From: Oscillospiraceae bacterium
GTDB taxonomy: Bacteria > Bacillota > Clostridia > Oscillospirales > CAG-272
DNA: 64,000 bases
Assembly (NCBI GenBank): GCA_015063845.1
Contig: SVTJ01000008.1
Location: forward strand, 1-64,000
Direction of reading: 5' to 3'
Each line of letters opens with the position of its first letter. The stretch's first letter is position 1. The translations under genes and the position numbers were made by a program. The notes below the pieces were generated by a model. That model saw only the letters and a program-made list of their open reading frames with translations, made no database searches and had not been told where the DNA came from. Positions 1-64,000 of the stretch are shown here, piece by piece.

Positions 1-695
1 TTGAAAAAATGATATCTCTTGCAGAACATGCCGAAAAGTGTTGTACCGATGATGATAAGCGTAATGAAATCTACCGAATCATGCTTCAGCTTTGCTCCGA
101 ATCGAAAGATCCTGCCATTCGTGAAAAGGGAAAGTATTATTATAAAAAGTTGCCGTCCTTGCGACATAGCCGAGAGGTATACGCGAAGTTTGTAATGGAC
201 GGTGAAGAATACAGATCGCAAGTTTTGAAAAATATTATTTACACAGTCGATCTTGCAGAATGTTCGATACGGCAAATGATCTTGCCCGATATGCCGCCAC
301 AGGAAAAGCTTTTTTACTATCAAAAGGCGGCAGCTTTACTTGAAACTGTGTTGGACGGCAAGTATGCAGGTTTTTATGATCCGCCGATTATGTCCGATTA
401 TGCCGAGATCGCAAAGATATACGTTCAACTTGGGCAAACGGATATGGCAGAAGAATATATCAATCGGATTATTGCTACGTTGGAAAAGCATATGATAGAA
501 TCCGAGAAAGAAAACAAATCCAAGATCCTGTACTCCACAATGTTGCAAAACGCCGTTCCAACCGAGCAAATATGCAAAAAGCTATTACAAAGTTTGATAA
601 GCACTCCCGAATTGGAACAATTCAATGATGTGACAATCCCTTTGCTTAACAAGTGGGAAAAACATTTTATTCTTGATGGGGAGACACAAAAATGA
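1..695 (+). CDS. Helical repeat protein, C-terminal part (regulator-like), truncated by window edge
   Basis: The reading frame is open at the left edge (Glu-Lys precede the first Met at 9), so this is the C-terminal part of a longer protein. The visible 230 residues are almost entirely helical with TPR-like spacing, for example an Ala-rich helix around residues 105-115 and a helix pair around 130-165 containing YAEIAKIYVQLGQTDMAEEYI. This resembles the C-terminal TPR half of XRE-type regulators common in Clostridia; the DNA-binding domain would lie outside the window, so that identity is inference. Its stop overlaps the start of the decayed lipoprotein gene at 692 by four bases (ATGA), suggesting that the two were once translationally coupled. 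No key catalytic residues are visible. Confidence 0.6.
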   Translation, partial: EKMISLAEHAEKCCTDDDKRNEIYRIMLQLCSESKDPAIREKGKYYYKKLPSLRHSREVYAKFVMDGEEYRSQVLKNIIYTVDLAECSIRQMILPDMPPQEKLFYYQKAAALLETVLDGKYAGFYDPPIMSDYAEIAKIYVQLGQTDMAEEYINRIIATLEKHMIESEKENKSKILYSTMLQNAVPTEQICKKLLQSLISTPELEQFNDVTIPLLNKWEKHFILDGETQK

Positions 696-899
696 AATAC
701 GTAGTATATATAGCAATACTTTTTGTTTGCGGACTTCTATTTTTGCCTCGAACGGGAACAACAAAAATACGAAATCTGCCTCTGAGGATCCAGTATCGAA
801 AAGCTACTCGATGCTTATCACTCGCAGGATATTGAGAAAACATTTGGAAAAGGTTATGAAGAACTGAAATCAGACTGGTTAGTGTACTTGTATAATTAA
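692..899 (+). pseudogene. Decayed lipoprotein/exported protein gene (two frameshifts)
   Basis: Three consecutive frames each carry a protein-like piece. From ATG 692 there is a signal-peptide-like start (MKYVVYIAILFVCGLLF) that stops at 833-835. From about 752 the next frame carries a low-complexity Asn/Lys/Ser linker (ASNGNNKNTKSASEDPV) as seen after lipobox cysteines. From 786 the third frame carries EKLLDAYHSQDIEKTFGKG and ends KSDWLVYLYN at the TAA 897-899. One extra T in the run at 750-754 would join the first two pieces; an internal deletion would explain the second switch. The tail resembles C-termini of peptidase-MA-like proteins, but this is a weak recognition. A terminator follows directly, as expected for the last gene of a unit. 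Confidence 0.5.
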
Positions 900-916
900 A
901 TCTTTAATAAGATGCA

Positions 917-966
917 ACACCGCCGAGAGTAACCGTTTAGTCACTCTCGGCGGTGTATTGTTTTAT
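917..966 (+). terminator. Rho-independent terminator
   Basis: A perfect 14-bp stem (ACACCGCCGAGAGT, 917-930, with its complement 943-956) with a 12-base loop is followed by ATTGTTTTATTT. It closes the transcript of the truncated regulator and decayed gene. Confidence 0.85.
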
Positions 967-1465
967 TTCGCACAGCCACCGCTGGTGGTGAGCAAGTACG
1001 CATTTATAATGTTCATCTATGGCTTGTCAATTTTTCTGACAAGCACTGCTTTTGTGGACACAAAAGCAAAATACGGCATACCTCTTTCGAGATATGCCGT
1101 ATTTCTGAAAACTGTCCTTTAGGGTGACACTCTAAAGCGTGCCTGTTTCCTTTTCTTGGCTCCCTTTGTTGATCTTCAATCAACAATATTATAACTAACA
1201 TTCACGCGCTCTTTTCTTGATCGAGCTAAGCGAAGTCGGTAGGCGACCGAGCAAAATAACTGAGTGTTGTTTTGCGACGGGAGATAACGAAAATAAGGAG
1301 TTTTGAAGCCGAACACGCGCAGGCGCGCAAAACGACTATATTTTCGGAAGTAAGCATGACAGATCCCTCACCCACTCCCCTTATCCTCCCGCGTCCCCGA
1401 AGGAGAAGAAACATATTTTCCAACCAAACGGAGAATTATTTGCGCTCTAATCTCCAAACGCTCTA
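967..1465. other. Gene-free segment with a run of stem-loops
   Basis: No convincing gene. Between 1021 and 1190 five hairpins follow one another: 1022-1029/1037-1044, 1047-1056/1059-1068 (10-bp stem, 2-base loop), 1069-1080/1093-1103, about 1117-1122/1132-1137, and about 1168-1174/1180-1186. Short ORFs here are dictated by the inverted repeats and are not credible proteins. 1202-1465 is plain AT-rich spacer with a GC-rich patch. The clustering suggests a structured RNA or the end of a mobile element; which of these it is cannot be decided from this sequence alone. Confidence 0.55.
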
Positions 1466-1494
1466 TTTACATTTGCGACAAAATGATTTATAAT
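1466..1494 (+). promoter_or_regulatory. Sigma-A promoter for the XRE/beta-solenoid regulator
   Basis: TTTACA (1466-1471), 17-bp spacer, TATAAT (1489-1494); a second overlapping TATAAT lies at 1494-1499. The gene start is 1540 with AGGAGA upstream. Confidence 0.6.
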
Positions 1495-1539
1495 ATAATC
1501 ACAGAAATGTTTTTGATGCTTATTTTTTAGGAGAGTATT

Positions 1540-2253
1540 ATGTTGATTGGTGAAAAGATTGCTGCTTTGAGAAAAGGCAAGGGGTGGACGCAAGCGGAGC
1601 TTGGCGAAAGACTTGGAGTGTCAAATCAGGCGGTATCCAAATGGGAGTCAGGTGCGAGTATGCCGGATATTATGCTTTTGCCTGCGATAGCCGACACCTT
1701 TGAGTGTTACATTGACGAGCTGTTTTGCCGAGAGGTGAAAACGGAGATACATTACGAGCTTTGTGGGGATGTGCCGTGGCCGGATGATGACGTTATTCGC
1801 GGCGTGGTATATGAAGGTAGAAAAATATTGCAGAGTGATAAGCTTGTAGATAAATTTACGTTTGAGATCAAGGGAGAACCCAAACAAGTTAAAAGCGCGT
1901 GTAGGATCGAAGTTAAGGGGAATGTTTCCGGTGGTTGTAAGGCGGGGAAAAGCATTTATGTTGACGGATCTGTTTCGGGAGGTTCTCAAGCCGGAAAAGA
2001 GATCGTAGTTGCAGGTGATTTGTCGGGAGCGTGTAATGCTGGCGGAGATATCACGGTTGGTGGTCCTTTATCAGGTGCATGTAACACGGGAGGTGAGATT
2101 ACTTGTGGCGGAGACCTTTCCGGAGATATTATAAGCGGAGGCGGTGTGAACGTGAAGGGAAACGTCGAGGCAGTGAATATCAAGGGAAATGTTACTTGCA
2201 AAACATTGAAATGTGACAAAGTGACGGGTGACGTTACTATCACCGGGGATTGA
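1540..2253 (+). CDS. XRE-family HTH regulator fused to beta-solenoid-like repeats
   Basis: A 237-residue protein. Residues 1-63 are a Cro/CI-type helix-turn-helix (WTQAELGERLGVSNQAVSKWE), the usual DNA-binding module of Clostridial XRE regulators. A linker to about 125 is followed by 16-residue repeats to the end with a pattern like SGACNAGGDITVGG, about five regular copies then two irregular ones. Such short Gly-rich repeats with alternating Val/Ile are typical of bactofilin-like or DUF4097-like right-handed beta-solenoids that polymerise or scaffold. Cys133, Cys165 and Cys181 occupy the same repeat position (Ser149 in the second copy), so they would stack in a ladder. Start 1540 is preceded by AGGAGA. 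The gene is monocistronic between its own promoter and a terminator. The role of the repeat domain (oligomerisation, metal or redox sensing) is inference. Confidence 0.8.
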   Translation: MLIGEKIAALRKGKGWTQAELGERLGVSNQAVSKWESGASMPDIMLLPAIADTFECYIDELFCREVKTEIHYELCGDVPWPDDDVIRGVVYEGRKILQSDKLVDKFTFEIKGEPKQVKSACRIEVKGNVSGGCKAGKSIYVDGSVSGGSQAGKEIVVAGDLSGACNAGGDITVGGPLSGACNTGGEITCGGDLSGDIISGGGVNVKGNVEAVNIKGNVTCKTLKCDKVTGDVTITGD

Positions 2254-2269
2254 CATTTGGTGTATTTTG

Positions 2270-2306
2270 GCAGCCTGACGCAAATGCGTCAGGCTGCGTT
2301 TTTGCG
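2270..2306 (+). terminator. Rho-independent terminator
   Basis: The stem GCAGCCTGACGC (2270-2281) pairs with GCGTCAGGCTGC (2286-2297) around a 4-base loop and is followed by GTTTTTGC. Confidence 0.85.
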
Positions 2307-2307
2307 C

Positions 2308-2336
2308 TTGACACCCCATTTGGTATATGCTATAAT
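2308..2336 (+). promoter_or_regulatory. Consensus sigma-A promoter for the CocE-like hydrolase
   Basis: TTGACA (2308-2313), exactly 17 bp, TATAAT (2331-2336), 21 bases before the start codon of the hydrolase. It begins right after the preceding terminator. Confidence 0.85.
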
Positions 2337-2356
2337 AGCAACAGAAAGGTGGTGGG

Positions 2357-3919
2357 ATGATGCGGCATCAAAGCTATTATCAATATTTGACCCTTAACGG
2401 AGCACAGCTTTTTACGGTCGTGTGCTTGCCTTGTGAGAGTGGAAAATTTCCCACGGTGATTTTAAGAAGACCTTATGCCGATAACGAGCGGTTTATGAGC
2501 GAGGATGAGGTTTGTGGCAACAAATTGAATGACTATGCTTATTGGATAGAAGCGGGATATGCCGTTGTTTATCAGCATTGCCGCGGCACGGGCAAGAGCG
2601 GGGGAGATTGTATTCCGTATATCAACGAGCGTGAGGACGGCCTGTTTTTGCAGAATTGGATAAGGAAACAGCCTTTTTATAACGGCGAGCTGTATTTGTA
2701 CGGTTTCAGTTATTTAAGCTCGGTGCATTACGTCACCGCGCCCTTTGCGAGCGATATCAAGGGCGCTATCCTGGAGGCTCAGGATTGTGAGCGCTACAAC
2801 TGTAACTACCGAAACGGCTTTTACAAAATGGGCTTGCACGGCGGTTGGTACTTTGAAATGTACAAGAAAAATAGTGCTCTCAAAAAGAACTACACCCCCG
2901 ACAGCTACAAGACGCTGCCGCTTTCGGAGCTTTCGAAAAAGATTTTGGGAGAGAAAGCCGAGGATTTTGACGAGATACTTCGCCACCCCGACAGAAACGA
3001 TGAGTTTTGGAGTACACGCTATGGCGGTGGAGAGGCGCATAATGCTATCAAGCACGCGGGAATTCCCATCTTGCTTGTGACAGGCTTTTACGACATTTAC
3101 ACGGGCGGCATATTTGATATGTGGAGAGATCTTGACGAGTCTACACGGGAGCTATGCGCTTTGGTCGTACACCCGTTTGACCATAGCTGGAATGGTGAGC
3201 ATCAGCCAATAAGCTTTGAAAACGGAACAGTGAAAGAAGCGTTTGGACTTTACAAGGTCGATTGGCTCAATTCGATTCGCGGAAAATGCGAGCCTCCGTT
3301 TGAACGCGGAAAGGTCACATACTATAAGCTGTTTGAAAACAAGTGGTGCTGTGACGAGTTCTGCGATGCGAATGATATTATGAAAATAGAATTGGGCAAG
3401 GAAAGTGTTACTTATAGGTACGATCCCCGTGATCCCGCGGTTTTCAAGGGCGGACTTTGCACAAACTTCGGCGGTAGTGCGTGGCAGAACGCACCCAATT
3501 CAAGGGGGCATATTATTACTTTGTATACCCGCGAATTTGATAAGGATACGTTTATCAAGGGCAAGATGAGAGCGAGCTTGACTATCAGCTCCGATTGCGA
3601 GGATACCTGCTTCTACGTGAGAGTGAGCCTTTGTAAGAGTGAGGGCGACTACGGGCTGCGCGACGATATAAATCAGATTTCCAATTTTGACACGGAGTAT
3701 CTGCCGAATAGACAAATTGAAATGAGCTTTACGTTTGACGAGCACGCATTTGTGATAAAAAAAGGCGAAAGGCTGAGGATCGATATATCCTCGTCTGCGT
3801 GGCCGCATTATGTACCGCATACCAATCAAAAGGGGTTGTTTTCGGAGCAGAAAATTGCAAAAATCGCAAACAATACGGTTTACTTGGCAGAATCCTATAT
3901 TGAATTGCCCATTTTTTGA
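2357..3919 (+). CDS. CocE/NonD family hydrolase (X-Pro dipeptidyl-peptidase-like)
   Basis: An alpha/beta-hydrolase of 520 residues, the usual length of the family, which hydrolyses esters or amides (cocaine esterase, X-Pro dipeptidyl peptidase, glutaryl acylase). The nucleophile elbow is YGFSYLSS with Ser118; GFYDIYTGG supplies the acid Asp246, and HPFDHSWNG the histidine (His276). Residues from about 350 form the beta jelly-roll C-terminal domain of the family, ending in a typical region with WPHYVPHTN. No signal peptide, so it is likely cytoplasmic. ATG 2357 follows AAAGGTGGTGGG; an in-frame ATG at 2360 is equally possible. The gene is preceded by its own consensus promoter and stands alone; the substrate is unknown. 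Confidence 0.88.
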   Translation: MMRHQSYYQYLTLNGAQLFTVVCLPCESGKFPTVILRRPYADNERFMSEDEVCGNKLNDYAYWIEAGYAVVYQHCRGTGKSGGDCIPYINEREDGLFLQNWIRKQPFYNGELYLYGFSYLSSVHYVTAPFASDIKGAILEAQDCERYNCNYRNGFYKMGLHGGWYFEMYKKNSALKKNYTPDSYKTLPLSELSKKILGEKAEDFDEILRHPDRNDEFWSTRYGGGEAHNAIKHAGIPILLVTGFYDIYTGGIFDMWRDLDESTRELCALVVHPFDHSWNGEHQPISFENGTVKEAFGLYKVDWLNSIRGKCEPPFERGKVTYYKLFENKWCCDEFCDANDIMKIELGKESVTYRYDPRDPAVFKGGLCTNFGGSAWQNAPNSRGHIITLYTREFDKDTFIKGKMRASLTISSDCEDTCFYVRVSLCKSEGDYGLRDDINQISNFDTEYLPNRQIEMSFTFDEHAFVIKKGERLRIDISSSAWPHYVPHTNQKGLFSEQKIAKIANNTVYLAESYIELPIF

Positions 3920-4028
3920 GTTGTTATTTTAACCGTTAAACACAAAGATAAACGGAGCTCGGTGTTATGTTGGTAGGTGAAAAGACTATTGATTTTTGGT
4001 ATAATTTGTTAGGAAAAGCGGTGCGAAT

Positions 4029-4358
4029 ATGAAAAAAATATTTTCTATAATAGTGTTTGTTTTGTCTATTCTTATACTGCTGTTTAATATATTTTCCATA
4101 GTGTTCGGCGGTCTTGATATCAAGAGAGAATGTGAAGAGCTTGCCGCGCATGGCGCAAGCGGTGTGGATTATCTTGGAGTTCATGCTGAAATGGGCATTC
4201 TCGTAATTGGTAGCGCGTTGATCTCAGTGGTTGGAGTGATACTTTCGCTCGTAGCCATGAAGCTAACACAAATCCGTCTGATAAGCATCGTGTCCTACGT
4301 GCTGTTCGCCGCGCATGCGTTGATCGTATTTGGTTGCTTTTGTGTTGCATTTATATAA
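4029..4358 (+). CDS. Small three-helix membrane protein, function unknown
   Basis: 109 residues: an N-terminal hydrophobic helix (about 3-28), a short charged extracytoplasmic or cytoplasmic loop (DIKRECEELAAHGASG), then two more hydrophobic segments (about 53-76 and 85-108). It is not recognised as a named family. AGGAA lies 14 bases before ATG 4029 and a TATAAT-like box at 4000-4005 precedes it. A strong terminator follows immediately, so it is a one-gene unit. Confidence 0.65.
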   Translation: MKKIFSIIVFVLSILILLFNIFSIVFGGLDIKRECEELAAHGASGVDYLGVHAEMGILVIGSALISVVGVILSLVAMKLTQIRLISIVSYVLFAAHALIVFGCFCVAFI

Positions 4359-4368
4359 CACCACCACG

Positions 4369-4393
4369 AAAAAGCGGCATTTGCCGCTTTTTT
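4369..4393 (+). terminator. Rho-independent terminator
   Basis: The stem AAAAAGCGGC/GCCGCTTTTTT has a 3-4 base loop and the T-run is part of the 3' arm. Confidence 0.85.
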
Positions 4394-4436
4394 CTTTGTT
4401 TGAGTAACAGTATACCAAATTAAGTGCCGTATGTGC

Positions 4437-4465
4437 TTGACAAATATAGCAATAAGTGGTACAAT
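4437..4465 (+). promoter_or_regulatory. Sigma-A promoter for the CorC/HlyC pair
   Basis: TTGACA (4437-4442), 17 bp, TACAAT (4460-4465). Because it lies inside the longest possible reading frame of the next gene (from 4431), it argues for the later start at 4515. Confidence 0.8.
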
Positions 4466-4514
4466 AAAGGTTAGTATTATTGTCATATTTAATTATAAGG
4501 AGATGGTTTTTTTC

Positions 4515-5855
4515 ATGGGTAGTGACAGTATACCTTTATGGATTATCTTTTTCATTTGTGTTATTGGCGGAGCTTACTTTGCTGCGACCGAAAGCTCGTT
4601 TTCTGCTGTCAACAAGATAAAGATCAAAGCACTTGCGGATGACGGAAACAAAAAAGCGCAGGGAGTAATGTACGTTATCAACAAGTTTGATAAGGCACTT
4701 ACCACGCTACTTCTCGGAAACAACGTGACCAAGATAGCGGGCGCTGCTGTTTTTACGCTCATCGCGACGGATATTTTTCAAAACAAGCTTGGAAAAACGC
4801 AGGACTTTCTTGATTCGTTTGCCTTTTCTGTGATTTGCTCGGTTATGAGTACGGTCATCATTTTCCTTTTCAGCGAAATGATACCCAAGAGCTTTGCGAA
4901 CGACAGAAGCGAATCGGTGTCGCTTTTCTTCCAGGCATCGCTCAGATTTTTGATGAAGGTGCTAAAGCCCTTCTCGGCGTTCTTCACACTTATTACAAAT
5001 CTTGCGACAAAGCTGTTTGCAAAGAAGGAGGCAGAGCCCTCTATAACCGAGGATGAGCTCACCGAGATAATCGAAACGGCTGAGGAGGAGGGAGTTGTGG
5101 ACGAGGAGCAGAGTGATATGCTTAAGTCGGCTCTCGAATTCGCAAAAACCACCGTCGGCGACATAATGACAATGGAAAAGGACATTGATTTTATAAGGAT
5201 CAATGCTACTACCGATGAGATATTGGACACTATTCGAAACACTATTTATTCGAGACTGCCCGTAAAAGCGGAAAACTCGGATAGAGTTGTTGGAATCTTG
5301 CGTACAAGAACGTATCTTATAGAATATAAGCGCAATCCGAACGTAAAGCTGCGCAGTCTTATCAAGCCGCCTTACCGCGTTAGCAAGGACGCAAAGATAG
5401 ACGACGTTCTTACCGTTATGCGTCAGCACAAATTGCAGCTTGCAATGGTGCTGGATGACGAGAAGAAGGTAGTCGGTCTTGTGACTATCGAGGATATCCT
5501 CGAGGAGCTCGTCGGCGAGATATTCGACGAGGAGGACGTTGTTGATAAGAATTTCCAGGCGCTCGGCGGTAATAAATATTTGGTAAACACTCATATGCTT
5601 GTAGGTAACACGTATGAGCGTATGGGCTTGGGTCAGGCGCCGAGGGTAATAGCCTCGAAGCCGCTGCTTTCCTTTATGCTTGAAACGCTCGGACATCTGC
5701 CCGAAGAGGAAGAGTCGTTTATTTACAACAACATAGAGTTTACGGCTGAGACTGTCGTTGACGGCCGTATCACAGAGGTTATAGTTCACATCCTCGATGA
5801 GGACGATATTGCTGCTCTTGAAGCGGCAAAATTGGGTGAGGAGGTGACGGAATGA
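4515..5855 (+). CDS. HlyC/CorC family membrane protein (CNNM + CBS + CorC_HlyC), first copy
   Basis: 446 residues from ATG 4515 (MGSDSIPLW). An earlier in-frame ATG at 4431 lies on the promoter, and one at 4503 sits directly on the AAGGAG. Order of domains: CNNM/DUF21 transmembrane domain (about 1-190, four hydrophobic segments starting IPLWIIFFICVIGG), a CBS pair (about 205-330, with VVDEEQSDMLKSALEF at the front and LVTIEDILEELVGEIFDE at the end), then the small CorC_HlyC transporter-associated domain to the C-terminus. Members transport or regulate Mg2+ (or Na+ coupled) across the membrane; the old name hemolysin is misleading. Overlaps the next paralogue by four bases, so the two are cotranslated. 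Confidence 0.88.
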   Translation: MGSDSIPLWIIFFICVIGGAYFAATESSFSAVNKIKIKALADDGNKKAQGVMYVINKFDKALTTLLLGNNVTKIAGAAVFTLIATDIFQNKLGKTQDFLDSFAFSVICSVMSTVIIFLFSEMIPKSFANDRSESVSLFFQASLRFLMKVLKPFSAFFTLITNLATKLFAKKEAEPSITEDELTEIIETAEEEGVVDEEQSDMLKSALEFAKTTVGDIMTMEKDIDFIRINATTDEILDTIRNTIYSRLPVKAENSDRVVGILRTRTYLIEYKRNPNVKLRSLIKPPYRVSKDAKIDDVLTVMRQHKLQLAMVLDDEKKVVGLVTIEDILEELVGEIFDEEDVVDKNFQALGGNKYLVNTHMLVGNTYERMGLGQAPRVIASKPLLSFMLETLGHLPEEEESFIYNNIEFTAETVVDGRITEVIVHILDEDDIAALEAAKLGEEVTE

Positions 5856-7165
5856 ACTTCGCAGAGCATTTTGAAAATATGTGGTGGGCATACGTCGTTA
5901 TCTTTGTAATGATATGTCTGTCAGCGTATTTTTCGGCATCTGAGATAGCATTCAACAGCGCGAACAGAATGCGCTTGAGAAAGTCGGCAGACGGCGGAAG
6001 CCGCACCGCAAAGATCGCGTATAATATATGCGAAAAATTCACGACCTCGCTATCGGCAATACTTATAGGAAACAACCTCGCAAACATTGCCATATCCACG
6101 TGTACAACTCTTATCGTAATAAATCTGTTCAAGGATAACGTGGCGCTTGCGTCGACTATCTCCACCATTCTTATAACCATCGTAATTCTCATATTCGGTG
6201 AGATAGTTCCTAAGGTGCTCGCTAAGCACAATGCGGATACGGTGGTAAGATTCATCGCTATACCTACGCGTGTTTTGACGATAATACTTTGTCCGTTCGT
6301 GTTTATAGTAATGGGATTGCTCTTCGTTTTGCGCAAGATGTGGGGAAGCGACCGTAAGGACGATGAGCCCACTGTGACCGAAGAAGAGCTGGTCTCCATA
6401 ATCGACACTGTCGAGGAGGAGGGAGTGATCGACGAGGGACAGGGAGAGTTGCTGCAGTCAACTCTTGATTTCAGCGATACTACGATCGAAAAGATAATGA
6501 CCCCGCGTATCGACGTTACTGCTATTGATATAGACGACGATGACGAGGAGATAAACGCACTTCTTGCGGACAAAACACAGTATTCGCGTATTCCCGTTTA
6601 TGAGGACAGCATAGACAATATAGTTGGTATTTTGTCACTTACGCGTTACTACAAGGCAACTCTTGACGAGCAGAAGCCCGATATAAGATCGATGCTTCTC
6701 AAGCCCTACAAGCTTCATAAGACCATGAAGCTTCCCGCGGCACTCACAAAATTGCGTGAGGCGAAGATGCATCTCGCTATCGTTATAGACGAGTACGGCG
6801 GAACGCTTGGCGTAATAACAATGGAGGATATTCTTGAGGAGCTTGTCGGAGATATCTGGGACGATACGGACGTTATCATCACCGAGTGCATATCTACGGG
6901 CGAGAACACCTATGAGGTCATCGGAGATATGAACATCGACGATTTCTTCGAGGAGATAGAATTTACCAAGCCCGACGACTTCACTTGCGAGTATTCTACA
7001 GTGGGCGGCTGGGCGATAGAAATGCTTGAGGCTGATCCTCACGTCGGAGACAGCTTCCGCTACGAGAATATTTTTGTTATAGTTGCCAATATGGACGAGG
7101 AAAGAGTTACAAAGCTCACAGTACTCGTTGAAGCAAAGCCTGACGAGCAAGAGCAGGACGATTAA
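5852..7165 (+). CDS. HlyC/CorC family membrane protein, second copy
   Basis: 437 residues with the same architecture as its upstream neighbour: CNNM transmembrane domain (about 10-190; SAYFSASEIAFNSANRMRL near the front is the family signature), CBS pair (about 205-330, with TPRIDVTAIDIDDDDEE and VIDEYGGTLGVITMEDILE), and a CorC_HlyC domain to the end. The AVIDEYGG-type sequence is closer to the family consensus than in the first copy, where AMVLDDEKKVVG stands instead. GAGGAGGTG precedes ATG 5852, which overlaps the stop of the first copy (ATGA). A tandem pair of this kind may form a heteromeric ion transporter; this is inference. Confidence 0.88.
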   Translation: MNFAEHFENMWWAYVVIFVMICLSAYFSASEIAFNSANRMRLRKSADGGSRTAKIAYNICEKFTTSLSAILIGNNLANIAISTCTTLIVINLFKDNVALASTISTILITIVILIFGEIVPKVLAKHNADTVVRFIAIPTRVLTIILCPFVFIVMGLLFVLRKMWGSDRKDDEPTVTEEELVSIIDTVEEEGVIDEGQGELLQSTLDFSDTTIEKIMTPRIDVTAIDIDDDDEEINALLADKTQYSRIPVYEDSIDNIVGILSLTRYYKATLDEQKPDIRSMLLKPYKLHKTMKLPAALTKLREAKMHLAIVIDEYGGTLGVITMEDILEELVGDIWDDTDVIITECISTGENTYEVIGDMNIDDFFEEIEFTKPDDFTCEYSTVGGWAIEMLEADPHVGDSFRYENIFVIVANMDEERVTKLTVLVEAKPDEQEQDD

Positions 7166-7223
7166 AGAATATACCGGTATATACCGTATGTTAATATTTT
7201 TGTTAAAAAAGGAGAAAAGACAA

Positions 7224-8036
7224 ATGAAAGACATTTTGAAGGCACCGTTTATAGTTGAGATGTGCGAAACAACAGCAAATATGTACAGACAGGGCTGGGA
7301 CGAGAGAAACGGCGGTAACATAAGCTGTCTGCTTGACGAGAAGGAGGTTGCTGAATACCTCGATCTCAACAACGTAATAAGAACTATTCCTACGGGATTT
7401 GACGCAACAAAGCTTGCGGGCAAGATATTTATGGTTACGGGAACTGGCAAGTATTTTAAGAACGTTCAGAAGGATCCCGAGACCAACCTCGGTATCGTAA
7501 GAATTTCCGCTGACGGTACGACCGCAGAGCTTCTCTGGGGCTACAAGGACGGTGGCAAGTTCACATCCGAATTCCCCGCACATATGATGAGCCATATCGT
7601 AAGACTTGAGAAGGACCCCAACCACAGAGTTGTTTGCCACTCTCACCCTACTTACACAATAGCTATGAACACTGTTTGCTCTACCGATGAGAAGCAGTTC
7701 ACACATAAGCTCTGGCAGTCCAACACCGAGTGTGTTGTCGTATTCCCCGACGGTGTAGGCGTTCTTCCTTGCATGGTGTGCGGAACTGAGGAGATCGGTC
7801 GCGCTACCGCTGAGAAGATGAAGGAGCATCGCATCGTTGTATGGACCAACCACGGTATCTACGGTACGGGTAAGGACCTTGACGAGGCATTCGGTCTCAT
7901 CGAAACTGTCGAGAAGACGGCTATGATATATATGCTCGCTCTCGGACACGTTGTTAACGTTATCCCCGACGAGGTCATCAGAGGCCTTGCAGAGCTTTGG
8001 GGACTTACAATGATGGAAGGCGTTCTTGACGACTAA
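7224..8036 (+). CDS. rhaD: Rhamnulose-1-phosphate aldolase (class II)
   Basis: 270 residues, close to the E. coli enzyme (274). It cleaves L-rhamnulose 1-phosphate to dihydroxyacetone phosphate and L-lactaldehyde. The family sequence is clear along the whole length: GWDERNGGN (24-32), TGTGKYFKNVQ, TSEFPAH with the catalytic Glu116, zinc ligands His139 and His141 in CHSHP and His210 in TNHGIYGTG, and STECVVVFPDGVG. ATG 7224 is chosen for GGAG nine bases upstream; the longer frame from 7083 overlaps the preceding gene. No rhaA, rhaB, rhaM or rhamnose transporter lies within the window, so the rest of the pathway must be elsewhere, or the aldolase acts on another 1-phosphate. Confidence 0.92.
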   Translation: MKDILKAPFIVEMCETTANMYRQGWDERNGGNISCLLDEKEVAEYLDLNNVIRTIPTGFDATKLAGKIFMVTGTGKYFKNVQKDPETNLGIVRISADGTTAELLWGYKDGGKFTSEFPAHMMSHIVRLEKDPNHRVVCHSHPTYTIAMNTVCSTDEKQFTHKLWQSNTECVVVFPDGVGVLPCMVCGTEEIGRATAEKMKEHRIVVWTNHGIYGTGKDLDEAFGLIETVEKTAMIYMLALGHVVNVIPDEVIRGLAELWGLTMMEGVLDD

Positions 8037-8077
8037 AATATTATCAATTGAGCTAATACCAACAAAAGGAGAAGCTT

Positions 8078-10183
8078 ATGTATTGTATTAAATGCGGAGC
8101 ACAGTTGCACGACGGTGCGAAGTTTTGCGCTAACTGCGGAGCGGTTATCGGAAGAACGGGCGCTTCGGCAACACCCGTTATAAAAGAAGAGCCCAAGGTG
8201 GAGACACCCAAGGTAGAGATACCCAAGGTGGAGACACCCAAGGTAGAGACACCCAAGGTAGAGATACCCAAGGTAGAGACACCCAAGGTAGAGACACCCA
8301 AGGTGGAGACACCCAAGGTAGAGACACCCGTGGTGGAGACACCCGTGGTAGAGACACCCAAGGTGGAAACACCCGTAGCAGAGCCTCAAAAGGCAGAGGA
8401 GCCCGTTGTTGTTGAGAAAGCGCAGCCTGAGGAACAGCCTGTTACCGAGAAGCAAATAGCTTCGGCGGCATATCAGGAATTTCACGATGCTGAGCAGGGT
8501 GACGATGAAGCTCCCAAAAAGCAAAAGAAAGGCAAGAAGAAGGCAGGAAAGGTCATAGCTGTTATCGCTATAATCCTCGCAGCTGTCATATTGCTTGGCG
8601 CGCTTGCGGGCGGAGCTTACTATTTTGTGTTCAGACGCATGGGTCTTAATGACGTTGCGGCTACTTACGCTTACGTTGACAGCAATGACAAGGGATATCT
8701 TTGCTATGCTAACGGTAAGGTCATCGAGCTTGGAAAGAACATTTCCTCTGCGTGCCTCACTCCCGACAAAAAGAAGGTAGTTGTCGTTGGAACTGACGGT
8801 CTTGTTTACTGGACTGATACAAAGCTTTCCGAGAAGAACAAGATAACAGACCTCAAGATCGCTAAGGACGAAGAGTGCTGGGTGGATATAGATCATCTTA
8901 CAAACGACTTTATTATTATTGAGGTCGAGGATGATAGAACGTCTCTTGTCGAGAAGTGCACCTATTACAGATACGCGTTTGAAGACGATAAGCTTGTGGA
9001 GCTTTTTACCGATACGTCCAATCTCAAATCTCCCGAGCTTGACGTGGAGACGCCGTATGAATTCGGATATTCCGAGTACGTGAACGAGGTCGCGTTCGTA
9101 AAGGCTGAGCACGGAGAGATACGTGTTCTCACGCCCGATAGCAATAAGTTTGAAAAAATTGCCACTTATAACAACAACGCTGAGATCTTCTTCTGCGGAG
9201 TTTCGAACGACGGTAGCACGGTTTCTTGGATGGAGTTCACCAAGGACGGATACAGCGTTATGGTCTATACCGACGGAGACGATGAAAAGGTAGCGTACGG
9301 TACGTACGAGAACGGCTTGTCATCGGTTGATTATTATGTAATGTACAGCTCGCCTAAGAGTGATATATGCCTGCTTCTCGGCGGAGAAGAGATCATGATC
9401 ATCAAAGACGGCGAGACAGAGAGCGTAAAGTTCAACGGCACAGTAGCTCCGTATCTTTTGTTCACGACGAATGGAAAGGAATTTGAGGAGGACGCAAAGG
9501 CAGCAACGGCATTCGGATGCTATATTGGCGTTCTTGCAAGTGACGAAAGCTCATTCGAGGTCTATCTTGTAGACTTTGAAAATGCCGATAAGGAGCGTCT
9601 TATAGGCGGAGTCAGCCTTTGGGTAGCGGCAGAGGATAAGCTTGTTTACCTTGACACCGCTCAGACTTTGTATATCGCCGACGTTGATCTTAAGGAGCAG
9701 GAGCTTTCCGAGAAGACCAAGATAGCTAATGAGGTATGGGACGTCGCGCTGTCGACCTCTAACGTGGATTATATCTACTTTATGAAGAATTACAACGAGA
9801 TAGATTTCACGGGCGACCTTTACGTATACGACGTTAAGAAGGACGAGGACGATAAGATAAAGAGCAACGTTTATGCCGAGGATTTTGAGGTCAGCGAGGA
9901 CGGCAGATACGCTTATTACTTTACGTCGGTCAAGAAGGAAGAGGGGTCTTACGTTGAGTACGGTGACTTCAACGTTTACGACGCAAAGCGCGGTGAAACG
10001 CAGGAGATAGACGAAAAAGTTATCGTGTATTCCGCTTGGAGTATGCTTACGGGATATGAATATGATCCCAAGTGCATATGGTATGAGCAGTATTCCTCGA
10101 TTGCGGGAGACAGCTATAAGTACAACGTATGCTTCTATAACGGAAGAGAAACGGTCGAGATAATCGACGGAATGACCAACTGA
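8078..10183 (+). CDS. Zinc-ribbon, repeat-linker, single-TM protein with large extracellular domain
   Basis: 701 residues. Residues 1-25 form a zinc ribbon with Cys3, Cys6, Cys17 and Cys20 (MYCIKCGAQL, FCANCGAVIG). Residues 38-103 are a tandem five-residue repeat of the type PKVET. A Lys-rich stretch (148-158) precedes one transmembrane helix (about 158-184). The 515 remaining residues outside the cell show regularly spaced beta-strand segments (GYLCYANGKVIELG, GLVYWTDTKL, RYAYYFTS), which suggests a beta-propeller, a fold call that is inference. This layout (cytoplasmic zinc ribbon, TM, exported sensor-like domain) is frequent in Clostridia but uncharacterised. AAAGGAGAAGCTT precedes ATG 8078. 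A terminator closes it, so it may be cotranscribed with rhaD, 41 bases upstream. Confidence 0.75.
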   Translation: MYCIKCGAQLHDGAKFCANCGAVIGRTGASATPVIKEEPKVETPKVEIPKVETPKVETPKVEIPKVETPKVETPKVETPKVETPVVETPVVETPKVETPVAEPQKAEEPVVVEKAQPEEQPVTEKQIASAAYQEFHDAEQGDDEAPKKQKKGKKKAGKVIAVIAIILAAVILLGALAGGAYYFVFRRMGLNDVAATYAYVDSNDKGYLCYANGKVIELGKNISSACLTPDKKKVVVVGTDGLVYWTDTKLSEKNKITDLKIAKDEECWVDIDHLTNDFIIIEVEDDRTSLVEKCTYYRYAFEDDKLVELFTDTSNLKSPELDVETPYEFGYSEYVNEVAFVKAEHGEIRVLTPDSNKFEKIATYNNNAEIFFCGVSNDGSTVSWMEFTKDGYSVMVYTDGDDEKVAYGTYENGLSSVDYYVMYSSPKSDICLLLGGEEIMIIKDGETESVKFNGTVAPYLLFTTNGKEFEEDAKAATAFGCYIGVLASDESSFEVYLVDFENADKERLIGGVSLWVAAEDKLVYLDTAQTLYIADVDLKEQELSEKTKIANEVWDVALSTSNVDYIYFMKNYNEIDFTGDLYVYDVKKDEDDKIKSNVYAEDFEVSEDGRYAYYFTSVKKEEGSYVEYGDFNVYDAKRGETQEIDEKVIVYSAWSMLTGYEYDPKCIWYEQYSSIAGDSYKYNVCFYNGRETVEIIDGMTN
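8190..8382 (+). repeat. 15-bp tandem repeat coding for PKVET units
   Basis: About 13 copies of a 15-base unit (CCCAAGGT[A/G]GAGACA) with only a few substitutions (GAGATA giving Ile, CCCGTGGT giving Val). Copies are near-identical at the DNA level, so copy number is likely to vary by slippage without breaking the frame. Encodes an extended Pro-rich linker. Confidence 0.9.
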
Positions 10184-10194
10184 TAAGCATTTTA

Positions 10195-10228
10195 ATGAGG
10201 GGACAATATTGTCCCCTCATATTTTTTT
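10195..10228 (+). terminator. Rho-independent terminator
   Basis: The palindrome ATGAGGGGACAAT (10195-10207)/ATTGTCCCCTCAT (10208-10220) is followed by ATTTTTTT. Confidence 0.88.
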
Positions 10229-10255
10229 AAAAAATTTTAAAAAAATTTAGTTTTG

Positions 10256-10285
10256 TTGAAAAATCAACATATTTTGTGATATAAT
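10256..10285 (+). promoter_or_regulatory. Sigma-A promoter for D-lactate dehydrogenase and ferritin genes
   Basis: TTGAAA (10256-10261), 18 bp, TATAAT (10280-10285). A second TATAAT follows ten bases later (10291-10296). Confidence 0.7.
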
Positions 10286-10324
10286 AATGTTATAATAGTG
10301 TCATAAGGAGGAAATAAAACCCAG

Positions 10325-11359
10325 ATGAAGATTGCTTTTTTTGACACCAAGCCCTACGATAAGCCCTCGTTTGAAAAGTTCGGGGCGGAGAAGGGTATCA
10401 AGTTTAAATATTATGAAACCAAACTTAATGAAGATACGGTAGATCTCGCCAACGGCTACGACGGCGTGTGCGTGTTTGTAAACGACACGGTAAATGCCAA
10501 GGTCATAGACAGGCTTTGCGAGATGGGAGTTAAGGTGATAGCGCTCAGATGCGCCGGCTTTAACAACGTGGATATGAAGCACGCTTACGGACGCATACAC
10601 GTTCTTCGTGTTCCCGCATATTCGCCTTATGCCGTTGCGGAGCACGCAATGGCGATGCTGCTGACGTCCATTCGCCGTATACACAAGGCTTATATACGAA
10701 CGCGTGACTTTAATTTCAGCCTTGCGGGAATGACGGGCTTTGACCTTTATGGTAAGACGGTCGGTGTCATAGGTACGGGACGCATAGGAAGAGTGTTTAT
10801 AGATATCTGCCGTGGCTTTGGAATGAAGGTGCTGGCATACGATAAATACCCCGCAGAGGGGCTTGACAACGGTGATACGGTAAGATACGTAACGCTTGAC
10901 GAGCTGTTTGAAAACAGCGATATAATCTCCTTGCACTGCCCGCTTACTGAGGACACTTACCATATCATAGGCGAGGACACGCTCGCAAAATGTAAAAAGG
11001 GAGTAGTGATAATAAACACCTCAAGAGGAGCTCTCGTTGATGCGGAAACGCTTCTCGCAGGCATAAAGTCGCGCAAGGTAGGAGCTGCTTGTCTTGACGT
11101 TTACGAGGAGGAATCGGATTTCTTCTTTGAGGACTTCTCGGGTCATATTATCGAGGACGATATCCTCGCAAGGCTCATATCCATGCCTAACGTTATAGTG
11201 ACCTCGCATCAGGCGTTTCTTACGGAGGAGGCTCTCTACAATATAGCGGAGACGACGGTCAATAATTTAGTCGGATTTTTTGAAAACAGCCAGTGTCCCA
11301 ACGAGCTTTGCTACCGTTCGGGCACGGCGGAGGATTGCAAAAGCGGAAAATGCTTTTAA
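10325..11359 (+). CDS. ldhA: D-lactate dehydrogenase (2-hydroxyacid dehydrogenase)
   Basis: 344 residues. Reduces pyruvate to D-lactate with NADH in the cytoplasm, a fermentative step that reoxidises NADH. The NAD-binding loop GTGRIG is at 150-155 with the acidic residue AYDKYP after the second strand; catalytic Arg234 (NTSRGALVD), Glu near 262 (LDVYEEES) and His295 (TSHQAFLTEEAL) are present. The FAGF-type block is RCAGFNNVD (75-83). The DVYEEE and SHQAFLT sequences separate LdhA-type enzymes from glycerate or phosphoglycerate dehydrogenases. AAGGAGGAAA lies upstream of ATG 10325 with a slightly long spacing. The C-terminus ends in a Cys-containing tail (CKSGKCF). It is followed closely by ferritin and rubredoxin genes. 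Confidence 0.88.
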   Translation: MKIAFFDTKPYDKPSFEKFGAEKGIKFKYYETKLNEDTVDLANGYDGVCVFVNDTVNAKVIDRLCEMGVKVIALRCAGFNNVDMKHAYGRIHVLRVPAYSPYAVAEHAMAMLLTSIRRIHKAYIRTRDFNFSLAGMTGFDLYGKTVGVIGTGRIGRVFIDICRGFGMKVLAYDKYPAEGLDNGDTVRYVTLDELFENSDIISLHCPLTEDTYHIIGEDTLAKCKKGVVIINTSRGALVDAETLLAGIKSRKVGAACLDVYEEESDFFFEDFSGHIIEDDILARLISMPNVIVTSHQAFLTEEALYNIAETTVNNLVGFFENSQCPNELCYRSGTAEDCKSGKCF

Positions 11360-11386
11360 ATAAATTAAAATAAAAAGGAGAAAAAT

Positions 11387-11899
11387 ATGTTAAACGAAAA
11401 GGTACACAAGCTACTCAATCAACAGATCAATAAGGAGTTTTATTCGGCATATCTCTACCTTGATTTCTCAAACTACTTTAAGGCTCAGGGACTTGACGGA
11501 TTTGCAAATTGGTATATGGTTCAGGCGCAGGAGGAGAGAGATCACGCGATGCTGTTCTATACCTACCTTCAGAACGAAAATATGCCTGTAACGCTTGAGG
11601 CTATCGCAAAGCCTGATAAGACATTTGAGAGCCATATGGAAGTACTTAAGGCAGGACTTGAGCATGAGGAATACGTAACGTCGCTTATCAATGATATTTA
11701 CGGAGCGGCATATGATGTGAGAGACTTTCGCACCATGCAGTTCCTTGATTGGTTTGTAAAGGAGCAGGGTGAGGAAGAGACCAATGCCAACGATATGATA
11801 TCCAAGATGGAGCTTTTCGGCTCGGATCCCAAGAGCCTTTATATGCTTAATCAGGAGCTTGCCGCAAGAGTTTACACGGCACCCTCTTTGGTACTTTAA
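11387..11899 (+). CDS. ftn: Non-heme ferritin
   Basis: 170 residues, standard length for bacterial ferritin, which stores iron as a ferric core in a 24-subunit shell. Ferroxidase ligands fall at the expected numbers: Glu17, Glu50 and His53 (AQEERDHAM), Glu94 and the Gln/Glu pair near 127-131 (VKEQGEEE). No haem-ligand Met typical of bacterioferritin is placed as expected, hence ferritin rather than bacterioferritin. AAAAAGGAGAAAAAT precedes ATG 11387. It lies between D-lactate dehydrogenase and rubredoxin, consistent with iron and oxygen handling in an anaerobe. Confidence 0.93.
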   Translation: MLNEKVHKLLNQQINKEFYSAYLYLDFSNYFKAQGLDGFANWYMVQAQEERDHAMLFYTYLQNENMPVTLEAIAKPDKTFESHMEVLKAGLEHEEYVTSLINDIYGAAYDVRDFRTMQFLDWFVKEQGEEETNANDMISKMELFGSDPKSLYMLNQELAARVYTAPSLVL

Positions 11900-11933
11900 T
11901 TAAAAAAATTATAAATAAACGGAGGAAATAAAA

Positions 11934-12095
11934 ATGAAAAAATATGTATGTGAAGTTTGCGGATGGGAATATGATGAGGCTGTCGGTGACCCCGATAACG
12001 GCATAGCGCCCGGTACAAAGTTCGAGGACCTCGGAGACGATTTCGTCTGCCCTCTCTGCGGAGTGGGTAAGGATAATTTCTCTGAGCAGGAATAA
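11934..12095 (+). CDS. rub: Rubredoxin
   Basis: 53 residues. Small iron protein carrying one electron, typically to rubrerythrin or superoxide reductase in peroxide and superoxide detoxification. The four iron ligands are Cys6 and Cys9 ([11 protein letters not shown]) and Cys39 and Cys42 ([10 protein letters not shown]); the aromatic core (Tyr4, Trp11, Tyr13, Phe37, Phe49) and the [11 protein letters not shown] segment are canonical. GGAGG lies 9 bases before ATG 11934. Likely in one transcript with ferritin, 34 bases upstream; a rubrerythrin gene sits 2 kb downstream. Confidence 0.96.
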
Positions 12096-12101
12096 ACAAA
12101 A

Positions 12102-12138
12102 AAACAGCTCCCACGGTAGTTCTGTGGGAGCTGTTTGG
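12102..12138 (+). terminator. Stem-loop between rubredoxin and ZIP genes, weak terminator or attenuator
   Basis: AACAGCTCCCAC pairs with GTGGGAGCTGTT around a 9-base loop. Only TTT follows on the plus strand, so full termination is doubtful; the A-run before it would give a T-run on the minus strand. Confidence 0.55.
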
Positions 12139-12150
12139 TAAGGAGCTATT

Positions 12151-12903
12151 ATGCAACTTGTATTACTTACGGCGCTCGGCGTGGGCGGAGCGACGGTCAT
12201 AGGCGCCATTATTGGCTTTATCTTCAAAAAGATATCTCACACGTTTTCGGATATAGTTTTGTCATTTGCCGCGGGAGTAATGCTTTCGGCGGCTGTGCTC
12301 GGACTTATATTGCCATCCGTTGAATACGGCGGAAAATACGGCTTGATAATAACCGTTGCAGGGGTTTTTGCGGGCGCGCTTTGCTTGAATCTCATAGATA
12401 GGCTGGTGCCTCATCTGCACAAAATGGTTGGTGGCGATATAGAGCCGCACCATAATGCGGACCTTGGAAAGGTACTGCTGTTCGTAATGGCAATAGCAAT
12501 ACACAATCTTCCCGAGGGAATAGCGGCAGGCGTTGGATTTGGATCGGGTGATACCTCGCAGGCTCTCTTGATAGCGGGCGGTATCGCGCTTCAGAACATA
12601 CCCGAGGGTATGGTTATAATCGGGCCTATGCTTGCGGCAGGTGTAAAACCCTCGAAGACTTTTATTATCGCGATGCTTACGGGTGTCGTTGAGGTGGTTG
12701 GTACGCTTATCGGATATTTTGCGGTCAGCATTGCGTCGGCGATACTTCCTTTCGCGCTTGCTTTCGCGGGCGGCACGATGCTTTACGTCGTCAGTGACGA
12801 AATGATACCAGAGACCCACGCTCACGGTCACGAGAGGGGAGCTACATACGCGCTTCTTGTCGGCTTCTGTGTGATGCTTATATCCGACGTGCTTCTGGGA
12901 TAA
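12151..12903 (+). CDS. ZIP family metal transporter
   Basis: 250 residues, eight hydrophobic segments. Imports divalent metal (Zn2+, possibly Fe2+ or Mn2+) into the cytoplasm. The two metal-site motifs are HNLPEGIAAGVGFGSG on TM4 (His118, Glu122) and QNIPEGMVI on TM5 (Asn149, Glu152), the ZupT/GufA-like pattern. A short His-containing loop (PHLHKMVGG, EPHHN) between TM3 and TM4 fits metal binding. The C-terminal HAHGHE adds further possible ligands. GGTAAGGAG precedes ATG 12151. It sits among iron-protein genes. Confidence 0.9.
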   Translation: MQLVLLTALGVGGATVIGAIIGFIFKKISHTFSDIVLSFAAGVMLSAAVLGLILPSVEYGGKYGLIITVAGVFAGALCLNLIDRLVPHLHKMVGGDIEPHHNADLGKVLLFVMAIAIHNLPEGIAAGVGFGSGDTSQALLIAGGIALQNIPEGMVIIGPMLAAGVKPSKTFIIAMLTGVVEVVGTLIGYFAVSIASAILPFALAFAGGTMLYVVSDEMIPETHAHGHERGATYALLVGFCVMLISDVLLG

Positions 12904-12988
12904 ACAAAATCGTTCTATAATTTTACAGCTTTTCGCCCAAAATATGACAAAAGTAGCGAAAAATATCGATATTGGCGAAATAATCATA

Positions 12989-13017
12989 TTGAAATATCTG
13001 CCTTGTTGTGGTATACT
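12989..13017 (+). promoter_or_regulatory. Sigma-A promoter for the SDR gene
   Basis: TTGAAA (12989-12994), 17 bp, TATACT (13012-13017). Confidence 0.7.
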
Positions 13018-13052
13018 ATGTTTGATAAAAAATTAACAAGGAGATATTAAAA

Positions 13053-13880
13053 ATGGCAAACGTATGTGTTATTACAGGCGGCGGAAGCGGAATTGGACTT
13101 GAGGCCGCAAAATTTATGCCCAAGGACAAGATCATAGTTCTTGCGGGAAGAACTCTTTCTAAGCTTGAGGGAGCGGTGGCAGAGCTTAAGGAGCTTGGCT
13201 TTGAGGCTTATGCAAAGACCTGCGACACCTCATCCAGAGAGAGCGTAAAGGAGCTTGTAAAATTCGCAGGAGAGCTCGGCGAGATAAAGAACGTTATCAA
13301 CTCCGCAGGACTTTCGCCCGCAATGGCAAAGCCTGAGACGATAGTAAGGGTAAACGCGCTCGGAACGGTATATATCAACGAGGAGTTTTCCAAGGTGATG
13401 AACGCAGGCAGCGTTATCGTAGACGTTTCCTCAAACTCCGCGTATATTCTTCCTTCGTTCATTATAAATAAGAAGATATACGCACTTGCGGATACTGACG
13501 AGGAAAAGTTCGTGCAGAAGATAATAAAGAAGAGCAACATGGCAAAGGGTGACTACCAGAGATCGGGATTTGCATACTCTCTTTCCAAGAATTTTGTCGT
13601 TTGGTACGCAAAGAAGTGCGCGTTTGAGTACGGCAAAAAGGGTATTCGCGTAGTATCGCTCAGCCCCGGACTTATTGCTACCGATATGGGTAATCTTGAG
13701 GCAAAGGACGGCGGAATGCTTATTCCTTTCTCGGCAGAGGAGAGAATGGGAAGACCTGAGGAGCTGGGATATGCTCTGGCGACCGTTGCCGATGAAAGAA
13801 ACGGATATCTTGCGGGTGTTGACGTTCTCTGCGACGGCGGAAGCACAAGCGGTATGAAGGAATTTAAAAAGAGAAAGTAA
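13053..13880 (+). CDS. Short-chain dehydrogenase/reductase (SDR)
   Basis: 275 residues, classical SDR. NAD(P)-binding TGGGSGIG (8-15), NSAG (83-86), catalytic Ser near 127 (VDVSSNSAY), Tyr175 and Lys179 (YSLSK), and the SPGLIATDMG loop after strand 6 are all present. An insertion of about 30 residues between the serine and the YxxxK (FIINKKIYALADTDEEKFV and onward) is longer than in most SDRs and probably shapes the substrate pocket. Similar proteins are labelled 3-oxoacyl reductase or hydroxysteroid dehydrogenase; the substrate cannot be told. ACAAGGAG precedes ATG 13053. A small HTH gene begins two bases after its stop. Confidence 0.85.
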   Translation: MANVCVITGGGSGIGLEAAKFMPKDKIIVLAGRTLSKLEGAVAELKELGFEAYAKTCDTSSRESVKELVKFAGELGEIKNVINSAGLSPAMAKPETIVRVNALGTVYINEEFSKVMNAGSVIVDVSSNSAYILPSFIINKKIYALADTDEEKFVQKIIKKSNMAKGDYQRSGFAYSLSKNFVVWYAKKCAFEYGKKGIRVVSLSPGLIATDMGNLEAKDGGMLIPFSAEERMGRPEELGYALATVADERNGYLAGVDVLCDGGSTSGMKEFKKRK

Positions 13881-13882
13881 GC

Positions 13883-14086
13883 ATGTTAAAACTAACGCTA
13901 AAAGAATACCTGGACGGTAAGGGCGTAACGCGCTATGAGCTGTCAAAAAGAACGGGTATTAAATTTCAAATAATTGATAATTACTATAAAAACAAGGTTG
14001 TAAGATACGACAGCTACGTTCTTGGAAAAATATGCGACGCGCTTGATTGTGAAATATCCGATATTTTAACGTATACAAAACATTAA
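13883..14086 (+). CDS. Small Cro/CI-type HTH regulator
   Basis: 67 residues, all helical, a single Cro/CI helix-turn-helix: TRYELSKRTGIKFQIIDNYY as recognition helices and LGKICDALDCEISDIL as the conserved fourth and fifth helices. It is a stand-alone DNA-binding domain without ligand domain. It starts two bases after the SDR stop with a weak AGAAAG site, so it is probably cotranslated with the SDR and may regulate it or the adjacent rubrerythrin. The target is inference. Confidence 0.8.
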   Translation: MLKLTLKEYLDGKGVTRYELSKRTGIKFQIIDNYYKNKVVRYDSYVLGKICDALDCEISDILTYTKH

Positions 14087-14093
14087 AAGCTTG

Positions 14094-14122
14094 TTGACAA
14101 GCGCCTGCAATGATGCTATAAT
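14094..14122 (+). promoter_or_regulatory. Consensus sigma-A promoter for rubrerythrin
   Basis: TTGACA (14094-14099), 17 bp, TATAAT (14117-14122), with a second TATAAT at 14122-14127. No convincing PerR box was found next to it. Confidence 0.85.
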
Positions 14123-14176
14123 ATAATCACCAAGAAAAAATTGGTCATTAATTATTGATTCTAAGGGAGAACTGTT

Positions 14177-14713
14177 ATGAGCAAGTACGCAGGAACAAAG
14201 ACAGAGAAAAACCTTGAGGCGGCTTTCGCAGGCGAGTCTCAGGCAAGAAACAAGTATACCTATTTTGCGTCTGTCGCAAAGAAAGAGGGATATGAGCAGA
14301 TATCCGCGCTTTTCCTTAAGACAGCTGAGAACGAGAAGGAGCACGCAAAGCTGTGGTTCAAGGAGCTCGAGGGCATCGGAGATACAGCCGCTAACCTTGA
14401 AGCAGCAGCTGACGGTGAGAACTACGAGTGGACCGATATGTACGAGCAGTTTGCAAAGGATGCTGAGGAAGAGGGCTTTACAGCTCTTGCTAAGAAGTTC
14501 CGTCTTGTAGCTGCTATCGAGAAGAGTCACGAGGAAAGATATCGCGCGCTTCTTAAGAACGTTGAGACCGCTGAGGTGTTCGAGAAGAGCGAGGTCAAGG
14601 TATGGGAGTGCCGTAACTGCGGACACATCGTCGTTGGCACAAAGGCTCCCGAGGTATGCCCCACGTGCGCACATCCTAAGAGCTATTTTGAGATACACGC
14701 TGAGAACTATTAA
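14177..14713 (+). CDS. rbr: Rubrerythrin
   Basis: 178 residues. Peroxidase that reduces hydrogen peroxide at a diiron site, using electrons passed through its own rubredoxin-like domain. Ferritin-like four-helix domain 1-140 with Glu20 ([11 protein letters not shown]), Glu53 and His56 ([10 protein letters not shown]), Glu in FAKDAEEEG and IEKSHEERY; rubredoxin-like domain with Cys145/Cys148 (WECRNCGH) and Cys161/Cys164 (CPTC). AAGGGAGAA precedes ATG 14177. Its own consensus promoter suggests strong expression; codon choice is more regular than in neighbours. The partner rubredoxin is at 11934. Confidence 0.96.
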
Positions 14714-14724
14714 TATAGGACGCG

Positions 14725-14760
14725 TTGAGAGGAACTTTCTTTCAAGAAAGTTCCTCTCAA
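14725..14760 (+). repeat. Perfect inverted repeat after rubrerythrin
   Basis: A 16-bp perfect stem (TTGAGAGGAACTTTCT, 14725-14740) with a 4-base loop and its complement 14745-14760. The following CTCTCTTCAAAAAAATTT has no immediate T-run, so it may be an RNA-stabilising stem or a mobile palindromic repeat rather than the terminator itself. Confidence 0.75.
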
Positions 14761-14788
14761 ACTCTCTTCAAAAAAATTTAAACTAAAG

Positions 14789-14819
14789 GAACGGTTATTG
14801 TACGGACCGTTCTTTTTTT
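14789..14819 (+). terminator. Rho-independent terminator
   Basis: GAACGGT (14789-14795) pairs with ACCGTTC (14806-14812) and runs directly into TTTTTTT. Confidence 0.8.
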
Positions 14820-14921
14820 ACGTGTCGTTCCGAGTGAGACGTAAGCGCAGGCGAAGGAGCTTACGAAAAAGCGCATATATTTTCTCATACTGCGTAAAAT
14901 AATACAAAGTGGAGGTGGAGT

Positions 14922-15407
14922 ATGAGAGATATATCGTTCAGAGTGGCTACGGAGGCAGACGTCGGCAAGATAATGGAGTTTGTAAGGGAGCTCGCGCGCT
15001 TTCACAAAATGGAAGAGGGAATGACGGTCACAGAGGAGCTGCTCAGGCGCAAGCTGTTTGATGAGAACAGAGCCGAGGTCATATTCGCTCTTGACGGCGA
15101 GCGAGAGGTCGGATTTGCACTCTACTATTATAATTTTTCATCGGTGCTCGGCAGAGCGGGGCTTCACCTTGAGGACCTATACGTAATGGATGAATACCGA
15201 GGCGCGGGCTACGGAAAGGCTCTGCTCTCAAGACTTGCCGCTATTGCCGTTGAGCAGGGCTGCGCGCGTCTTGAATGGGTGTGCCTTGAAAGTAATACGC
15301 CGAGCGTACGCTTTTATCTCGGACTTGGCGCACAGAGAATGAGCGAATGGGCGCAGTTCCGTCTTGACGGTGACGCGCTCGAACGTCTTGCCGATATGAC
15401 GAGGTAA
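14922..15407 (+). CDS. GNAT family N-acetyltransferase
   Basis: 161 residues, single GNAT domain. The acetyl-CoA loop is EYRGAGYGKALLSRLA (about 94-109), preceded by LHLEDLYVMDEYRG (motif A strand), and followed by the WVCLESNTPSVRFYLGLGA block typical of diamine acetyltransferase-like (SSAT/RimI-like) members. Transfers acetyl to an amine; the substrate is unknown. TGGAGGTGG precedes ATG 14922. It stands alone between two terminators. Confidence 0.88.
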   Translation: MRDISFRVATEADVGKIMEFVRELARFHKMEEGMTVTEELLRRKLFDENRAEVIFALDGEREVGFALYYYNFSSVLGRAGLHLEDLYVMDEYRGAGYGKALLSRLAAIAVEQGCARLEWVCLESNTPSVRFYLGLGAQRMSEWAQFRLDGDALERLADMTR

Positions 15408-15414
15408 TATTTAT

Positions 15415-15452
15415 GGGGAAAGCTTTTTTACCGCTTTCCCCTTGGTTTTTTG
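15415..15452 (+). terminator. Rho-independent terminator
   Basis: GGGGAAAGC (15415-15423) pairs with GCTTTCCCC (15433-15441), followed by TTGGTTTTTTG. Confidence 0.8.
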
Positions 15453-15493
15453 AAAATATTTTTGTTGTTTGAGACAAAAAATTTTGAAAGCTG

Positions 15494-15522
15494 TTGAATA
15501 ATGCGGCTTGTTGTGGTATAAT
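15494..15522 (+). promoter_or_regulatory. Sigma-A promoter for metY-metA
   Basis: TTGAAT (15494-15499), 17 bp, TATAAT (15517-15522). Only about 30 bases of leader remain before ATG 15559, leaving no room for an S-box or T-box. Confidence 0.75.
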
Positions 15523-15558
15523 TACTTATATATTTTCTTTTCGAAAAGGAGAACTGAT

Positions 15559-16848
15559 ATGTCAGAATATAAGATAGAAACAAAATGCGTGCAGGGTGGT
15601 TATACCCCCGGTAACGGCGAGCCCCGTCAGATACCGATAATCCAGAGCACGACCTTTAAATATGCTACGAGTGAGGATATGGGAAAGCTTTTCGACCTTG
15701 AAGCGTCGGGCTATTTCTATACGCGTTTGCAGAACCCCACCAATGACAGTGTTGCGGCAAAGATCTGCGATATGGAGGGCGGTACTGCGGCTATGCTCAC
15801 GTCCTCGGGACAGGCTGCAAACTTCTTCGCGATCTTCAACATCGCTTCCAACGGCGACCACGTTGTGGCATCGTCAACGATATACGGAGGTACTTTCAAT
15901 CTTTTCTCGGTCACGATGAAGCGTATGGGTATCGACTTTACCTTTGTTTCTCCCGACGCTACCGAGGAGGAGCTCAACGCGGCATTCCGTCCCAACACCA
16001 AGGCTGTGTTCGGCGAGACTATCGCAAACCCCGCGCTTACCGTGCTTGATATTGAAAAATTCGCAAAGGCGGCTCATGCTCACGGCGTTCCGCTTATCAT
16101 AGACAACACTTTCGCAACTCCCGTAAACTGCCGTCCCTTTGAGTGGGGAGCGGATATCGTTACGCACTCGACGACCAAGTATATGGACGGTCACGGCGCG
16201 GCTGTTGGCGGCTGTATAGTTGACAGCGGTAAGTTTGACTGGACAAAATATCCCGAGAAATTTGCGGGACTTTGCACTCCCGACGAAAGCTACCACGGTG
16301 TTACGTACACCGAGAGATTTGGTCTTGAGGGCGCGTTTATAACCAAGGCTACCGCACAGCTGATGCGTGACTTCGGCGCTATTCAGGCTCCTCAAAACGC
16401 ATTTTTGCTCAACCTCGGTCTCGAGAGCCTGCACGTAAGAATGCAGAGACACTGTGAGAACGGTCTTGCGGTCGCAAAATTCCTTAAGGCAGACGATAGA
16501 ATAGCTTGGGTAAGCTACCCCAGCCTTGAGGGAGATAAGTATTATGAGCTTGCAACCAAGTATATGCCTAATGGAACTTGCGGTGTCGTAAGTTTTGGTG
16601 TCAAGGGCGGACGTAAGGCGGCTGAGGCATTTATGAAGCACCTTAAGATAGCTGCTATTGAGACGCACGTAGCAGACGCGAGAACCTGCTGTCTGCACCC
16701 CGCAAGCGCAACTCACAGACAGATGAACGACGAGGAGCTTATCGCGGCAGGCGTTGGCCCCGATCTTGTAAGACTTTCCTGCGGAATTGAGAATGCCGAC
16801 GACCTCATCGCCGACATCAAGCAGGCACTTGATAAGATAAACGCATAA
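15559..16848 (+). CDS. metY: O-acetylhomoserine sulfhydrylase (cysteine/methionine metabolism PLP enzyme)
   Basis: 429 residues, length and sequence of MetY rather than the shorter cystathionine synthases. Uses PLP to make homocysteine from O-acetylhomoserine and sulfide. The PLP lysine is Lys207 in [20 protein letters not shown] (54-62) binds the phosphate, and [12 protein letters not shown] and [11 protein letters not shown] are family blocks. ATG 15559 is chosen because AAAAGGAGAAC lies just before it, and the longer frame from 15508 would overlap the -10 box. metA, which makes its substrate, follows 25 bases downstream, so the two supply methionine from homoserine. Confidence 0.94.
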
Positions 16849-16873
16849 AAACGATAGAAAGAGAGGCGGTAGT

Positions 16874-17791
16874 ATGCCGATCAGAATACCGAACCTTTTA
16901 CCTGCAACACAGACGTTGCTTAATGAGAATATCTTTGTTATGACGGAAACACGCGCTATGACGCAGGATATCCGTCCGCTTAAGATACTCATGCTCAATC
17001 TTATGCCGCAGAAGATAGTTACTGAAACGCAGATAGCAAGACTTATCGGTAACACACCTCTTCAGGTGGAGCTTGAGCTGTTGCAGACGGCAACACACAA
17101 GTCAAAGCACACATCTGCCGAGCATATGCTCGCATTCTATAAGACCTTTGACGAGGTCAAGCACAGAAAATTCGACGGACTTATCATAACGGGCGCACCC
17201 GTTGAGCATATGGAATTTGAAGAGGTCGAGTATTGGGACGAGCTCTGCGAGATAATGGAGTGGAGCAAGACGCACGTTACAAGCACTTTCCACATCTGCT
17301 GGGGCGCACAGGCAGGTCTTTACTACCATTACGGTATAAAGAAATATCAGCTTGATAAGAAGATGTTTGGCGTGTTCGAGCATCATCTTGACCACAAGCA
17401 TTCCATACTTTTCCGCGGCTTTGACGACGTTTTTGTAGTTCCTCATTCAAGACATACGACTTGTAGACGTGAGGACATCGAGGCTGTCGATGAGTTGAAG
17501 ATACTTTGCAGCTCCGAGGAAGCGGGTGTGTTCGTTTGCGCGACCGACAAGGGAAGACAGATATTCGTGACGGGACATTCCGAATATGATGCCGACACCT
17601 TGGCAAAGGAATATTTCAGAGACAAAAATGCGGGCTTGCCTATCGACGTACCGAAGAATTATTTTCCCGATGACGACGATACCAAGGCGCCGATAGTGCG
17701 CTGGAGAAGCTGCGCAAATCTGCTTTATTCCAACTGGCTCAATTATTTTGTATACCAGTCAACACCGTATGATATAGACGATATAAAATAA
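16874..17791 (+). CDS. metA: Homoserine O-acetyltransferase (MetA type)
   Basis: 305 residues. Activates homoserine for methionine synthesis. The class-I amidotransferase-like triad is visible: Cys142 in HICWGAQAG, His235 and Glu237 in GHSEYD; the N-terminal [11 protein letters not shown] and LMPQKI blocks are canonical. Residue 111 is Glu (GAPVEHMEF); enzymes with Glu here use acetyl-CoA, whereas those with Gly use succinyl-CoA, so acetyl transfer is predicted despite the common label homoserine O-succinyltransferase. This agrees with the O-acetylhomoserine sulfhydrylase gene immediately upstream. GAGAGGCGG precedes ATG 16874. Confidence 0.94.
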
Positions 17792-17842
17792 AGCAAGGTG
17801 CCAAGGCGATATACGTCTTGGCGCTTGCGTTTTGGAGAAGAG

Positions 17843-18676
17843 ATGTATTCGAGAGTTTACGTTGAGATAACTAACATATGCAATAAGAGCTGTTCGTTTT
17901 GTCCGTCGCACTCGCGGAAGAGTGGCAGAATGAGCGAGGCAGAGTTTGAGGCGGTCACGGACAAGCTAAAGGGACATACGCAGTATCTTTACTACCATCT
18001 TATGGGCGAGCCTACCACGCATCCGCTCTTGCCGAGGTTTATTGAGATAGCCAACGGCAAGGGATATAAGTCGGCAGTGACGACCAACGGCACGCTTTTG
18101 CCGAGGGTCGGAGACGCGCTTATCAAGTCGGGGGTGTATAAGGTCAACGTTTCCGTGCATAGCTTTGAGACGGGTAGCGATGAGGAGTATCTTCGCTATA
18201 TAAACGGTTGTCTTGACTTTGCCGATAAAGCTAGCCGCGCAGGCGTTCTTGTGATACTTCGTCTGTGGAACAGCGGCTATGACGGCGGTAGGAACGTAGA
18301 TATAGAGCGTATCACAAGAGAAAGATTTGCCGATTGTGAATGGAAGATCGGTGCGAGAGGGGCGAGAATACGCCACCGTCTGCACCTTGAATACGGCGAG
18401 CGCTTTGACTGGCCCGACATTGAGGCTCGGGACGGAGGCGCTGACGTGTTCTGCTACGGTCTTAAGGACCATTTTTCGGTGCTATGCGACGGAACTGTCG
18501 TGCCTTGCTGCCTTGATAATAACGGAACTCTTGCGCTTGGGAATATATTTGAGGACAATACTGTCGAGCAAATACTCAGCTCTCCTCGCACTCTGGCTAT
18601 AAAGCAGGGCTTTGACAAAAGAGAGGCTAGTGAGGAGCTTTGCCGCAAGTGCGGATATGCAAGGCGTTTTAAATAA
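17843..18676 (+). CDS. Radical SAM protein with C-terminal extra cysteines (SPASM-like)
   Basis: 277 residues from ATG 17843 (GGAGAAGAG upstream; an earlier in-frame ATG at 17798 has no site). The [4Fe-4S]-SAM motif is Cys13, Cys17 and Cys20 (NICNKSCSFC), followed by the GEPTTHP block (GGEP-like) near 55. The C-terminal third has Cys in YGLKDHFSVLCDGTVVPCC, and CRKCGYARRFK at the very end: a SPASM/twitch-like auxiliary cluster region. Such proteins modify peptides, RNA or small molecules; no precursor peptide is visible next to it. It lies between the methionine genes and the MBOAT-like pair, 41 bases before the latter, so it may belong functionally to that pair. Confidence 0.8.
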   Translation: MYSRVYVEITNICNKSCSFCPSHSRKSGRMSEAEFEAVTDKLKGHTQYLYYHLMGEPTTHPLLPRFIEIANGKGYKSAVTTNGTLLPRVGDALIKSGVYKVNVSVHSFETGSDEEYLRYINGCLDFADKASRAGVLVILRLWNSGYDGGRNVDIERITRERFADCEWKIGARGARIRHRLHLEYGERFDWPDIEARDGGADVFCYGLKDHFSVLCDGTVVPCCLDNNGTLALGNIFEDNTVEQILSSPRTLAIKQGFDKREASEELCRKCGYARRFK

Positions 18677-18716
18677 ATTAAGATAAATTTGAACATTTCG
18701 AAAGGAGGGGAGGACA

Positions 18717-20111
18717 GTGCTTTTTACAGCACCTGCGTTTGCGTTTTTATTTTTGCCGTTTTCACTGATGTTCTTTATGATATTCGGTAAAAAGCAAAAA
18801 AGAATATGCTTTCTGGTCATAAGCTTGGCGTACTACGTCTTGCTGAACTTGAATGCGCCTCATAATATGGTAGTCCTTCCTATGCTTTTGATATATACCT
18901 TTTTCGCGCAGATAACTGCCGAAAAGTACGGCAAGAAGTGGCTGACGACGCTCTTGTGTATGGTGCCGTTCGTTGCGTTGATAGGACTAAGAGTGCTTGC
19001 TTATATGAGAGTACCCGATTACGTTTATCCCGTTGGCACGACGCTTCCGACGCTGTGCTCAATATCTTACATATGGGATTGCAGAAGCGAAAAGGACATA
19101 AAGTCACGCTTTTTGAAGCTGACCTCGTATATCTTTTTCTTCCCGCTTATGATACTCGGTCCTTTTGTAAGCTTTAACGACTTTTGCTCTATAAGTGACG
19201 AGCAAAACACGCAGTTCAGCCTTATGAACGTCGCTGACGGCGCTCGCCTTTATATGATAGGCTTTGTAAAAAGAATAGCGGTCGGCGCGGTGCTTATAGA
19301 GGCGTATCAGCAGATATTCGCGTATTCGTGGGATACGCAAAGCTTTGTAACTGTCATTCTTTTGCTGGTGCTTATTTATTTCGGTACGTTTTTCTCAATC
19401 TCGGGATACTACGATATGGGAGTTGGCGTTGCGCGAATGTTTGGGTTTACCATACCCGAGATAAATACCAATCCCTTTACTATTGCTACGCTCAATGAGT
19501 ATTCACAAGGCTTATTCGGAAGCTTCAGAGACTGGGTAAAGCGTTACGTGCTTATTCCGTTGTTCGGCTCCGGGCATATACCGCCGTTGGTCAGCCTGCT
19601 GACTTATTGTATATTCATCGTATCAATAATCCGCTCCGAACCCGTTATATTGCTTATTTGCGTACCTCTTTTTGTGTTCTCGCTCGCTACGACGCGAATG
19701 GGGCTTGACAAGCGCGGAGATACGAGGGGCAAGGCGGGACTCAGAATGGTGTTCGGTGTGCTGACTATGCTTGTAGTGTCGGTCCTTTGGGTGTTCGCGA
19801 CTATGGGTAACGGAATGATATTCGAGGACCTTGCCGTCGACGTTGGCAACGCGGAGTATCAGACCGATATGATGCTTATATCCTTCTCGTGGATAAAACT
19901 TTTAGTGGTCATAGTTCTTGGAGCGTGTACGATAATTCCGCGCACAAAAACAGCCGAGAGGATCACCGACGGTCTGCCGCCAACCTTGCGAGCTGTAAGA
20001 GACTATTCGTCGATGCTTATAATGCTGGTAATATTCTTATTTACTGTGGTGTTCTTCTTGCCGCAGTTTGAAGCGTTCACCCACGTACCGTTTAATTATA
20101 TCGTGATGTGA
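18717..20111 (+). CDS. MBOAT/AlgI-like membrane protein, apparently lacking the catalytic histidine
   Basis: 464 residues, about ten or more hydrophobic helices. Layout matches MBOAT acyltransferases of the AlgI/DltB/PatA type, which pass acetyl groups across the membrane: TAPAFAFLFLPF at the N-terminus, GTTLPTLCSISYIWDCRS and FFFPLMILGPFVSF in the middle, FSISGYYDMGVGVARMFGF, and FGSFRDWVKRYVLIPLFGS where the family has the WHxSLSxWLRDYLYIPLGG block. After it, the place of the invariant WHG histidine reads SIIRSEPVILL, so the expected active-site His is absent. Start is GTG 18717 behind AAAGGAGGGG. The next gene, ten bases on, is an AlgX/AlgJ-like partner that is degenerate too. Confidence 0.72.
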   Translation: MLFTAPAFAFLFLPFSLMFFMIFGKKQKRICFLVISLAYYVLLNLNAPHNMVVLPMLLIYTFFAQITAEKYGKKWLTTLLCMVPFVALIGLRVLAYMRVPDYVYPVGTTLPTLCSISYIWDCRSEKDIKSRFLKLTSYIFFFPLMILGPFVSFNDFCSISDEQNTQFSLMNVADGARLYMIGFVKRIAVGAVLIEAYQQIFAYSWDTQSFVTVILLLVLIYFGTFFSISGYYDMGVGVARMFGFTIPEINTNPFTIATLNEYSQGLFGSFRDWVKRYVLIPLFGSGHIPPLVSLLTYCIFIVSIIRSEPVILLICVPLFVFSLATTRMGLDKRGDTRGKAGLRMVFGVLTMLVVSVLWVFATMGNGMIFEDLAVDVGNAEYQTDMMLISFSWIKLLVVIVLGACTIIPRTKTAERITDGLPPTLRAVRDYSSMLIMLVIFLFTVVFFLPQFEAFTHVPFNYIVM

Positions 20112-20120
20112 GGAGGGGCT

Positions 20121-21185
20121 ATGAAAAGAAATAAAGTTATAGATTTTCTTACCGTAACACTGTTCTTTGGCATACTTCTCAGCTTTATGATATACACGGG
20201 CATTGAGACGCTTATGCAGTATGAGCGCAACGGAGCGGTGTCAATAGGAGAGCAAAAGGGCGGATTTAACAGTATGTTTTATGAGGACGAAAACTTGGAT
20301 GGATTCGTTAAATCCTTTGATTACAGAGTTTTCGGACAAACGGGCAGCGCGGATCTTATCGTCGGAAAGGACGACTGGCTGTTCGAGGTGAGAGACACGC
20401 AGAGCGGATACGAGCGTCTGCTCGATTACATCGGCGGCAATCAATTTGACGACAAACAGCTCGAGCGTGCTCATAAAAAAATAACCGATGATAAAAAATT
20501 CTGTGAGGATAACGGAGCGAAGTACGTTTTGGTTGTAGTTCCCGATGCAATTACGGTCTGTTCGGATAAGGTTCCGTCGTATCTCGGATTGCAGAGTGAA
20601 AACACAAGACGCGCGCAGCTCAATAGATATCTTGCGGGCGTTTCGGAAAGCGCGTTCGTAGACCCCACGCAGAGTATGATAGAGGCTAACGAACAGCTAT
20701 GCACCTATAACAATACCGAGAATTCAATAAACGCGTACGGAGCGTACGTTATTTACGAAGGCGTGATGAGAGAGCTTGACGGATATGCTCAGAGAGGCGT
20801 TGTGCCGATAGCGCGCGAGGACGTTGAATTCTTTACGAGGCTCACGGACGGTAAGTCGGTAGCGGTACGCGCGGGACTTGACAAAACCGTGAAAAACCGT
20901 ACGGTGTCGCTGACCGATAAAATGGAATACGACTATAAGGTCGTCGGTAGCAGTAAGGGCGCGATACTTACGAGAATGAACGTAGCAAGCAACGATATGC
21001 GTGTGATAGTGGAGTGTGCGGATGATTGGGACAGAACACAGCTAACACCGTATTTTTCAAATACTTTTTACGAGGTGGTTTATACCTCGGGAGAGGACGG
21101 AACTCGCGCCGTACTCCAAAAGGACGGAGCGGATATAGTTATCCGTTTGGTGCACGAGGGAGAACTCGGTTATATAGCTAAATAG
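20121..21185 (+). CDS. AlgX/AlgJ-like exported protein with degenerate SGNH active site
   Basis: 354 residues with one N-terminal anchor helix (about 10-32) and an outside domain. The hallmark GKDDWLFEVRD (about 82-92) is the entry to AlgJ/AlgX/DHHW acetyltransferase domains, which finish O-acetylation of exopolysaccharides together with an MBOAT. In those proteins an Asp-x-His-Trp-Asn motif precedes GAY; here the aligned residues read ENSINAYGAY, so the Asp and His are gone, and the later His-Asp-Ser-Phe serine block is replaced by VECADDWD before YFSNTFYEVVY. Structure seems kept and chemistry lost or changed. GAGGAGGGGCT precedes ATG 20121. Pairing with the upstream gene is by position and family knowledge. 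Confidence 0.7.
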   Translation: MKRNKVIDFLTVTLFFGILLSFMIYTGIETLMQYERNGAVSIGEQKGGFNSMFYEDENLDGFVKSFDYRVFGQTGSADLIVGKDDWLFEVRDTQSGYERLLDYIGGNQFDDKQLERAHKKITDDKKFCEDNGAKYVLVVVPDAITVCSDKVPSYLGLQSENTRRAQLNRYLAGVSESAFVDPTQSMIEANEQLCTYNNTENSINAYGAYVIYEGVMRELDGYAQRGVVPIAREDVEFFTRLTDGKSVAVRAGLDKTVKNRTVSLTDKMEYDYKVVGSSKGAILTRMNVASNDMRVIVECADDWDRTQLTPYFSNTFYEVVYTSGEDGTRAVLQKDGADIVIRLVHEGELGYIAK

Positions 21186-21335
21186 CAAAAATCATCACAT
21201 TGCAAAACCGAAAATCTCTTTAAAACAAAAGAATTGCTATATATTTTATTGTAAAAAATGATTGTAAATCAACTGCTGTGCTCGCTTGAAGCGAGCAAGC
21301 ATTGGTGTCAAGAAAAATAAAATGTTGCTTTTCTA

Positions 21336-21364
21336 TTGAAATTTTTGGCGAAATGCGGTATAAT
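21336..21364 (+). promoter_or_regulatory. Sigma-A promoter for the SmsC-SmsB pair
   Basis: TTGAAA (21336-21341), 17 bp, TATAAT (21359-21364). The region 21186-21335 before it holds no gene, only a small hairpin at about 21280-21298 (TGCTCGCTT-GAA-GCGAGCA). Confidence 0.75.
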
Positions 21365-21397
21365 AATAACTCAGCGATATTACATTAAGGAGAACAT

Positions 21398-22108
21398 ATG
21401 TTAGAGCTTAAAAACGTTTCCTACAGCGTAGGAGACAAGCAGATACTGAAAAATATAAATTTACAGATATCCGACCGTTTTGTGGCTATCACGGGTCCTA
21501 ACGGAAGCGGAAAGTCTACACTTGCTAAGCTTGTTGCGGGGATCATCTCCCCAACCGAGGGAAGAATATACTTTAACGGCAAGGATATTACCGATATGTC
21601 AGTAACCGACAGAGCAAGATCGGGAATAAGCTTTGCGTTCCAGCAGCCCGTGCGCTTTAAGGGAATTACGGTGAAATACCTTATCTCCCTTGCGGCAGGC
21701 AAAAACACAAGTGTTGCTGAGGCTTGCAAATATCTTTCCGAGGTCGGTCTTTGCGCAAAGGACTATATCAACAGAGAAGTGAATGCCTCACTTTCGGGCG
21801 GTGAGCTTAAGCGCATCGAGATAGCTATGATAAACGCCAGAGGCACGGAGCTTTCGGTGTTTGACGAGCCCGAGGCGGGAATTGACCTCTGGAGCTTTAA
21901 TAACCTTATAAAGGTGTTTGAAAATATGCATGAACGCACTAACGGCACGATAATGATCATCTCCCACCAAGAGAGGATCCTCAATATCGCGGACAAGATA
22001 GTAGTGCTTGCAGGCGGAGAAGTGGTCGAGTACGGAGATAAGGATGAGATATTCCCCAAGCTTATGGACGTTAGAAGCGGCTGTCGATTCGCGACAAACA
22101 ATGAATGA
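21398..22108 (+). CDS. sufC: SufC-like ABC ATPase of a minimal SUF (SMS) iron-sulfur cluster system
   Basis: 236 residues. Soluble ABC ATPase that drives conformational change in the Fe-S scaffold. Walker A GPNGSGKST (33-41), Q-loop FQQPVRF (81-87), signature LSGGELKR (132-139), Walker B ELSVFDEPEAGID (151-163) and switch His in ISHQE. The FQQPVR and SGGELKRIEIA blocks are SufC-type. AAGGAG precedes ATG 21398. Its only partner is the SufB-like gene 13 bases downstream; no sufD, sufS, sufU or sufE is nearby, which is the two-gene arrangement seen in anaerobes and archaea (SmsCB). Confidence 0.9.
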   Translation: MLELKNVSYSVGDKQILKNINLQISDRFVAITGPNGSGKSTLAKLVAGIISPTEGRIYFNGKDITDMSVTDRARSGISFAFQQPVRFKGITVKYLISLAAGKNTSVAEACKYLSEVGLCAKDYINREVNASLSGGELKRIEIAMINARGTELSVFDEPEAGIDLWSFNNLIKVFENMHERTNGTIMIISHQERILNIADKIVVLAGGEVVEYGDKDEIFPKLMDVRSGCRFATNNE

Positions 22109-22121
22109 CGGAGGCATAGGA

Positions 22122-23039
22122 ATGGATAAGATACAACAGCAGCTGCTCGAGCAGGTGGCGGGTATTCATGAAGTGCCCGAAGGCGCGTATTCGTTGAGAA
22201 TAAACGGAAATCTTTACGGCAAAAACTCCTCGGAGCACATTGATATAGTAAAAAAAGAGGACAAGCCCGGTATAGACATATACATCAAGGCGGGAACTAA
22301 AAATGAAAGTGTTCATATCCCCGTGATACTTTCTCAGACGGGACTTCGCGAGCTGGTATATAACGACTTTCATATAGGAGAGGACTGTGACGTAACTATC
22401 GTTGCGGGATGTGGCATTCATAACGGCGGCTCGGAAACGTCCGAGCACAGCGGTGTTCACTCTTTTTATGTGGCGAAAAATGCAAAAGTAAAATACATCG
22501 AGAAGCATTACGGTCAAGGCGACGGCAACGGTAAAAATATAATGAACCCTCAAACTCACGTTGAATTGAGCGAAGGCGCAAAGATGGAAATGGAGACGGC
22601 GCAGATCAAGGGCGTTGATTCCACAAAGAGGATTACCACAGCGGTTGTGATGAAAAATGCAACTCTGACTGTTAGAGAAAAGCTTATGACGCATGGCGAG
22701 CAATATGCCGAGACTGAGTTCGAGGTCGACCTTTGCGGTGACGGCTCGGGAACACATATTATATCAAGATCGGTTGCCAAGGATAGCTCGAAACAAAAGT
22801 TTATCTCAAGGATCAAGGGCAACTCTAAATGCAACGGACATACCGAGTGCGATGCGATAATAATGGATGATGCAACGGTGGCTGCGATCCCCGAGATCCT
22901 CGCAGTTCACCCCGAGGCTTCGCTGATACACGAGGCTGCGATCGGAAAGATAGCGGGCGAACAGCTTGTTAAGCTGATGACGCTCGGACTTACCGAGAAA
23001 GAAGCCGAGGAAGAGATCGTCAACGGATTTCTTAGATGA
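22122..23039 (+). CDS. sufB: SufB/SufD-like scaffold of the minimal SUF (SMS) system
   Basis: 305 residues, shorter than SufB of aerobes (about 470-495) but with the whole beta-helix core and C-terminal helices. Scaffold for Fe-S cluster assembly. Key C-terminal sequence HPEASLIHEAAIGKI matches the SufB/D HEA(S)xG region; Cys residues in IVAGCGIHNG, SKCNGHTECDAI are candidate sulfur or iron ligands. Start 22122 has GGAGG eight bases upstream; the frame opens earlier inside sufC but without a site. The lack of the long N-terminal domain fits the ancestral SmsB type. A strong terminator follows. Confidence 0.88.
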   Translation: MDKIQQQLLEQVAGIHEVPEGAYSLRINGNLYGKNSSEHIDIVKKEDKPGIDIYIKAGTKNESVHIPVILSQTGLRELVYNDFHIGEDCDVTIVAGCGIHNGGSETSEHSGVHSFYVAKNAKVKYIEKHYGQGDGNGKNIMNPQTHVELSEGAKMEMETAQIKGVDSTKRITTAVVMKNATLTVREKLMTHGEQYAETEFEVDLCGDGSGTHIISRSVAKDSSKQKFISRIKGNSKCNGHTECDAIIMDDATVAAIPEILAVHPEASLIHEAAIGKIAGEQLVKLMTLGLTEKEAEEEIVNGFLR

Positions 23040-23081
23040 TCTGTCTGCTTTTTTTGCGTTGAATTAAATGTGAAAATATCG

Positions 23082-23125
23082 GAATACCCGCGCGGCGTGA
23101 AGGCTGCGCGGGTATTCTTGTTGTT
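23082..23125 (+). terminator. Rho-independent terminator
   Basis: A 12-bp stem GAATACCCGCGC (23082-23093)/GCGCGGGTATTC (23106-23117) is followed by TTGTTGTTCTT. Confidence 0.82.
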
Positions 23126-23615
23126 CTTGCGTCGCGGGCACAAAAAACAGTACGATTTTAATTGAATGTAAAAAAATAACAAAATAGTATATAAATGTAA
23201 TTTATGGCCCAAAACATCGAAAAACGTATGAAACTGAAAGGTGAGTGAATATTTTGTGGAGGATTGGCGACGAAAAAACGTTTGAATTAGGGTGTAGAAA
23301 AAACGCCTTGATTTTTGTTTAAAATTCACAAAAGCAAACAAGTCCGATTGCACTTCGAAGTGTTCTGCTAAAAAACAGCGGGTAAAAAATATTTACTTTA
23401 GTGCAGAGAAGTCTCTATAAGTTAAAAGATTATGAGTAAAAATCAACAAAAACAACGGGGAATATAGTAAAAAATCACGATCAAAGGTAAATATAAATTA
23501 CCAAAACAAGCGCAAAAAAATCAAAAAGTGAAAAACGACGATTTTTTGCGCAGGGTATTGACAACGTTTTTTTACGTTTTGCAAGTTTTGACTAAGCCAG
23601 CTCAAAAACCTTTGC
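23126..23615. other. AT-rich gene-free stretch before the ABC locus
   Basis: About 490 bases rich in A/T with many AAAAA and TTTTT runs and no credible reading frame or ribosome binding site on either strand. A TTGACA at 23558-23563 lacks a good -10 partner. I see no further structure. Confidence 0.6.
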
Positions 23616-23644
23616 TTGACTTTTTTCTTATTATATGGTAAGAT
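23616..23644 (+). promoter_or_regulatory. Probable sigma-A promoter of the large ABC locus
   Basis: TTGACT (23616-23621), 17 bp, TAAGAT (23639-23644). It implies a leader of about 290 bases before ATG 23942. Confidence 0.6.
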
Positions 23645-23941
23645 TATCACGTGGATTTAGGACATCTATGCCCATTTTGCGGCCATTTTTGTCTTTAGCG
23701 ATGTCACGTAACCGGTGCATCGCCTTTGAAGTGAACTTAGATGTTGCCTTGACGGACGTGCATTTGTGCCGAATTTGTGCGTTCTGCGAGCGCCTTTTTA
23801 AGTTGTTTGCGCGCGTGCGAGCGCGCAGGCGTCTACTGCGAAGGAAAAAGGTCATTGCTGATGGCAACATCAGACTACTCAATTACTCACGAAAGCGAGT
23901 TTTCCCGACGCTTTCGAAACCAAAACCAGGAGGAATTTTGA
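23645..23941 (+). promoter_or_regulatory. Long structured 5' leader of the ABC locus
   Basis: About 297 bases without a credible gene, more GC-rich than the stretch before it. Two clean hairpins: CTGATG-GCAA-CATCAG (23858-23873, a GNRA tetraloop) and CGAAAGCG (23890-23897)/CGCTTTCG (23909-23916), the latter 14 bases before the AGGAGG of the solute-binding protein. It matches no riboswitch class I can recognise. Confidence 0.5.
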
Positions 23942-26900
23942 ATGAAGACGACGAAATTTCAAAGAATTACAGCTTTGATGCTCGCCTTGGTATTCCTGCT
24001 GTGCTCGGGGACGGTAATCGCCTCCGCGGCAACAGACAGTGAGTCCATTACGGACGTTACCACAAGCGACCTCAAAGATCTGCTTAATGCGATTTCGTAC
24101 AGTGAGTACATTGCGCAGAACGCGAATGTACCCAAGGGTGAGGTCGAAGTTACGATCGACGCAACCCAGAACTACGAGTATGTTATCGACGGCGCGCAGG
24201 TACATAGCTACCTTGCAAGCGATAAAGTCGCTGACGGAAAGTACAAGACTATCAAGCTGTATCCCACAACGGATCTTAAGGCTCTTTCGGCAGAGCTCGC
24301 AAGCGTTGTGAATGCTGAGATCGCTAAGGTCAATGCATCTACTGGCAGCAAGATAGCAGACGTTACGGCAGACGCGCTTCTTGAGAAGCTTGCTCGCGTT
24401 GCTTCTTATGACGATCAGACCGCGTTGTTCACACCCCCTACGGGCACGGTGACGTGGGATATCAGTGATAAGATAAGCACTGCAAGCAAGTACGTTTTGA
24501 TGATCGACTGCTACCCCGTAGCAAACAAGTCGGCATCTGTTGAGAGAATACTTAAGATAAACGGCACGGTTCCTTTCGCAGAGGCTCGTTACGTTACCAT
24601 TTCCAAGGTGTGGAAGAACATCTATGAGGACGGTAAGTTCGCAGTCCCTGAGGGAGAGAACGCTGATGACTATCTCAAGAAGGCTAATGATATGGGTATC
24701 TCCGCTAAGAAGGTTGACGAGAACGGAGTTACTTACATAAAGTACACGATGCCCGCTTACTGGACGTCCGATATCTCGGGGCTTGTAGACGAGCAGACGG
24801 TACGCTTCTTTAAGGAAGATATCGACCTCAATGAGATTCGTTCCAGCCTTGTTCAGGATCCCGAATGGATAACCTATACTGTTAAGGATTCCAACGGCTT
24901 TATGCAAGAGCCTTTCGAGTTCGTTATAGGTCCTGATGACGAGACGGGCAAGACGACCATCTCGCTTGAGTCTGTTAACGAGCCTTTGGCAATAAAGTCC
25001 ATAAGACTTGTACCTTACACACCCAATATTTCTTATGCGGAGTATCTCGCTAAGTACAACGGTGTTGCAAGCGGAACGGATAAGATCAAGATAGAAGCTG
25101 AGTATTATTCTGCTGCTTCTTCTCAGACCATATACCCCGTATCCGATACTACAAGTGCTATAACCTCTCCCACATCGACCGAAAGAACTGTTCTTAACAC
25201 AGTCGGCGGCGATAAGTGGCAGAGCTCGGGTCAGTGGATCGAATACAAGTTCAAGGTAAAGAGCAGCGGTATGTATTCTATCGCTACCCGTTTCAAGCAG
25301 AACGTGCTTGACGGTATGTATACCTCCAGATCGCTGTACATTTACAGCGGCGAAGGCGCAAGTGAGCGCGGATACTACAACGGTATTCCGTTCGCTGAAG
25401 CAGGAAGACTTCAATTTAATTATTCCTCCGATTGGCAGTCGGGAAAGCTGACAGACGGAGTTGATTCCTTCAATATATATTTTGATGAGGGCGTTGAATA
25501 CACGATAAGACTTGAGGTTACCCTCGGCAATATGGGTAACGTCGTTAGCCGTGTTCAGAAATCCCTTGATATAATCAATGATGCTTACCTTAATATACTT
25601 AAGCTCACAGGTACAACGCCTGACGAATTCCGTGACTACGGATTCTCGAGAGTTATGCCTGACACGATGATCTCTATGATCCAGCAGGCGAGAGTTCTCA
25701 ACGAGATATCCGCAGAGCTTCAGGCAGCTGCGAGCGTAAAGAGCTCGATGACGGCAACGCTTGATAAGGTCGCAAGACTTCTTGAGGAAATGGGTAAGGA
25801 CGACGACGAGGTTGCAAAGAACCTTGAGCAGCTCAAGACCTATATCGGTTCGCTCGGTACTTGGGTCGGAGACGCTAAGACTCAGCCTCTGATACTTGAC
25901 TATATCGTTATCCAGGGTGCTGACGATGCAACACTTCCCGAGGCAAAGGCGGGCTTCTTCAAGGCATTGTGGTACGAGATAAAGAGCTTTATTCAGAGCT
26001 TCTTCCGTAACTACGACCGTATGGGTGCTATGACAGAGACCGCTGAGGACGAGAGCGTTGAGGTATGGCTTGCTTACGGTCGTGACCAGTCTCAGGTTGT
26101 AAGAGGACTTATCAATAACGACTTCACTCCTAATTCGGGAGTTGCGATAGATTTGAAGCTGGTTGCAGCGTCAACGTTGTTGCCTTCAATTCTTTCGGGT
26201 ATGGGACCTGACGTTTATATCGGAGTTGCGCAGGGAACTGTTATCAACTACGCTATTCGTGGAGCATTGTTGCCGATCGACGTTGATCTTAACGAGGACG
26301 GAACGATCAAGCGCGATGAAAGCGGAAATCCGTATCCCAGAGCTGACTTCGAAGAGGCAACGGCTGACTTTAACGATGCGGCAATGCTCGTTTTGGGTAT
26401 TGACGACGCACTCGGCGAGCATCACTACTACGGATTGCCCGAGACGCAGAACTTCACGATGATGTTCGTGCGTGAGGACATATTCGCAGAGCTCGATCTT
26501 GAGATCCCCAAGACGTGGGATGAGGTCAAGGAGATAATCCCCGTACTTCAGTCGAACAACATGCAGATCGGTATGACAAAGGACGAGAACATCTTCCTCT
26601 ATCAGCTCGGCGGTGAGCTCTTCGCTGATGACGGAATGAGAATCAATCTCGACTCCAACGTAGCTCTTGAAGCATTCAATACCATGTGTGAAATGTTCAC
26701 CATGTACTCGTTCCCCTACAAGTATGACTTCCCGAACCGTTTCAGAACGGGTGAGATGCCTATCGGCTTTGCGTCATACACGGATACTTATAATAAATTG
26801 AAAGTATTTGCTACCGAGATCGAGGGATTGTGGGGCTTCTACCCGCTTCCCGGATACTATGATGAGAACGGTGATATCAATAACAGCTCCGTTTCTACCA

Positions 26901-27562
26901 TCACAGCTATTTGTATAATCAACGGTTGTGAGGATATTCAGGGCGCATGGGAGTTCTCCAAGTGGCATGCAGGCGCACAGTGCCAGATAGACTATTCTAA
27001 CGAGATGGTTGCTATCCTCGGTCCTTCCGCTAAGCACGCAACGGCGAACACCAAGGCTCTTGAGAGCTTGCCTTGGACGGCAGAGGAGTACACACAGCTC
27101 CAGAAGCAGTTCAACAAGCTTGCTGCTATCCCCAACTACCCCGGACGTTACATCGTTGAGCGTTATACGCAGTTCGCATTCCTTGCAGCTTATAACGACA
27201 ATATGGACCCCGTAACTGAAATGCAGAGATACATCACTACTATCAACGTAGAGATCTCACGTAAGCGTGCAGAGTTCGGACTTGAGATACTCGAGGAAGG
27301 ACAGACACTTGCTGAGAAGCGTATGGAAGAGGCAGAAGAAGCTCTTAAGGCAGCTAAGGACTCCTCCGCATACAACGCAACGTATGACACAGCGTTTAAC
27401 AACGCAATGGCATTGATCGAAGGTTACGAGACAGAGGATTACGCATCGCTCAGATCTCTTGCGGCAGAGCTTGAAGCTCTTAATTCCGAATTGTTCGGAG
27501 TTGCTGCTAAGAAGATGAACGAAGCTGCTAACTCTCTTGTTGAATACGAAAAGTACAAATAA
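23942..27562 (+). CDS. Very large secreted extracellular solute-binding protein with N-terminal beta domains
   Basis: 1206 residues. Signal peptide 1-30 ending ASA-A without a lipobox, so it is not an obvious lipoprotein. Residues about 35-355 and 362-565 are two related beta-rich carbohydrate-binding-like regions, each opened by a SYxEYxAxxN-type sequence (SYSEYIAQNANV, SYAEYLAKYNGV); the second has KIKIEAEYYSAA and WIEYKFKVKSSGMYSIA as in CBM6/35-like modules. A helical stretch (570-690) leads to a family-1 solute-binding domain (about 705-1135: VEVWLAYGRDQSQVV, GPDVYIGVAQG, YGLPETQNFTMMFVRED, KTWDEV, GFASYTD). The tail is coiled-coil-like. It captures an unknown glycan for the downstream permeases. 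AGGAGG precedes ATG 23942. Confidence 0.82.
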   Translation: MKTTKFQRITALMLALVFLLCSGTVIASAATDSESITDVTTSDLKDLLNAISYSEYIAQNANVPKGEVEVTIDATQNYEYVIDGAQVHSYLASDKVADGKYKTIKLYPTTDLKALSAELASVVNAEIAKVNASTGSKIADVTADALLEKLARVASYDDQTALFTPPTGTVTWDISDKISTASKYVLMIDCYPVANKSASVERILKINGTVPFAEARYVTISKVWKNIYEDGKFAVPEGENADDYLKKANDMGISAKKVDENGVTYIKYTMPAYWTSDISGLVDEQTVRFFKEDIDLNEIRSSLVQDPEWITYTVKDSNGFMQEPFEFVIGPDDETGKTTISLESVNEPLAIKSIRLVPYTPNISYAEYLAKYNGVASGTDKIKIEAEYYSAASSQTIYPVSDTTSAITSPTSTERTVLNTVGGDKWQSSGQWIEYKFKVKSSGMYSIATRFKQNVLDGMYTSRSLYIYSGEGASERGYYNGIPFAEAGRLQFNYSSDWQSGKLTDGVDSFNIYFDEGVEYTIRLEVTLGNMGNVVSRVQKSLDIINDAYLNILKLTGTTPDEFRDYGFSRVMPDTMISMIQQARVLNEISAELQAAASVKSSMTATLDKVARLLEEMGKDDDEVAKNLEQLKTYIGSLGTWVGDAKTQPLILDYIVIQGADDATLPEAKAGFFKALWYEIKSFIQSFFRNYDRMGAMTETAEDESVEVWLAYGRDQSQVVRGLINNDFTPNSGVAIDLKLVAASTLLPSILSGMGPDVYIGVAQGTVINYAIRGALLPIDVDLNEDGTIKRDESGNPYPRADFEEATADFNDAAMLVLGIDDALGEHHYYGLPETQNFTMMFVREDIFAELDLEIPKTWDEVKEIIPVLQSNNMQIGMTKDENIFLYQLGGELFADDGMRINLDSNVALEAFNTMCEMFTMYSFPYKYDFPNRFRTGEMPIGFASYTDTYNKLKVFATEIEGLWGFYPLPGYYDENGDINNSSVSTITAICIINGCEDIQGAWEFSKWHAGAQCQIDYSNEMVAILGPSAKHATANTKALESLPWTAEEYTQLQKQFNKLAAIPNYPGRYIVERYTQFAFLAAYNDNMDPVTEMQRYITTINVEISRKRAEFGLEILEEGQTLAEKRMEEAEEALKAAKDSSAYNATYDTAFNNAMALIEGYETEDYASLRSLAAELEALNSELFGVAAKKMNEAANSLVEYEKYK

Positions 27563-27592
27563 TAAGCAAATCTAAAAAGGAGATAGAAGTAC

Positions 27593-28540
27593 ATGTCACA
27601 CAAAACAGCAGAGAAAAAGGCTGTAGCTCGTAAGGATATGACGAAGTGGCAGTGGACTTGGAAGGAAATGAAGCGAAATAAGGTAGCGTACCTGATGGTT
27701 GCACCTTATATGATCGTGTTCACGTGCTTCACAGTCTTGCCCGTCGTGCTTTCGATGGTCATCAGTTTTACGGACTTTAACATGCTTGAGTTGCCGAACA
27801 TAGTATGGCTTGACAACTACGTAAGACTGTTCCTTGAGGATGATATATTCCTTATAGCAGCCAAGAATACATTTATATTTGCTGCCATTGTCGGACCTGT
27901 GTCCTACATCATGTCACTGATGGTAGCATGGTTCATCAATGAGCTTTCTCCGAAGATCAGAGCAATCGTAACCTTGATCTTCTACGCTCCCTCGATTTCA
28001 GGTCAGGTATACCTCGTATGGGCAACACTGTTCTCCAGTGACTCTTATGGTTGGGCAAACGCTTGGCTGATGGAGCTTGGTATAATTAATAAAGAAATAC
28101 TGTTCTTTGAAGACGCCGACTGGGTAATGCCCCTTTGTATCGTAGTCGCGATCTGGACCTCTCTGGGTACCTCCTTCCTTGCGTTTATCGCGGGACTTCA
28201 GGGTATCGATAAGGCTCAGTTTGAGGCAGGAGCGGTCGACGGAATAAGAAACAGATGGCAAGAGCTTTGGTACATAACGCTTCCTAACATGAAGTCACAG
28301 CTTATGTTCGGTGCGGTCATGTCCATAACAAACTCTTTCGGATTTGGAGCAGTCGTTACCGCACTTTGCGGATTCCCGTCAGTTGACTACGCGGCTCATA
28401 CGATAGTCCACCACCTTGAGGACTACGCGAACCAGCGTTTCGAGATAGGTTATTCGTCAACGATAGCTGTAATACTCTTCGTGGTAATGATAGGTGCTAA
28501 CGCACTTGTCAAGAAAGTTCTTTCAAAGGTAGGTTCGTGA
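27593..28540 (+). CDS. Sugar-type ABC transporter permease (MalF/LacF family), pair 1
   Basis: 315 residues, six transmembrane segments with the first at about 38-58. The cytoplasmic EAA loop that docks the ATPase is EAGAVDGIRNRWQELWYI followed by TLPNM (from about 212). The N-terminal positively charged tail (KTAEKKAVARKDMTKWQW) is cytoplasmic. Works with the MalG-type permease that starts one base after its stop. AAAAAGGAGATAG precedes ATG 27593. No ATPase is encoded in the locus, so a shared MsmX/UgpC-like ATPase must serve it, as is common in Gram-positives. Confidence 0.9.
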   Translation: MSHKTAEKKAVARKDMTKWQWTWKEMKRNKVAYLMVAPYMIVFTCFTVLPVVLSMVISFTDFNMLELPNIVWLDNYVRLFLEDDIFLIAAKNTFIFAAIVGPVSYIMSLMVAWFINELSPKIRAIVTLIFYAPSISGQVYLVWATLFSSDSYGWANAWLMELGIINKEILFFEDADWVMPLCIVVAIWTSLGTSFLAFIAGLQGIDKAQFEAGAVDGIRNRWQELWYITLPNMKSQLMFGAVMSITNSFGFGAVVTALCGFPSVDYAAHTIVHHLEDYANQRFEIGYSSTIAVILFVVMIGANALVKKVLSKVGS

Positions 28541-28541
28541 T

Positions 28542-29414
28542 ATGGCAAAGTTAAGAACAAGAAAACATAAAGTCGTACTTGCACGTTCCGCCGGAGGAGA
28601 CGCGGGAATAACAGTTATACTGATAATACTCGGTATATTCATGTTCCTTCCTATGTACTACGTTGTTATCCAGTCTCTTAAGCCTCTTGACGAGCTCTGG
28701 ATGTTCCCCCCGAGATTTATCGTCGCAAAGCCGACAATGCAGAACTTTAAGGATCTGTTTACACTTATGAGCGGAGGCCTCGTGCCCTTCTCAAGATACA
28801 TATTCAACACAGTATTTACTTCCATTGCAGGAACAGTGGGTAACCTTCTGTTCTCCTCGATGGCAGCATACGCAATGGCTAAGATCGCATTCCCCGGCGG
28901 AAAGGCGATGTTTAAGCTGGTAAGAACCTCTCTTATGTTCCATAAGACGGTTACAGCCGTAACCTGCTTCATTCTTATGAGTACGTTCAAGATAATCGAT
29001 ACCTACTGGGCAATAATCATTCCCGCGTGGGGAACGACCATCGGTCTGTACCTTATCAAGCAGTTTATGGAAAGTAACGTTACGGACGCGGTGCTTGAGA
29101 GTGCACGTCTGGACGGAGCAAGTGAGTTTAAGACATTCTGGACGATCGCAATGCCTATGGTTAAGCCCGGTTGGTTGACGCTTATCGTTTACTCGTTCCA
29201 GGATCTTTGGAACCAGGGTGCGTCGATGTATATCCATTCGGAGCAGCTTAAGTCGCTCAACTATGCGATCCAGCAGATAACCGCAGGAGGAATCAAGCGT
29301 GCGGGCGCGAGTGCAGCTTCACTCGTTGTAATGATGCTTGTTCCGATCCTTGTCTTCGTAATAACTCAGTCGAACATCATCGAAACGATGGGTTCGAGTG
29401 GTATGAAGGACTAA
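28542..29414 (+). CDS. Carbohydrate ABC transporter permease (MalG family), pair 1
   Basis: 290 residues, six transmembrane segments. EAA loop ESARLDGASEFKTFWTIAMP (from about 185). Residues 40-75 carry YVVIQSLKPLDELWMFPPRF, the usual segment after TM1 of MalG/AraQ-type proteins. Starts one base after the partner permease, so the two are translationally linked. The N-terminal RTRKHKVVLARSAGGD is basic and cytoplasmic. Confidence 0.9.
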   Translation: MAKLRTRKHKVVLARSAGGDAGITVILIILGIFMFLPMYYVVIQSLKPLDELWMFPPRFIVAKPTMQNFKDLFTLMSGGLVPFSRYIFNTVFTSIAGTVGNLLFSSMAAYAMAKIAFPGGKAMFKLVRTSLMFHKTVTAVTCFILMSTFKIIDTYWAIIIPAWGTTIGLYLIKQFMESNVTDAVLESARLDGASEFKTFWTIAMPMVKPGWLTLIVYSFQDLWNQGASMYIHSEQLKSLNYAIQQITAGGIKRAGASAASLVVMMLVPILVFVITQSNIIETMGSSGMKD

Positions 29415-29432
29415 TTTTAACAGGAGGACAGT

Positions 29433-31658
29433 ATGAAAAAAATAACATCAGTTATTTGCATAATATTTGCGTTTATTATGGTTCTTGCTCTTCCTGTTGG
29501 CGCTGCAACACCGTATCAGACGTATACGTACTCTATAAGCGGCACAGCGCTGTATTCTCCCGATGCTTACGTTCCTGCAAAGTCCGTTGACGCAGCTTAC
29601 ATCGGACTTCAGGACGATGCGGTAATAGAAAAATATTACGCAGATCTCGAGAAGAAAGACTTGGAACCCAAGTTGACCATAGATAACCCCACAGACCTTG
29701 AGGTCGATGACGTGGGTAACGTCTATATTGCAGATTCCAATAATAACCGTATTCTTGTACTTGACAGATACTATAAGTTGAAGTTCATCATAGAGAACTT
29801 TATCAACGACCAGGGCGTACCCGATACTTTTTCCAAGCCTCAGGGCGTGTTCATCACGGCTGATAAGGTGGTTGGAGACGAGGTAGTTCCCGGAAGAATA
29901 TTTGTCTGCGATACGGAAGCAAACAGAATAGTAACCTTTACACGCGACGGCGAATTTCTCGCAATAATCCCCGCTCCTGAGTCAGAACTCTTTGAAGAGG
30001 GCGACGTATATCAGCCTATTGCTGTGGCAGTAGACCCCTACGACAGACTTTATGTTGTTTCCAAGACAACTAACCAGGGTGTCATCGTTATGACAGATAG
30101 CGGTGATTTCACAGGATTTATCGGTGCGCAGAAGGCAATAATCTCCGCTTGGGACAGAGTTTGGAGAAGATTCCAGACCGAAGAGCAGAGAGAGGGAACA
30201 CAGTTAATAATCCCTGTAACCTTTAACAACATAACCGTTTCGGGCGACTTTATATACGTAACAACGGCTCTTATCGAAGAGAGTAAGGTTCTCGATTCTA
30301 TAAAGAGCAAGTCCAAGAGCGGTGACTACGCCCCCGTTAAGATGCTTAATGCAGCGGGTGACGAGATCATGCGTCGTAACGGCTTCTATCCCCCTTCGGG
30401 AGAAGTTGACGTTGCAAAGACGCATGTATCCGATGAAATATTCGGAGCATCTGTACTTACTGACGTAGCGGTCGGACCTGAGAAGACATGGTCTATCGTC
30501 GACAGTGAGCGAAGCAAGGTATTTACTTATGACTTCGACGGAAATCTTTTGTTCGCGTTCGGTGATATCGGATCAATGCTTGGAAATATCTCCAAGGAAG
30601 GTCTTGCGGCTATCGTATATCAGGGCGACAATATGCTGTTGCTCGATAAGCAGGAGTCGAGATTTACCGTATATGAGAGAACAGAGTACGGCGATATTCT
30701 GATAGATGCTTTGCACAATCAGAACGAGCGTAACTACGATGCTGCTATTGACGACTGGATGGAGATCCTTAAGAGAAACTCCAACTTCGACGCTGCATAC
30801 ATCGGAATCGGTAACGCACTTTACAGAGACCATAAGCTTACCGAGGCACTTGAGTACTATGAGGCAGCATATGATACGGAGAACTATTCCGTAGCATATA
30901 AGGACCTCAGAAAGGAATGGCTCGCATCCTGGATCTGGCTCATTCCTATCGTGGTCATAGCTATTTGCATAGGTTGCTCTAAGTTCCTTAAGTTCGCTAA
31001 TAAGGTCAATAAGAAAGCGGCTACTTCGGGAGAGAAGAAGACGTTTGGGCAAGAGTTCCTCTACGTATTCCACGTTATCTTCCATCCGTTTGACGGTTTC
31101 TGGGATCTGAAGCACGAAAAGCGCGGCTCGCTCAGAGCAGCACTGTTGATACTCGGCTTGACCGTTGCGGCATTCTACTATCAGGCGATCGGTGAAGGAT
31201 ATTTGCTCAATCCGCAGGGAATATATACATCCCTCTTCGGAGTTATCGCAAGTATCGGCGCACCTCTTGCACTGTGGGTGATCGGTAACTGGTGTCTTAC
31301 GACACTGTTCGACGGCGAAGGAAGCTTGAAGGATATCTTCATAGCAACCTGCTACTCGCTGATGCCTATGGTCATTATCATGATCCCCACAACGATCATG
31401 TCTAACTTCCTCATTTCCGCAGAGCTTGATATTCTCGCAGTTATAAACGTATTCGCGTTTATCTGGACGGGTATACTGATATTCTTCGGTATGATGGTAA
31501 CACATGACTACACGATGGGTAAGAACTTTATCACAGTTCTCGGAACTATCGTGGCAATGATCTGCATCATGTTTATCGCGCTTCTGTTCACAACGTTGCT
31601 CGGAAAGCTTGTAAGCTTTGTAACCAACATTATAACAGAGATCCAATTCAGAATGTAG
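29433..31658 (+). CDS. NHL-propeller, TPR and YIP1-domain membrane protein
   Basis: 741 residues. Signal peptide or N-terminal anchor (1-25, ending VGA-A). Residues about 75-415 contain NHL repeats (DLEVDDVGNVYIADSNNNR, VAVDPYDRLYVVSK, DVAVGPEKTWSIVDSER), a six-bladed propeller typical of extracytoplasmic binding. Residues 425-495 have two TPR helices pairs (ERNYDAAIDDWMEILKRN, KLTEALEYYEAAYDTENY). A transmembrane helix at about 500-520 is followed by a YIP1 domain of five hydrophobic segments (545-735; FHPFDGFWDLKHEKRG). Propeller outside and YIP1 in the membrane suggests an assembly or gating partner of the transporter; that role is inference. GGAGGACAGT precedes ATG 29433, 18 bases after the permease. 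Confidence 0.8.
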   Translation: MKKITSVICIIFAFIMVLALPVGAATPYQTYTYSISGTALYSPDAYVPAKSVDAAYIGLQDDAVIEKYYADLEKKDLEPKLTIDNPTDLEVDDVGNVYIADSNNNRILVLDRYYKLKFIIENFINDQGVPDTFSKPQGVFITADKVVGDEVVPGRIFVCDTEANRIVTFTRDGEFLAIIPAPESELFEEGDVYQPIAVAVDPYDRLYVVSKTTNQGVIVMTDSGDFTGFIGAQKAIISAWDRVWRRFQTEEQREGTQLIIPVTFNNITVSGDFIYVTTALIEESKVLDSIKSKSKSGDYAPVKMLNAAGDEIMRRNGFYPPSGEVDVAKTHVSDEIFGASVLTDVAVGPEKTWSIVDSERSKVFTYDFDGNLLFAFGDIGSMLGNISKEGLAAIVYQGDNMLLLDKQESRFTVYERTEYGDILIDALHNQNERNYDAAIDDWMEILKRNSNFDAAYIGIGNALYRDHKLTEALEYYEAAYDTENYSVAYKDLRKEWLASWIWLIPIVVIAICIGCSKFLKFANKVNKKAATSGEKKTFGQEFLYVFHVIFHPFDGFWDLKHEKRGSLRAALLILGLTVAAFYYQAIGEGYLLNPQGIYTSLFGVIASIGAPLALWVIGNWCLTTLFDGEGSLKDIFIATCYSLMPMVIIMIPTTIMSNFLISAELDILAVINVFAFIWTGILIFFGMMVTHDYTMGKNFITVLGTIVAMICIMFIALLFTTLLGKLVSFVTNIITEIQFRM

Positions 31659-31680
31659 CAGATAGGAGGTAGATAATATA

Positions 31681-34600
31681 ATGAAGAAAATAAGAATAAT
31701 ATCGACTATCTTGGCTGTACTGATGCTCATGGGAGCGTTCACGTTCGCATCTGCTGCTGAAGAAGAGGTTGTCGGACATATCTCCGAGCCCGAAACAGGT
31801 TGGAAGACCAATAACACCAAGCCCACGATCGATTATTTCACGGGTCAGGGTGTTAAGAAGGAAACAACACTTGTAGACGGAGTGGAGAAGGAAACAGGTA
31901 AGTATATCGCTGACGGTGAAAAGATAGTTTTCAACGCAGAGGATAAGCTTAGATACATGGATAAGCGTTTCGTAAAGGACGGATACGAATTGTACGTTGA
32001 CGCGTACAGCGGAGAAGTTGCTACGAAGTGCCTTAAGACGGGAGAGATACTTTTCTCTAACCCCTACTCAATAGGTAATTATGACAGTACCAAGATGTCC
32101 GATGACGTCAAGAAAGAGGTAATGTCACAGATAGTTGTAAAATATACCGATATAGCAACCGAAGAGTACGAGTACTACTACAGCTACGAGTGGGCTGCAA
32201 GCCGTGGACAGATAATCGTAAGAAATGTCAAGAACGGTATCCGTGTAGAGTACACTATCGGACGTGAGGAGGCAAGACTTCTTGTTCCTCATATGATCGC
32301 TAAGGATTCCTTTGAGAAAAAGATCCTTAACATTATGGGCGAAGCTGTTGGATATGACTTCACAACAAAAAAGGCAACCGAAGGTGCAAACAGCGAAGAC
32401 GTATTCTCTGCTAGGAAGGTTATGGCTTACTACAAGCTTAAGGATCCCGAGAACGAGCAGATCGAGGAAGTTAAGCAAAACATCCTCACACAGTTCCCCA
32501 TAACAAAGAGAATGCCTGTTTACGTTCTTGACGACGCTACGTCCGAGACTGAAAAGGCAAAGATCGAAACACTTATAAAGACATACTGTCCCGACTACTC
32601 ATACGAGGATCTTGACGAGGACCACTTGCTTGTCGGTTATACCGCAGAAGACAAGAACCCGCCTCTGTTTAAGATGGCTCTTGAGTACTCGCTCGACACA
32701 GACGGTATGACGGTAAGACTTCCCGCAAACGGTATCCGTTTCAACGAGTCTCTTTACAGACTTGATGAGATCCAGATACTTCCTTACATGGGCGCGGGAG
32801 CAAACCCCAATGAGGGTTATACCTTCTTCCCGGACGGCTCGGGAACGTTGTTTGATTTCAATAAGATAGCAGAGTCGGGTATCGAGACCTCGCTTGACGG
32901 AACTCTTTACGGTAACGACTATGCATATCATACCATAAGCGGAAAGCTTGAGGAAATACTCCGCTATCCCGTATTCGGAATAGTTGAGAACGAGAACATT
33001 ACAGCGTTTGAGCCTGAACCTGAGGGAACGACCGAGGGCGTGGTGGAAGAAGAGAAGGAAGACGTATACAAGAAACGCGGATACGTCGCAATGGTAGAGG
33101 AAGGCGACGCGCTTATGCAGCTGAGCTCCTACCATATGGGTGCTAAGGGTGTTTATAACACGGTTATGATGACTGTGTTCCCGAGACCTAAGGATACCTA
33201 CAACGTAGCAGATGCGATCTCTGTCGGTGCAAATGACACATGGACAGTCGTCTCCGCAAGAAAGTATACAGGAAACTTCAAGATCAGATACTTTATGCTG
33301 ACTGATCCCGCTGTTGCGAACGCTAGCGGCATCACCAATTACTACGATACGTCTTATGCGGGAATGGCACAGGCATACCGTGACTACCTCGAAAAGACGG
33401 GAGTGCTCACAAAGCTTACCGATGAGCAGGTAGATGAGGACGTACCGCTTTACATCGAGACGTTCGGAGCTATCTTCTCGACTCAGAAGTTCCTCTCCGT
33501 TCCTGTTGACGTAACAGTTCCGCTCACATCCTTTGACGATATCGTTACTATGTATGACGAGCTTTCGGTCCAGGGAGTAGATAATATCAACTTCATAATG
33601 AAGGGTTATACAAAGGGCGGTCTTGAAAGCGAAAAGGTACCGTATAGACTTAAATGGGAAAAGGCAGTCAAGGGAGATTATGATTTCGAGGAGCTCCTCG
33701 CATATTCCAACGAAAAGGGCTTCGAGCTCTTCCCGGACTTTGACTTCGTATTCTTTAGCAACAATACGTTGTTTGACGGTCTTACGCTTAAGAAGCACGC
33801 AGTTAAGACTATCGACAACCGTTATACAAGTAAGCGTGATTACAGTGCAACAAAGCAGTCGCACGTAGGATACTACGATCTCGCTATTTCTCCCGCATAC
33901 TTCAGCCGTTTCTACGAGAAGTTCACGGAGAATTACCTTAAGACAGGCGCAACTTCTATATCCGTTTCTACACTCGGTTCCTTCCTGAACTCCGACTTTG
34001 ATGAGGACGAACCTTACAACCGCGAGGATGCTAAGGCGTTCACGATTCAGGCATTCGAATATCTCAACTCCAAGTATGAGAACGTAATGACAGAGGGCGG
34101 AAACGCTTACACATGGAAGTACGTAGATTACATCACAGACATAGCACTTGACTCCAGCCGTTACGCTCAGTCCTCCGCATCTGTTCCTTTCCTTGGAATG
34201 GTTCTTCACGGATACGTTCAGTATGCAGGCTCTGCGATCAACATGGAAGGTAACATTGAGTACGCAATGCTCAAGGCTATCGAAAACGGTGCAGGACTTA
34301 AGTTCATCCTTTCTTACCAGAATACAGATGAGCTTAAGAAGTACGAGATCACAAGTAACTATTACTCCATCAGATACGATATCTGGCTCGAGGACGTAGT
34401 TGAGCTTTACAATGAGCTTAACAGCGTACTTGCAGGTGTTCAGACAAGTGTTATCGCGCACCATGAGTTCCTTAACGACGGTATTCGTGTTCCCGACGAC
34501 GATGAGATACTCAGAGACGTTGAGAATGCAGTAAACGCCGCTATCAACAATGAGCGCGACAATGATGACAAGAAGAATCAGGAGCTTATAGACGCACTCA

Positions 34601-35307
34601 GAGAGGCTCGTGAGCAAACCAAGAATACTGCTGCTGTATTTGGCAATGGCGGTGTTGTTGGAGAAGGCGACAATGAGTTGTCTATGACAAAATACGCATC
34701 TACAAAGACTAATTTCGATAGTATTGTTGCATCGATCCTTGCAACGACAACACTTAAAGAAGCAACCGCTCTTGTTTCAAGCTTTGAGAACGATGCTAAC
34801 AGATACGCATTTGTAGGCGCAGGTCTGTGCAACCTTTATCAGAAGGCTAACACAACATACCGTGAGCTCATTCTTGCGGATGACACACTTTCTCAGGCCA
34901 GAAAGGATGCTCTCATAGCAAGCCTCGACGCAATGGATGCAAACATCGTTTGCACAGGCAACAACCTTGATACATTCAAGGCTGAGTTTGAGCTCCAGGT
35001 AAAGAGTGTATACGATAAGTTCGTAGCACTTGGTATGGCTGACGTAACTCTTGAGGGAATGCTCGATAAGATCTATACCGCTGCAGGTATAAAGGTCGTT
35101 GAACAAGAGCCCGAGGAAGAGTTCGACAGTAAGGTAAACACATATAAGGCAGACGACAATAAGATAGTATATGAAGTATATCAGAACGGAAACGAGACTG
35201 TTGAGCTCCTTCTCAACTTCAACAACTATCGCGTAATGGTAGCGGTAAACGGTGTTCTTTACACGGTTGACGCATACGGTTATATCGTACTCCCTAAAGC
35301 AAACTAA
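31681..35307 (+). CDS. DUF5696 secreted protein, possible TIM-barrel glycoside hydrolase-like enzyme
   Basis: 1208 residues with a signal peptide (1-25, ASA-A). Residues about 40-540 are beta-rich (DRYMDKRFVKDGYELYVD, FNESLYRLDEIQILPYMG, FFPDGSGTLFDFNK). Residues about 585-920 look like a (beta/alpha)8 barrel: DVPLYIETFGAIFS, VQGVDNINFIMKG, FELFPDFDFVFF, GYYDLAISPAYF, TSISVSTLGSFLNSDF, ENVMTEGGNAYTWKY, VPFLGMVLHGYVQYAG, LKFILSYQN. The acidic residues at barrel strand ends (Asp in PDFDF, Glu in MTEGG) are candidate catalytic groups. A variable helical insert (960-1140) and a small beta domain end the protein. I recognise the family as DUF5696; the enzyme idea is inference. AGGAGGTAG precedes ATG 31681. 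Confidence 0.75.
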   Translation: MKKIRIISTILAVLMLMGAFTFASAAEEEVVGHISEPETGWKTNNTKPTIDYFTGQGVKKETTLVDGVEKETGKYIADGEKIVFNAEDKLRYMDKRFVKDGYELYVDAYSGEVATKCLKTGEILFSNPYSIGNYDSTKMSDDVKKEVMSQIVVKYTDIATEEYEYYYSYEWAASRGQIIVRNVKNGIRVEYTIGREEARLLVPHMIAKDSFEKKILNIMGEAVGYDFTTKKATEGANSEDVFSARKVMAYYKLKDPENEQIEEVKQNILTQFPITKRMPVYVLDDATSETEKAKIETLIKTYCPDYSYEDLDEDHLLVGYTAEDKNPPLFKMALEYSLDTDGMTVRLPANGIRFNESLYRLDEIQILPYMGAGANPNEGYTFFPDGSGTLFDFNKIAESGIETSLDGTLYGNDYAYHTISGKLEEILRYPVFGIVENENITAFEPEPEGTTEGVVEEEKEDVYKKRGYVAMVEEGDALMQLSSYHMGAKGVYNTVMMTVFPRPKDTYNVADAISVGANDTWTVVSARKYTGNFKIRYFMLTDPAVANASGITNYYDTSYAGMAQAYRDYLEKTGVLTKLTDEQVDEDVPLYIETFGAIFSTQKFLSVPVDVTVPLTSFDDIVTMYDELSVQGVDNINFIMKGYTKGGLESEKVPYRLKWEKAVKGDYDFEELLAYSNEKGFELFPDFDFVFFSNNTLFDGLTLKKHAVKTIDNRYTSKRDYSATKQSHVGYYDLAISPAYFSRFYEKFTENYLKTGATSISVSTLGSFLNSDFDEDEPYNREDAKAFTIQAFEYLNSKYENVMTEGGNAYTWKYVDYITDIALDSSRYAQSSASVPFLGMVLHGYVQYAGSAINMEGNIEYAMLKAIENGAGLKFILSYQNTDELKKYEITSNYYSIRYDIWLEDVVELYNELNSVLAGVQTSVIAHHEFLNDGIRVPDDDEILRDVENAVNAAINNERDNDDKKNQELIDALREAREQTKNTAAVFGNGGVVGEGDNELSMTKYASTKTNFDSIVASILATTTLKEATALVSSFENDANRYAFVGAGLCNLYQKANTTYRELILADDTLSQARKDALIASLDAMDANIVCTGNNLDTFKAEFELQVKSVYDKFVALGMADVTLEGMLDKIYTAAGIKVVEQEPEEEFDSKVNTYKADDNKIVYEVYQNGNETVELLLNFNNYRVMVAVNGVLYTVDAYGYIVLPKAN

Positions 35308-35326
35308 GGAAAGAGAGGTATAAATA

Positions 35327-36286
35327 ATGACTAATGATGTAAAAATCAAAGCACCAAAAAGAAGAAAAAACGCCTCTCTTGAAAAGCGTAAAGCGAGAGC
35401 GGGTTGGATATTCGTATTACCCTTCCTGATAGGCTTTATAGTTGTATATCTTCCTATGATAATCGACTCCATTCGATACAGCTTTTATCACATAAAGTTT
35501 ATAACGGGTGGATATGAGCTGGTTCCCGTAGGTTGGCAGAACTACAACTACGCGCTCTTTGAAAGCACCGAATACGTTCAGACCCTTGTTAAGGGTCTGA
35601 CGGATATGGTGTTTGATATCCCGATGATCCTGATATTCTCGCTGTTCATGGCAGTTCTTCTTAACCAGAAGATGGTCGGACGTGCGGCATTCAGAGCGAT
35701 CTTCTTCGTTCCCGTTATCGCATCCACAGGTATCATGGAAGCAATCGACGCTCAGAACACATTGAGTGATTACATGGGCGAGGCTTCAGGTATCGAGGAC
35801 GGTTCAGGTGAGAGCGCAGCAACAGACATCGTTTCCGCGATGGATATTGAGGTACTGTTCTCCGGAATGGCGGTAGGACAGGGACTTGTTGAATACGTCG
35901 TTACGGCGATCAACAATATTTATGATATAGTTAACCGTTCGGGCGTACAGATGCTTATATTCCTTGCGGGACTTCAGTCTATATCTCCCGCGATATATGA
36001 GTCGGTACAGATCGACGGTGCAACCTCTTGGGAGACCTTCTGGAAGATAACCTTCCCGATGATAAGCCCGATGATCCTGGTTAATGCGGTGTATACGATA
36101 ATAGACGCATTTACAACGGACTCCAATGTGGTAATGAAGTTTATATCCTCGAGTGAAAAGTCGATCACAAACGGTAACGTTATTACGTCGGCTATGGCGT
36201 GGATGTACTTCTTGCTGGTAATTGCGATAATCGCGTTGTTTGCGCTTATATTCTCGGCATTCGTATTCTACCAGAGACGTGATTAA
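35327..36286 (+). CDS. Sugar-type ABC transporter permease (MalF family), pair 2
   Basis: 319 residues, six transmembrane segments. EAA loop ESVQIDGATSWETFWKITFP (from about 225). Unusual is a Gly/Ser/Asp-rich exposed insert between TM segments (about 147-170: DYMGEASGIEDGSGESAATD) that the pair-1 permease lacks; it is the type of outside loop that could contact a binding partner. The N-terminus is strongly basic (KIKAPKRRKNASLEKRKAR). AGAGAGG precedes ATG 35327, 19 bases after the DUF5696 gene. Confidence 0.88.
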   Translation: MTNDVKIKAPKRRKNASLEKRKARAGWIFVLPFLIGFIVVYLPMIIDSIRYSFYHIKFITGGYELVPVGWQNYNYALFESTEYVQTLVKGLTDMVFDIPMILIFSLFMAVLLNQKMVGRAAFRAIFFVPVIASTGIMEAIDAQNTLSDYMGEASGIEDGSGESAATDIVSAMDIEVLFSGMAVGQGLVEYVVTAINNIYDIVNRSGVQMLIFLAGLQSISPAIYESVQIDGATSWETFWKITFPMISPMILVNAVYTIIDAFTTDSNVVMKFISSSEKSITNGNVITSAMAWMYFLLVIAIIALFALIFSAFVFYQRRD

Positions 36287-36298
36287 GGAGGTGTATTT

Positions 36299-37411
36299 AT
36301 GAACCAAAATGTTGAAAATCAAGTAAAAGTTCGTAAAGAGTCAAAGAACAAGATTCGTGTTGACTTTGATAGAACACCTCTTAAAGAGCGTTTGAAGGCA
36401 AAGTTCCTCTCGCTGTTCTTCTTGAAGAAGGTACTTTGGTATATTGTAAGACTTATACTCCTTATCGGTATTTCTTACATAGTACTTTTCCCTCACTTCA
36501 CGAAGATAGCAGGTTCCTTTATGGCACCTGAGGATTTCGTTGACGTAACTGTAAGACTTATCCCGAAGAACTTCTCGCTCGAAATGTATAGGGCGATATG
36601 GTCGGAGCTTGGCTACGTTCAGGCATTCACCAATACGTTGTTGCTCTCGCTGAGTACGGCGTTGATCCAGACCTTCATATGCTGCTTTGTAGCATACGGT
36701 CTTGCAAAGTTCAAATTCAAGGGTAACAACATAGTATTCTTTGCAGTTGTCTTCTCGTTGGTAGTTCCTCACCCGACCCTCAGACTGTCAATGTTTATGA
36801 GCTTCAGATATTTCGATATTCTCGGAATATTTGGATTCCTTAACGGCGGTGGATTTGAGATACCCTTTACAGACATAAGGATACTCGAGGACGTAGTGGA
36901 TATTATCCCCAATGCTTGGGATAAGTTCTCACCCGAAGGAATCAATCTTACCAACACATATTGGCCGCTTATCATACTTTCACTCTGCGGACTTGCATTT
37001 AAGAACGGACTTTACATATTTATGCTTCGTCAGTTCTTCCGCGGCGTACCTGATGAGCTTGAGGAGTCTGCATATATCGACGGTTCGGGCGTGTTCCGTA
37101 CCTTCTTCCAGATCATTCTTCCTCTTTCCGTGCCGATGATGATCACCGTGTTCCTGTTCGCGTTCTCGTGGCAGTGGACCGACGACTTCTACACAGGATT
37201 GTTCTTTACGGATGCAAAGACGGTACTTATGCCGAACATCGTAAACATTCCTACGTCGCTGACGACGGACTACGCAGGTCAGAACTTGTACTACGCAGCA
37301 ATAAGAAATACTTGCGGAATAATGATAATTGCTCCGCTGATAATAATGTATCTCTTCTGCCAGAAGTACCTTGTTCAGGGTATCGAGCGTTCCGGTCTTA
37401 CGGCAGACTAA
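36299..37411 (+). CDS. Carbohydrate ABC transporter permease (MalG family), pair 2
   Basis: 370 residues, longer than pair-1 MalG (290) by an N-terminal basic region of about 50 residues and an inserted loop before the EAA region (about 180-220: GGGFEIPFTDIRILEDVVDIIPNAWDKF is split across a hydrophobic turn). EAA loop ESAYIDGSGVFRTFFQIILP (from about 257). TM1 is LIGISYIVLFPHF. AAGGAGGTG precedes ATG 36299, 12 bases after its partner. Two terminator-like hairpins follow, closing the 13.5-kb locus. Confidence 0.88.
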   Translation: MNQNVENQVKVRKESKNKIRVDFDRTPLKERLKAKFLSLFFLKKVLWYIVRLILLIGISYIVLFPHFTKIAGSFMAPEDFVDVTVRLIPKNFSLEMYRAIWSELGYVQAFTNTLLLSLSTALIQTFICCFVAYGLAKFKFKGNNIVFFAVVFSLVVPHPTLRLSMFMSFRYFDILGIFGFLNGGGFEIPFTDIRILEDVVDIIPNAWDKFSPEGINLTNTYWPLIILSLCGLAFKNGLYIFMLRQFFRGVPDELEESAYIDGSGVFRTFFQIILPLSVPMMITVFLFAFSWQWTDDFYTGLFFTDAKTVLMPNIVNIPTSLTTDYAGQNLYYAAIRNTCGIMIIAPLIIMYLFCQKYLVQGIERSGLTAD

Positions 37412-37438
37412 TAAAGTCAATAGTTTACAGCAACTTAA

Positions 37439-37475
37439 AAGGGCACTCGCAAATGCGAGTGCCCTTGTTGTGTCT
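37439..37475 (+). terminator. Terminator of the ABC locus
   Basis: AAGGGCACTCGC (37439-37450)/GCGAGTGCCCTT (37455-37466) with a 4-base loop, then GTTGTGTCTT. Confidence 0.8.
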
Positions 37476-37481
37476 TGAAAC

Positions 37482-37515
37482 AAAGAAAGAACGGCACTCA
37501 AGCCGTTCTTTCTTT
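37482..37515 (-). terminator. Terminator of dapAB (possibly bidirectional)
   Basis: AAAGAAAGAACGGC (37482-37495) pairs with GCCGTTCTTTCTTT (37502-37515). Read on the minus strand it lies just after dapB and continues into TTTCTTTGTTTC; on the plus strand it is followed by GTCGTTTTA. Confidence 0.75.
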
Positions 37516-37528
37516 GTCGTTTTATATA

Positions 37529-38284
37529 TTACTTTCCGTTTATAACATTTGACATATCATACATTCCGGCAGGCTTTCCCTTAAGGAACATCGCCGCGCG
37601 GACAGCACCCGTTGCGAATACTTCGCGAGACATCGCAGTGTGTGATATGGTGATTGTCTCGTTGTTGCCCGCAAAGATGACCTCGTGCTCACCGACGATA
37701 GTGCCGCCTCTTACGGAATGTATACCTATCTCAGAGGGATCACGCAAACGGCGCTCGTTGTGGCGGTCGTAAACGTATTCAGTGTTTTCGCGTTCCTCTG
37801 AGAGCGCGTTCGCTATCATAAGCGCAGTACCGCTGGGCGCATCAAGCTTTTTGTTGTGGTGCTTTTCGATTATCTCCACGTCAAATCCGTCGCCGAGAGC
37901 CCTTGCTGCCTGACGGCAGAGCTCGGTTATGAGATTTATGCCTATGGACATATTGCCCGAGAAAAATACAGCGACCTGCTTTGACGCCTCTCTCATGAGC
38001 GCAAGCTCCTCTTGCGTGTGTCCCGTCGTGCATATAACTAAGGGTGTAGAGGTATCAAGCGCGTATTTGACAAGGCCTTCAAGAGCGGAATGATGGGAAA
38101 AATCCACGATAACGTCCGCCTTACCCGAAAACTCGGAAATGCTTTGATAAATAGGGAACTGAGCCACGGATGAGGTGTTGATATCGATCCCGGCAACTAT
38201 CTTCGCGCCGTTGCTGTCAGAAATAAGGCGGCTGACAGCCTCACCCATTCTTCCCGTGCATCCGCAGAGGATAATGTTAGTCAT
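37529..38284 (-). CDS. dapB: 4-hydroxy-tetrahydrodipicolinate reductase
   Basis: 251 residues, normal length. Reduces the DapA product with NAD(P)H on the way to diaminopimelate and lysine. NAD-binding GCTGRMG (8-14), the DFSHH loop, the conserved EKHHNKKLDAPSGTA segment with the catalytic His pair and Lys, and HSVRGGTIVGEHEV near the end are all present. Second gene of a minus-strand pair under the lysine riboswitch, 23 bases after dapA. Confidence 0.96.
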   Translation of the reverse strand: MTNIILCGCTGRMGEAVSRLISDSNGAKIVAGIDINTSSVAQFPIYQSISEFSGKADVIVDFSHHSALEGLVKYALDTSTPLVICTTGHTQEELALMREASKQVAVFFSGNMSIGINLITELCRQAARALGDGFDVEIIEKHHNKKLDAPSGTALMIANALSEERENTEYVYDRHNERRLRDPSEIGIHSVRGGTIVGEHEVIFAGNNETITISHTAMSREVFATGAVRAAMFLKGKPAGMYDMSNVINGK

Positions 38285-38307
38285 ATTTGTGTTTCCTTTA
38301 CTTTGTT

Positions 38308-39201
38308 TTAGAGCAGACCGTGCTCCTTCATAGCTGCGATAAGCTTAGCTTTATTTGCGTCTTCCATCTCGCAAAGGGGAAGTCTCATTTCAATGTCGCA
38401 GAAGCCGAGCTCTGCCATAGCGGTCTTAACGGGAACGGGGTTGACTTCGCAGAAGAGAGCGTTGATGAGCTTGAGGTACTTGAGCTGAAGCTCTGCCGCG
38501 CTCTTGTAGTCACCGTCAAGGCAAAGCTGAGCCATACGGTGGGTTTCCTTGGGCATTATGTTGGAAAGTACGGAGATAACGCCCTTACCGCCAAGAGACA
38601 TGATAGGAACTATCTGGTCGTCGTTGCCCGAATAGATATCAAAGCTGTCGCCACACTCGGCGATAAGCTCTGCAATAGTGCTTATGTTGCCCGACGCCTC
38701 TTTGACTGCAACTATTCTCTCGTGCTTTGCAAGCTCGCGGTAAACGGGAAGGGAAATGTTACAGCCCGTACGTGAGGGAACGTTGTAGAGAATTATCGGC
38801 TTGTCGGTCGCGTCGGCGGTCTCAAGGAAGTTCTTTATAAGTCCCTTGGGGGTCGCCTTGTTATAATAAGGTGTAACGAGAAGAAGCGCGTCTGCTCCCA
38901 CCTCACAAGCATACTTGGAAAGCTCAATGCCGTATGCTGTGTCGTTAGAGCCTGTTCCCGCGATAACTGGAACTCTGCCCGCTACCTGCTCGACAGTAAA
39001 TCTTACGCAATCGCAATGCTCCTCGTGTGTGAGCGTTGCTGCCTCACCGGTAGTACCCGTAACGACGATAGCGTCGATACCCTTTGTTATCTGATCCTCA
39101 ATAACGTTTTTAAACGAAACATAGTCGATCTTTCCGTCCTTGAACGGAGTGATAATGGCAGTTGCCGCGCCTGTGAATATCGAGGGCTTTAATTTACTCA
39201 T
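38308..39201 (-). CDS. dapA: 4-hydroxy-tetrahydrodipicolinate synthase
   Basis: 297 residues. Condenses pyruvate with aspartate semialdehyde, the committed step of lysine synthesis. GTTGEAATLTHEEH (phosphate/substrate loop), YNVPSRTGCN with the catalytic Tyr, and the Schiff-base Lys in VAVKEASGN are present. Start chosen at 39201 (MSKLKPSIF) because the GAAAGGA site lies nine bases before it; the upstream Met at 39219 overlaps that site. Expression is controlled by the lysine riboswitch directly upstream. Confidence 0.96.
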   Translation of the reverse strand: MSKLKPSIFTGAATAIITPFKDGKIDYVSFKNVIEDQITKGIDAIVVTGTTGEAATLTHEEHCDCVRFTVEQVAGRVPVIAGTGSNDTAYGIELSKYACEVGADALLLVTPYYNKATPKGLIKNFLETADATDKPIILYNVPSRTGCNISLPVYRELAKHERIVAVKEASGNISTIAELIAECGDSFDIYSGNDDQIVPIMSLGGKGVISVLSNIMPKETHRMAQLCLDGDYKSAAELQLKYLKLINALFCEVNPVPVKTAMAELGFCDIEMRLPLCEMEDANKAKLIAAMKEHGLL

Positions 39202-39264
39202 AACAGTGTGTCCTTTCACCGCAAAGTCTAAAAAATGCGGATTTTGAAATAAAAATACTATAAA

Positions 39265-39290
39265 AACAAAAAAACCGGTTGAAAACCAGC
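39265..39290 (-). terminator. Riboswitch expression-platform terminator
   Basis: On the minus strand AGCTGGTT-TTC-AACCGGTT runs into TTTTTTTGTTTTTA. It sits between the lysine aptamer and dapA, where ligand binding would allow it to form. Confidence 0.82.
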
Positions 39291-39335
39291 TGAAATTGTA
39301 ATATAATATAAGCGTGAAAACTTATTATACAATAA

Positions 39336-39503
39336 CAGATAGCTCTCCATCAATAATGATGACAGTCCGCCAACTATGAATCGACAGACCAGTGTACCGC
39401 GCCGCCGCAACGAAGTACCTTCGGCATCGCACCCTCGCGAATATGACTTGAACGGTCACGGCGACCACGCCACATAGCGGTTGTGCAACGCACCTCTACC
39501 AAA
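39336..39503 (-). promoter_or_regulatory. Lysine riboswitch (L-box) upstream of dapA
   Basis: Read on the minus strand the segment shows the conserved L-box blocks in order: GGTAGAGGTGCG at the 5' side, GGGTGCGATGCCGAAGG, CACTGGTCTG, and the closing TGGAGAGCTATCTG. The 5' GGTAG(A) and 3' CTATC arms form the P1 helix. Binding of lysine turns transcription off through the downstream terminator. A TATAAT-like -10 box on the minus strand lies just upstream (plus coordinates 39503-39508). Confidence 0.93.
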
Positions 39504-39599
39504 TTATATGTGTTTACTCAATAATAATAGCATAACTTTTTATATATGTCAATAAGTTTTGACAATTTCTCGAAATATTTTTACACTTGGAGATACCAA

Positions 39600-40670
39600 A
39601 TGATAGTTAATCAAAGAAGCCATACAGACCTGCTTACGTCCGATTTTTATTACGATCTTCCCGAAGAGCTTATTGCTCAGCACCCGAGCGCTGTTCGTGA
39701 CCGCTCAAGACTTATGGTGCTTGACAGAAAGCAGAATACCATAGACCACAAACACTTTTTCAATATAATCGACTATCTTAACCCCGAGGACGTGCTTGTC
39801 GTCAACGATTCAAAGGTCATACCCGCGAGACTTTACGGTCACGCAGAGGGCAGAGAAGAGGCGGCACTTGAGCTGTTGCTTTTGCGCCAGCGCGAGCTTG
39901 ACACATGGGAAACGCTCGTTAAGCCCGGAAAAAGGGCACGTATAGGCTCGAGAGCGGTGTTCGGAGGGGGAATGCTCGTTTGTGAGGTCAAGGACATCAC
40001 GGAGGAAGGAAACCGCATCATACGCTTTGAATACGACCACGACAAGTATAATAACGTGTATGAGATATTGCATCAGATAGGTCTTATGCCACTGCCGCCG
40101 TATATTACCGAGCAGCTCAAGGAGAACGACCGATATCAGACAGTCTACGCGCGCGAGGAGGGCTCGGCTGCCGCTCCCACGGCAGGACTTCATTTCACCC
40201 CAGAGCTTCTGGATAAGATAAAGGCAAAGGGTGTCGCGATAGCTCCCGTAATGCTGCACGTAGGACTTGGAACCTTTAGACCTGTAAAGGCAGACAGGAT
40301 AGAGGACCACGTTATGCACACTGAGTTTTTCAGCGTATCCGAGGAGAGCGCGAGAATAATCAATGAGCGTAAGAGCAGGGGGGGCAGGCTCATATGCGTG
40401 GGTACGACCTCTTGCCGCACGATAGAGAGCGTAGCGCGCGAGGACGGCACCATCTCCGCAATGTCGGGAGACACGGGTATCTTTATTTATCCGGGATATA
40501 AATTTAAGGCAGTGGACGCGCTTATAACAAATTTCCATCTGCCCGAGAGCACCTTGCTTATGCTTGTTTCCGCGTTTTACGACAAGGAACACGTAATGAG
40601 CGCATATAAAACAGCGGTTGAGGAAAAGTACAGATTTTTCTCATTCGGCGACGCGATGTTTATAGAATAA
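39600..40670 (+). CDS. queA: S-adenosylmethionine:tRNA ribosyltransferase-isomerase
   Basis: 356 residues. Transfers and isomerises the ribosyl part of SAM onto preQ1-tRNA to give epoxyqueuosine. Family blocks: [20 protein letters not shown] (about 14-33), [46 protein letters not shown]-like [25 protein letters not shown], and [18 protein letters not shown]. Start 39600 (GGAG eight bases upstream) is preferred to 39546; TTGACA (39559) and TACACT (39582) look like a promoter but would start RNA on top of the site, so the start or promoter remains unsure. Confidence 0.93.
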
Positions 40671-40710
40671 AAGAAGCCCGAGCACAAATTGCTCGGGCTT
40701 CTTGATGTTT
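40671..40710 (+). terminator. Rho-independent terminator
   Basis: AAGAAGCCCGAGCA (40671-40684) pairs with TGCTCGGGCTTCTT (40690-40703), then GATGTTTT. Confidence 0.85.
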
Positions 40711-40844
40711 TATAGCAGATCGCTTATATCTATATTGTCCTCAAGGACGGTCTCGTTTATTGCGTTTATACTAAGTGACATGATATCCTCGGTCGAAAAC
40801 TTAACGAATTCCGCCTGAGGCGTTTGATAATTTTTGTTGTTCAT
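40710..40844 (-). CDS. 44-residue acidic peptide, possible secreted or modified peptide partner
   Basis: Minus-strand ORF of 44 codons with a perfect site (AAGGAGACTTAAT before ATG 40844). The peptide starts MNNKNYQTPQAEFVKFSTED and ends in an acidic tail (VLEDNIDISDLL). No cysteine, no signal peptide. The TPQAEFVKFSTEDIM beginning resembles many tiny Clostridial ORFs of the type PEFEFVKFETEDII that lie beside large secreted proteins; I know no function for them. It begins 11 bases after the stop of the large secreted protein upstream, so it is surely cotranscribed with it. Confidence 0.65.
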   Translation of the reverse strand: MNNKNYQTPQAEFVKFSTEDIMSLSINAINETVLEDNIDISDLL

Positions 40845-40855
40845 ATTAAGTCTCC

Positions 40856-43800
40856 TTATTTAAAGTATATCGTTCGTGCGGTGGCGGAATCGCTTGCCAG
40901 GATGTTTTGTACGTTGAGCGTATTTATAAGATAATCGTTGACCTCATAAGTCGCTCTGCCCTTATAGGTGTGAGTTGTTTCTCCCGTGTCTGTCGTTAAG
41001 ACGTAGGTGTGTCCGTTAAAGATCAAGTCCGATGTCGTCCAGAAAGCGAATTCGGGGTTTATGAGCTTGTAGAGCTCTTTCGTTGAGTTGTTTCGTCTTA
41101 CGTATATACCGCTCTCAACGCTGATAGCGATACCGTGATGCGATACCTGAACGTATTTTGCCTCGAGATATTCGCCGTATCTTGCGCACATCTCATTGCA
41201 TGCCTCGGTAGTGGTGTCACCCAAAACAACAAAATTATTGTTCTGAGAATCATTGCTGACGAGGTCTACCGTAAATACCATTGTCTGAACGTTACCGTTG
41301 CCGTTTTTGTTGTTAGTGCCACAGCCAGCTTCTGACTCTGCCTTTATGGTGTTGGGGAGATAGTCGGATACCGTGTAGAGTATCTCAACAGTAGTGTCAG
41401 CAAATGTGTATTTCTGACCCGAGAGGGGCTTATATACCGGGACGTTTGGATATCTGCTTGCAATGGTGCTTCTGACGCTTGATGTTGTAAATGTCTCAAA
41501 TCTTGTTTGCTCAGCCGTATCGCAAGGGTTGAAAAGGATCTTATTAAGCGTTATTGTTGTGTCCTTGTAGTATGTGTTTGCAAAGCCCTCGAAGGCTCCT
41601 GTGTGGTCGCCGTGACCGTGCGTAAGAATCCAGCCTGCAATAACTATCTTATTGGGGTCTGGCGCGTTAGCCTTCAGAAAATCGTATATATTTTTGACGT
41701 TGGCAGTGGTGTTGTTTCCGCCGTCGATTATCAAAAATCTACCGTCGCTCAAGCGGATGATATATCCCATACCGCCGTCGTACACGTCTACCTTTTCGCC
41801 GTCAATTAATGCGGGATTATCCGTCTTGACAAGAGCTGACAGCTGATGAAGTATAACGTCGTATTTTGTCTGGGACGAAATGGTGTCCACAAAGGGAATA
41901 AGGTCGGTTTTTGCGGTGACTATGCGTAGCTCTTCGGAGTATTCTACCCAATATGCGTGCGCCATCATTCCCGTGGCGCTGTTGTAGTAGGTTTTAAAGA
42001 CGTTGTTGTTTGCTACGTTTTCGGAGCGAAGGGTATATCCCTGCGCCTCGAGATTTTGGCATATTTTGTTGTAGGCGTATTGGGTCACACCCTTATAAAG
42101 CTTCATAGTATGACCGTCGTCCAGGTCGTATTGACCTACGTAGTGTACACCTGCGATGTACTTCGCAAAGTCTTGCGTTTTGTCTATATAAGCGGAATAG
42201 TCGAGCGAGTACTCGTTGTCGTCAAAATTGTTTATAACGAGTGTTATGAACTTATATCCGTCAGGCGCATAGAGAGTGCCGTCGGGCTCCTTTATCGCGT
42301 CGTATGCTTTCTTGACGGGTACGGTAGTGGTTTTGCTTCCGAGAGTTACGATAAAGCCTGCTTCCTCTGCATTTTCATCAATTGCGGCAATCAAGCGAAG
42401 ACTGTACGTTCCGTTAGCATTGCGCGTCATCTTCTCCTGTGTTCCGACAGTCACGACGTCGCCAAGTCCGTTGAAGCAGCTGATGCCTCCTTTAGCCGCC
42501 AAATAGAAGAATTCTGCCTTACTCAGGGAAGTGAAGCGAGTGTCGTTCATACCGAAATGCTCCGAATACATTCCGAAATATGCGTCCTTGCCTCCGTAAG
42601 CGATGACGCAGTAATTGGTGATATCGGTAGCGGGGACCTGCTCTCCGTTTTCATCCGTCTCAACTTCTTTAGACCATATTTTTCCTCCCGTTAGCGGAAC
42701 GTCGGTAAGGACAAAATTGTTTGTAAAAGAGGTTCTTGAATAAGCGTTTGTAGTAGCTCTTGAAACGAAATGGGAGATGAAAACACTTTTCAGATCGGTG
42801 ATCGTTGCGGTGATAGGACCTGCGTTATAGCAGCCGTCAAAGCTTACGTAGCTGTCGTTCATATGTCCAATAAATCCGCCGATGCTCTTTTTTGCCGTTA
42901 TGCTTGTAAGGTTTGCGCAATTTGTGAAGGTGGTACGTGTCGGCTCAGAGCCATCTGTAGGCTCGGGAACTGCGAGAATTCCAATAAATCCTCCGATGTT
43001 TTCGCCGCTGCTTGAGCCGTTTATCACTCCCTTTGATACACAGTCTTCAAAGGTTGTTGCCACTTGTGATTTTCCTATAAATCCGCCTATTCCCTGATTG
43101 AAGGTGGTGGAGCTTATATTTACGTTTGCCGTGCATGAGGAGAACTCATTCGCGGAATAGGAAAGACCGATAAATCCGCCGAGGTTTGACAACGTGCCCG
43201 TCGGAACGAACGTAGCTGTCGCGCTGCACCCCTCATATTTTGCAGGGTTCGGGTCGTATCCGACAAATCCTCCGACGTTTGATGAGGTCGTATTGACAGT
43301 TAAGTTGGTGGAACAGTTTTTAAATGTTATGGAGTGCGTGGCATTTGAAATATATCCTGCAAAACCGCCTGCTTTTGCGCTTGTTGTTATAGTGCCGACG
43401 ACGTGACAGTTTTCAAATAAAACGTCACCTGCCGCCGCTTGCACGCGATAAGCAAAAATACCGGAATTGGCTGTTGTAAAATCGGCTGTTACGTCCGCAA
43501 GCGTAAGATTTTTGATGGTCGTAGTGTTTACAAGGTCGAAAAATCCAAGACAGTTTTTTAATTTGAAATTGCTTATAACGTGACCGCCTCCGTCAAGCTC
43601 GCTCTTAAAGTGGTTTTGCGTCTTTCCGATAGATTCGGTCCATTCATATCCACCGAGGTCAATATCCTCTGTGATGATAAAATACTTTTTAGCGCCTGAT
43701 GCCGAGTTTATATAATCTCTAAAATACAAGAGCTCTTCGGCAGTTGATATCTCCCAAGGCTTACTCTTTGTACCGCTTCCTTTTGCAAAGCCCGAAGCGG

Positions 43801-43900
43801 ATGTCAGAGCGCCTGCCGACGTTATCGGCGCGATCATTAAAGTGCCCGTTATCATAACGAGCGCAATGAAGAATGAAATTGAACGAAGCATCTTTTTCAT
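40856..43900 (-). CDS. Large secreted protein: GLUG-like repeats plus metallo-beta-lactamase-fold hydrolase
   Basis: 1014 residues from ATG 43900 (MKKMLRSISFF), with AAGGA nine bases upstream; earlier in-frame Met codons up to 43987 precede the natural signal peptide. Signal peptide 1-30. Residues about 45-400 are repeats with GGFxGYxxx...FxNC pattern (GGFAGYISN, GGFVGYDPN, GGFIGLSYS, GGFIGKSQV, GGFIGHMND), a beta-helix-type surface array. Residues about 500-620 carry a common Clostridial beta domain. From about 700 there is a metallo-beta-lactamase fold (GYIIRLSDGRFLIIDGG, LTHGHGDHTGAF with the HxHxDH zinc motif near 760, VVLGDTTTE, VSHHGI). Secreted hydrolase of unknown substrate; no sorting motif seen. 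Own promoter at 43938-43966. Confidence 0.82.
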   Translation of the reverse strand: MKKMLRSISFFIALVMITGTLMIAPITSAGALTSASGFAKGSGTKSKPWEISTAEELLYFRDYINSASGAKKYFIITEDIDLGGYEWTESIGKTQNHFKSELDGGGHVISNFKLKNCLGFFDLVNTTTIKNLTLADVTADFTTANSGIFAYRVQAAAGDVLFENCHVVGTITTSAKAGGFAGYISNATHSITFKNCSTNLTVNTTSSNVGGFVGYDPNPAKYEGCSATATFVPTGTLSNLGGFIGLSYSANEFSSCTANVNISSTTFNQGIGGFIGKSQVATTFEDCVSKGVINGSSSGENIGGFIGILAVPEPTDGSEPTRTTFTNCANLTSITAKKSIGGFIGHMNDSYVSFDGCYNAGPITATITDLKSVFISHFVSRATTNAYSRTSFTNNFVLTDVPLTGGKIWSKEVETDENGEQVPATDITNYCVIAYGGKDAYFGMYSEHFGMNDTRFTSLSKAEFFYLAAKGGISCFNGLGDVVTVGTQEKMTRNANGTYSLRLIAAIDENAEEAGFIVTLGSKTTTVPVKKAYDAIKEPDGTLYAPDGYKFITLVINNFDDNEYSLDYSAYIDKTQDFAKYIAGVHYVGQYDLDDGHTMKLYKGVTQYAYNKICQNLEAQGYTLRSENVANNNVFKTYYNSATGMMAHAYWVEYSEELRIVTAKTDLIPFVDTISSQTKYDVILHQLSALVKTDNPALIDGEKVDVYDGGMGYIIRLSDGRFLIIDGGNNTTANVKNIYDFLKANAPDPNKIVIAGWILTHGHGDHTGAFEGFANTYYKDTTITLNKILFNPCDTAEQTRFETFTTSSVRSTIASRYPNVPVYKPLSGQKYTFADTTVEILYTVSDYLPNTIKAESEAGCGTNNKNGNGNVQTMVFTVDLVSNDSQNNNFVVLGDTTTEACNEMCARYGEYLEAKYVQVSHHGIAISVESGIYVRRNNSTKELYKLINPEFAFWTTSDLIFNGHTYVLTTDTGETTHTYKGRATYEVNDYLINTLNVQNILASDSATARTIYFK

Positions 43901-43937
43901 AAGCAACATCCTTGCAACAAAAAATAATATTAAGAAG

Positions 43938-43966
43938 ATTATACCATAGGTAATACTTGATGTCAA
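43938..43966 (-). promoter_or_regulatory. Consensus sigma-A promoter for the secreted hydrolase
   Basis: On the minus strand TTGACA (43961-43966), 17 bp, TATAAT (43938-43943). Confidence 0.85.
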
Positions 43967-44018
43967 TGCTTTTTTGCTTGCGAACACCGATGAAAAGCTT
44001 TTTGTTTATCCTTTGTCG

Positions 44019-44048
44019 TTGACAAAAAGCGTGCGCTCGTGGTATAAT
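44019..44048 (+). promoter_or_regulatory. Sigma-A promoter for miaA
   Basis: TTGACA (44019-44024), 18 bp, TATAAT (44043-44048), divergent from the promoter of the secreted hydrolase. Confidence 0.8.
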
Positions 44049-44096
44049 ATTTTATATGTGATATATAAATAAATTTTAACTTGGTAAAGGGTTTTT

Positions 44097-45047
44097 ATGG
44101 CTGATAAAATCAAAATATTTGCCGTGGTCGGACCGACTGCGAGCGGCAAAAGCGCGCTTGCTTTGAGGTTTGCCGAGCGTTATGGCGGAGAGCTTATCTC
44201 CTGCGACTCTATGCAGGTATACCGCCGTATGGATATCGGCACAGCGAAGCCAACGGCAAAGGAGCAGGCAACTGTAAAACATCATATGATAGACATCGTC
44301 GAGCCGACTGAGAGCTTTTCTTGCGCAGATTATGTGTCTCTTGCCGATAGAGCAATAAGAGACGTGCACGCAAGAGGCAAGCTGCCTATCGTGTGCGGCG
44401 GCACGGGGCTTTATCTGGACGCGCTTATAAGAGGTCAGGACTTTACGCCCGCGATAGCGGACGACACGCTGAGAGCGGAGCTTTTGGAGTTTGCCCGAGT
44501 GCGCGGAGCGCAGGCGCTGCACGACGAGCTTTTGCGTGTTGATCCGCAAAGCGCCGAGGCGATACACCCGAACAACGTAAAGAGAGTAGCGAGAGCGCTC
44601 GAGATATATAGACTTTCGGGAGTGACAAAGACCGAGATAGACAGACGCTCACAAATAGGCGAGCCGCGTTTTGACGCACGTGTGATGGGGCTTCATTATT
44701 CGGATAGGGAAGAGCTTTACCGACGTATCGACACAAGGGTCGACCAAATGCTTTCCGATGGACTTGAGGCGGAGACGAGAGCGTTGCGCGACGAGGGAGT
44801 GTTTGAGAAAAACACAACGGCAGCTCAGGCGATAGGATATAAGGAGCTGCTTGGATATATCGAGGGTAGAGATACCCTGGATAGAGCCGTGGAAACACTC
44901 AAAATGGCTACGAGACGCTACGCAAAAAGACAGGTGACGTGGTTCTCGGGTAAGGATTACGTTACAAACGTGGACGTTTGCTCAAAGGACGGCAAAAAAA
45001 CTTTTGAAGAGATTGTAAATATTGCGTCGGAGCTCTTTTTTAATTAA
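44097..45047 (+). CDS. miaA: tRNA dimethylallyltransferase
   Basis: 316 residues. Adds dimethylallyl to A37 of tRNAs reading UNN codons. P-loop GPTASGKSALA (10-20), SCDSMQVYRRMDIGTAKP (substrate binding Asp), HHMIDIVEPTESFSCADY, GGTGLYLDALIRG, and QAIGYKELLGYIEG followed by RRYAKRQVTWF are canonical. AAAGGG precedes ATG 44097. Two tRNA-modification genes (queA, miaA) flank the secreted hydrolase on the opposite strand. Confidence 0.95.
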   Translation: MADKIKIFAVVGPTASGKSALALRFAERYGGELISCDSMQVYRRMDIGTAKPTAKEQATVKHHMIDIVEPTESFSCADYVSLADRAIRDVHARGKLPIVCGGTGLYLDALIRGQDFTPAIADDTLRAELLEFARVRGAQALHDELLRVDPQSAEAIHPNNVKRVARALEIYRLSGVTKTEIDRRSQIGEPRFDARVMGLHYSDREELYRRIDTRVDQMLSDGLEAETRALRDEGVFEKNTTAAQAIGYKELLGYIEGRDTLDRAVETLKMATRRYAKRQVTWFSGKDYVTNVDVCSKDGKKTFEEIVNIASELFFN

Positions 45048-45135
45048 AGGATTTATGGTACAATATATATAGTATGAATATATACGGTATTATCTATATG
45101 TAGTTGTCGAGGGATAGCAAAAAAAGGAGAGGTTT

Positions 45136-46371
45136 ATGATAAAAAGCTCGAAAAGCGGAGGAACGATGCAGCGCATAGCCGCGCTTTTGCTCGGTATAGC
45201 CGCGCTTGTTTATGCCATATATCATATTGCCAGCCTCTTCGGTGAGGAGATCACCACGGTAGCCTCGGGAATTACGAGCGAGACTACCGTCGTAGACACT
45301 ACGGGGTACGTGTTCAGAGACGAAAAGCTTTTGTATTCAAGCAACAGCGGCGTTGCAAACTATACCGTGAGTGACGGCGCTCGCGTTTCCAAGGGAGACG
45401 AGATAGCGGCGGTGCACGAGAGCGGAGCATCGACCTCAAAGACCTTGCTCAGAGTTTTGGACAGCAAAATTTCAGTGCTTCAGAGGAGTACCGAGGCAGA
45501 CCTTACTCTCGCGGATCTACCCGAGGTCAATGAAGAGATATCCGATTCGTATTACGCTCTCACAAAGATGCTTGCGGACGGCGATACGGGAAGTATAGCA
45601 AAGCAGGCGGACAAGCTTCTTTTGTCTATGAATAAGCACAGTCTGCTGACAGATGAGGACTCGCCCGTGGACGATACGCTCAGCGTTTTGACAAAACATC
45701 GAGACGATATTCTCAGAAATGGCGGAGAGGTCATAGTCGAGACCACTGATGAGAGCGGATATTTTTATTCGTATACCGATGGATACGAGGAGTATTTCAA
45801 TGTTTTGGCGGCAGACGGGATAACCGAGAAGAGCTATTATGAGCTTATCTCTATGGAAGCGCCGCAGATTGCGGGAAACGTGTACGGAAAGCTCAGCGAC
45901 AGCTCGGAATGGAGATTTGTCGTCAACGTATCCGCGCTCGAAAAGAATTATTTCAAGGTGGGGGAGAGCTATGAGCTCAAATTCACCGAGAACGGAAACA
46001 CGGTCATACCTATGACGCTCCAGTCGGAGGTCGTGGATAAGCAGGGAGGCGGAAAGATACTCGTATTTTTCGCAAACCGACTGCCCGAGGGCTTTGTGTT
46101 TAACAGATGTCAGTCGGTAAGCATCGAGGTAAGCTCGATAAGCGGAATATACGTGCCGAGAAGCGCAGTACATACGAGTGGCGGAAATTATAACGTATAC
46201 ATTCTCAAGGGAAGCGTCGTGTCATACAGACGCATTGAGATAATATACGAGGGAAGAGACTATTATCTTGTGTCCGAAACTCCAAGCGACAATTCGGCGG
46301 AATATCTTGGAACAAATGAGCTGATAATAGTCAATGGAAGCAATCTTTTTGACGGAAGGATATTGGATTAG
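45136..46371 (+). CDS. HlyD-like membrane protein of the ylm division cluster
   Basis: 411 residues with one N-terminal transmembrane helix (about 11-33). The outside part has a lipoyl-like half-motif (YTVSDGARVSKGDEIAAVHE, about 74-93), a helical hairpin (95-200) and a second beta region where GIYVPRSAVHTSGG (about 336-349) is the usual barrel sandwich end of HlyD adaptors. No ABC exporter gene is adjacent; in Clostridia this gene regularly precedes yggS-sepF-yggT, so a division or cell-wall role is more likely than drug export (inference). AAAAAGGAGAGG precedes ATG 45136. Confidence 0.75.
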   Translation: MIKSSKSGGTMQRIAALLLGIAALVYAIYHIASLFGEEITTVASGITSETTVVDTTGYVFRDEKLLYSSNSGVANYTVSDGARVSKGDEIAAVHESGASTSKTLLRVLDSKISVLQRSTEADLTLADLPEVNEEISDSYYALTKMLADGDTGSIAKQADKLLLSMNKHSLLTDEDSPVDDTLSVLTKHRDDILRNGGEVIVETTDESGYFYSYTDGYEEYFNVLAADGITEKSYYELISMEAPQIAGNVYGKLSDSSEWRFVVNVSALEKNYFKVGESYELKFTENGNTVIPMTLQSEVVDKQGGGKILVFFANRLPEGFVFNRCQSVSIEVSSISGIYVPRSAVHTSGGNYNVYILKGSVVSYRRIEIIYEGRDYYLVSETPSDNSAEYLGTNELIIVNGSNLFDGRILD

Positions 46372-46373
46372 CT

Positions 46374-47066
46374 ATGGATTACGGATATCTTGACAGAAAC
46401 GTAGCGCAGGTGAGAGAGAGAATAAAGGCGGCGGAAGCATCCGTCGGCAGAAGCACTCCCGTCACTATGGTGGCTGCGGTCAAATATGCCGATATAGGCG
46501 AGATAAATTATTTACATGACGTGCTGGGTGTCAACGATATCGGCGAGAACCGCGTTCAGCAGCTGCTCGAGCATTACGAGGGCTTGAACGATAAGAATAT
46601 CAATCTTCACTTCATTGGCACGCTTCAGACCAACAAGGTAAAATACATCGCGGATAAAGTGTGTATGATACATTCGGTGGACAGCGTAAAGCTTGCGAAG
46701 GAGATAGACAAGCAAGCGAAAAAGTGCGGCAGAGTAATGGATATCCTCGTTGAGATAAACAGCGGAGAGGAAGAGAGCAAGAGCGGAGTTTTGCCGAGTG
46801 AGGCGGAGGCTCTTTGTATGGAAATATCGGTGCTTGAAAATATCAGGCTGCGCGGATTTATGACTATGGCGCCAAGATGCGACAAAAAGCAAGATTATTT
46901 GAATTTTTTTGGACAAACTTATGCCCAAGTGCTTGACATTTGGACAAAAAAATTGCATAATATAGATGTACCCATTATTTCTATGGGAATGAGCGAAAGC
47001 TTTGAGGAGGCGATAGCCTCAGGTGCCGATACGGTAAGGATCGGCAGATGCCTTTTTGTAAAGTAA
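46374..47066 (+). CDS. yggS: YggS family pyridoxal 5'-phosphate homeostasis protein
   Basis: 230 residues, usual length (PLPBP/PROSC/YlmE). Cytoplasmic single-domain alanine-racemase-fold protein that binds PLP; PLP lysine in VAAVKYADIGEI (about 34). HFIGTLQTNKVKYI, ILVEINSGEEESKSGV, LRGFMTMAPRC and ISMGMSESFEEAI are diagnostic blocks. ATG 46374 begins two bases after the HlyD-like gene, so translation is coupled. Confidence 0.94.
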   Translation: MDYGYLDRNVAQVRERIKAAEASVGRSTPVTMVAAVKYADIGEINYLHDVLGVNDIGENRVQQLLEHYEGLNDKNINLHFIGTLQTNKVKYIADKVCMIHSVDSVKLAKEIDKQAKKCGRVMDILVEINSGEEESKSGVLPSEAEALCMEISVLENIRLRGFMTMAPRCDKKQDYLNFFGQTYAQVLDIWTKKLHNIDVPIISMGMSESFEEAIASGADTVRIGRCLFVK

Positions 47067-47101
47067 AAATTAAAAATACATATAATTTTTGGAGGATAAT
47101 T

Positions 47102-47539
47102 ATGGGACTGTTGAAATTTACCAGAAAGCAGAATGACAACTACGGAGATTTTACGGGTGACGATGAGTACTACGGCGGCGGATTTGACGGCGTAGACGCA
47201 GACGACGCGAACGAGGGTGCTTTTGAGGAAGAAGTTGCCGCTCCCGCACCTGCAGATGCAGCTGCATTTGCTCCCGCTACTGTAGCTCTTAAGATAGTTA
47301 ACCCCAAGGGCTATGAGGAGGCTGCTGAGATCGCAGACTTCCTTATGAACGGAAACACCGTTCTTCTCAACATAGAGGGAATGGCACGCGAGAACGCTAT
47401 TCGCCTTCTCGACTATCTTGCAGGCGCAACTCACGCTGTTGGCGGACTTATGACAAAGGTTGGCAGAACAACTATCGTCGTAGCTCCCAAGAACGTTGAC
47501 GTAAGCAGCATAGAAGCAATGGTAGGCGGAGCTAACTGA
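47102..47539 (+). CDS. sepF: Cell division protein SepF
   Basis: 145 residues. Tethers FtsZ to the membrane through its N-terminal helix. MGLLKFTRKQ starts the protein (amphipathic helix), then an acidic linker (20-60, very Asp/Glu/Ala rich), then the SepF domain: LKIVNPKGYEEAAEIADFL, GNTVLLNIEGM, AIRLLDYLAGATHAVGGLMTKVGRTTIVVAPKNV. ATG 47102 has TGGAGG before it; the frame opens earlier at 47048 inside yggS without a site. Confidence 0.93.
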   Translation: MGLLKFTRKQNDNYGDFTGDDEYYGGGFDGVDADDANEGAFEEEVAAPAPADAAAFAPATVALKIVNPKGYEEAAEIADFLMNGNTVLLNIEGMARENAIRLLDYLAGATHAVGGLMTKVGRTTIVVAPKNVDVSSIEAMVGGAN

Positions 47540-47555
47540 GCTCTGTGAACAATAA

Positions 47556-47587
47556 CCGTTCGTGCCCGTGACGGCGGGCACGAACGG
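47556..47587 (+). other. Stem-loop after sepF without T-run
   Basis: CCGTTCGTGCCCG (47556-47568) pairs perfectly with CGGGCACGAACGG (47575-47587). The following AGAAACTCTTTAA is not a terminator tail, so an RNA-processing or stability element is more likely. Confidence 0.6.
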
Positions 47588-47599
47588 AGAAACTCTTTA

Positions 47600-47680
47600 A
47601 TTCCGACTGCGCCGTATTGCGCCTCGGGGCACTTTTTTGCGCCCATGCGAGGAGAGAGTGCGGAACGTCGGAATATTTTT
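47600..47680 (+). promoter_or_regulatory. Compact structured leader upstream of yggT
   Basis: An outer stem ATTCCGAC (47600-47607)/GTCGGAAT (47667-47674) encloses nested stems CCTCG/CGAGG and GGGC/GCCC, and is followed by ATTTTT, then GAGAGGAGGG and the yggT start at 47698. It looks like a terminator or attenuator placed inside the division operon. Confidence 0.5.
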
Positions 47681-47697
47681 ATGAGAGGAGGGTAGTG

Positions 47698-47970
47698 ATG
47701 GATATTATAATTTTCGTTGTGAAGCACACAGTAATTGTTTTGCTGTCGGTAGTGGAGATAGCGATGCTGGTCAGAGCCGTGCTTTCGTGGTTTCCTATTG
47801 ACGGTAACAAATTTACCGAGCTTTTGTTTGCGATAACCGAGCCATTTATACACCCGATAAGAGTACTGTTTATAAAAATGAATTGGTTTCAGGGCTTACC
47901 GATAGACATTTCCTTCCTCGTAGCATACATTCTCATTTCTGTCGTTTTGACCGTATTGCCGATGATATGA
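47698..47970 (+). CDS. yggT: YggT family membrane protein
   Basis: 90 residues, two hydrophobic segments (about 6-28 and 66-88) separated by the conserved loop MLVRAVLSWFPID...TEPFIHPIRVLF. Known as YlmG in Gram-positives; needed for normal division or nucleoid and plastid structure in relatives. ATG 47698 follows GAGAGGAGGGTAGTG; the longer frame from 47617 crosses the hairpin region and has no site. Stop overlaps the start of ylmH (ATGA). Confidence 0.93.
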   Translation: MDIIIFVVKHTVIVLLSVVEIAMLVRAVLSWFPIDGNKFTELLFAITEPFIHPIRVLFIKMNWFQGLPIDISFLVAYILISVVLTVLPMI

Positions 47971-48755
47971 GTGGCGGCATAGAGCTTGATGCGCTTTATG
48001 CGCGACTTGACGACCTTTGTGAAAGAGCTGACAGAGGAGAGCTTGGTATCAGTGATTTTTTGTCTCCTGCCGAGCTTCACTATGCGAAAAAGCACTTGAG
48101 TGTAACAAAGCGAGCGTACATCTGCTTTGGCGGATACGCGGACGCAGAGAGACAGCGGATTTATTTACTTCCCGAATATCTTGAGGAAGCGCGGGATGTG
48201 AGCGTGCTTTTGGAGTACGGTCATTCCTGCGAGGTGTGTACGCTGGAGCTTGTCACCGACGGATACAGGAAGCTTACTCATCGCGACTATCTCGGCTCGC
48301 TACTCGGAATGGGTATCGAAAGAGCGGTGGTCGGCGATATACTCGTGTGCGGTGATGAGGGAGAAAGCGCTGTGGTGTTTTGTGACCAAAGGATAAGCGC
48401 GTATATCTGCGAGCAGCTTGCAAGGATAGCAAACGAAAAGGTGAGGGTGCGTAGAATAGAGCTTGATGCGGTCGAAGTGCCCGAGCGGAGATTTGCGCAG
48501 ATATGCGACACTGTAGCCTCTCCAAGGCTTGACTGTATAGTGGCGGCGGTTTGCTCGATGTCGAGAGAAAAGGCAAGAGAGGCTGTCGAGAGCGGAATTG
48601 TCGAGCTTGATTTTGAGCGTGAGGAGAGGGCTGACAGAACGGTCAGCGCACCTTGTATTTTGTCGGTTCGCGGAAAAGGAAGATTTAATATAGATTCCGT
48701 TGGAGAAAAGACCAAGAAGGGAAGATACAGACTTTTGGCGCACAAGTATCTTTAA
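47967..48755 (+). CDS. ylmH: YlmH family RNA-binding S4-domain protein
   Basis: 262 residues from ATG 47967, which overlaps the yggT stop by four bases. N-terminal photosystem-II S4-like domain (FLSPAELHYAKKHL, RAYICFGGYADAERQRIYLLPEYL, THRDYLGSLLGMGIERAVVGDILV), then a C-terminal S4 RNA-binding domain (PRLDCIVAAVCSMSREKAREAVESGIVELD, RGKGRFNIDS). In relatives YlmH rescues stalled ribosomes or binds ribosomes; here only the family is certain. Confidence 0.92.
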   Translation: MSGGIELDALYARLDDLCERADRGELGISDFLSPAELHYAKKHLSVTKRAYICFGGYADAERQRIYLLPEYLEEARDVSVLLEYGHSCEVCTLELVTDGYRKLTHRDYLGSLLGMGIERAVVGDILVCGDEGESAVVFCDQRISAYICEQLARIANEKVRVRRIELDAVEVPERRFAQICDTVASPRLDCIVAAVCSMSREKAREAVESGIVELDFEREERADRTVSAPCILSVRGKGRFNIDSVGEKTKKGRYRLLAHKYL

Positions 48756-48778
48756 ACTGATAAGAATGGAGAAAAGCT

Positions 48779-49348
48779 TTGATTAGTTGGATTATCGTTA
48801 TGGCGGCGCTGGTCATTATGGACCAGGTGTCAAAGCTCTTTGCGGTATATCTGCTTGCCCCTGTGGGGTCGGTAGACGTTATACCCTCAGTGCTCCGCTT
48901 TACTTACGTTGAAAACAGAGGTGCGGCGTTCGGTATGCTTGCCGACAACAGATGGGTGTTTCTTGTGATATCCACCGTTGCCATCGTCGCAATGTTGATA
49001 TATTTGTGGAAATTTCGTCCCGACAGCAAGCTTGCGTGTCTTGCGATGTCTATGATAATCGCGGGCGGCGTCGGAAATATGATAGATCGCATAAGACTTG
49101 GTTACGTTGTTGATTTTATAGACTTCTGCGCGCTTGGCGAGCTTTGGCAGTGGGTATTTAATATTGCCGATGCCTGCGTATGCGTTGGCGGAGGAATACT
49201 TGTAGTGTGGCTGCTTATCTCGACCGTAAAGGAATATAAATCTGAAAGAGCGGCAAAGGTTGCTGCGGCAGGCGGCGAGAGCGAGACCATGCCCGAAAAA
49301 AGCGGGGACGAACAGACAAAGCCCAAAGATACGGATAAAGAAGATTAA
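48779..49348 (+). CDS. lspA: Lipoprotein signal peptidase (signal peptidase II)
   Basis: 189 residues from a TTG start at 48779 with GGAG eight bases upstream; ATG 48800 is possible but would cut into TM1. Cleaves prolipoproteins after lipidation. Four hydrophobic helices; the two catalytic Asp lie in GVGNMIDRIRLGYVVDFIDF and in FNIADACVCVGGG. VENRGAAFGML is the third signature block. An unusual hydrophilic tail of about 40 residues (KSERAAKVAAAGGESET and on, rich in Glu/Asp/Lys) extends beyond the last helix. Confidence 0.93.
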   Translation: MISWIIVMAALVIMDQVSKLFAVYLLAPVGSVDVIPSVLRFTYVENRGAAFGMLADNRWVFLVISTVAIVAMLIYLWKFRPDSKLACLAMSMIIAGGVGNMIDRIRLGYVVDFIDFCALGELWQWVFNIADACVCVGGGILVVWLLISTVKEYKSERAAKVAAAGGESETMPEKSGDEQTKPKDTDKED

Positions 49349-49368
49349 GCATTTGGAGGTGATGATAG

Positions 49369-50340
49369 ATGTCAGAGCGCCATGAGATATACGACGTGGC
49401 ATTTGTTGTCACCTCTACGTCTTTCGATATAGGAAAAAGAGCGGACGCGTTCGTTGCCGAAAAGACAGAGCTTACGCGCTCTGCGGCGGCAAGACTTATA
49501 GAAAGCGCAAACGTTTTGCTTGACGGTAAGCCGATAGCAAAGAACTATAAAATGAGAGAGGGCGATACTCTCGAGATAGAGCTTCCCGAGCCCGAGACGG
49601 CTGATGCAGAGCCCGAGAATATCCCGATAGACGTCGTTTACGAGGATGAGGATATCATAGTCGTAAACAAGCCAAAGGGAATGGTCGTGCATCCCGCCGC
49701 AGGGAACAAGAACGGAACGCTTGTTAATGCTCTGCTTTATCATTGCAAGGACAGCCTTTCAGGAATAGGAGGGGTCGTGCGCCCAGGTATCGTGCACCGA
49801 ATAGATAAGGACACGGGCGGTCTGCTCGTGGTCGCAAAAAACGATGCGGCGCATCTATTTCTTGCCGAGCAGATAAAGTATCATAACGTCAGCAGAATAT
49901 ATTACGCGATCGCGCTCGGAAACTTCAAGGAGGACAGCGGAACGGTGAACGCCCCGATAGGCAGACACCCCGTAGACCGCAAAAAGATGGCGGTCATTCG
50001 CTCTGCGGACAAGCGAGCGAGAGAGGCGATAACGCACTGGAGCGTTGTGGAGAGATTTGGACAGTTCACGCTTATAAGGTGTGAGCTCGAAACGGGAAGG
50101 ACACACCAGATACGTGTCCATATGGCGAGCATTGGGCATCCTCTGCTCGGAGACGGGGTCTACGGCGGAGACGGTACTCAGTTTGAGGCGAGACACCGTT
50201 CTCTTATCGACGGTCAGTGTCTGTTTGCCGCAAAGCTTATGCTCACACACCCGAGAACGGGCGAGGAGATGACGCTTGAGGCTGAGCTGCCCGAATATTT
50301 CAGTAAAGTCTTGGAGCTGTTAAGGAGAGAATTACAATGA
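49369..50340 (+). CDS. rluD: RluD-type 23S rRNA/ tRNA pseudouridine synthase
   Basis: 323 residues. S4 domain (20-80: GKRADAFVAEKTELTRSAAARLI), then the RluA/C/D catalytic domain with DVVYEDEDIIVVNKPKGMVVHPAAG, catalytic Asp in HRIDKDTGGLLVVAKND, and ETGRTHQIRVHMASIGHPLLGD. The target uridine cannot be told from sequence; position right after lspA is the conserved order. TGGAGGTGATG precedes ATG 49369. Stop overlaps the first HAD gene. Confidence 0.93.
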   Translation: MSERHEIYDVAFVVTSTSFDIGKRADAFVAEKTELTRSAAARLIESANVLLDGKPIAKNYKMREGDTLEIELPEPETADAEPENIPIDVVYEDEDIIVVNKPKGMVVHPAAGNKNGTLVNALLYHCKDSLSGIGGVVRPGIVHRIDKDTGGLLVVAKNDAAHLFLAEQIKYHNVSRIYYAIALGNFKEDSGTVNAPIGRHPVDRKKMAVIRSADKRAREAITHWSVVERFGQFTLIRCELETGRTHQIRVHMASIGHPLLGDGVYGGDGTQFEARHRSLIDGQCLFAAKLMLTHPRTGEEMTLEAELPEYFSKVLELLRRELQ

Positions 50341-51185
50341 AAAAATTTGAGAAGATCGTAATAGCATCAGACCTTGACGGAACGTTTTTTGGTCCGAAGG
50401 CTACGCTTGTTGAACGCAATCTTAAGGCGGTGAAGTATTTTACCGAAAACGGCGGACATTTTGCTGTTGCATCGGGAAGATTTTTCGGACACATTCTTTC
50501 AGCCTTTCCAAATGCCGCTGAGTACGTAAATATGCCGTGTGTTACCTGCAACGGAGCGGTAATATACGACTTTCAAAAGGAGCAGTTAAAGATAGTTGAG
50601 CGTGTTCCTTACGAGACAGTAAAGGAGCTTGTCGAATTTATCGCAGAAAACACGCAGGACGCGGCGTTAAGAATGACCTCGGAGCAGATAGGCTACGTCT
50701 ATTCTCCGCGTGACGCACAGAGTGAGCGCGTTGCGCTTGAGATAGAGAGAGTAGGAGCGGCGGGAACGAAAATGCTTATAGCTCCGACCGAGGAGTGGAA
50801 GGAGCTCAACTTCTATCAGGCGGTTCTCAGAGCCGACAAAGAAGAGGTAGAGCTTATAAAGCCAAAGCTCCGCGAACGTTTCGACGGAAGGCTTTACGTC
50901 ACCCAATCGGGCAAGGCACTGCTCGATATTCAGAGCTGGGGAGTGAATAAGGGTATCACTCTCAGAAGAATAATCAAGGATACGCTCGGTGACAACGTGA
51001 TGCTTTACACCTGCGGAGACTACATAAACGACATTGAGCTTCATTCGGTGGCTGACGTAGCGGTATGCCCCGCAAACGCGCACGACGAGATAAAGGCTAT
51101 GTGTGATATGTGCCTTTGCTCGAATGAGGAGGGCGTGATAGCCGACCTTATTGAATATCTCGATAAAGAATTGGACACAAAATGA
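50337..51185 (+). CDS. Cof-type HAD-IIB phosphatase, first copy
   Basis: 282 residues. HAD nucleophile motif ASDLDGTFF (about 11-19; Asp and the +2 Asp), Thr/Ser in VASGRFF, Lys in ITLRRIIK region, and GDYINDIELHSVADVAVCPANAHDEIK as the Asp-rich motif IV: the Cof subfamily that dephosphorylates sugar or nucleotide phosphates, including FMN-type substrates. Overlaps rluD by four bases (ATGA) and is overlapped by its own paralogue. Confidence 0.9.
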   Translation: MKKFEKIVIASDLDGTFFGPKATLVERNLKAVKYFTENGGHFAVASGRFFGHILSAFPNAAEYVNMPCVTCNGAVIYDFQKEQLKIVERVPYETVKELVEFIAENTQDAALRMTSEQIGYVYSPRDAQSERVALEIERVGAAGTKMLIAPTEEWKELNFYQAVLRADKEEVELIKPKLRERFDGRLYVTQSGKALLDIQSWGVNKGITLRRIIKDTLGDNVMLYTCGDYINDIELHSVADVAVCPANAHDEIKAMCDMCLCSNEEGVIADLIEYLDKELDTK

Positions 51186-52018
51186 AGAAATTTGAAAAGA
51201 TAGTGATAGCAACCGACCTCGACGGAACGTTTTTCAGTTCCGAGGCAAGGCTGGTCGAGCGAAATCTTCGCGCGGTCAAATATTTTACCGACAACGGTGG
51301 ACATTTTACGATAGCTACGGGACGTTTTCCGTACCACGTGAGATTTGTTTTTTCTAACGTTGAGGAGTACGTCAATATGCCTGCCGCTACCTGCAACGGG
51401 TCTTGTATATACGACTTCTCCAAGAACGAGGAGCTGAGCTCACGCATGATACCCTCAGAGCTTATGGTGGAGCTCGAAAGGTACGTCACGGGAGAAGAGC
51501 CGAGTGCCGCGCTGCGTGCTTCGTCTACGGAGCACTATTTCACGTGCACTCCCGAAGGACTTAACAACCCGTACGTGCGTATGGAGTTTGATAGGATAGA
51601 GGACAGCGCAAAAACGACCTTGCCGGTAGATGAGTGGCTGGGAAAGAAGTTTTATAAGACGGTCATTCGTGCGGACGAGGAGGTCATAAACCGACTTAAG
51701 CCCAAGGTCGCCGAGCGTTTTCGCGGAAGACTGTACGTGACACAGTCGGCAAAAACGCTTATAGATATTCAGCTTGCGGGCTGTGACAAAGGAAAGGGTC
51801 TGCGTGAGCTTATCGGGAACGTACTCGGAGAAGGTTATACGCTGTATACCTGCGGAGACTATATCAATGACCTCGAAATGCACGCGGCTGCTGACGTGTC
51901 GGTCTGCCCTTCGAACGCGCACCCCGATGTAAAGGCAGTATGCAAGCTTTGCTTTGGCACGAACGACGACGGACTTATAGCGGACCTCGTTGAATACCTT
52001 GACAGAACAGTAGAATAA
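51182..52018 (+). CDS. Cof-type HAD-IIB phosphatase, second copy
   Basis: 278 residues, clear tandem duplicate of the upstream gene: same start (MKKFEKIVIATDLDGTFF), FTIATGRF and GDYINDLEMHAAADVSVCPSNAHPDVK. The cap domain differs most (residues about 90-190), so substrate preference has probably shifted. Overlaps the first copy by four bases and is followed by a terminator. Two paralogues kept side by side in a translationally coupled pair is suggestive of split specificity. Confidence 0.9.
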   Translation: MKKFEKIVIATDLDGTFFSSEARLVERNLRAVKYFTDNGGHFTIATGRFPYHVRFVFSNVEEYVNMPAATCNGSCIYDFSKNEELSSRMIPSELMVELERYVTGEEPSAALRASSTEHYFTCTPEGLNNPYVRMEFDRIEDSAKTTLPVDEWLGKKFYKTVIRADEEVINRLKPKVAERFRGRLYVTQSAKTLIDIQLAGCDKGKGLRELIGNVLGEGYTLYTCGDYINDLEMHAAADVSVCPSNAHPDVKAVCKLCFGTNDDGLIADLVEYLDRTVE

Positions 52019-52023
52019 TAAAA

Positions 52024-52051
52024 CAGCCCGACTTTGGTCGGGCTTATTTTT
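52024..52051 (+). terminator. Rho-independent terminator of the division operon
   Basis: CAGCCCGAC-TTTG-GTCGGGCT followed by TATTTTTTT. It marks the end of the run from about 45136. Confidence 0.85.
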
Positions 52052-52769
52052 TTGCGATAAGAAACAAGGGTAAGGATAGAAGCTCAGAGGCGCGGCGCGG
52101 CTCGCGAATGGCACGCCATAGCCACTCAAGCCCCGCCACTCTGAAAAGGCGAGGGGCGCGTCGCACCTTACCCGACCATACGTCGAGTGAGCCGCCAAGC
52201 CCCATAAACAGCCTCGCTTCGGGTATGCTCGAAGCGTTTTGATATATCCACGCTTCCTGAGTGGGGAAGCCCATACATACAAAAATTATATCTGCCCCCG
52301 ACAGACGTATCTTTGAAACGACGGCACGGTTTTCGTCCGAGCCGAAACGCTTGTCAAAATATCCGTGCTGAGTTCCCGCTATTCTGAGCTTTGGCAAGGC
52401 TTTTTTTAGCCTTGCCGCCGCCCTCTCGGCAACGCCTCGCTCAGCTCCCAGCAAAAAGACCGAAAGACCGTTTTTTTCTGCAAACCGAAGTATCCATTCT
52501 GCGGTGTCGATGCCCGTTATCCTTTCGCAGTCGCCGTATCCGCGCAGACGGTAGGCAAGGCAAACGCCCGCTCCGTCGGGCAACAGCAGCTCTGCACTGT
52601 TCAAAAGCTTTCTAAGACGGCTGTCGCGCGACGCCTTGTGTAAAATAAGAGAATTCGGGGTGAACACCCGAGCTCCGTTTTTTTCTTTGAGAAATGCGCG
52701 GATCCTGTGTCTTGCGTCCGCTTTTTTGCACGTGTCGATACGCACGCCCGCGATAGCCTTGCTTTCCAT
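52044..52769 (-). CDS. tagA: WecG/TagA/CpsF family glycosyltransferase
   Basis: 241 residues, GT26 family. Adds N-acetylmannosamine (or a related sugar) to a lipid-linked GlcNAc, the first committed step of teichoic-acid linkage or capsule synthesis at the membrane. TPNSLILHKASRD (37-49), LLPDGAGVCLAYRLRG with the catalytic Asp, GIDTAEWIL, FLLGAERGVAERAAARL, and the GADIIFVCMGFPTQEAWI block are diagnostic. CTGGAGAGT precedes ATG 52769. Its 3' end overlaps the plus-strand terminator of the HAD genes; it has no teichoic-acid neighbours here. Confidence 0.92.
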   Translation of the reverse strand: MESKAIAGVRIDTCKKADARHRIRAFLKEKNGARVFTPNSLILHKASRDSRLRKLLNSAELLLPDGAGVCLAYRLRGYGDCERITGIDTAEWILRFAEKNGLSVFLLGAERGVAERAAARLKKALPKLRIAGTQHGYFDKRFGSDENRAVVSKIRLSGADIIFVCMGFPTQEAWIYQNASSIPEARLFMGLGGSLDVWSGKVRRAPRLFRVAGLEWLWRAIREPRRASELLSLPLFLIAKK

Positions 52770-52830
52770 AATACTCTCCAGCCTTTTTTATTATTTTTAG
52801 CTTTTCGGTCAAAAAATATCAGGCTTGTTA

Positions 52831-52859
52831 TTGACTTTTTTTGAAATATGGATTATAAT
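52831..52859 (+). promoter_or_regulatory. Sigma-A promoter for proS
   Basis: TTGACT (52831-52836), 17 bp, TATAAT (52854-52859). The leader to ATG 52907 is about 40 bases, too short for a T-box. Confidence 0.8.
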
Positions 52860-52906
52860 ATATTATTATAATGTCAAATTATGCGAACTTTTGAAAGGAA
52901 CACAAA

Positions 52907-54346
52907 ATGGCAAACGATAAGAAAATGGTTGAGCAGATAACGTCGATGGACGTTGACTTTGCTCAGTGGTATACAGACGTTGTAAAAAAGGCGGAGCTCG
53001 TTGACTATTCGGGAGTTAAGGGCTGTATGATAATCCGCCCCTACGGCTACGCTATCTGGGAGAACATTCAGCACGATCTGGACGCGAGATTTAAAAAGCT
53101 CGGTCACGAGAACGTGTATATGCCTATGTTTATTCCCGAGAGCCTTTTGCAGAAGGAGAAGGACCATGTTGAGGGATTTGCGCCCGAGTGCGCGATAGTT
53201 ACTATCGGAGGACAAAATCACCTCTCCGAGAGACTCATCGTCCGTCCCACGTCCGAGACGCTTTTCTGCGATCACTATAAGAATATTATTCATTCCTACC
53301 GTGATCTTCCTAAGCTCTATAACCAGTGGTGTAACGTTGTAAGATGGGAAAAGACCACCCGTCCCTTCCTCCGCACGTCCGAGTTCCTCTGGCAGGAGGG
53401 TCACACCATGCACGAGAACGAGGCAGAGGCGAGAGAGGAGACCTTGCAGATGCTTAAGTGCTACGAGGACTTCTACCGTGAGACACTTGCTATTCCCGCA
53501 GTTACGGGCCGCAAGACCGAGAAGGAGAAGTTTGCGGGCGCTATGGAGACGTATACGATCGAGCCCATGATGCACAACGGCGTTGCGCTTCAGGGCGGTA
53601 CGTCCCACTACTTTGGCGACGGCTTTGCAAGAGCATTCGATATCACCTATACGGACAGAGAGAATAAGATACAGTATCCTCACCAGACCTCTTGGGGCGT
53701 GTCCACGCGTATGATAGGCGCGATAATAATGACACACGGTGACGATAACGGACTTATCCTGCCTCCTAAGGTAGCTCCCATTCAGGTAGCTATAATCCCC
53801 GTTGCTCAGCACAAGGAGGGAGTTCTTGAGAAGGCAAACGAGATCAAGGCAAAGCTTGCTGAGAAATACCGCGTGAAGCTGGACGACAGCGACAACTCTA
53901 CGGGCTGGAAGTACAGCCAGTACGAGATGAAGGGTGTTCCGCTCCGTTTGGAGCTCGGTCCGCGTGACATCGAGAACAACAGCTGTGTCCTTGTCAGCCG
54001 CGTAACAAGACAGAAGACCTTCGTTTCTCTGGACAATATCGTTGAGGAAGTGGAAAAGGCTCTTATGGCGGTACACAACGAGCTTTACGAGAGAGCGCTC
54101 AAGAACCTCAATGAAAAGATGAGTGTCGCTCACGATCACGATGAGTTCCTTGACGTGGCACAGAACCGCCCCGGCTTTATAAAGGCTATGTGGTGCGGCG
54201 AGAGCGAGTGTGAGGATAAGCTCAAGGAGGAAACGGGCGGAGTTAAGTCTCGCTGTATTCCTTTTGTTGAGGAGCATATTGCCGATACCTGTGCTTGCTG
54301 TGGCAGACCCGCAAAGCATATGGTAGTTTGGGGCAGACAGTATTGA
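52907..54346 (+). CDS. proS: Prolyl-tRNA synthetase, short (archaeal/eukaryote-like) type
   Basis: 479 residues, the short form without the editing insertion of the bacterial long type. Class II motifs: [16 protein letters not shown] (motif 1 region), RPTSETLF and [29 protein letters not shown] (motif 2), [15 protein letters not shown] (motif 3), anticodon domain from about 300, and a C-terminal zinc domain ([23 protein letters not shown]). The protein ends in Tyr as usual. GAAAGGAAC precedes ATG 52907. Many Clostridia carry both long and short types; only the short one is here. Confidence 0.95.
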
Positions 54347-54361
54347 TAAAATAACTATGAT

Positions 54362-54406
54362 AGCAAACGGCACGGTGTCACTCACGATGCCGTTTGCTTA
54401 TTCTTT
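54362..54406 (+). terminator. Terminator after proS
   Basis: AGCAAACGGCA (54362-54372) pairs with TGCCGTTTGCT (54388-54398), then TATTCTTTT. It lies close to the rodA ribosome binding site, so part of transcription may read on. Confidence 0.65.
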
Positions 54407-54421
54407 TGAAAGGAGGACGGT

Positions 54422-55558
54422 ATGAGAGTATTCGGTATTCCGTTTAAAGAACGCATAAAAAGAATAGACCCGATACTTTTCTCGGCGTCCTTCGTTTTGT
54501 CGCTTATAAGTATCTTGACCATACTTGGCAGTGTCGAGAACTTCGGAAAGAGCAAGCTTGTGATGCAGGTGGCGATGACGGTCGTGGGTATGGTCATGGT
54601 CTTTCTGATAGCCAATATGGACTATAAGTTCTTTATCGACAGATTTTATATTATAATGTTTCTCGGGTCGGTCTTGCTGCTTGCCGTGACGTTGCTTTTC
54701 GGCATCAGCGGAATAAATATGGAGACCGAGAACCGTAGCTGGATAACTATTCCCGTGGTGAATGTCGCCATACAGCCGTCGGAGTTCGTCAAGATAACCT
54801 TTTTGTGTACGTTCTCAAAGCATATAGATATGGTCAAGGACAAGATAAACAAGCCCCTTGTGCTGCTTGGACTTATGGCGCACGCGGGAATTATCGTGGG
54901 TCTGATCCTTTTGTCGGGCGACCTTGGCGTTGCGCTTGTGTATATAGGCATCATACTTATCATGCTGTTCTGCGCGGGACTTTCGGGCTGGTATTTTCTC
55001 GGCGCGTTTGGTGCGGTTGCGCTTGCGTTTCCGTTCCTTTGGCAGCTTCTCAAGCCGTATCAAAGAAACAGGATAATATTTGGATTTCAGCCCGAGCTTG
55101 ACCCCAACGGAGTTGGCGGACAGCCTCTTATGAGTAGGGAAGTGATAGCGAGGGGCGGCTTTTTCGGAAAGGGTCTTTTCGAGGGCGGAATGTATGAGGA
55201 CCTCACTGCGTCTCACACAGACTTTATATTTGCGACCGTTTGCGAGAAATTCGGATTTTTGGGCGGAGCGATAGTCGTTGTCGCTCTTGTCGTCTTGGCG
55301 GTCAGACTTTTCTTTCTTGGTTACAGATGCAGAGAGACGGTCGGAAAGCTTATATGCTCGGGATGCGCGGCTATGATAGTGGTGCAGAGCATAGAAAATC
55401 TTTGGATGTGTCTCGCGCTCGTTCCCGTTGTTGGAATAACGCTTCCTTTTGTAAGCGCGGGCGGCTCGTCTCTGCTGGCAACGTACATACTCGTGGGGAT
55501 AGCGCACAGCGTATCTGCTCAGGAGAAAAAATACTATTTCAGTGCCTCGCTTGAATAA
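54422..55558 (+). CDS. rodA: FtsW/RodA/SpoVE family peptidoglycan polymerase (RodA type)
   Basis: 378 residues, ten hydrophobic helices. SEDS glycosyltransferase that polymerises lipid II with a class B PBP partner. NRSWITIPVVNVAIQPSEFVKI (about 101-122), the RIIFGFQPELDPNGVGGQPLMSREVIARGGFFGKG segment is split here as the family GxGxGF region, catalytic Asp in ASHTDFIFA (about 263), and LPFVSAGGSSLLA near the end. GAAAGGAGGAC precedes ATG 54422. RodA is favoured over FtsW by length and the short N-terminus; certainty about the paralogue is moderate. Confidence 0.88.
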   Translation: MRVFGIPFKERIKRIDPILFSASFVLSLISILTILGSVENFGKSKLVMQVAMTVVGMVMVFLIANMDYKFFIDRFYIIMFLGSVLLLAVTLLFGISGINMETENRSWITIPVVNVAIQPSEFVKITFLCTFSKHIDMVKDKINKPLVLLGLMAHAGIIVGLILLSGDLGVALVYIGIILIMLFCAGLSGWYFLGAFGAVALAFPFLWQLLKPYQRNRIIFGFQPELDPNGVGGQPLMSREVIARGGFFGKGLFEGGMYEDLTASHTDFIFATVCEKFGFLGGAIVVVALVVLAVRLFFLGYRCRETVGKLICSGCAAMIVVQSIENLWMCLALVPVVGITLPFVSAGGSSLLATYILVGIAHSVSAQEKKYYFSASLE

Positions 55559-55572
55559 AGCGGAGCATAAAA

Positions 55573-55624
55573 ATCCTCCCGCATAAATATAATGGATTAG
55601 AATTATATTGCGGGAGGATATTTT
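55573..55624 (+). promoter_or_regulatory. Stem-loop sequestering the ribosome binding site of the DUF4830 gene
   Basis: ATCCTCCCGCA (55573-55583) pairs with TGCGGGAGGAT (55609-55619), and TATAAT/ATTATA extend the stem inside the loop. The 3' arm is itself the GGGAGGAT site of the next gene, followed by ATTTTT. It could be a rodA terminator, an RNA thermometer, or both. Confidence 0.55.
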
Positions 55625-55625
55625 T

Positions 55626-56102
55626 ATGTTTATCTACTCACTAAAGGCGAGCACTATAAAATTTTTTGCCGTCGTGTGTGTGGCGCTCGCGACGCTTATC
55701 ACGCTTATCGCGTTTATCCCAGTAGCCTCGGGAAACGAGGCTGTGAGCACGGCGTCTGAGATCGATTACAGCGGAATAAAAACAAACGAGGACAGAATAA
55801 GATTTCTCGGGCAGTTTGGCTGGCAGGTGGGTACAGATGCAATCGACAGCACCGAGGTCACGATACCCGAAGAATTTGATAAGGTCTTTACCGCCTATAA
55901 CGAGCTGCAAAAGAGACAGGGACTTGACCTTTCCAAATATAAGGGCAAGAACGTGCAGCGGTATACGTACGAGATAACAAATTATGACGGCTACGATGGG
56001 AAGGTCTATGCCAATATTTTGGTGTATCGCAACAAGGTGATAGCGGCTGACGTTTGCTCGGCTGACGTGGGTGGCTTTGTTCACGGCATCGAGAGACCTT
56101 GA
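55626..56102 (+). CDS. DUF4830 membrane-anchored protein
   Basis: 158 residues from ATG 55626. One N-terminal anchor helix (about 12-35) and an outside domain. The block NEDRIRFLGQFGWQV, then VTIPEEFDKVFTAYNELQKR and QGLDLSKYKGKNVQRYTYEI, YDGKVYANILVYRNKVIAADVCS is the DUF4830 domain, widespread in Clostridia with unknown role. An in-frame Met at 55608 lies in the stem-loop and is less likely. The gene follows rodA, whose product it may accompany (inference). Confidence 0.82.
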   Translation: MFIYSLKASTIKFFAVVCVALATLITLIAFIPVASGNEAVSTASEIDYSGIKTNEDRIRFLGQFGWQVGTDAIDSTEVTIPEEFDKVFTAYNELQKRQGLDLSKYKGKNVQRYTYEITNYDGYDGKVYANILVYRNKVIAADVCSADVGGFVHGIERP

Positions 56103-56120
56103 GAAGAGAATAAAAACAAA

Positions 56121-56147
56121 ACGGGACCGTTTTTTAAACGGTCCCGT
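56121..56147 (-). terminator. Terminator of rpsU (minus strand)
   Basis: ACGGGACCGTTT/AAACGGTCCCGT with a short loop; on the minus strand it runs into TTTGTTTTTA, the right order for rpsU, while the plus strand has no T-run. Confidence 0.75.
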
Positions 56148-56169
56148 AGTGCATTTACGAATTACTTAA

Positions 56170-56346
56170 TTACTTGTACTTTCTCTTGCGAGCAGCTTCA
56201 GACTTTTTCTTGCGCTTTACGCTGGGCTTCTCATAGTGTTCTCTCTTGCGAAGCTCGGTAAGGACGCCGGAACGAGCCATTGCACGCTTAAAGCGACGAA
56301 GTGCGCTATCAAGAGATTCGCCTTCTTTAACTTTAATTTCTGCCAT
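56170..56346 (-). CDS. rpsU: 30S ribosomal protein S21
   Basis: 58 residues from ATG 56346 ([19 protein letters not shown]), with GGAGGGAGGG upstream; the frame extends further back without a better site. Small basic protein of the 30S platform that helps start translation. [32 protein letters not shown] is the family sequence, and the tail is Lys/Arg-rich. In many Clostridia rpsU stands as here alone with its own promoter. Confidence 0.96.
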
Positions 56347-56400
56347 TTCTGTTTCCCTCCCTCCGCATATTGCCAGAGACAATTTCATAAATCGGATAAT

Positions 56401-56429
56401 ATTATACACTAAAACAAGACGTTTGTCAA
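56401..56429 (-). promoter_or_regulatory. Consensus sigma-A promoter for rpsU
   Basis: On the minus strand TTGACA (56424-56429), 17 bp, TATAAT (56401-56406). Confidence 0.85.
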
Positions 56430-56470
56430 GGACTTTTTGAAATATTGTGAGTTTTTTAGAAAGTATTGCC

Positions 56471-57550
56471 TTATATGCAGATAAGATTGAGGTCCCACGC
56501 GGGGATATACGTATATCTGCGAAGATAAAACTTGTAATCGGGGCGCAGAGCCTTTATCTGAAGGGGCAGGGTAAAGACGTCCTCGCTGCGGTGATAGACC
56601 GAGACGAGAAGCCTTGGGCGGTGCTTAAGTATGGTTTGCGAGCTGCCGACCAGTGCCTTTGCCTCACAGCCCTCTACATCGTATTTTACATAGTCCACGC
56701 ACTTGCCATCAAGAGCCTTGTCGAGTGAGGTCGCCGCCACTTCGATAGACTTGCCGCGCGCGAAAAGTCCTGAATTTCTATTGCCCTCGTCACCGAACGT
56801 GAGAGTGGCATCACAGCACCATGCCGCGGCATTTACTTTGTTTATTTTGAGGGTGTTGCCGAGCGTGTCGCAGTATTCGCAAAGCTTGCAAAAACTTCGG
56901 CGGTCGGGCTCGAAGGCGGTGACTTCTCTGAGCCTTGGGGCATAACGCATGAGCTCTCTTACGGTGTCGCCGTTATACGCGCCGAGATCTGCATAATCCT
57001 TGATGTCTTCCGCTCTCAAAAGATCGTTGTACACCTCGTCTTTGTCACTCTCCGCATCAAAAAGATAATCTATTTTACCCGTCAGCTTGTAGGCTATGAC
57101 GTTTTCGTATATACGCCTTGAGGCATCGTCCTCAAAAAGGTCGTAGACCTCTCTGAGCTCCGCCTCGTGCTCACGGGCAAAATCGAGCGTGAAGAGCTCA
57201 TCCTCGCAAACAGGCACGTCGGGCGCATAAAGCTCGCACTCGGCAGCTATCTTGCGAATGTTCGCCAAGACATCGGGAAGGGAGCTCGCGAAGGAGAGCA
57301 ACACTATCATATTGTTCGCTCCGTATTTTTGCTTTGTGTCCGAATATGAGAGCACCTGCTTTGAGTGAAAAGAGTGACCGCGGACAAACCCATCGCTGGC
57401 AAAAAAATCGCACACCTCGATGCCGTATCTTTCGCATACCGCGAGTATCTTATCTGCACCGTTACCCATGCCGTACATAACTATTTTCTTGTCAGTTGAG
57501 GCAAGGTAGTTCCAGAGGTCGTGTTTTATTGAAAAAGGCGTGAAATTCAT
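56471..57550 (-). CDS. FkbM family methyltransferase with N-terminal Rossmann-like segment
   Basis: 359 residues from ATG 57550 ([16 protein letters not shown]), AAGGAG nine bases upstream. The C-terminal FkbM domain (about 165-345) has [14 protein letters not shown] (SAM loop), [13 protein letters not shown], and [18 protein letters not shown] (Asp-Val-Glu-Gly motif). The N-terminal 150 residues include [16 protein letters not shown] and [12 protein letters not shown], a small Rossmann-like nucleotide-binding region often seen with polysaccharide-modifying FkbM proteins. O-methylation of a cell-surface sugar is the usual guess; acceptor unknown. The first codons overlap the promoter region of the divergent HIT gene. 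Confidence 0.85.
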
Positions 57551-57559
57551 AGCGTCTCC

Positions 57560-57588
57560 TTGACTTTTGCGTGTGTATGTGATATAAT
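57560..57588 (+). promoter_or_regulatory. Sigma-A promoter for the HIT/ABC exporter pair
   Basis: TTGACT (57560-57565), 17 bp, TATAAT (57583-57588). Confidence 0.8.
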
Positions 57589-57632
57589 TTCTATATATGT
57601 TTATTTTATCATAATATGGAGGAAAAATCAAT

Positions 57633-57971
57633 ATGGATTGCTTATTCTGTAAAATAATCGACGGAGCTATACCGTCAAATAAGGTCTACGAGGACGATAT
57701 GTGCCTTGCTTTCCATGATATCGCTCCGCAAGCACCCGTTCACGTGCTTATTATCCCCAAGGCTCACCTTGCGTCGGCTGACGAGGTCAACGCGGATAAC
57801 TCAAAGTACGTAGCGCATATATTCGAGGTGATACCAGCAATTGCCGCAAAGCTCGGTCTTGTAAACGGCTACCGTGTTATTACAAACTGCGGTGAGGACG
57901 GCGCGCAGAGCGTAAAGCACCTTCACTTCCACCTTCTCGGCGGCAAAAAGCTTCCCGAGAGCATGGGTTAA
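57633..57971 (+). CDS. HIT family nucleotide hydrolase
   Basis: 112 residues, normal for HinT-type proteins that split AMP-linked phosphoramidates. CLFCKIIDG near the start (Cys3/Cys6 possible zinc), HVLIIPKAH, and the HLHFHLLGG triad (96-104; catalytic His98). TGGAGGAAAAATCA precedes ATG 57633. An ABC exporter gene begins three bases after its stop. Confidence 0.95.
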   Translation: MDCLFCKIIDGAIPSNKVYEDDMCLAFHDIAPQAPVHVLIIPKAHLASADEVNADNSKYVAHIFEVIPAIAAKLGLVNGYRVITNCGEDGAQSVKHLHFHLLGGKKLPESMG

Positions 57972-57974
57972 GCT

Positions 57975-59945
57975 ATGGCAATAGGAACACCGCCACCTGT
58001 TGGCGGAAAACAGGATCACTACAACAGAGTAGAGTCGCTTAAAGGCATTGGGGATATTCCTCGCTTTTTGCGTGACCTTTTCGTAGGTTTTTTCTCAAGA
58101 CTGTTCTATACCTTCAAGATGGTTTGGGATACGGGGCATTGGATACTTTTCACTATGCTCGCTATAACCGTTCTCACGGGTATATTGCCGATAGTCGGCT
58201 CTCTTATATCGAGAGCGATACTAAATGAGCTTCAAAACGTGATATCCGCAAGACTTGTCGCGGACACGCTTGGAACGGCGTACAACGCTGTTTTCTGGGG
58301 CTCTATGGTAATGTTCTTGCTGGTGTTTTTCTTCGCCTACAAGATACTCAACAACGTAATAAACCGACTTAACACGGCGGTCACGCGAATCGCGGGGGAA
58401 AAGGTCGTAAGACACGTCAAGCTCCAGATAATGAACAAGGCGAAGGAGATCGACCTTGCTTGCTTCGATCTTCCCGAATTTTACGAAAAGCTGGAGAACG
58501 CTAACCGTGAGGCGGGAATGCGTCCCATATCTGTTCTTTCGTCAACCTTTGACGCCATAAGTAAGTTCATAAGCCTTGTTTCGTATATCGTTATCCTCGT
58601 GACTGCTCCCGATATGTGGTGGGCGGCGATAGTGATGATAGCGGTATCCCTGCCGACGGCTGTCATAAGCTTTACGTACAGACGCAAGAACTTTATGTAT
58701 ATGCGCAGCCGCTCGAAGGACCGCAGACAGATGAATTACTATTCGGACGTTATGGTGAATAAGGATATGGTCAAGGAGATACGTATGTTCGACCTTGGCG
58801 ATAACTTTACCGACCGCTTTGAAAACGTGTTTGCAGGTTATTATAAGGGACTTAGAGGGCTGATAATAAAAGAGAACGTGCTTCAGCTTATCGTGACGGT
58901 GCTGTCATCTGTTGTCAACTGCGTATTCTTTGCAATGATAGCATGGCAGGTGTTTGCGGGCAAGCTTCAGATAGGAGATTATTCACTTTATACGGGCGCG
59001 CTCACGTCTATCGCGACAACGGTATCCTCGTTGATACTTGTGTCGGCAAACGTTTATGAGGGCACGCTGTTTATCGACAATCTCATATCCTTTGTAAAGA
59101 CCGAGCCCAAGGTCGTGCCTATCGTGGACAAGCCCGTGAGCGTTTCTCACGGCACGGCTCACACCATAGAGTTCAGAAACGTAAGCTTCGCGTACCCCGG
59201 AACGGATAAATACGTTCTTAAAAACATAGACCTTACCATAAGACCCGGTGAGACGGCAGTTCTCGTCGGACTTAACGGAGCGGGAAAAACTACGTTTATA
59301 AAGCTGCTCACAAGACTTTACGACCCCACAGAGGGAGAGATACTGCTTGACGGCAGAGATATAAGAGAGTATGACGTCAAGGACCTTTACCGTATGTTCG
59401 GTATAATCTTCCAGGACTTCGGAAAGTATGCGGTCAACGTTTCGGACAACATAGAATTCGGAGATATAAGAGCGGAGCATAATATAGAGGACGTAAAGGC
59501 TGCCGCAACGGCTGCAAACGCGAACGAATATATCGAGAAGCTTCCTCGCGGATACGACACTCCTCTTATGCGAATGTTCGAGCCCGACGGAATAGAGCTT
59601 TCTATCGGTCAGTGGCAAAAGCTCGCTATCGCGAGAGCGTTTTACAGCAAGTCGGATATACTGATACTCGACGAGCCCACCGCGTCGCTTGACCCCATAG
59701 CCGAGCAGGAGATATTCAATCAGTTTGATGAGCTCAGACGGGATAAGACGACAATATTCGTCTCTCACAGACTTTCAAGCGCGACTATCGCGTCAAAGAT
59801 AATAGTGCTCGAAAACGGAGAGCTTGTGGAAGAGGGAACTCATAAGGAGCTCATGCAAAAGGGCGGAAGATACTGTGAGCTGTTCTCAACTCAGGCTAAA
59901 CGCTATATTGAGAGCGAAGAAAAGCTCAAAAAGGACGGAAAATAA
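57975..59945 (+). CDS. ABC exporter (fused permease and ATPase)
   Basis: 656 residues: a basic cytoplasmic N-terminus, six transmembrane segments (about 50-340), ATPase from about 395. Walker A GLNGAGKTT (about 434), signature LSIGQWQKLAIARAF (second Gly of LSGGQ replaced by Ile), Walker B ILILDEPTASLD, switch VSHRL. The LSIGQWQ signature is a known variant of lantibiotic- and peptide-type exporters; no peptide gene is adjacent. Starts three bases after the HIT gene. Half-transporter, so it would act as homodimer. Confidence 0.88.
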   Translation: MAIGTPPPVGGKQDHYNRVESLKGIGDIPRFLRDLFVGFFSRLFYTFKMVWDTGHWILFTMLAITVLTGILPIVGSLISRAILNELQNVISARLVADTLGTAYNAVFWGSMVMFLLVFFFAYKILNNVINRLNTAVTRIAGEKVVRHVKLQIMNKAKEIDLACFDLPEFYEKLENANREAGMRPISVLSSTFDAISKFISLVSYIVILVTAPDMWWAAIVMIAVSLPTAVISFTYRRKNFMYMRSRSKDRRQMNYYSDVMVNKDMVKEIRMFDLGDNFTDRFENVFAGYYKGLRGLIIKENVLQLIVTVLSSVVNCVFFAMIAWQVFAGKLQIGDYSLYTGALTSIATTVSSLILVSANVYEGTLFIDNLISFVKTEPKVVPIVDKPVSVSHGTAHTIEFRNVSFAYPGTDKYVLKNIDLTIRPGETAVLVGLNGAGKTTFIKLLTRLYDPTEGEILLDGRDIREYDVKDLYRMFGIIFQDFGKYAVNVSDNIEFGDIRAEHNIEDVKAAATAANANEYIEKLPRGYDTPLMRMFEPDGIELSIGQWQKLAIARAFYSKSDILILDEPTASLDPIAEQEIFNQFDELRRDKTTIFVSHRLSSATIASKIIVLENGELVEEGTHKELMQKGGRYCELFSTQAKRYIESEEKLKKDGK

Positions 59946-59986
59946 GAGATGTTTGTCGAAAAAAACTGCAAATTTATTGAAATTTG

Positions 59987-60015
59987 TTGACATCTCGAGA
60001 AAAATTTAATATAAT
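59987..60015 (+). promoter_or_regulatory. Consensus sigma-A promoter for aspartate kinase
   Basis: TTGACA (59987-59992), 17 bp, TATAAT (60010-60015). About 65 bases of leader remain before the gene, too short for an L-box. Confidence 0.85.
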
Positions 60016-60083
60016 AGTAAGGTGTTATTGTATTAAAATATTAAGTGTTTTGCGCAAAGCAAAACGGAAAGGCGATATTATTT

Positions 60084-61400
60084 ATGAAACTCAAAGTGGT
60101 AAAGTTTGGCGGAAGCTCACTTGCCGACGCTGAACATTTCAAGCAGGTCGCAAGCATAATAAAGGCTGACCCCGCAAGAAGATACGTTGTGCCTTCTGCT
60201 CCCGGAAAGAGATATAAGGACGACACAAAGGTAACGGATATGCTCTATAATTGCTACGATATGGTACGCAAGGGTCAGAACATAGACGAGTATTACGGAA
60301 AGATCTGCGATAGATACAACGGAATTATAAAGGAGCTTGGTATCAATTTCGATATAAGCGGAGAGCTTGACTATATCAAGAGCGCGCTTATGCACCGCTC
60401 GGGCCGTGATTTTGCGGCGAGCCGCGGTGAATACCTCAACTCTCTCATACTTGCGAAGTATCTTAAGTATGATTTCATCGACGCGGAGAACGTCATCTTC
60501 TTTAAGGATAACGGCACGTTTGACCAGGAAAAGACAAACGAGATAATGAGCCGTGAGCTGCTTCAGCATAAGACAGCCGTAATTCCGGGATTTTACGGAG
60601 TTATGCCCAACGGAACTATCAAGACCTTCTCCAGAGGCGGCTCGGATATAACGGGCTCTATCGTCGCTCGCGCAGTGGGCGCAGACCTTTACGAGAACTG
60701 GACTGACGTTTCGGGCTTTATGATGGCGGACCCCCGTGTTATAGATAACCCCGCCGCTATCGCTACTATCACCTACCGTGAGCTTCGCGAGCTTTCTTAT
60801 ATGGGTGCAACGGTTCTTCACGAGGACGCTATATTCCCCGTAAGATACGCGGGTATTCCGATAAATATCAGAAATACAAACAGCCCCGCTGACGACGGCA
60901 CGATGATCGTTGCTGAGACGTCCGATTACGATACAGAAAAGGTAATTACGGGAATTGCGGGTAAGAAGGGCTTCTCGGTCATTACGATAGAGAAGGATAT
61001 GATGAACTCCGAGATCGGCTTCGGACGCAAGGTGCTTGAGGTGCTTGAGGATAACGAGATATCCTTTGAGCATTTGCCCTCGGGTATCGACAATATGAGT
61101 ATAGTCGTTTCCAGCGCAACGCTTGATGGCAGACGCGATAAGATACTTGCTTCCATAAACAGAATGGTACGCCCCGACAGCATTCACATTGAGGATAATC
61201 TCGCGCTTATCGCAGTTGTCGGACGCGGTATGGTCAAGGCAAGAGGAACGGCGGCGAGAGTATTCAACGCGATTTCCAATGCTGGTGTAAATATCCGTAT
61301 GATAGACCAGGGCTCGAGTGAGATATCCATTATAGCAGGCATTGAGGACCACGAATTTGATACCGCACTCAAGGCTATTTATAACGAATTTGTAAAGTAA
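60084..61400 (+). CDS. lysC: Aspartate kinase
   Basis: 438 residues from ATG 60084 (MKLKVVKFGGSSLAD), GGAAAGG upstream; the frame opens earlier at 60045 without a site. Phosphorylates aspartate, first step to lysine, threonine and methionine. KFGGSS (7-12), VVPSAPGKR (binding loop; family usually has VSA), FSRGGSDITGSIVARA, NWTDVSGFMMADPRV, and a C-terminal pair of ACT domains (from about 300; FSVITIEKDMMN, ALIAVVGRGM) that would give feedback control. Feeds dapA and dapB in the same window. Confidence 0.94.
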   Translation: MKLKVVKFGGSSLADAEHFKQVASIIKADPARRYVVPSAPGKRYKDDTKVTDMLYNCYDMVRKGQNIDEYYGKICDRYNGIIKELGINFDISGELDYIKSALMHRSGRDFAASRGEYLNSLILAKYLKYDFIDAENVIFFKDNGTFDQEKTNEIMSRELLQHKTAVIPGFYGVMPNGTIKTFSRGGSDITGSIVARAVGADLYENWTDVSGFMMADPRVIDNPAAIATITYRELRELSYMGATVLHEDAIFPVRYAGIPINIRNTNSPADDGTMIVAETSDYDTEKVITGIAGKKGFSVITIEKDMMNSEIGFGRKVLEVLEDNEISFEHLPSGIDNMSIVVSSATLDGRRDKILASINRMVRPDSIHIEDNLALIAVVGRGMVKARGTAARVFNAISNAGVNIRMIDQGSSEISIIAGIEDHEFDTALKAIYNEFVK

Positions 61401-61426
61401 TCGTTTTGAGTTGAAAGGGAAGGGCA

Positions 61427-62287
61427 ATGAGCGAAAAGGTAGTGATACTTAGTGACAGTACGAGTGATTTAAGCCAAGAACTTATTGACAAATATGATAT
61501 TAAAATAATACCCCTTAAGGTAGGACTCGGAGAGCAGCAGTATATAGACGGTGTCAACGTTGACCCCGAGATGATATACGCACACTATGAAAAAACGGGA
61601 GAGCTTCCCAAAACGGCGGCGGTCAACATCTTGGAGTTTGCCGACGCGCTTAGGCAATATACAGCAGACGGAAGCTCGGCTTTGATATTCACCATAGGCT
61701 CGCAGATGTCCTCAACGTTTAACAACGCGTGCCTTGCCGCGGAAGATTTTGAGAATGTGTACGTTATCGACACGCAGAACCTCTCCACGGGTGGCGGCTT
61801 GCTCATACTTGCGGCTGCCGAAATGGCGGAAAAGGGAATGAGCGCGGCGGATATCGCCAAGGAGTGCGAATTGCTCGTGCCCCGTGTCGACGCATCGTTT
61901 GTTATTGACGATCTGGAGTTCCTTTATAAAGGCGGACGTTGCTCTGCGCTTGCTGCATTAGGCGCGAACGCGCTCAAGCTCAAGCCGTGTATCGCGGTAA
62001 GAGGCGGTAAGATGGGAGCTACAAAGAAGTATCGCGGAAGATTTGGCGACGTGCTTAAGAAGTACGTGGCAGACCAGATAGGCGACGCATCGGATATCGT
62101 TACCGACCACGTTTTCGTTACCCACGCAGGCTGTGACGAGAGCATATATATGGCGTGCTATGAGCAGGTCAAGGCATACGGAGTATTCAAGGAGGTCCAC
62201 CTGACGAGAGCGGGCTGCACCATCTCCTCGCACTGCGGAAGAAATACGCTCGGCGTGCTGTTTATAAGAAAGAACGATATTAAATAA
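61427..62287 (+). CDS. DegV family fatty-acid-binding protein
   Basis: 286 residues. Binds fatty acids, in relatives as the FakB subunit that hands them to the kinase FakA. ILSDSTSDLSQELIDKYDIKIIPL (7-30), TIGSQMSSTFNNA, VIDTQNLSTGGGLLILAA, DDLEFLYKGGRCSALAALG and the C-terminal TRAGCTISSHCGRNTLGVLF are family signatures. GAAAGGGAAGG precedes ATG 61427, 26 bases after aspartate kinase. Confidence 0.93.
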   Translation: MSEKVVILSDSTSDLSQELIDKYDIKIIPLKVGLGEQQYIDGVNVDPEMIYAHYEKTGELPKTAAVNILEFADALRQYTADGSSALIFTIGSQMSSTFNNACLAAEDFENVYVIDTQNLSTGGGLLILAAAEMAEKGMSAADIAKECELLVPRVDASFVIDDLEFLYKGGRCSALAALGANALKLKPCIAVRGGKMGATKKYRGRFGDVLKKYVADQIGDASDIVTDHVFVTHAGCDESIYMACYEQVKAYGVFKEVHLTRAGCTISSHCGRNTLGVLFIRKNDIK

Positions 62288-62293
62288 CCTAAC

Positions 62294-62328
62294 AAAAAAT
62301 GACGAGAAAAGCTCTCGTCATTTTTTTG
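62294..62328 (+). terminator. Bidirectional terminator
   Basis: AAAAAATGACGAGA-(AAAG)-CTCTCGTCATTTTTTT: T-runs on both strands, serving degV and the convergent SGNH gene. Confidence 0.88.
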
Positions 62329-62330
62329 TT

Positions 62331-63131
62331 TTATTTCTTTTGACCCTCTTCGGTCTTTTCGTAATACGGTGTGCCGATAAGTCCAACGAGCTTGAAGTCG
62401 TCGGGGTTGTGGCGAATGATGTAGTCAATGTAGGATGCTATGAGCTTTGCGGATATGATATATCCCATAGGATTCATATGTCCGCCAAGGAAAAAGTGCT
62501 TTCTGAATTCCTTGTCATAGGGCGGTGCGTACTTGTAGAGATCAATGACGTAGGTGTGCTCGAAAAGCTCCGCAATCTCGTAAAGAGCACTCTGTATCTG
62601 CTCTCTTTGCTCCTCGTTTCCGTGCTTGGGCGGTACTATAAGGAAAAAGCGCGCGTTAGGGCTTATCTGCTTGTATTTTGCGATTATGTGACCGTAGTGA
62701 CCCATATACGTAGGCTTGCAGTTTTCGGGAGAGAGGGGATCGATGTCGGATATGTCTCCAAACACCTCTACCTTGCCGCCTATTATGTCGTTTATACCCA
62801 AAGCGATGATGTAGCATTGACACGCCTTGTCCTCGCTCCAATAGCCCATTTCTTCAGCCCAGCCCTCGACGTATCTCTTGGTGGTCATTCCGCCTTTTGA
62901 GAAATTGTAGACCTTAGTACCCGCCATTCTCGCGAGATACTGTCCCCAGGAATAGTCGTAATAATCACGGTATGCTTTTGTTCCGTCATCGTTTATACAT
63001 TCAAATTCGCCCGACGCAAGGCTGTCTCCGACGCAGGCGATAGAGCGGAATATTCCGCAAAATCCGCCGTCGGACACGATATTGTCAAGCGGCTGCTCGC
63101 CCTCGGGCTGCATATAAGATTTTATATCCAT
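62331..63131 (-). CDS. SGNH/GDSL family hydrolase
   Basis: 266 residues, cytoplasmic (no signal peptide). CVGDSLASGE (33-42) supplies Ser37, Gly80 is in NFSKGGMTT, Asn114 in LGINDI, and His218 in GGHMNPMGY, so all four SGNH blocks are present. Probably an esterase or lipase-like deacylase, substrate unknown. A GGGGAG site lies before ATG 63131. It converges on degV, with which it shares a terminator. Confidence 0.88.
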   Translation of the reverse strand: MDIKSYMQPEGEQPLDNIVSDGGFCGIFRSIACVGDSLASGEFECINDDGTKAYRDYYDYSWGQYLARMAGTKVYNFSKGGMTTKRYVEGWAEEMGYWSEDKACQCYIIALGINDIIGGKVEVFGDISDIDPLSPENCKPTYMGHYGHIIAKYKQISPNARFFLIVPPKHGNEEQREQIQSALYEIAELFEHTYVIDLYKYAPPYDKEFRKHFFLGGHMNPMGYIISAKLIASYIDYIIRHNPDDFKLVGLIGTPYYEKTEEGQKK

Positions 63132-63315
63132 ATTTTTTCTCCCCTATGATCGTTTTATATCATTATATTACAAAGCGTTAGATATTTCAAGCGAAAAATA
63201 AATTTTGATAAATTTTTGCGAGAAAAAAGTATATTCGATTTTTTTTGCGTACATTAAAGTGTATTGATTGATTTTTTGACATTTTTTCATTTTTAAACGG
63301 TCGAAAGGAGGATAT
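63132..63315. other. AT-rich intergenic region between divergent genes
   Basis: No gene. A minus-strand TATAAT lies near 63167-63172 for the SGNH gene; plus-strand TTGACA-like sequence near 63274 has no clear partner for dgt. Confidence 0.45.
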
Positions 63316-64000
63316 ATGGAGCAAAAAAGCGTAAGAGATATTTTTCTTGAAAATGAAAAGCAGACGCTGTCGGAGTTTGCCTGCCTGTCCTCAAAGAGCC
63401 GCGGCAGAGAGCATCCTTATACTCCGTGCGAGATAAGAACTGAATTTCAGCGTGACCGCGACAGGATATTGCACTGTCAGTCCTTTAGACGCTTGATGAA
63501 TAAGACGCAGGTGTTCTTAGCGCCTACGGGAGACCATTACAGAACGAGAATGACACACACGCTCGAGGTCACGCAGATAGCGAGAATAATCGCTCGTGCT
63601 CTCCGTCTTAATGAAGACCTTACCGAGGCGGCAGCTCTCGGACACGATATAGGTCACACGCCGTTTGGACACGCGGGTGAGTATGCAATGCAAAAATGCT
63701 ATGACAAGGATTTTACTCACTATAAGCAGAGCCTTCGAGTGGTCGAATGTCTTGAGAACAACGGTCAGGGACTTAATCTGACTTGGGAGGTAAGAGACGG
63801 CATAGTAAACCATACAGGTAAGAATATGGCGTCAACGCTTGAGGGCGTGATCGTCAAATATGCCGACAGGATAGCCTATATAAATCACGATATAGACGAC
63901 GCCTGCCGTGCCGAGATACTCTCACAGAGCGATATCCCGAAGCATATCCGTTACGTTCTCGGAGAAACGCACTCCGAGCGTATAAATACAATGGTCAATT
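63316..64000 (+). CDS. dgt: Deoxyguanosinetriphosphate triphosphohydrolase-like protein (partial, cut by window edge)
   Basis: The first 228 residues; the frame is open at the right edge. HD-domain hydrolase that removes triphosphate from dGTP or other dNTPs. [31 protein letters not shown] near the start is the family hallmark; the metal-binding HD blocks are [21 protein letters not shown] and [25 protein letters not shown] precedes ATG 63316. In many Clostridia dgt is followed by dnaG and rpoD; that lies outside the window. Confidence 0.94.

Follow-up and report, generated by a model that had tools for sequence, protein, structure and literature searches.

The question raised by this locus is why a single gene cluster should hold two complete pairs of sugar-type permeases, one very large binding protein and no ATPase, and what two further large proteins do between the pairs. 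The cluster lies in a window of 64,000 nucleotides (the whole stretch of DNA that was analysed) from an Oscillospiraceae genome. Seven genes on one strand with gaps of 1-30 bases had been described at 23942-37411, and coordinates, strand and lengths agree with that description. We call the genes A to G; the gaps between them are, in order, 30, 1, 18, 22, 19 and 12 bases. The features are the following.

Start 23616, end part 23623..23644, plus strand: promoter-like match in the leader (TTGACT, 17, TAAGAT), at chance level
23942..27562, plus strand: A, giant binding protein, 1206 aa
27593..28540, plus strand: B, MalF-type permease of pair 1, 315 aa (Pfam/NCBIfam, tree)
28542..29414, plus strand: C, MalG-type permease of pair 1, 290 aa (Pfam/NCBIfam, tree)
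29433..31658, plus strand: D, signal, NHL propeller, TPR, transmembrane segment and Yip1 domain, 741 aa
31681..35307, plus strand: E, DUF5696 protein with GH129 fold, 1208 aa
35327..36286, plus strand: F, MalF-type permease of pair 2, 319 aa (Pfam/NCBIfam, tree)
36299..37411, plus strand: G, MalG-type permease of pair 2, 370 aa (Pfam/NCBIfam, tree)
37439-37466 and 37480-37517, plus strand: two terminator-like stems 3' of G

The cluster is flanked upstream by sufC- and sufB-type genes, with a long terminator-like stem after sufB (23081-23118), and downstream by dapB and dapA on the opposite strand, both over NCBIfam cut-offs. Over the region there is no excess of terminator-like sites (14 against 13.2 +/- 3.5 in shuffles) or of promoter-like sites (21 against 25.9 +/- 5.7), so the proposal that terminators occur only at the end depends on the long stems. 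From this layout A-G are likely to be read as a single transcript. An Rfam element in the leader was considered and dropped, the one match being at chance level and far under its gathering score. Two other features of the surroundings should be mentioned: at 18717-21185, upstream of sufCB, an MBOAT acyltransferase gene adjoins an AlgX-like gene (below cut-off), forming an alginate-O-acetylation-like pair, and on the minus strand at 40856-43987 lies a frame of 1043 aa whose one assignment is a short metallo-beta-lactamase match at residues 742-806.

That the seven genes belong together is supported by their neighbourhood in relatives, which is conserved. The order A-G is found in 19 of 21 same-genus loci (the other two end at contig ends) and in 69 of 80 named loci (ten stop at a contig end, one at the locus end), and all 13 exceptions are thus cut. 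The named set comes from a scan in which a permease B alignment was run against named genomes; of at least 575 relatives the 80 best were kept, mostly from uncultured Clostridia, many of herbivore guts. It overlaps in part with the same-genus set (L079/G008, L103/G003, L104/G017, L113/G007). Within the 69, one locus (L094) has E as two ORFs and another (L114) has an extra B-C-type pair upstream. A strong DUF5696 match is present in 21 of 24 other genomes of the genus, the three misses being only 66-70% complete, and in the order in 6 of 15 other genomes, with a weak match in one; the system is thus not present everywhere. Other families contributed 33 loci: 11 from the order, 20 from a phylum draw and 2 on plasmids. 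The order A-G is kept in 21 of them, D sometimes being two genes and A partial in two; in 2 the genes are rearranged, in 7 D-E-F-G is not directly preceded by C, and 3 are cut.

The phylum draw, a single draw of 299 genomes including the window genome, gave a strong E in 28, a strong D in the same 28, and A in all 28 (one as a fragment), with cut-offs of at least 400 bits for E and D and at least 170 bits for A except for a contig-edge fragment of 81 bits (G135). The CBM-linker segment of A is found in two more genomes (G136 and G178) without strong D or E; their A contigs of 3788 and 4307 bases end inside B and are therefore no counter-examples. One genome (G261) has a partial D match of 200 bits and no E, and the remaining 268 have none of A, D and E at the scores used. 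The raw tallies at an E-value of 0.001 are 37 genomes for E, 40 for A and 124 for D. For D the weak matches are to NHL stretches (at most 70 bits), and for A to CBM- or coil-like stretches (at most 75 bits); since few candidates were scored per genome, copy numbers are lower bounds. This co-occurrence rules out D or E as hitch-hikers, and together with the conserved order it places both with the permeases. Gene distances over 23 loci are correlated as well (0.70-0.87), and for B/F, C/G, A/E and B/G none of 2000 shuffles gave a value as high as the observed one; part of this is due to the common ancestry of the genomes and would be expected for any co-inherited genes.

The two MalF/MalG pairs of the first-pass annotation are well founded. 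BPD_transp_1 (PF00528) is over cut-off in B, C, F and G, whose top NCBIfam matches are UgpA, UgpE, UgpA and GlcU, all below cut-offs, and each has the EAA-type cytoplasmic loop of CUT1 permeases (EAGAVDG, ESARLDG, ESVQIDG and EESAYIDG, read by eye). In a tree each of the four classes is a single clade, and six ordinary permeases branch close to B and G, so the pairs B/C and F/G are old and distinct; the four separate old clades are a new observation. Recent duplication of one pair is ruled out by the same tree. Nine permeases of the window genome match PF00528, and B, C, F and G are the only sugar-type ones; of the other five, two belong to a polyamine importer, two are amino-acid-like and one is sulfonate-like (the last three below cut-offs). 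The polyamine importer, with an ATPase over NCBIfam cut-off and a fused permease and binding protein, also holds the single SBP_bac_1/SBP_bac_8 match of the genome, A itself being missed by both models. No ATPase is encoded in the locus, as had been noted. The only UgpC-type ATPase over cut-off in the window genome lies elsewhere, unlinked to A-G (C20:32153-33256). Such an ATPase is over cut-off in 30 of 40 relatives, including some without strong E, and in Paenibacillus cellulosilyticus a ugpC gene directly precedes A.

It had been proposed that two transporters share one substrate platform, and this stands in part, as A-B-C and D-E-F-G are separable in other genomes. The seven D-E-F-G loci without C directly upstream come from six genomes (one, L188, has an ordinary permease pair nearby; another, L187, is near a contig end). 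Seven A loci were taken from those six genomes and G133, of which four are A-B-C alone and three continue into D. With no C directly before D-E-F-G in 7/33 and A-B-C lacking D in 4/7, a single physical machine is not required. The statement that there is one binding protein holds for the window lineage; among the other families 18 of the 33 loci add, in the stretch examined, a same-strand gene for an ordinary binding protein, and in 11 of the 33 such a gene lies within 200 bases after G (proteins outside 380-620 aa were left out of the count). In Butyrivibrio fibrisolvens D1 there are two ordinary binding-protein genes after G and a GH43 gene ahead of A. In P. cellulosilyticus four genes for luciferase-like flavin oxidoreductases and two for binding proteins come after the seven genes (L176:18955-28178), surroundings which are odd for a sugar importer.

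These data bring up the hypothesis of two separate importers which are merely co-transcribed: A would serve B/C only, D and E would belong to F/G alone, and F/G would receive their ligand from E or from another binding protein outside those found. The separate occurrence of the two modules, the ordinary binding-protein genes close behind G and the fact that F/G and B/C are not recent duplicates all agree with it. It is harder to reconcile with the presence of A in all 28 genomes of the draw which have D and E, with the seven genes standing together in every uncut locus of the window lineage, and with a genome whose sole SBP_bac_1/SBP_bac_8 match belongs to the polyamine importer. We hold it to be the less probable arrangement, yet one to be taken seriously.

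The giant binding protein A has the length of 1206 residues given earlier. Pfam finds no family in it over cut-off, and its MalE-type solute-binding domain (about residues 704-1112) is detectable solely by profile or fold search. It is preceded by a signal-type N-terminus, two CBM-like domains (the first weak in the window copy, the second at about residues 375-534) and a helical part, an architecture which is newly described here. A lipobox is absent from the window copies of A and E. Just N-terminal of the binding domain, at residues 672-688 (window 25955-26005), there is a conserved hydrophobic helix, FFKALWYEIKSFIQSFF; with A lacking a lipobox, contact with the membrane by this helix was considered, and perhaps it has that function. 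The fold matches the beta-1,2-glucooligosaccharide binding protein Lin1841 of Listeria innocua (PDB 5ysb) at about 20% identity, tied with 3uor (Z 35.1); the Lin1841 chain has 397 residues and is without the CBM-like and helical parts of A. The match was not accepted as evidence for beta-1,2-glucan as substrate, given the low identity, the tie by fold and a count of glycosidases among the 12 typed flanking genes of the window copy of 0/12.

Protein D is the NHL-TPR-YIP1 protein it was taken for: Yip1 (PF04893; 65.4 bits against a cut-off of 28.6, residues 546-714) and NHL are over Pfam cut-off and TPR is below it. Of the 31 loci which extend as far as D, 14 have it as a single fused gene and 17 as separate NHL-TPR and YIP1 genes, and the existence of both versions supports a physical link between the two parts.

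The identification of E as a DUF5696 protein is equally firm (PF18952, 452.3 bits against a cut-off of 25.6). E has nearly the whole GH129 fold, with structural matches to ZgGH129 (5opq, 8rzk) and NagBb (5wzn), and profile A8 gives sequence homology to GH129 (8rzk, E-value 9.7e-13; 5wzn, 3.3e-8). That DUF5696 shares both fold and sequence homology with GH129 is new, the identity to the GH129 enzymes being 13-15% (VIA alignment). The GH129 model PF11308 has no match in the window genome at an E-value of 0.001 (2 candidates scored), so E is not classed as a GH129 member, and when E was compared by profile with one PF11308 protein, the alignment covered the last beta-domain only. The families are linked by one protein (L205:25-2535, G334:C17) which matches PF11308 and, near its end, DUF5696 just over cut-off. 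Before the last beta-domain E has a long helical insertion (residues ~930-1150, window 34468-35130), present in 5 of 37 aligned E proteins and variable in length; in L081 the protein reaches 2036 aa. The window genome has a second, shorter DUF5696-like protein (L050:9201-10931, that is G000:C12:14200-15930; 576 aa, 107 bits), downstream of two QueG/reductive-dehalogenase-like iron-sulfur proteins.

Could E be an active enzyme at the cell surface, a GH129-type glycosidase or one with a chemistry of its own, which trims the glycan before uptake? Apart from fold and homology, the conservation of acids within the window clade would favour this: among 63 E proteins, nine barrel acids (E593, D686, D688, D699, D712, D772, E782, D783 and E868) are kept at 86-97%. 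Across families (37 E proteins) E868 is Glu in 36 and is the sole near-invariant barrel acid; no other barrel Asp or Glu is conserved above 76%, and the putative nucleophile strand is variable, with no acid conserved throughout. These latter facts, and the missing PF11308 match, make an active enzyme rather doubtful. As the clade-conserved acids are not kept across families, E may process the glycan or only hold it. The suggested outside processing and docking stage agrees with the fold of E and with A having CBM-like domains.

No substrate had been assigned, and none can be named from the window copy, which has no adjacent glycosidase. A look for glycosidases beside copies in other genomes had been suggested; they are found beside some relatives' copies. 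One genome (G034) has six copies of the system, and a scan of nine neighbours found glycosidase genes beside four: GH127; GH78-type; GH2; GH106 and GH31. In five of these copies (L033, L038, L040, L041, L042) distances between E proteins agree poorly with the distances of the other genes (r 0.24-0.44, against 0.68-0.91 for the remaining gene pairs), as if E were adapting to each substrate independently. A tally of flanking families (E-value 0.001), which covered 80 of the 104 downstream flanking proteins and none of the 36 upstream ones, has, among its best 25 families, 19 SBP_bac_1, 3 each of GH42, GH26, alginate lyase and GH2 N-terminal domain, and 1 pectate lyase; ten further neighbours gave a glycoside-hydrolase family in 0/10. 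Such neighbours point to breakdown products of varied polysaccharides as possible substrates, in those relatives only.

In a very different scenario the unit would not import nutrients at all: it would sense or handle a polymer of the cell's own surface, D being the sensor and the permeases the carriers of a wall precursor or of a breakdown product. This would suit a locus which is single-copy in the window genus (genomes searched) with no glycosidase at its side, and two proteins, D and E, without a known transport role. The CUT1-type permeases and MalE-type domain, the genome with six copies, four of them next to glycosidases, and the GH43 gene in Butyrivibrio speak against it, and we regard it as very improbable.

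The seven-gene set is conserved in many Firmicutes and most likely imports sugars. More specifically we propose, with a probability of about 0.6, that A-G is a conserved two-module CUT1 (MalFG) carbohydrate-import unit with a surface glycan-handling stage. In module 1 (A-B-C) A, a large surface protein in this reading, would use its two CBM-like domains to keep a glycan close to the MalE-type domain, and the latter would hand an oligosaccharide to B/C. Module 2 (D-E-F-G) would contribute a second, independent permease pair with D and E as partners; A might serve one pair or both. D is predicted to be a membrane scaffold with the Yip1 domain in the membrane and the TPR and NHL propeller outside, and E a GH129-fold surface protein which would hold, present or trim the glycan. 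The one unlinked UgpC/MsmX-type ATPase would drive both pairs. Import direction and a glycan ligand are presumed.

The suggestion of an undescribed system agrees with text searches of the open journal literature, which gave no description of it, no mention of DUF5696 and, among the papers listed, no relevant report joining YIP1 or NHL with transporters, binding proteins or polysaccharides. If the proposal is true, ABC sugar import in Firmicutes has a surface glycan-handling stage absent from that literature. DUF5696 and bacterial NHL-TPR-YIP1 proteins are tied to sugar import by near-perfect co-occurrence in the phylum sample, DUF5696 gains a fold and a related enzyme family, and B. fibrisolvens D1 and P. 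cellulosilyticus are culturable hosts.

SusCD of Bacteroidetes is an outer-membrane glycan importer in which a surface platform holds the glycan over the channel. A bolder formulation makes A-G its Gram-positive counterpart: E, as a retired GH129 relative, and D would form the surface platform, and the glycan of A would pass to two permease pairs sharing an ATPase. We consider this speculative and rather unlikely, the odds of a retired enzyme being lowered somewhat by the acids conserved within the window clade. The likeness is an analogy only, with no homology claimed; membrane, energy source and proteins all differ. Gram-positive polysaccharide-utilisation loci resemble the system in some relatives, where transporter genes stand beside glycosidases and binding proteins; degrading enzymes in the same locus are thus found there, whereas the window copy has none adjacent. 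MalEFG with MsmX stands for those CUT1 carbohydrate importers whose ATPase is shared, and has in common with A-G the MalF/MalG-type permeases, a MalE-type domain and, as a candidate partner of A-G, an unlinked UgpC-type ATPase. Ordinary sugar importers are without the two extra putative surface proteins; to the MalEFG/MsmX plan A-G adds D and E, a second old permease pair beside the first, and a giant binding protein bearing CBM-like domains.
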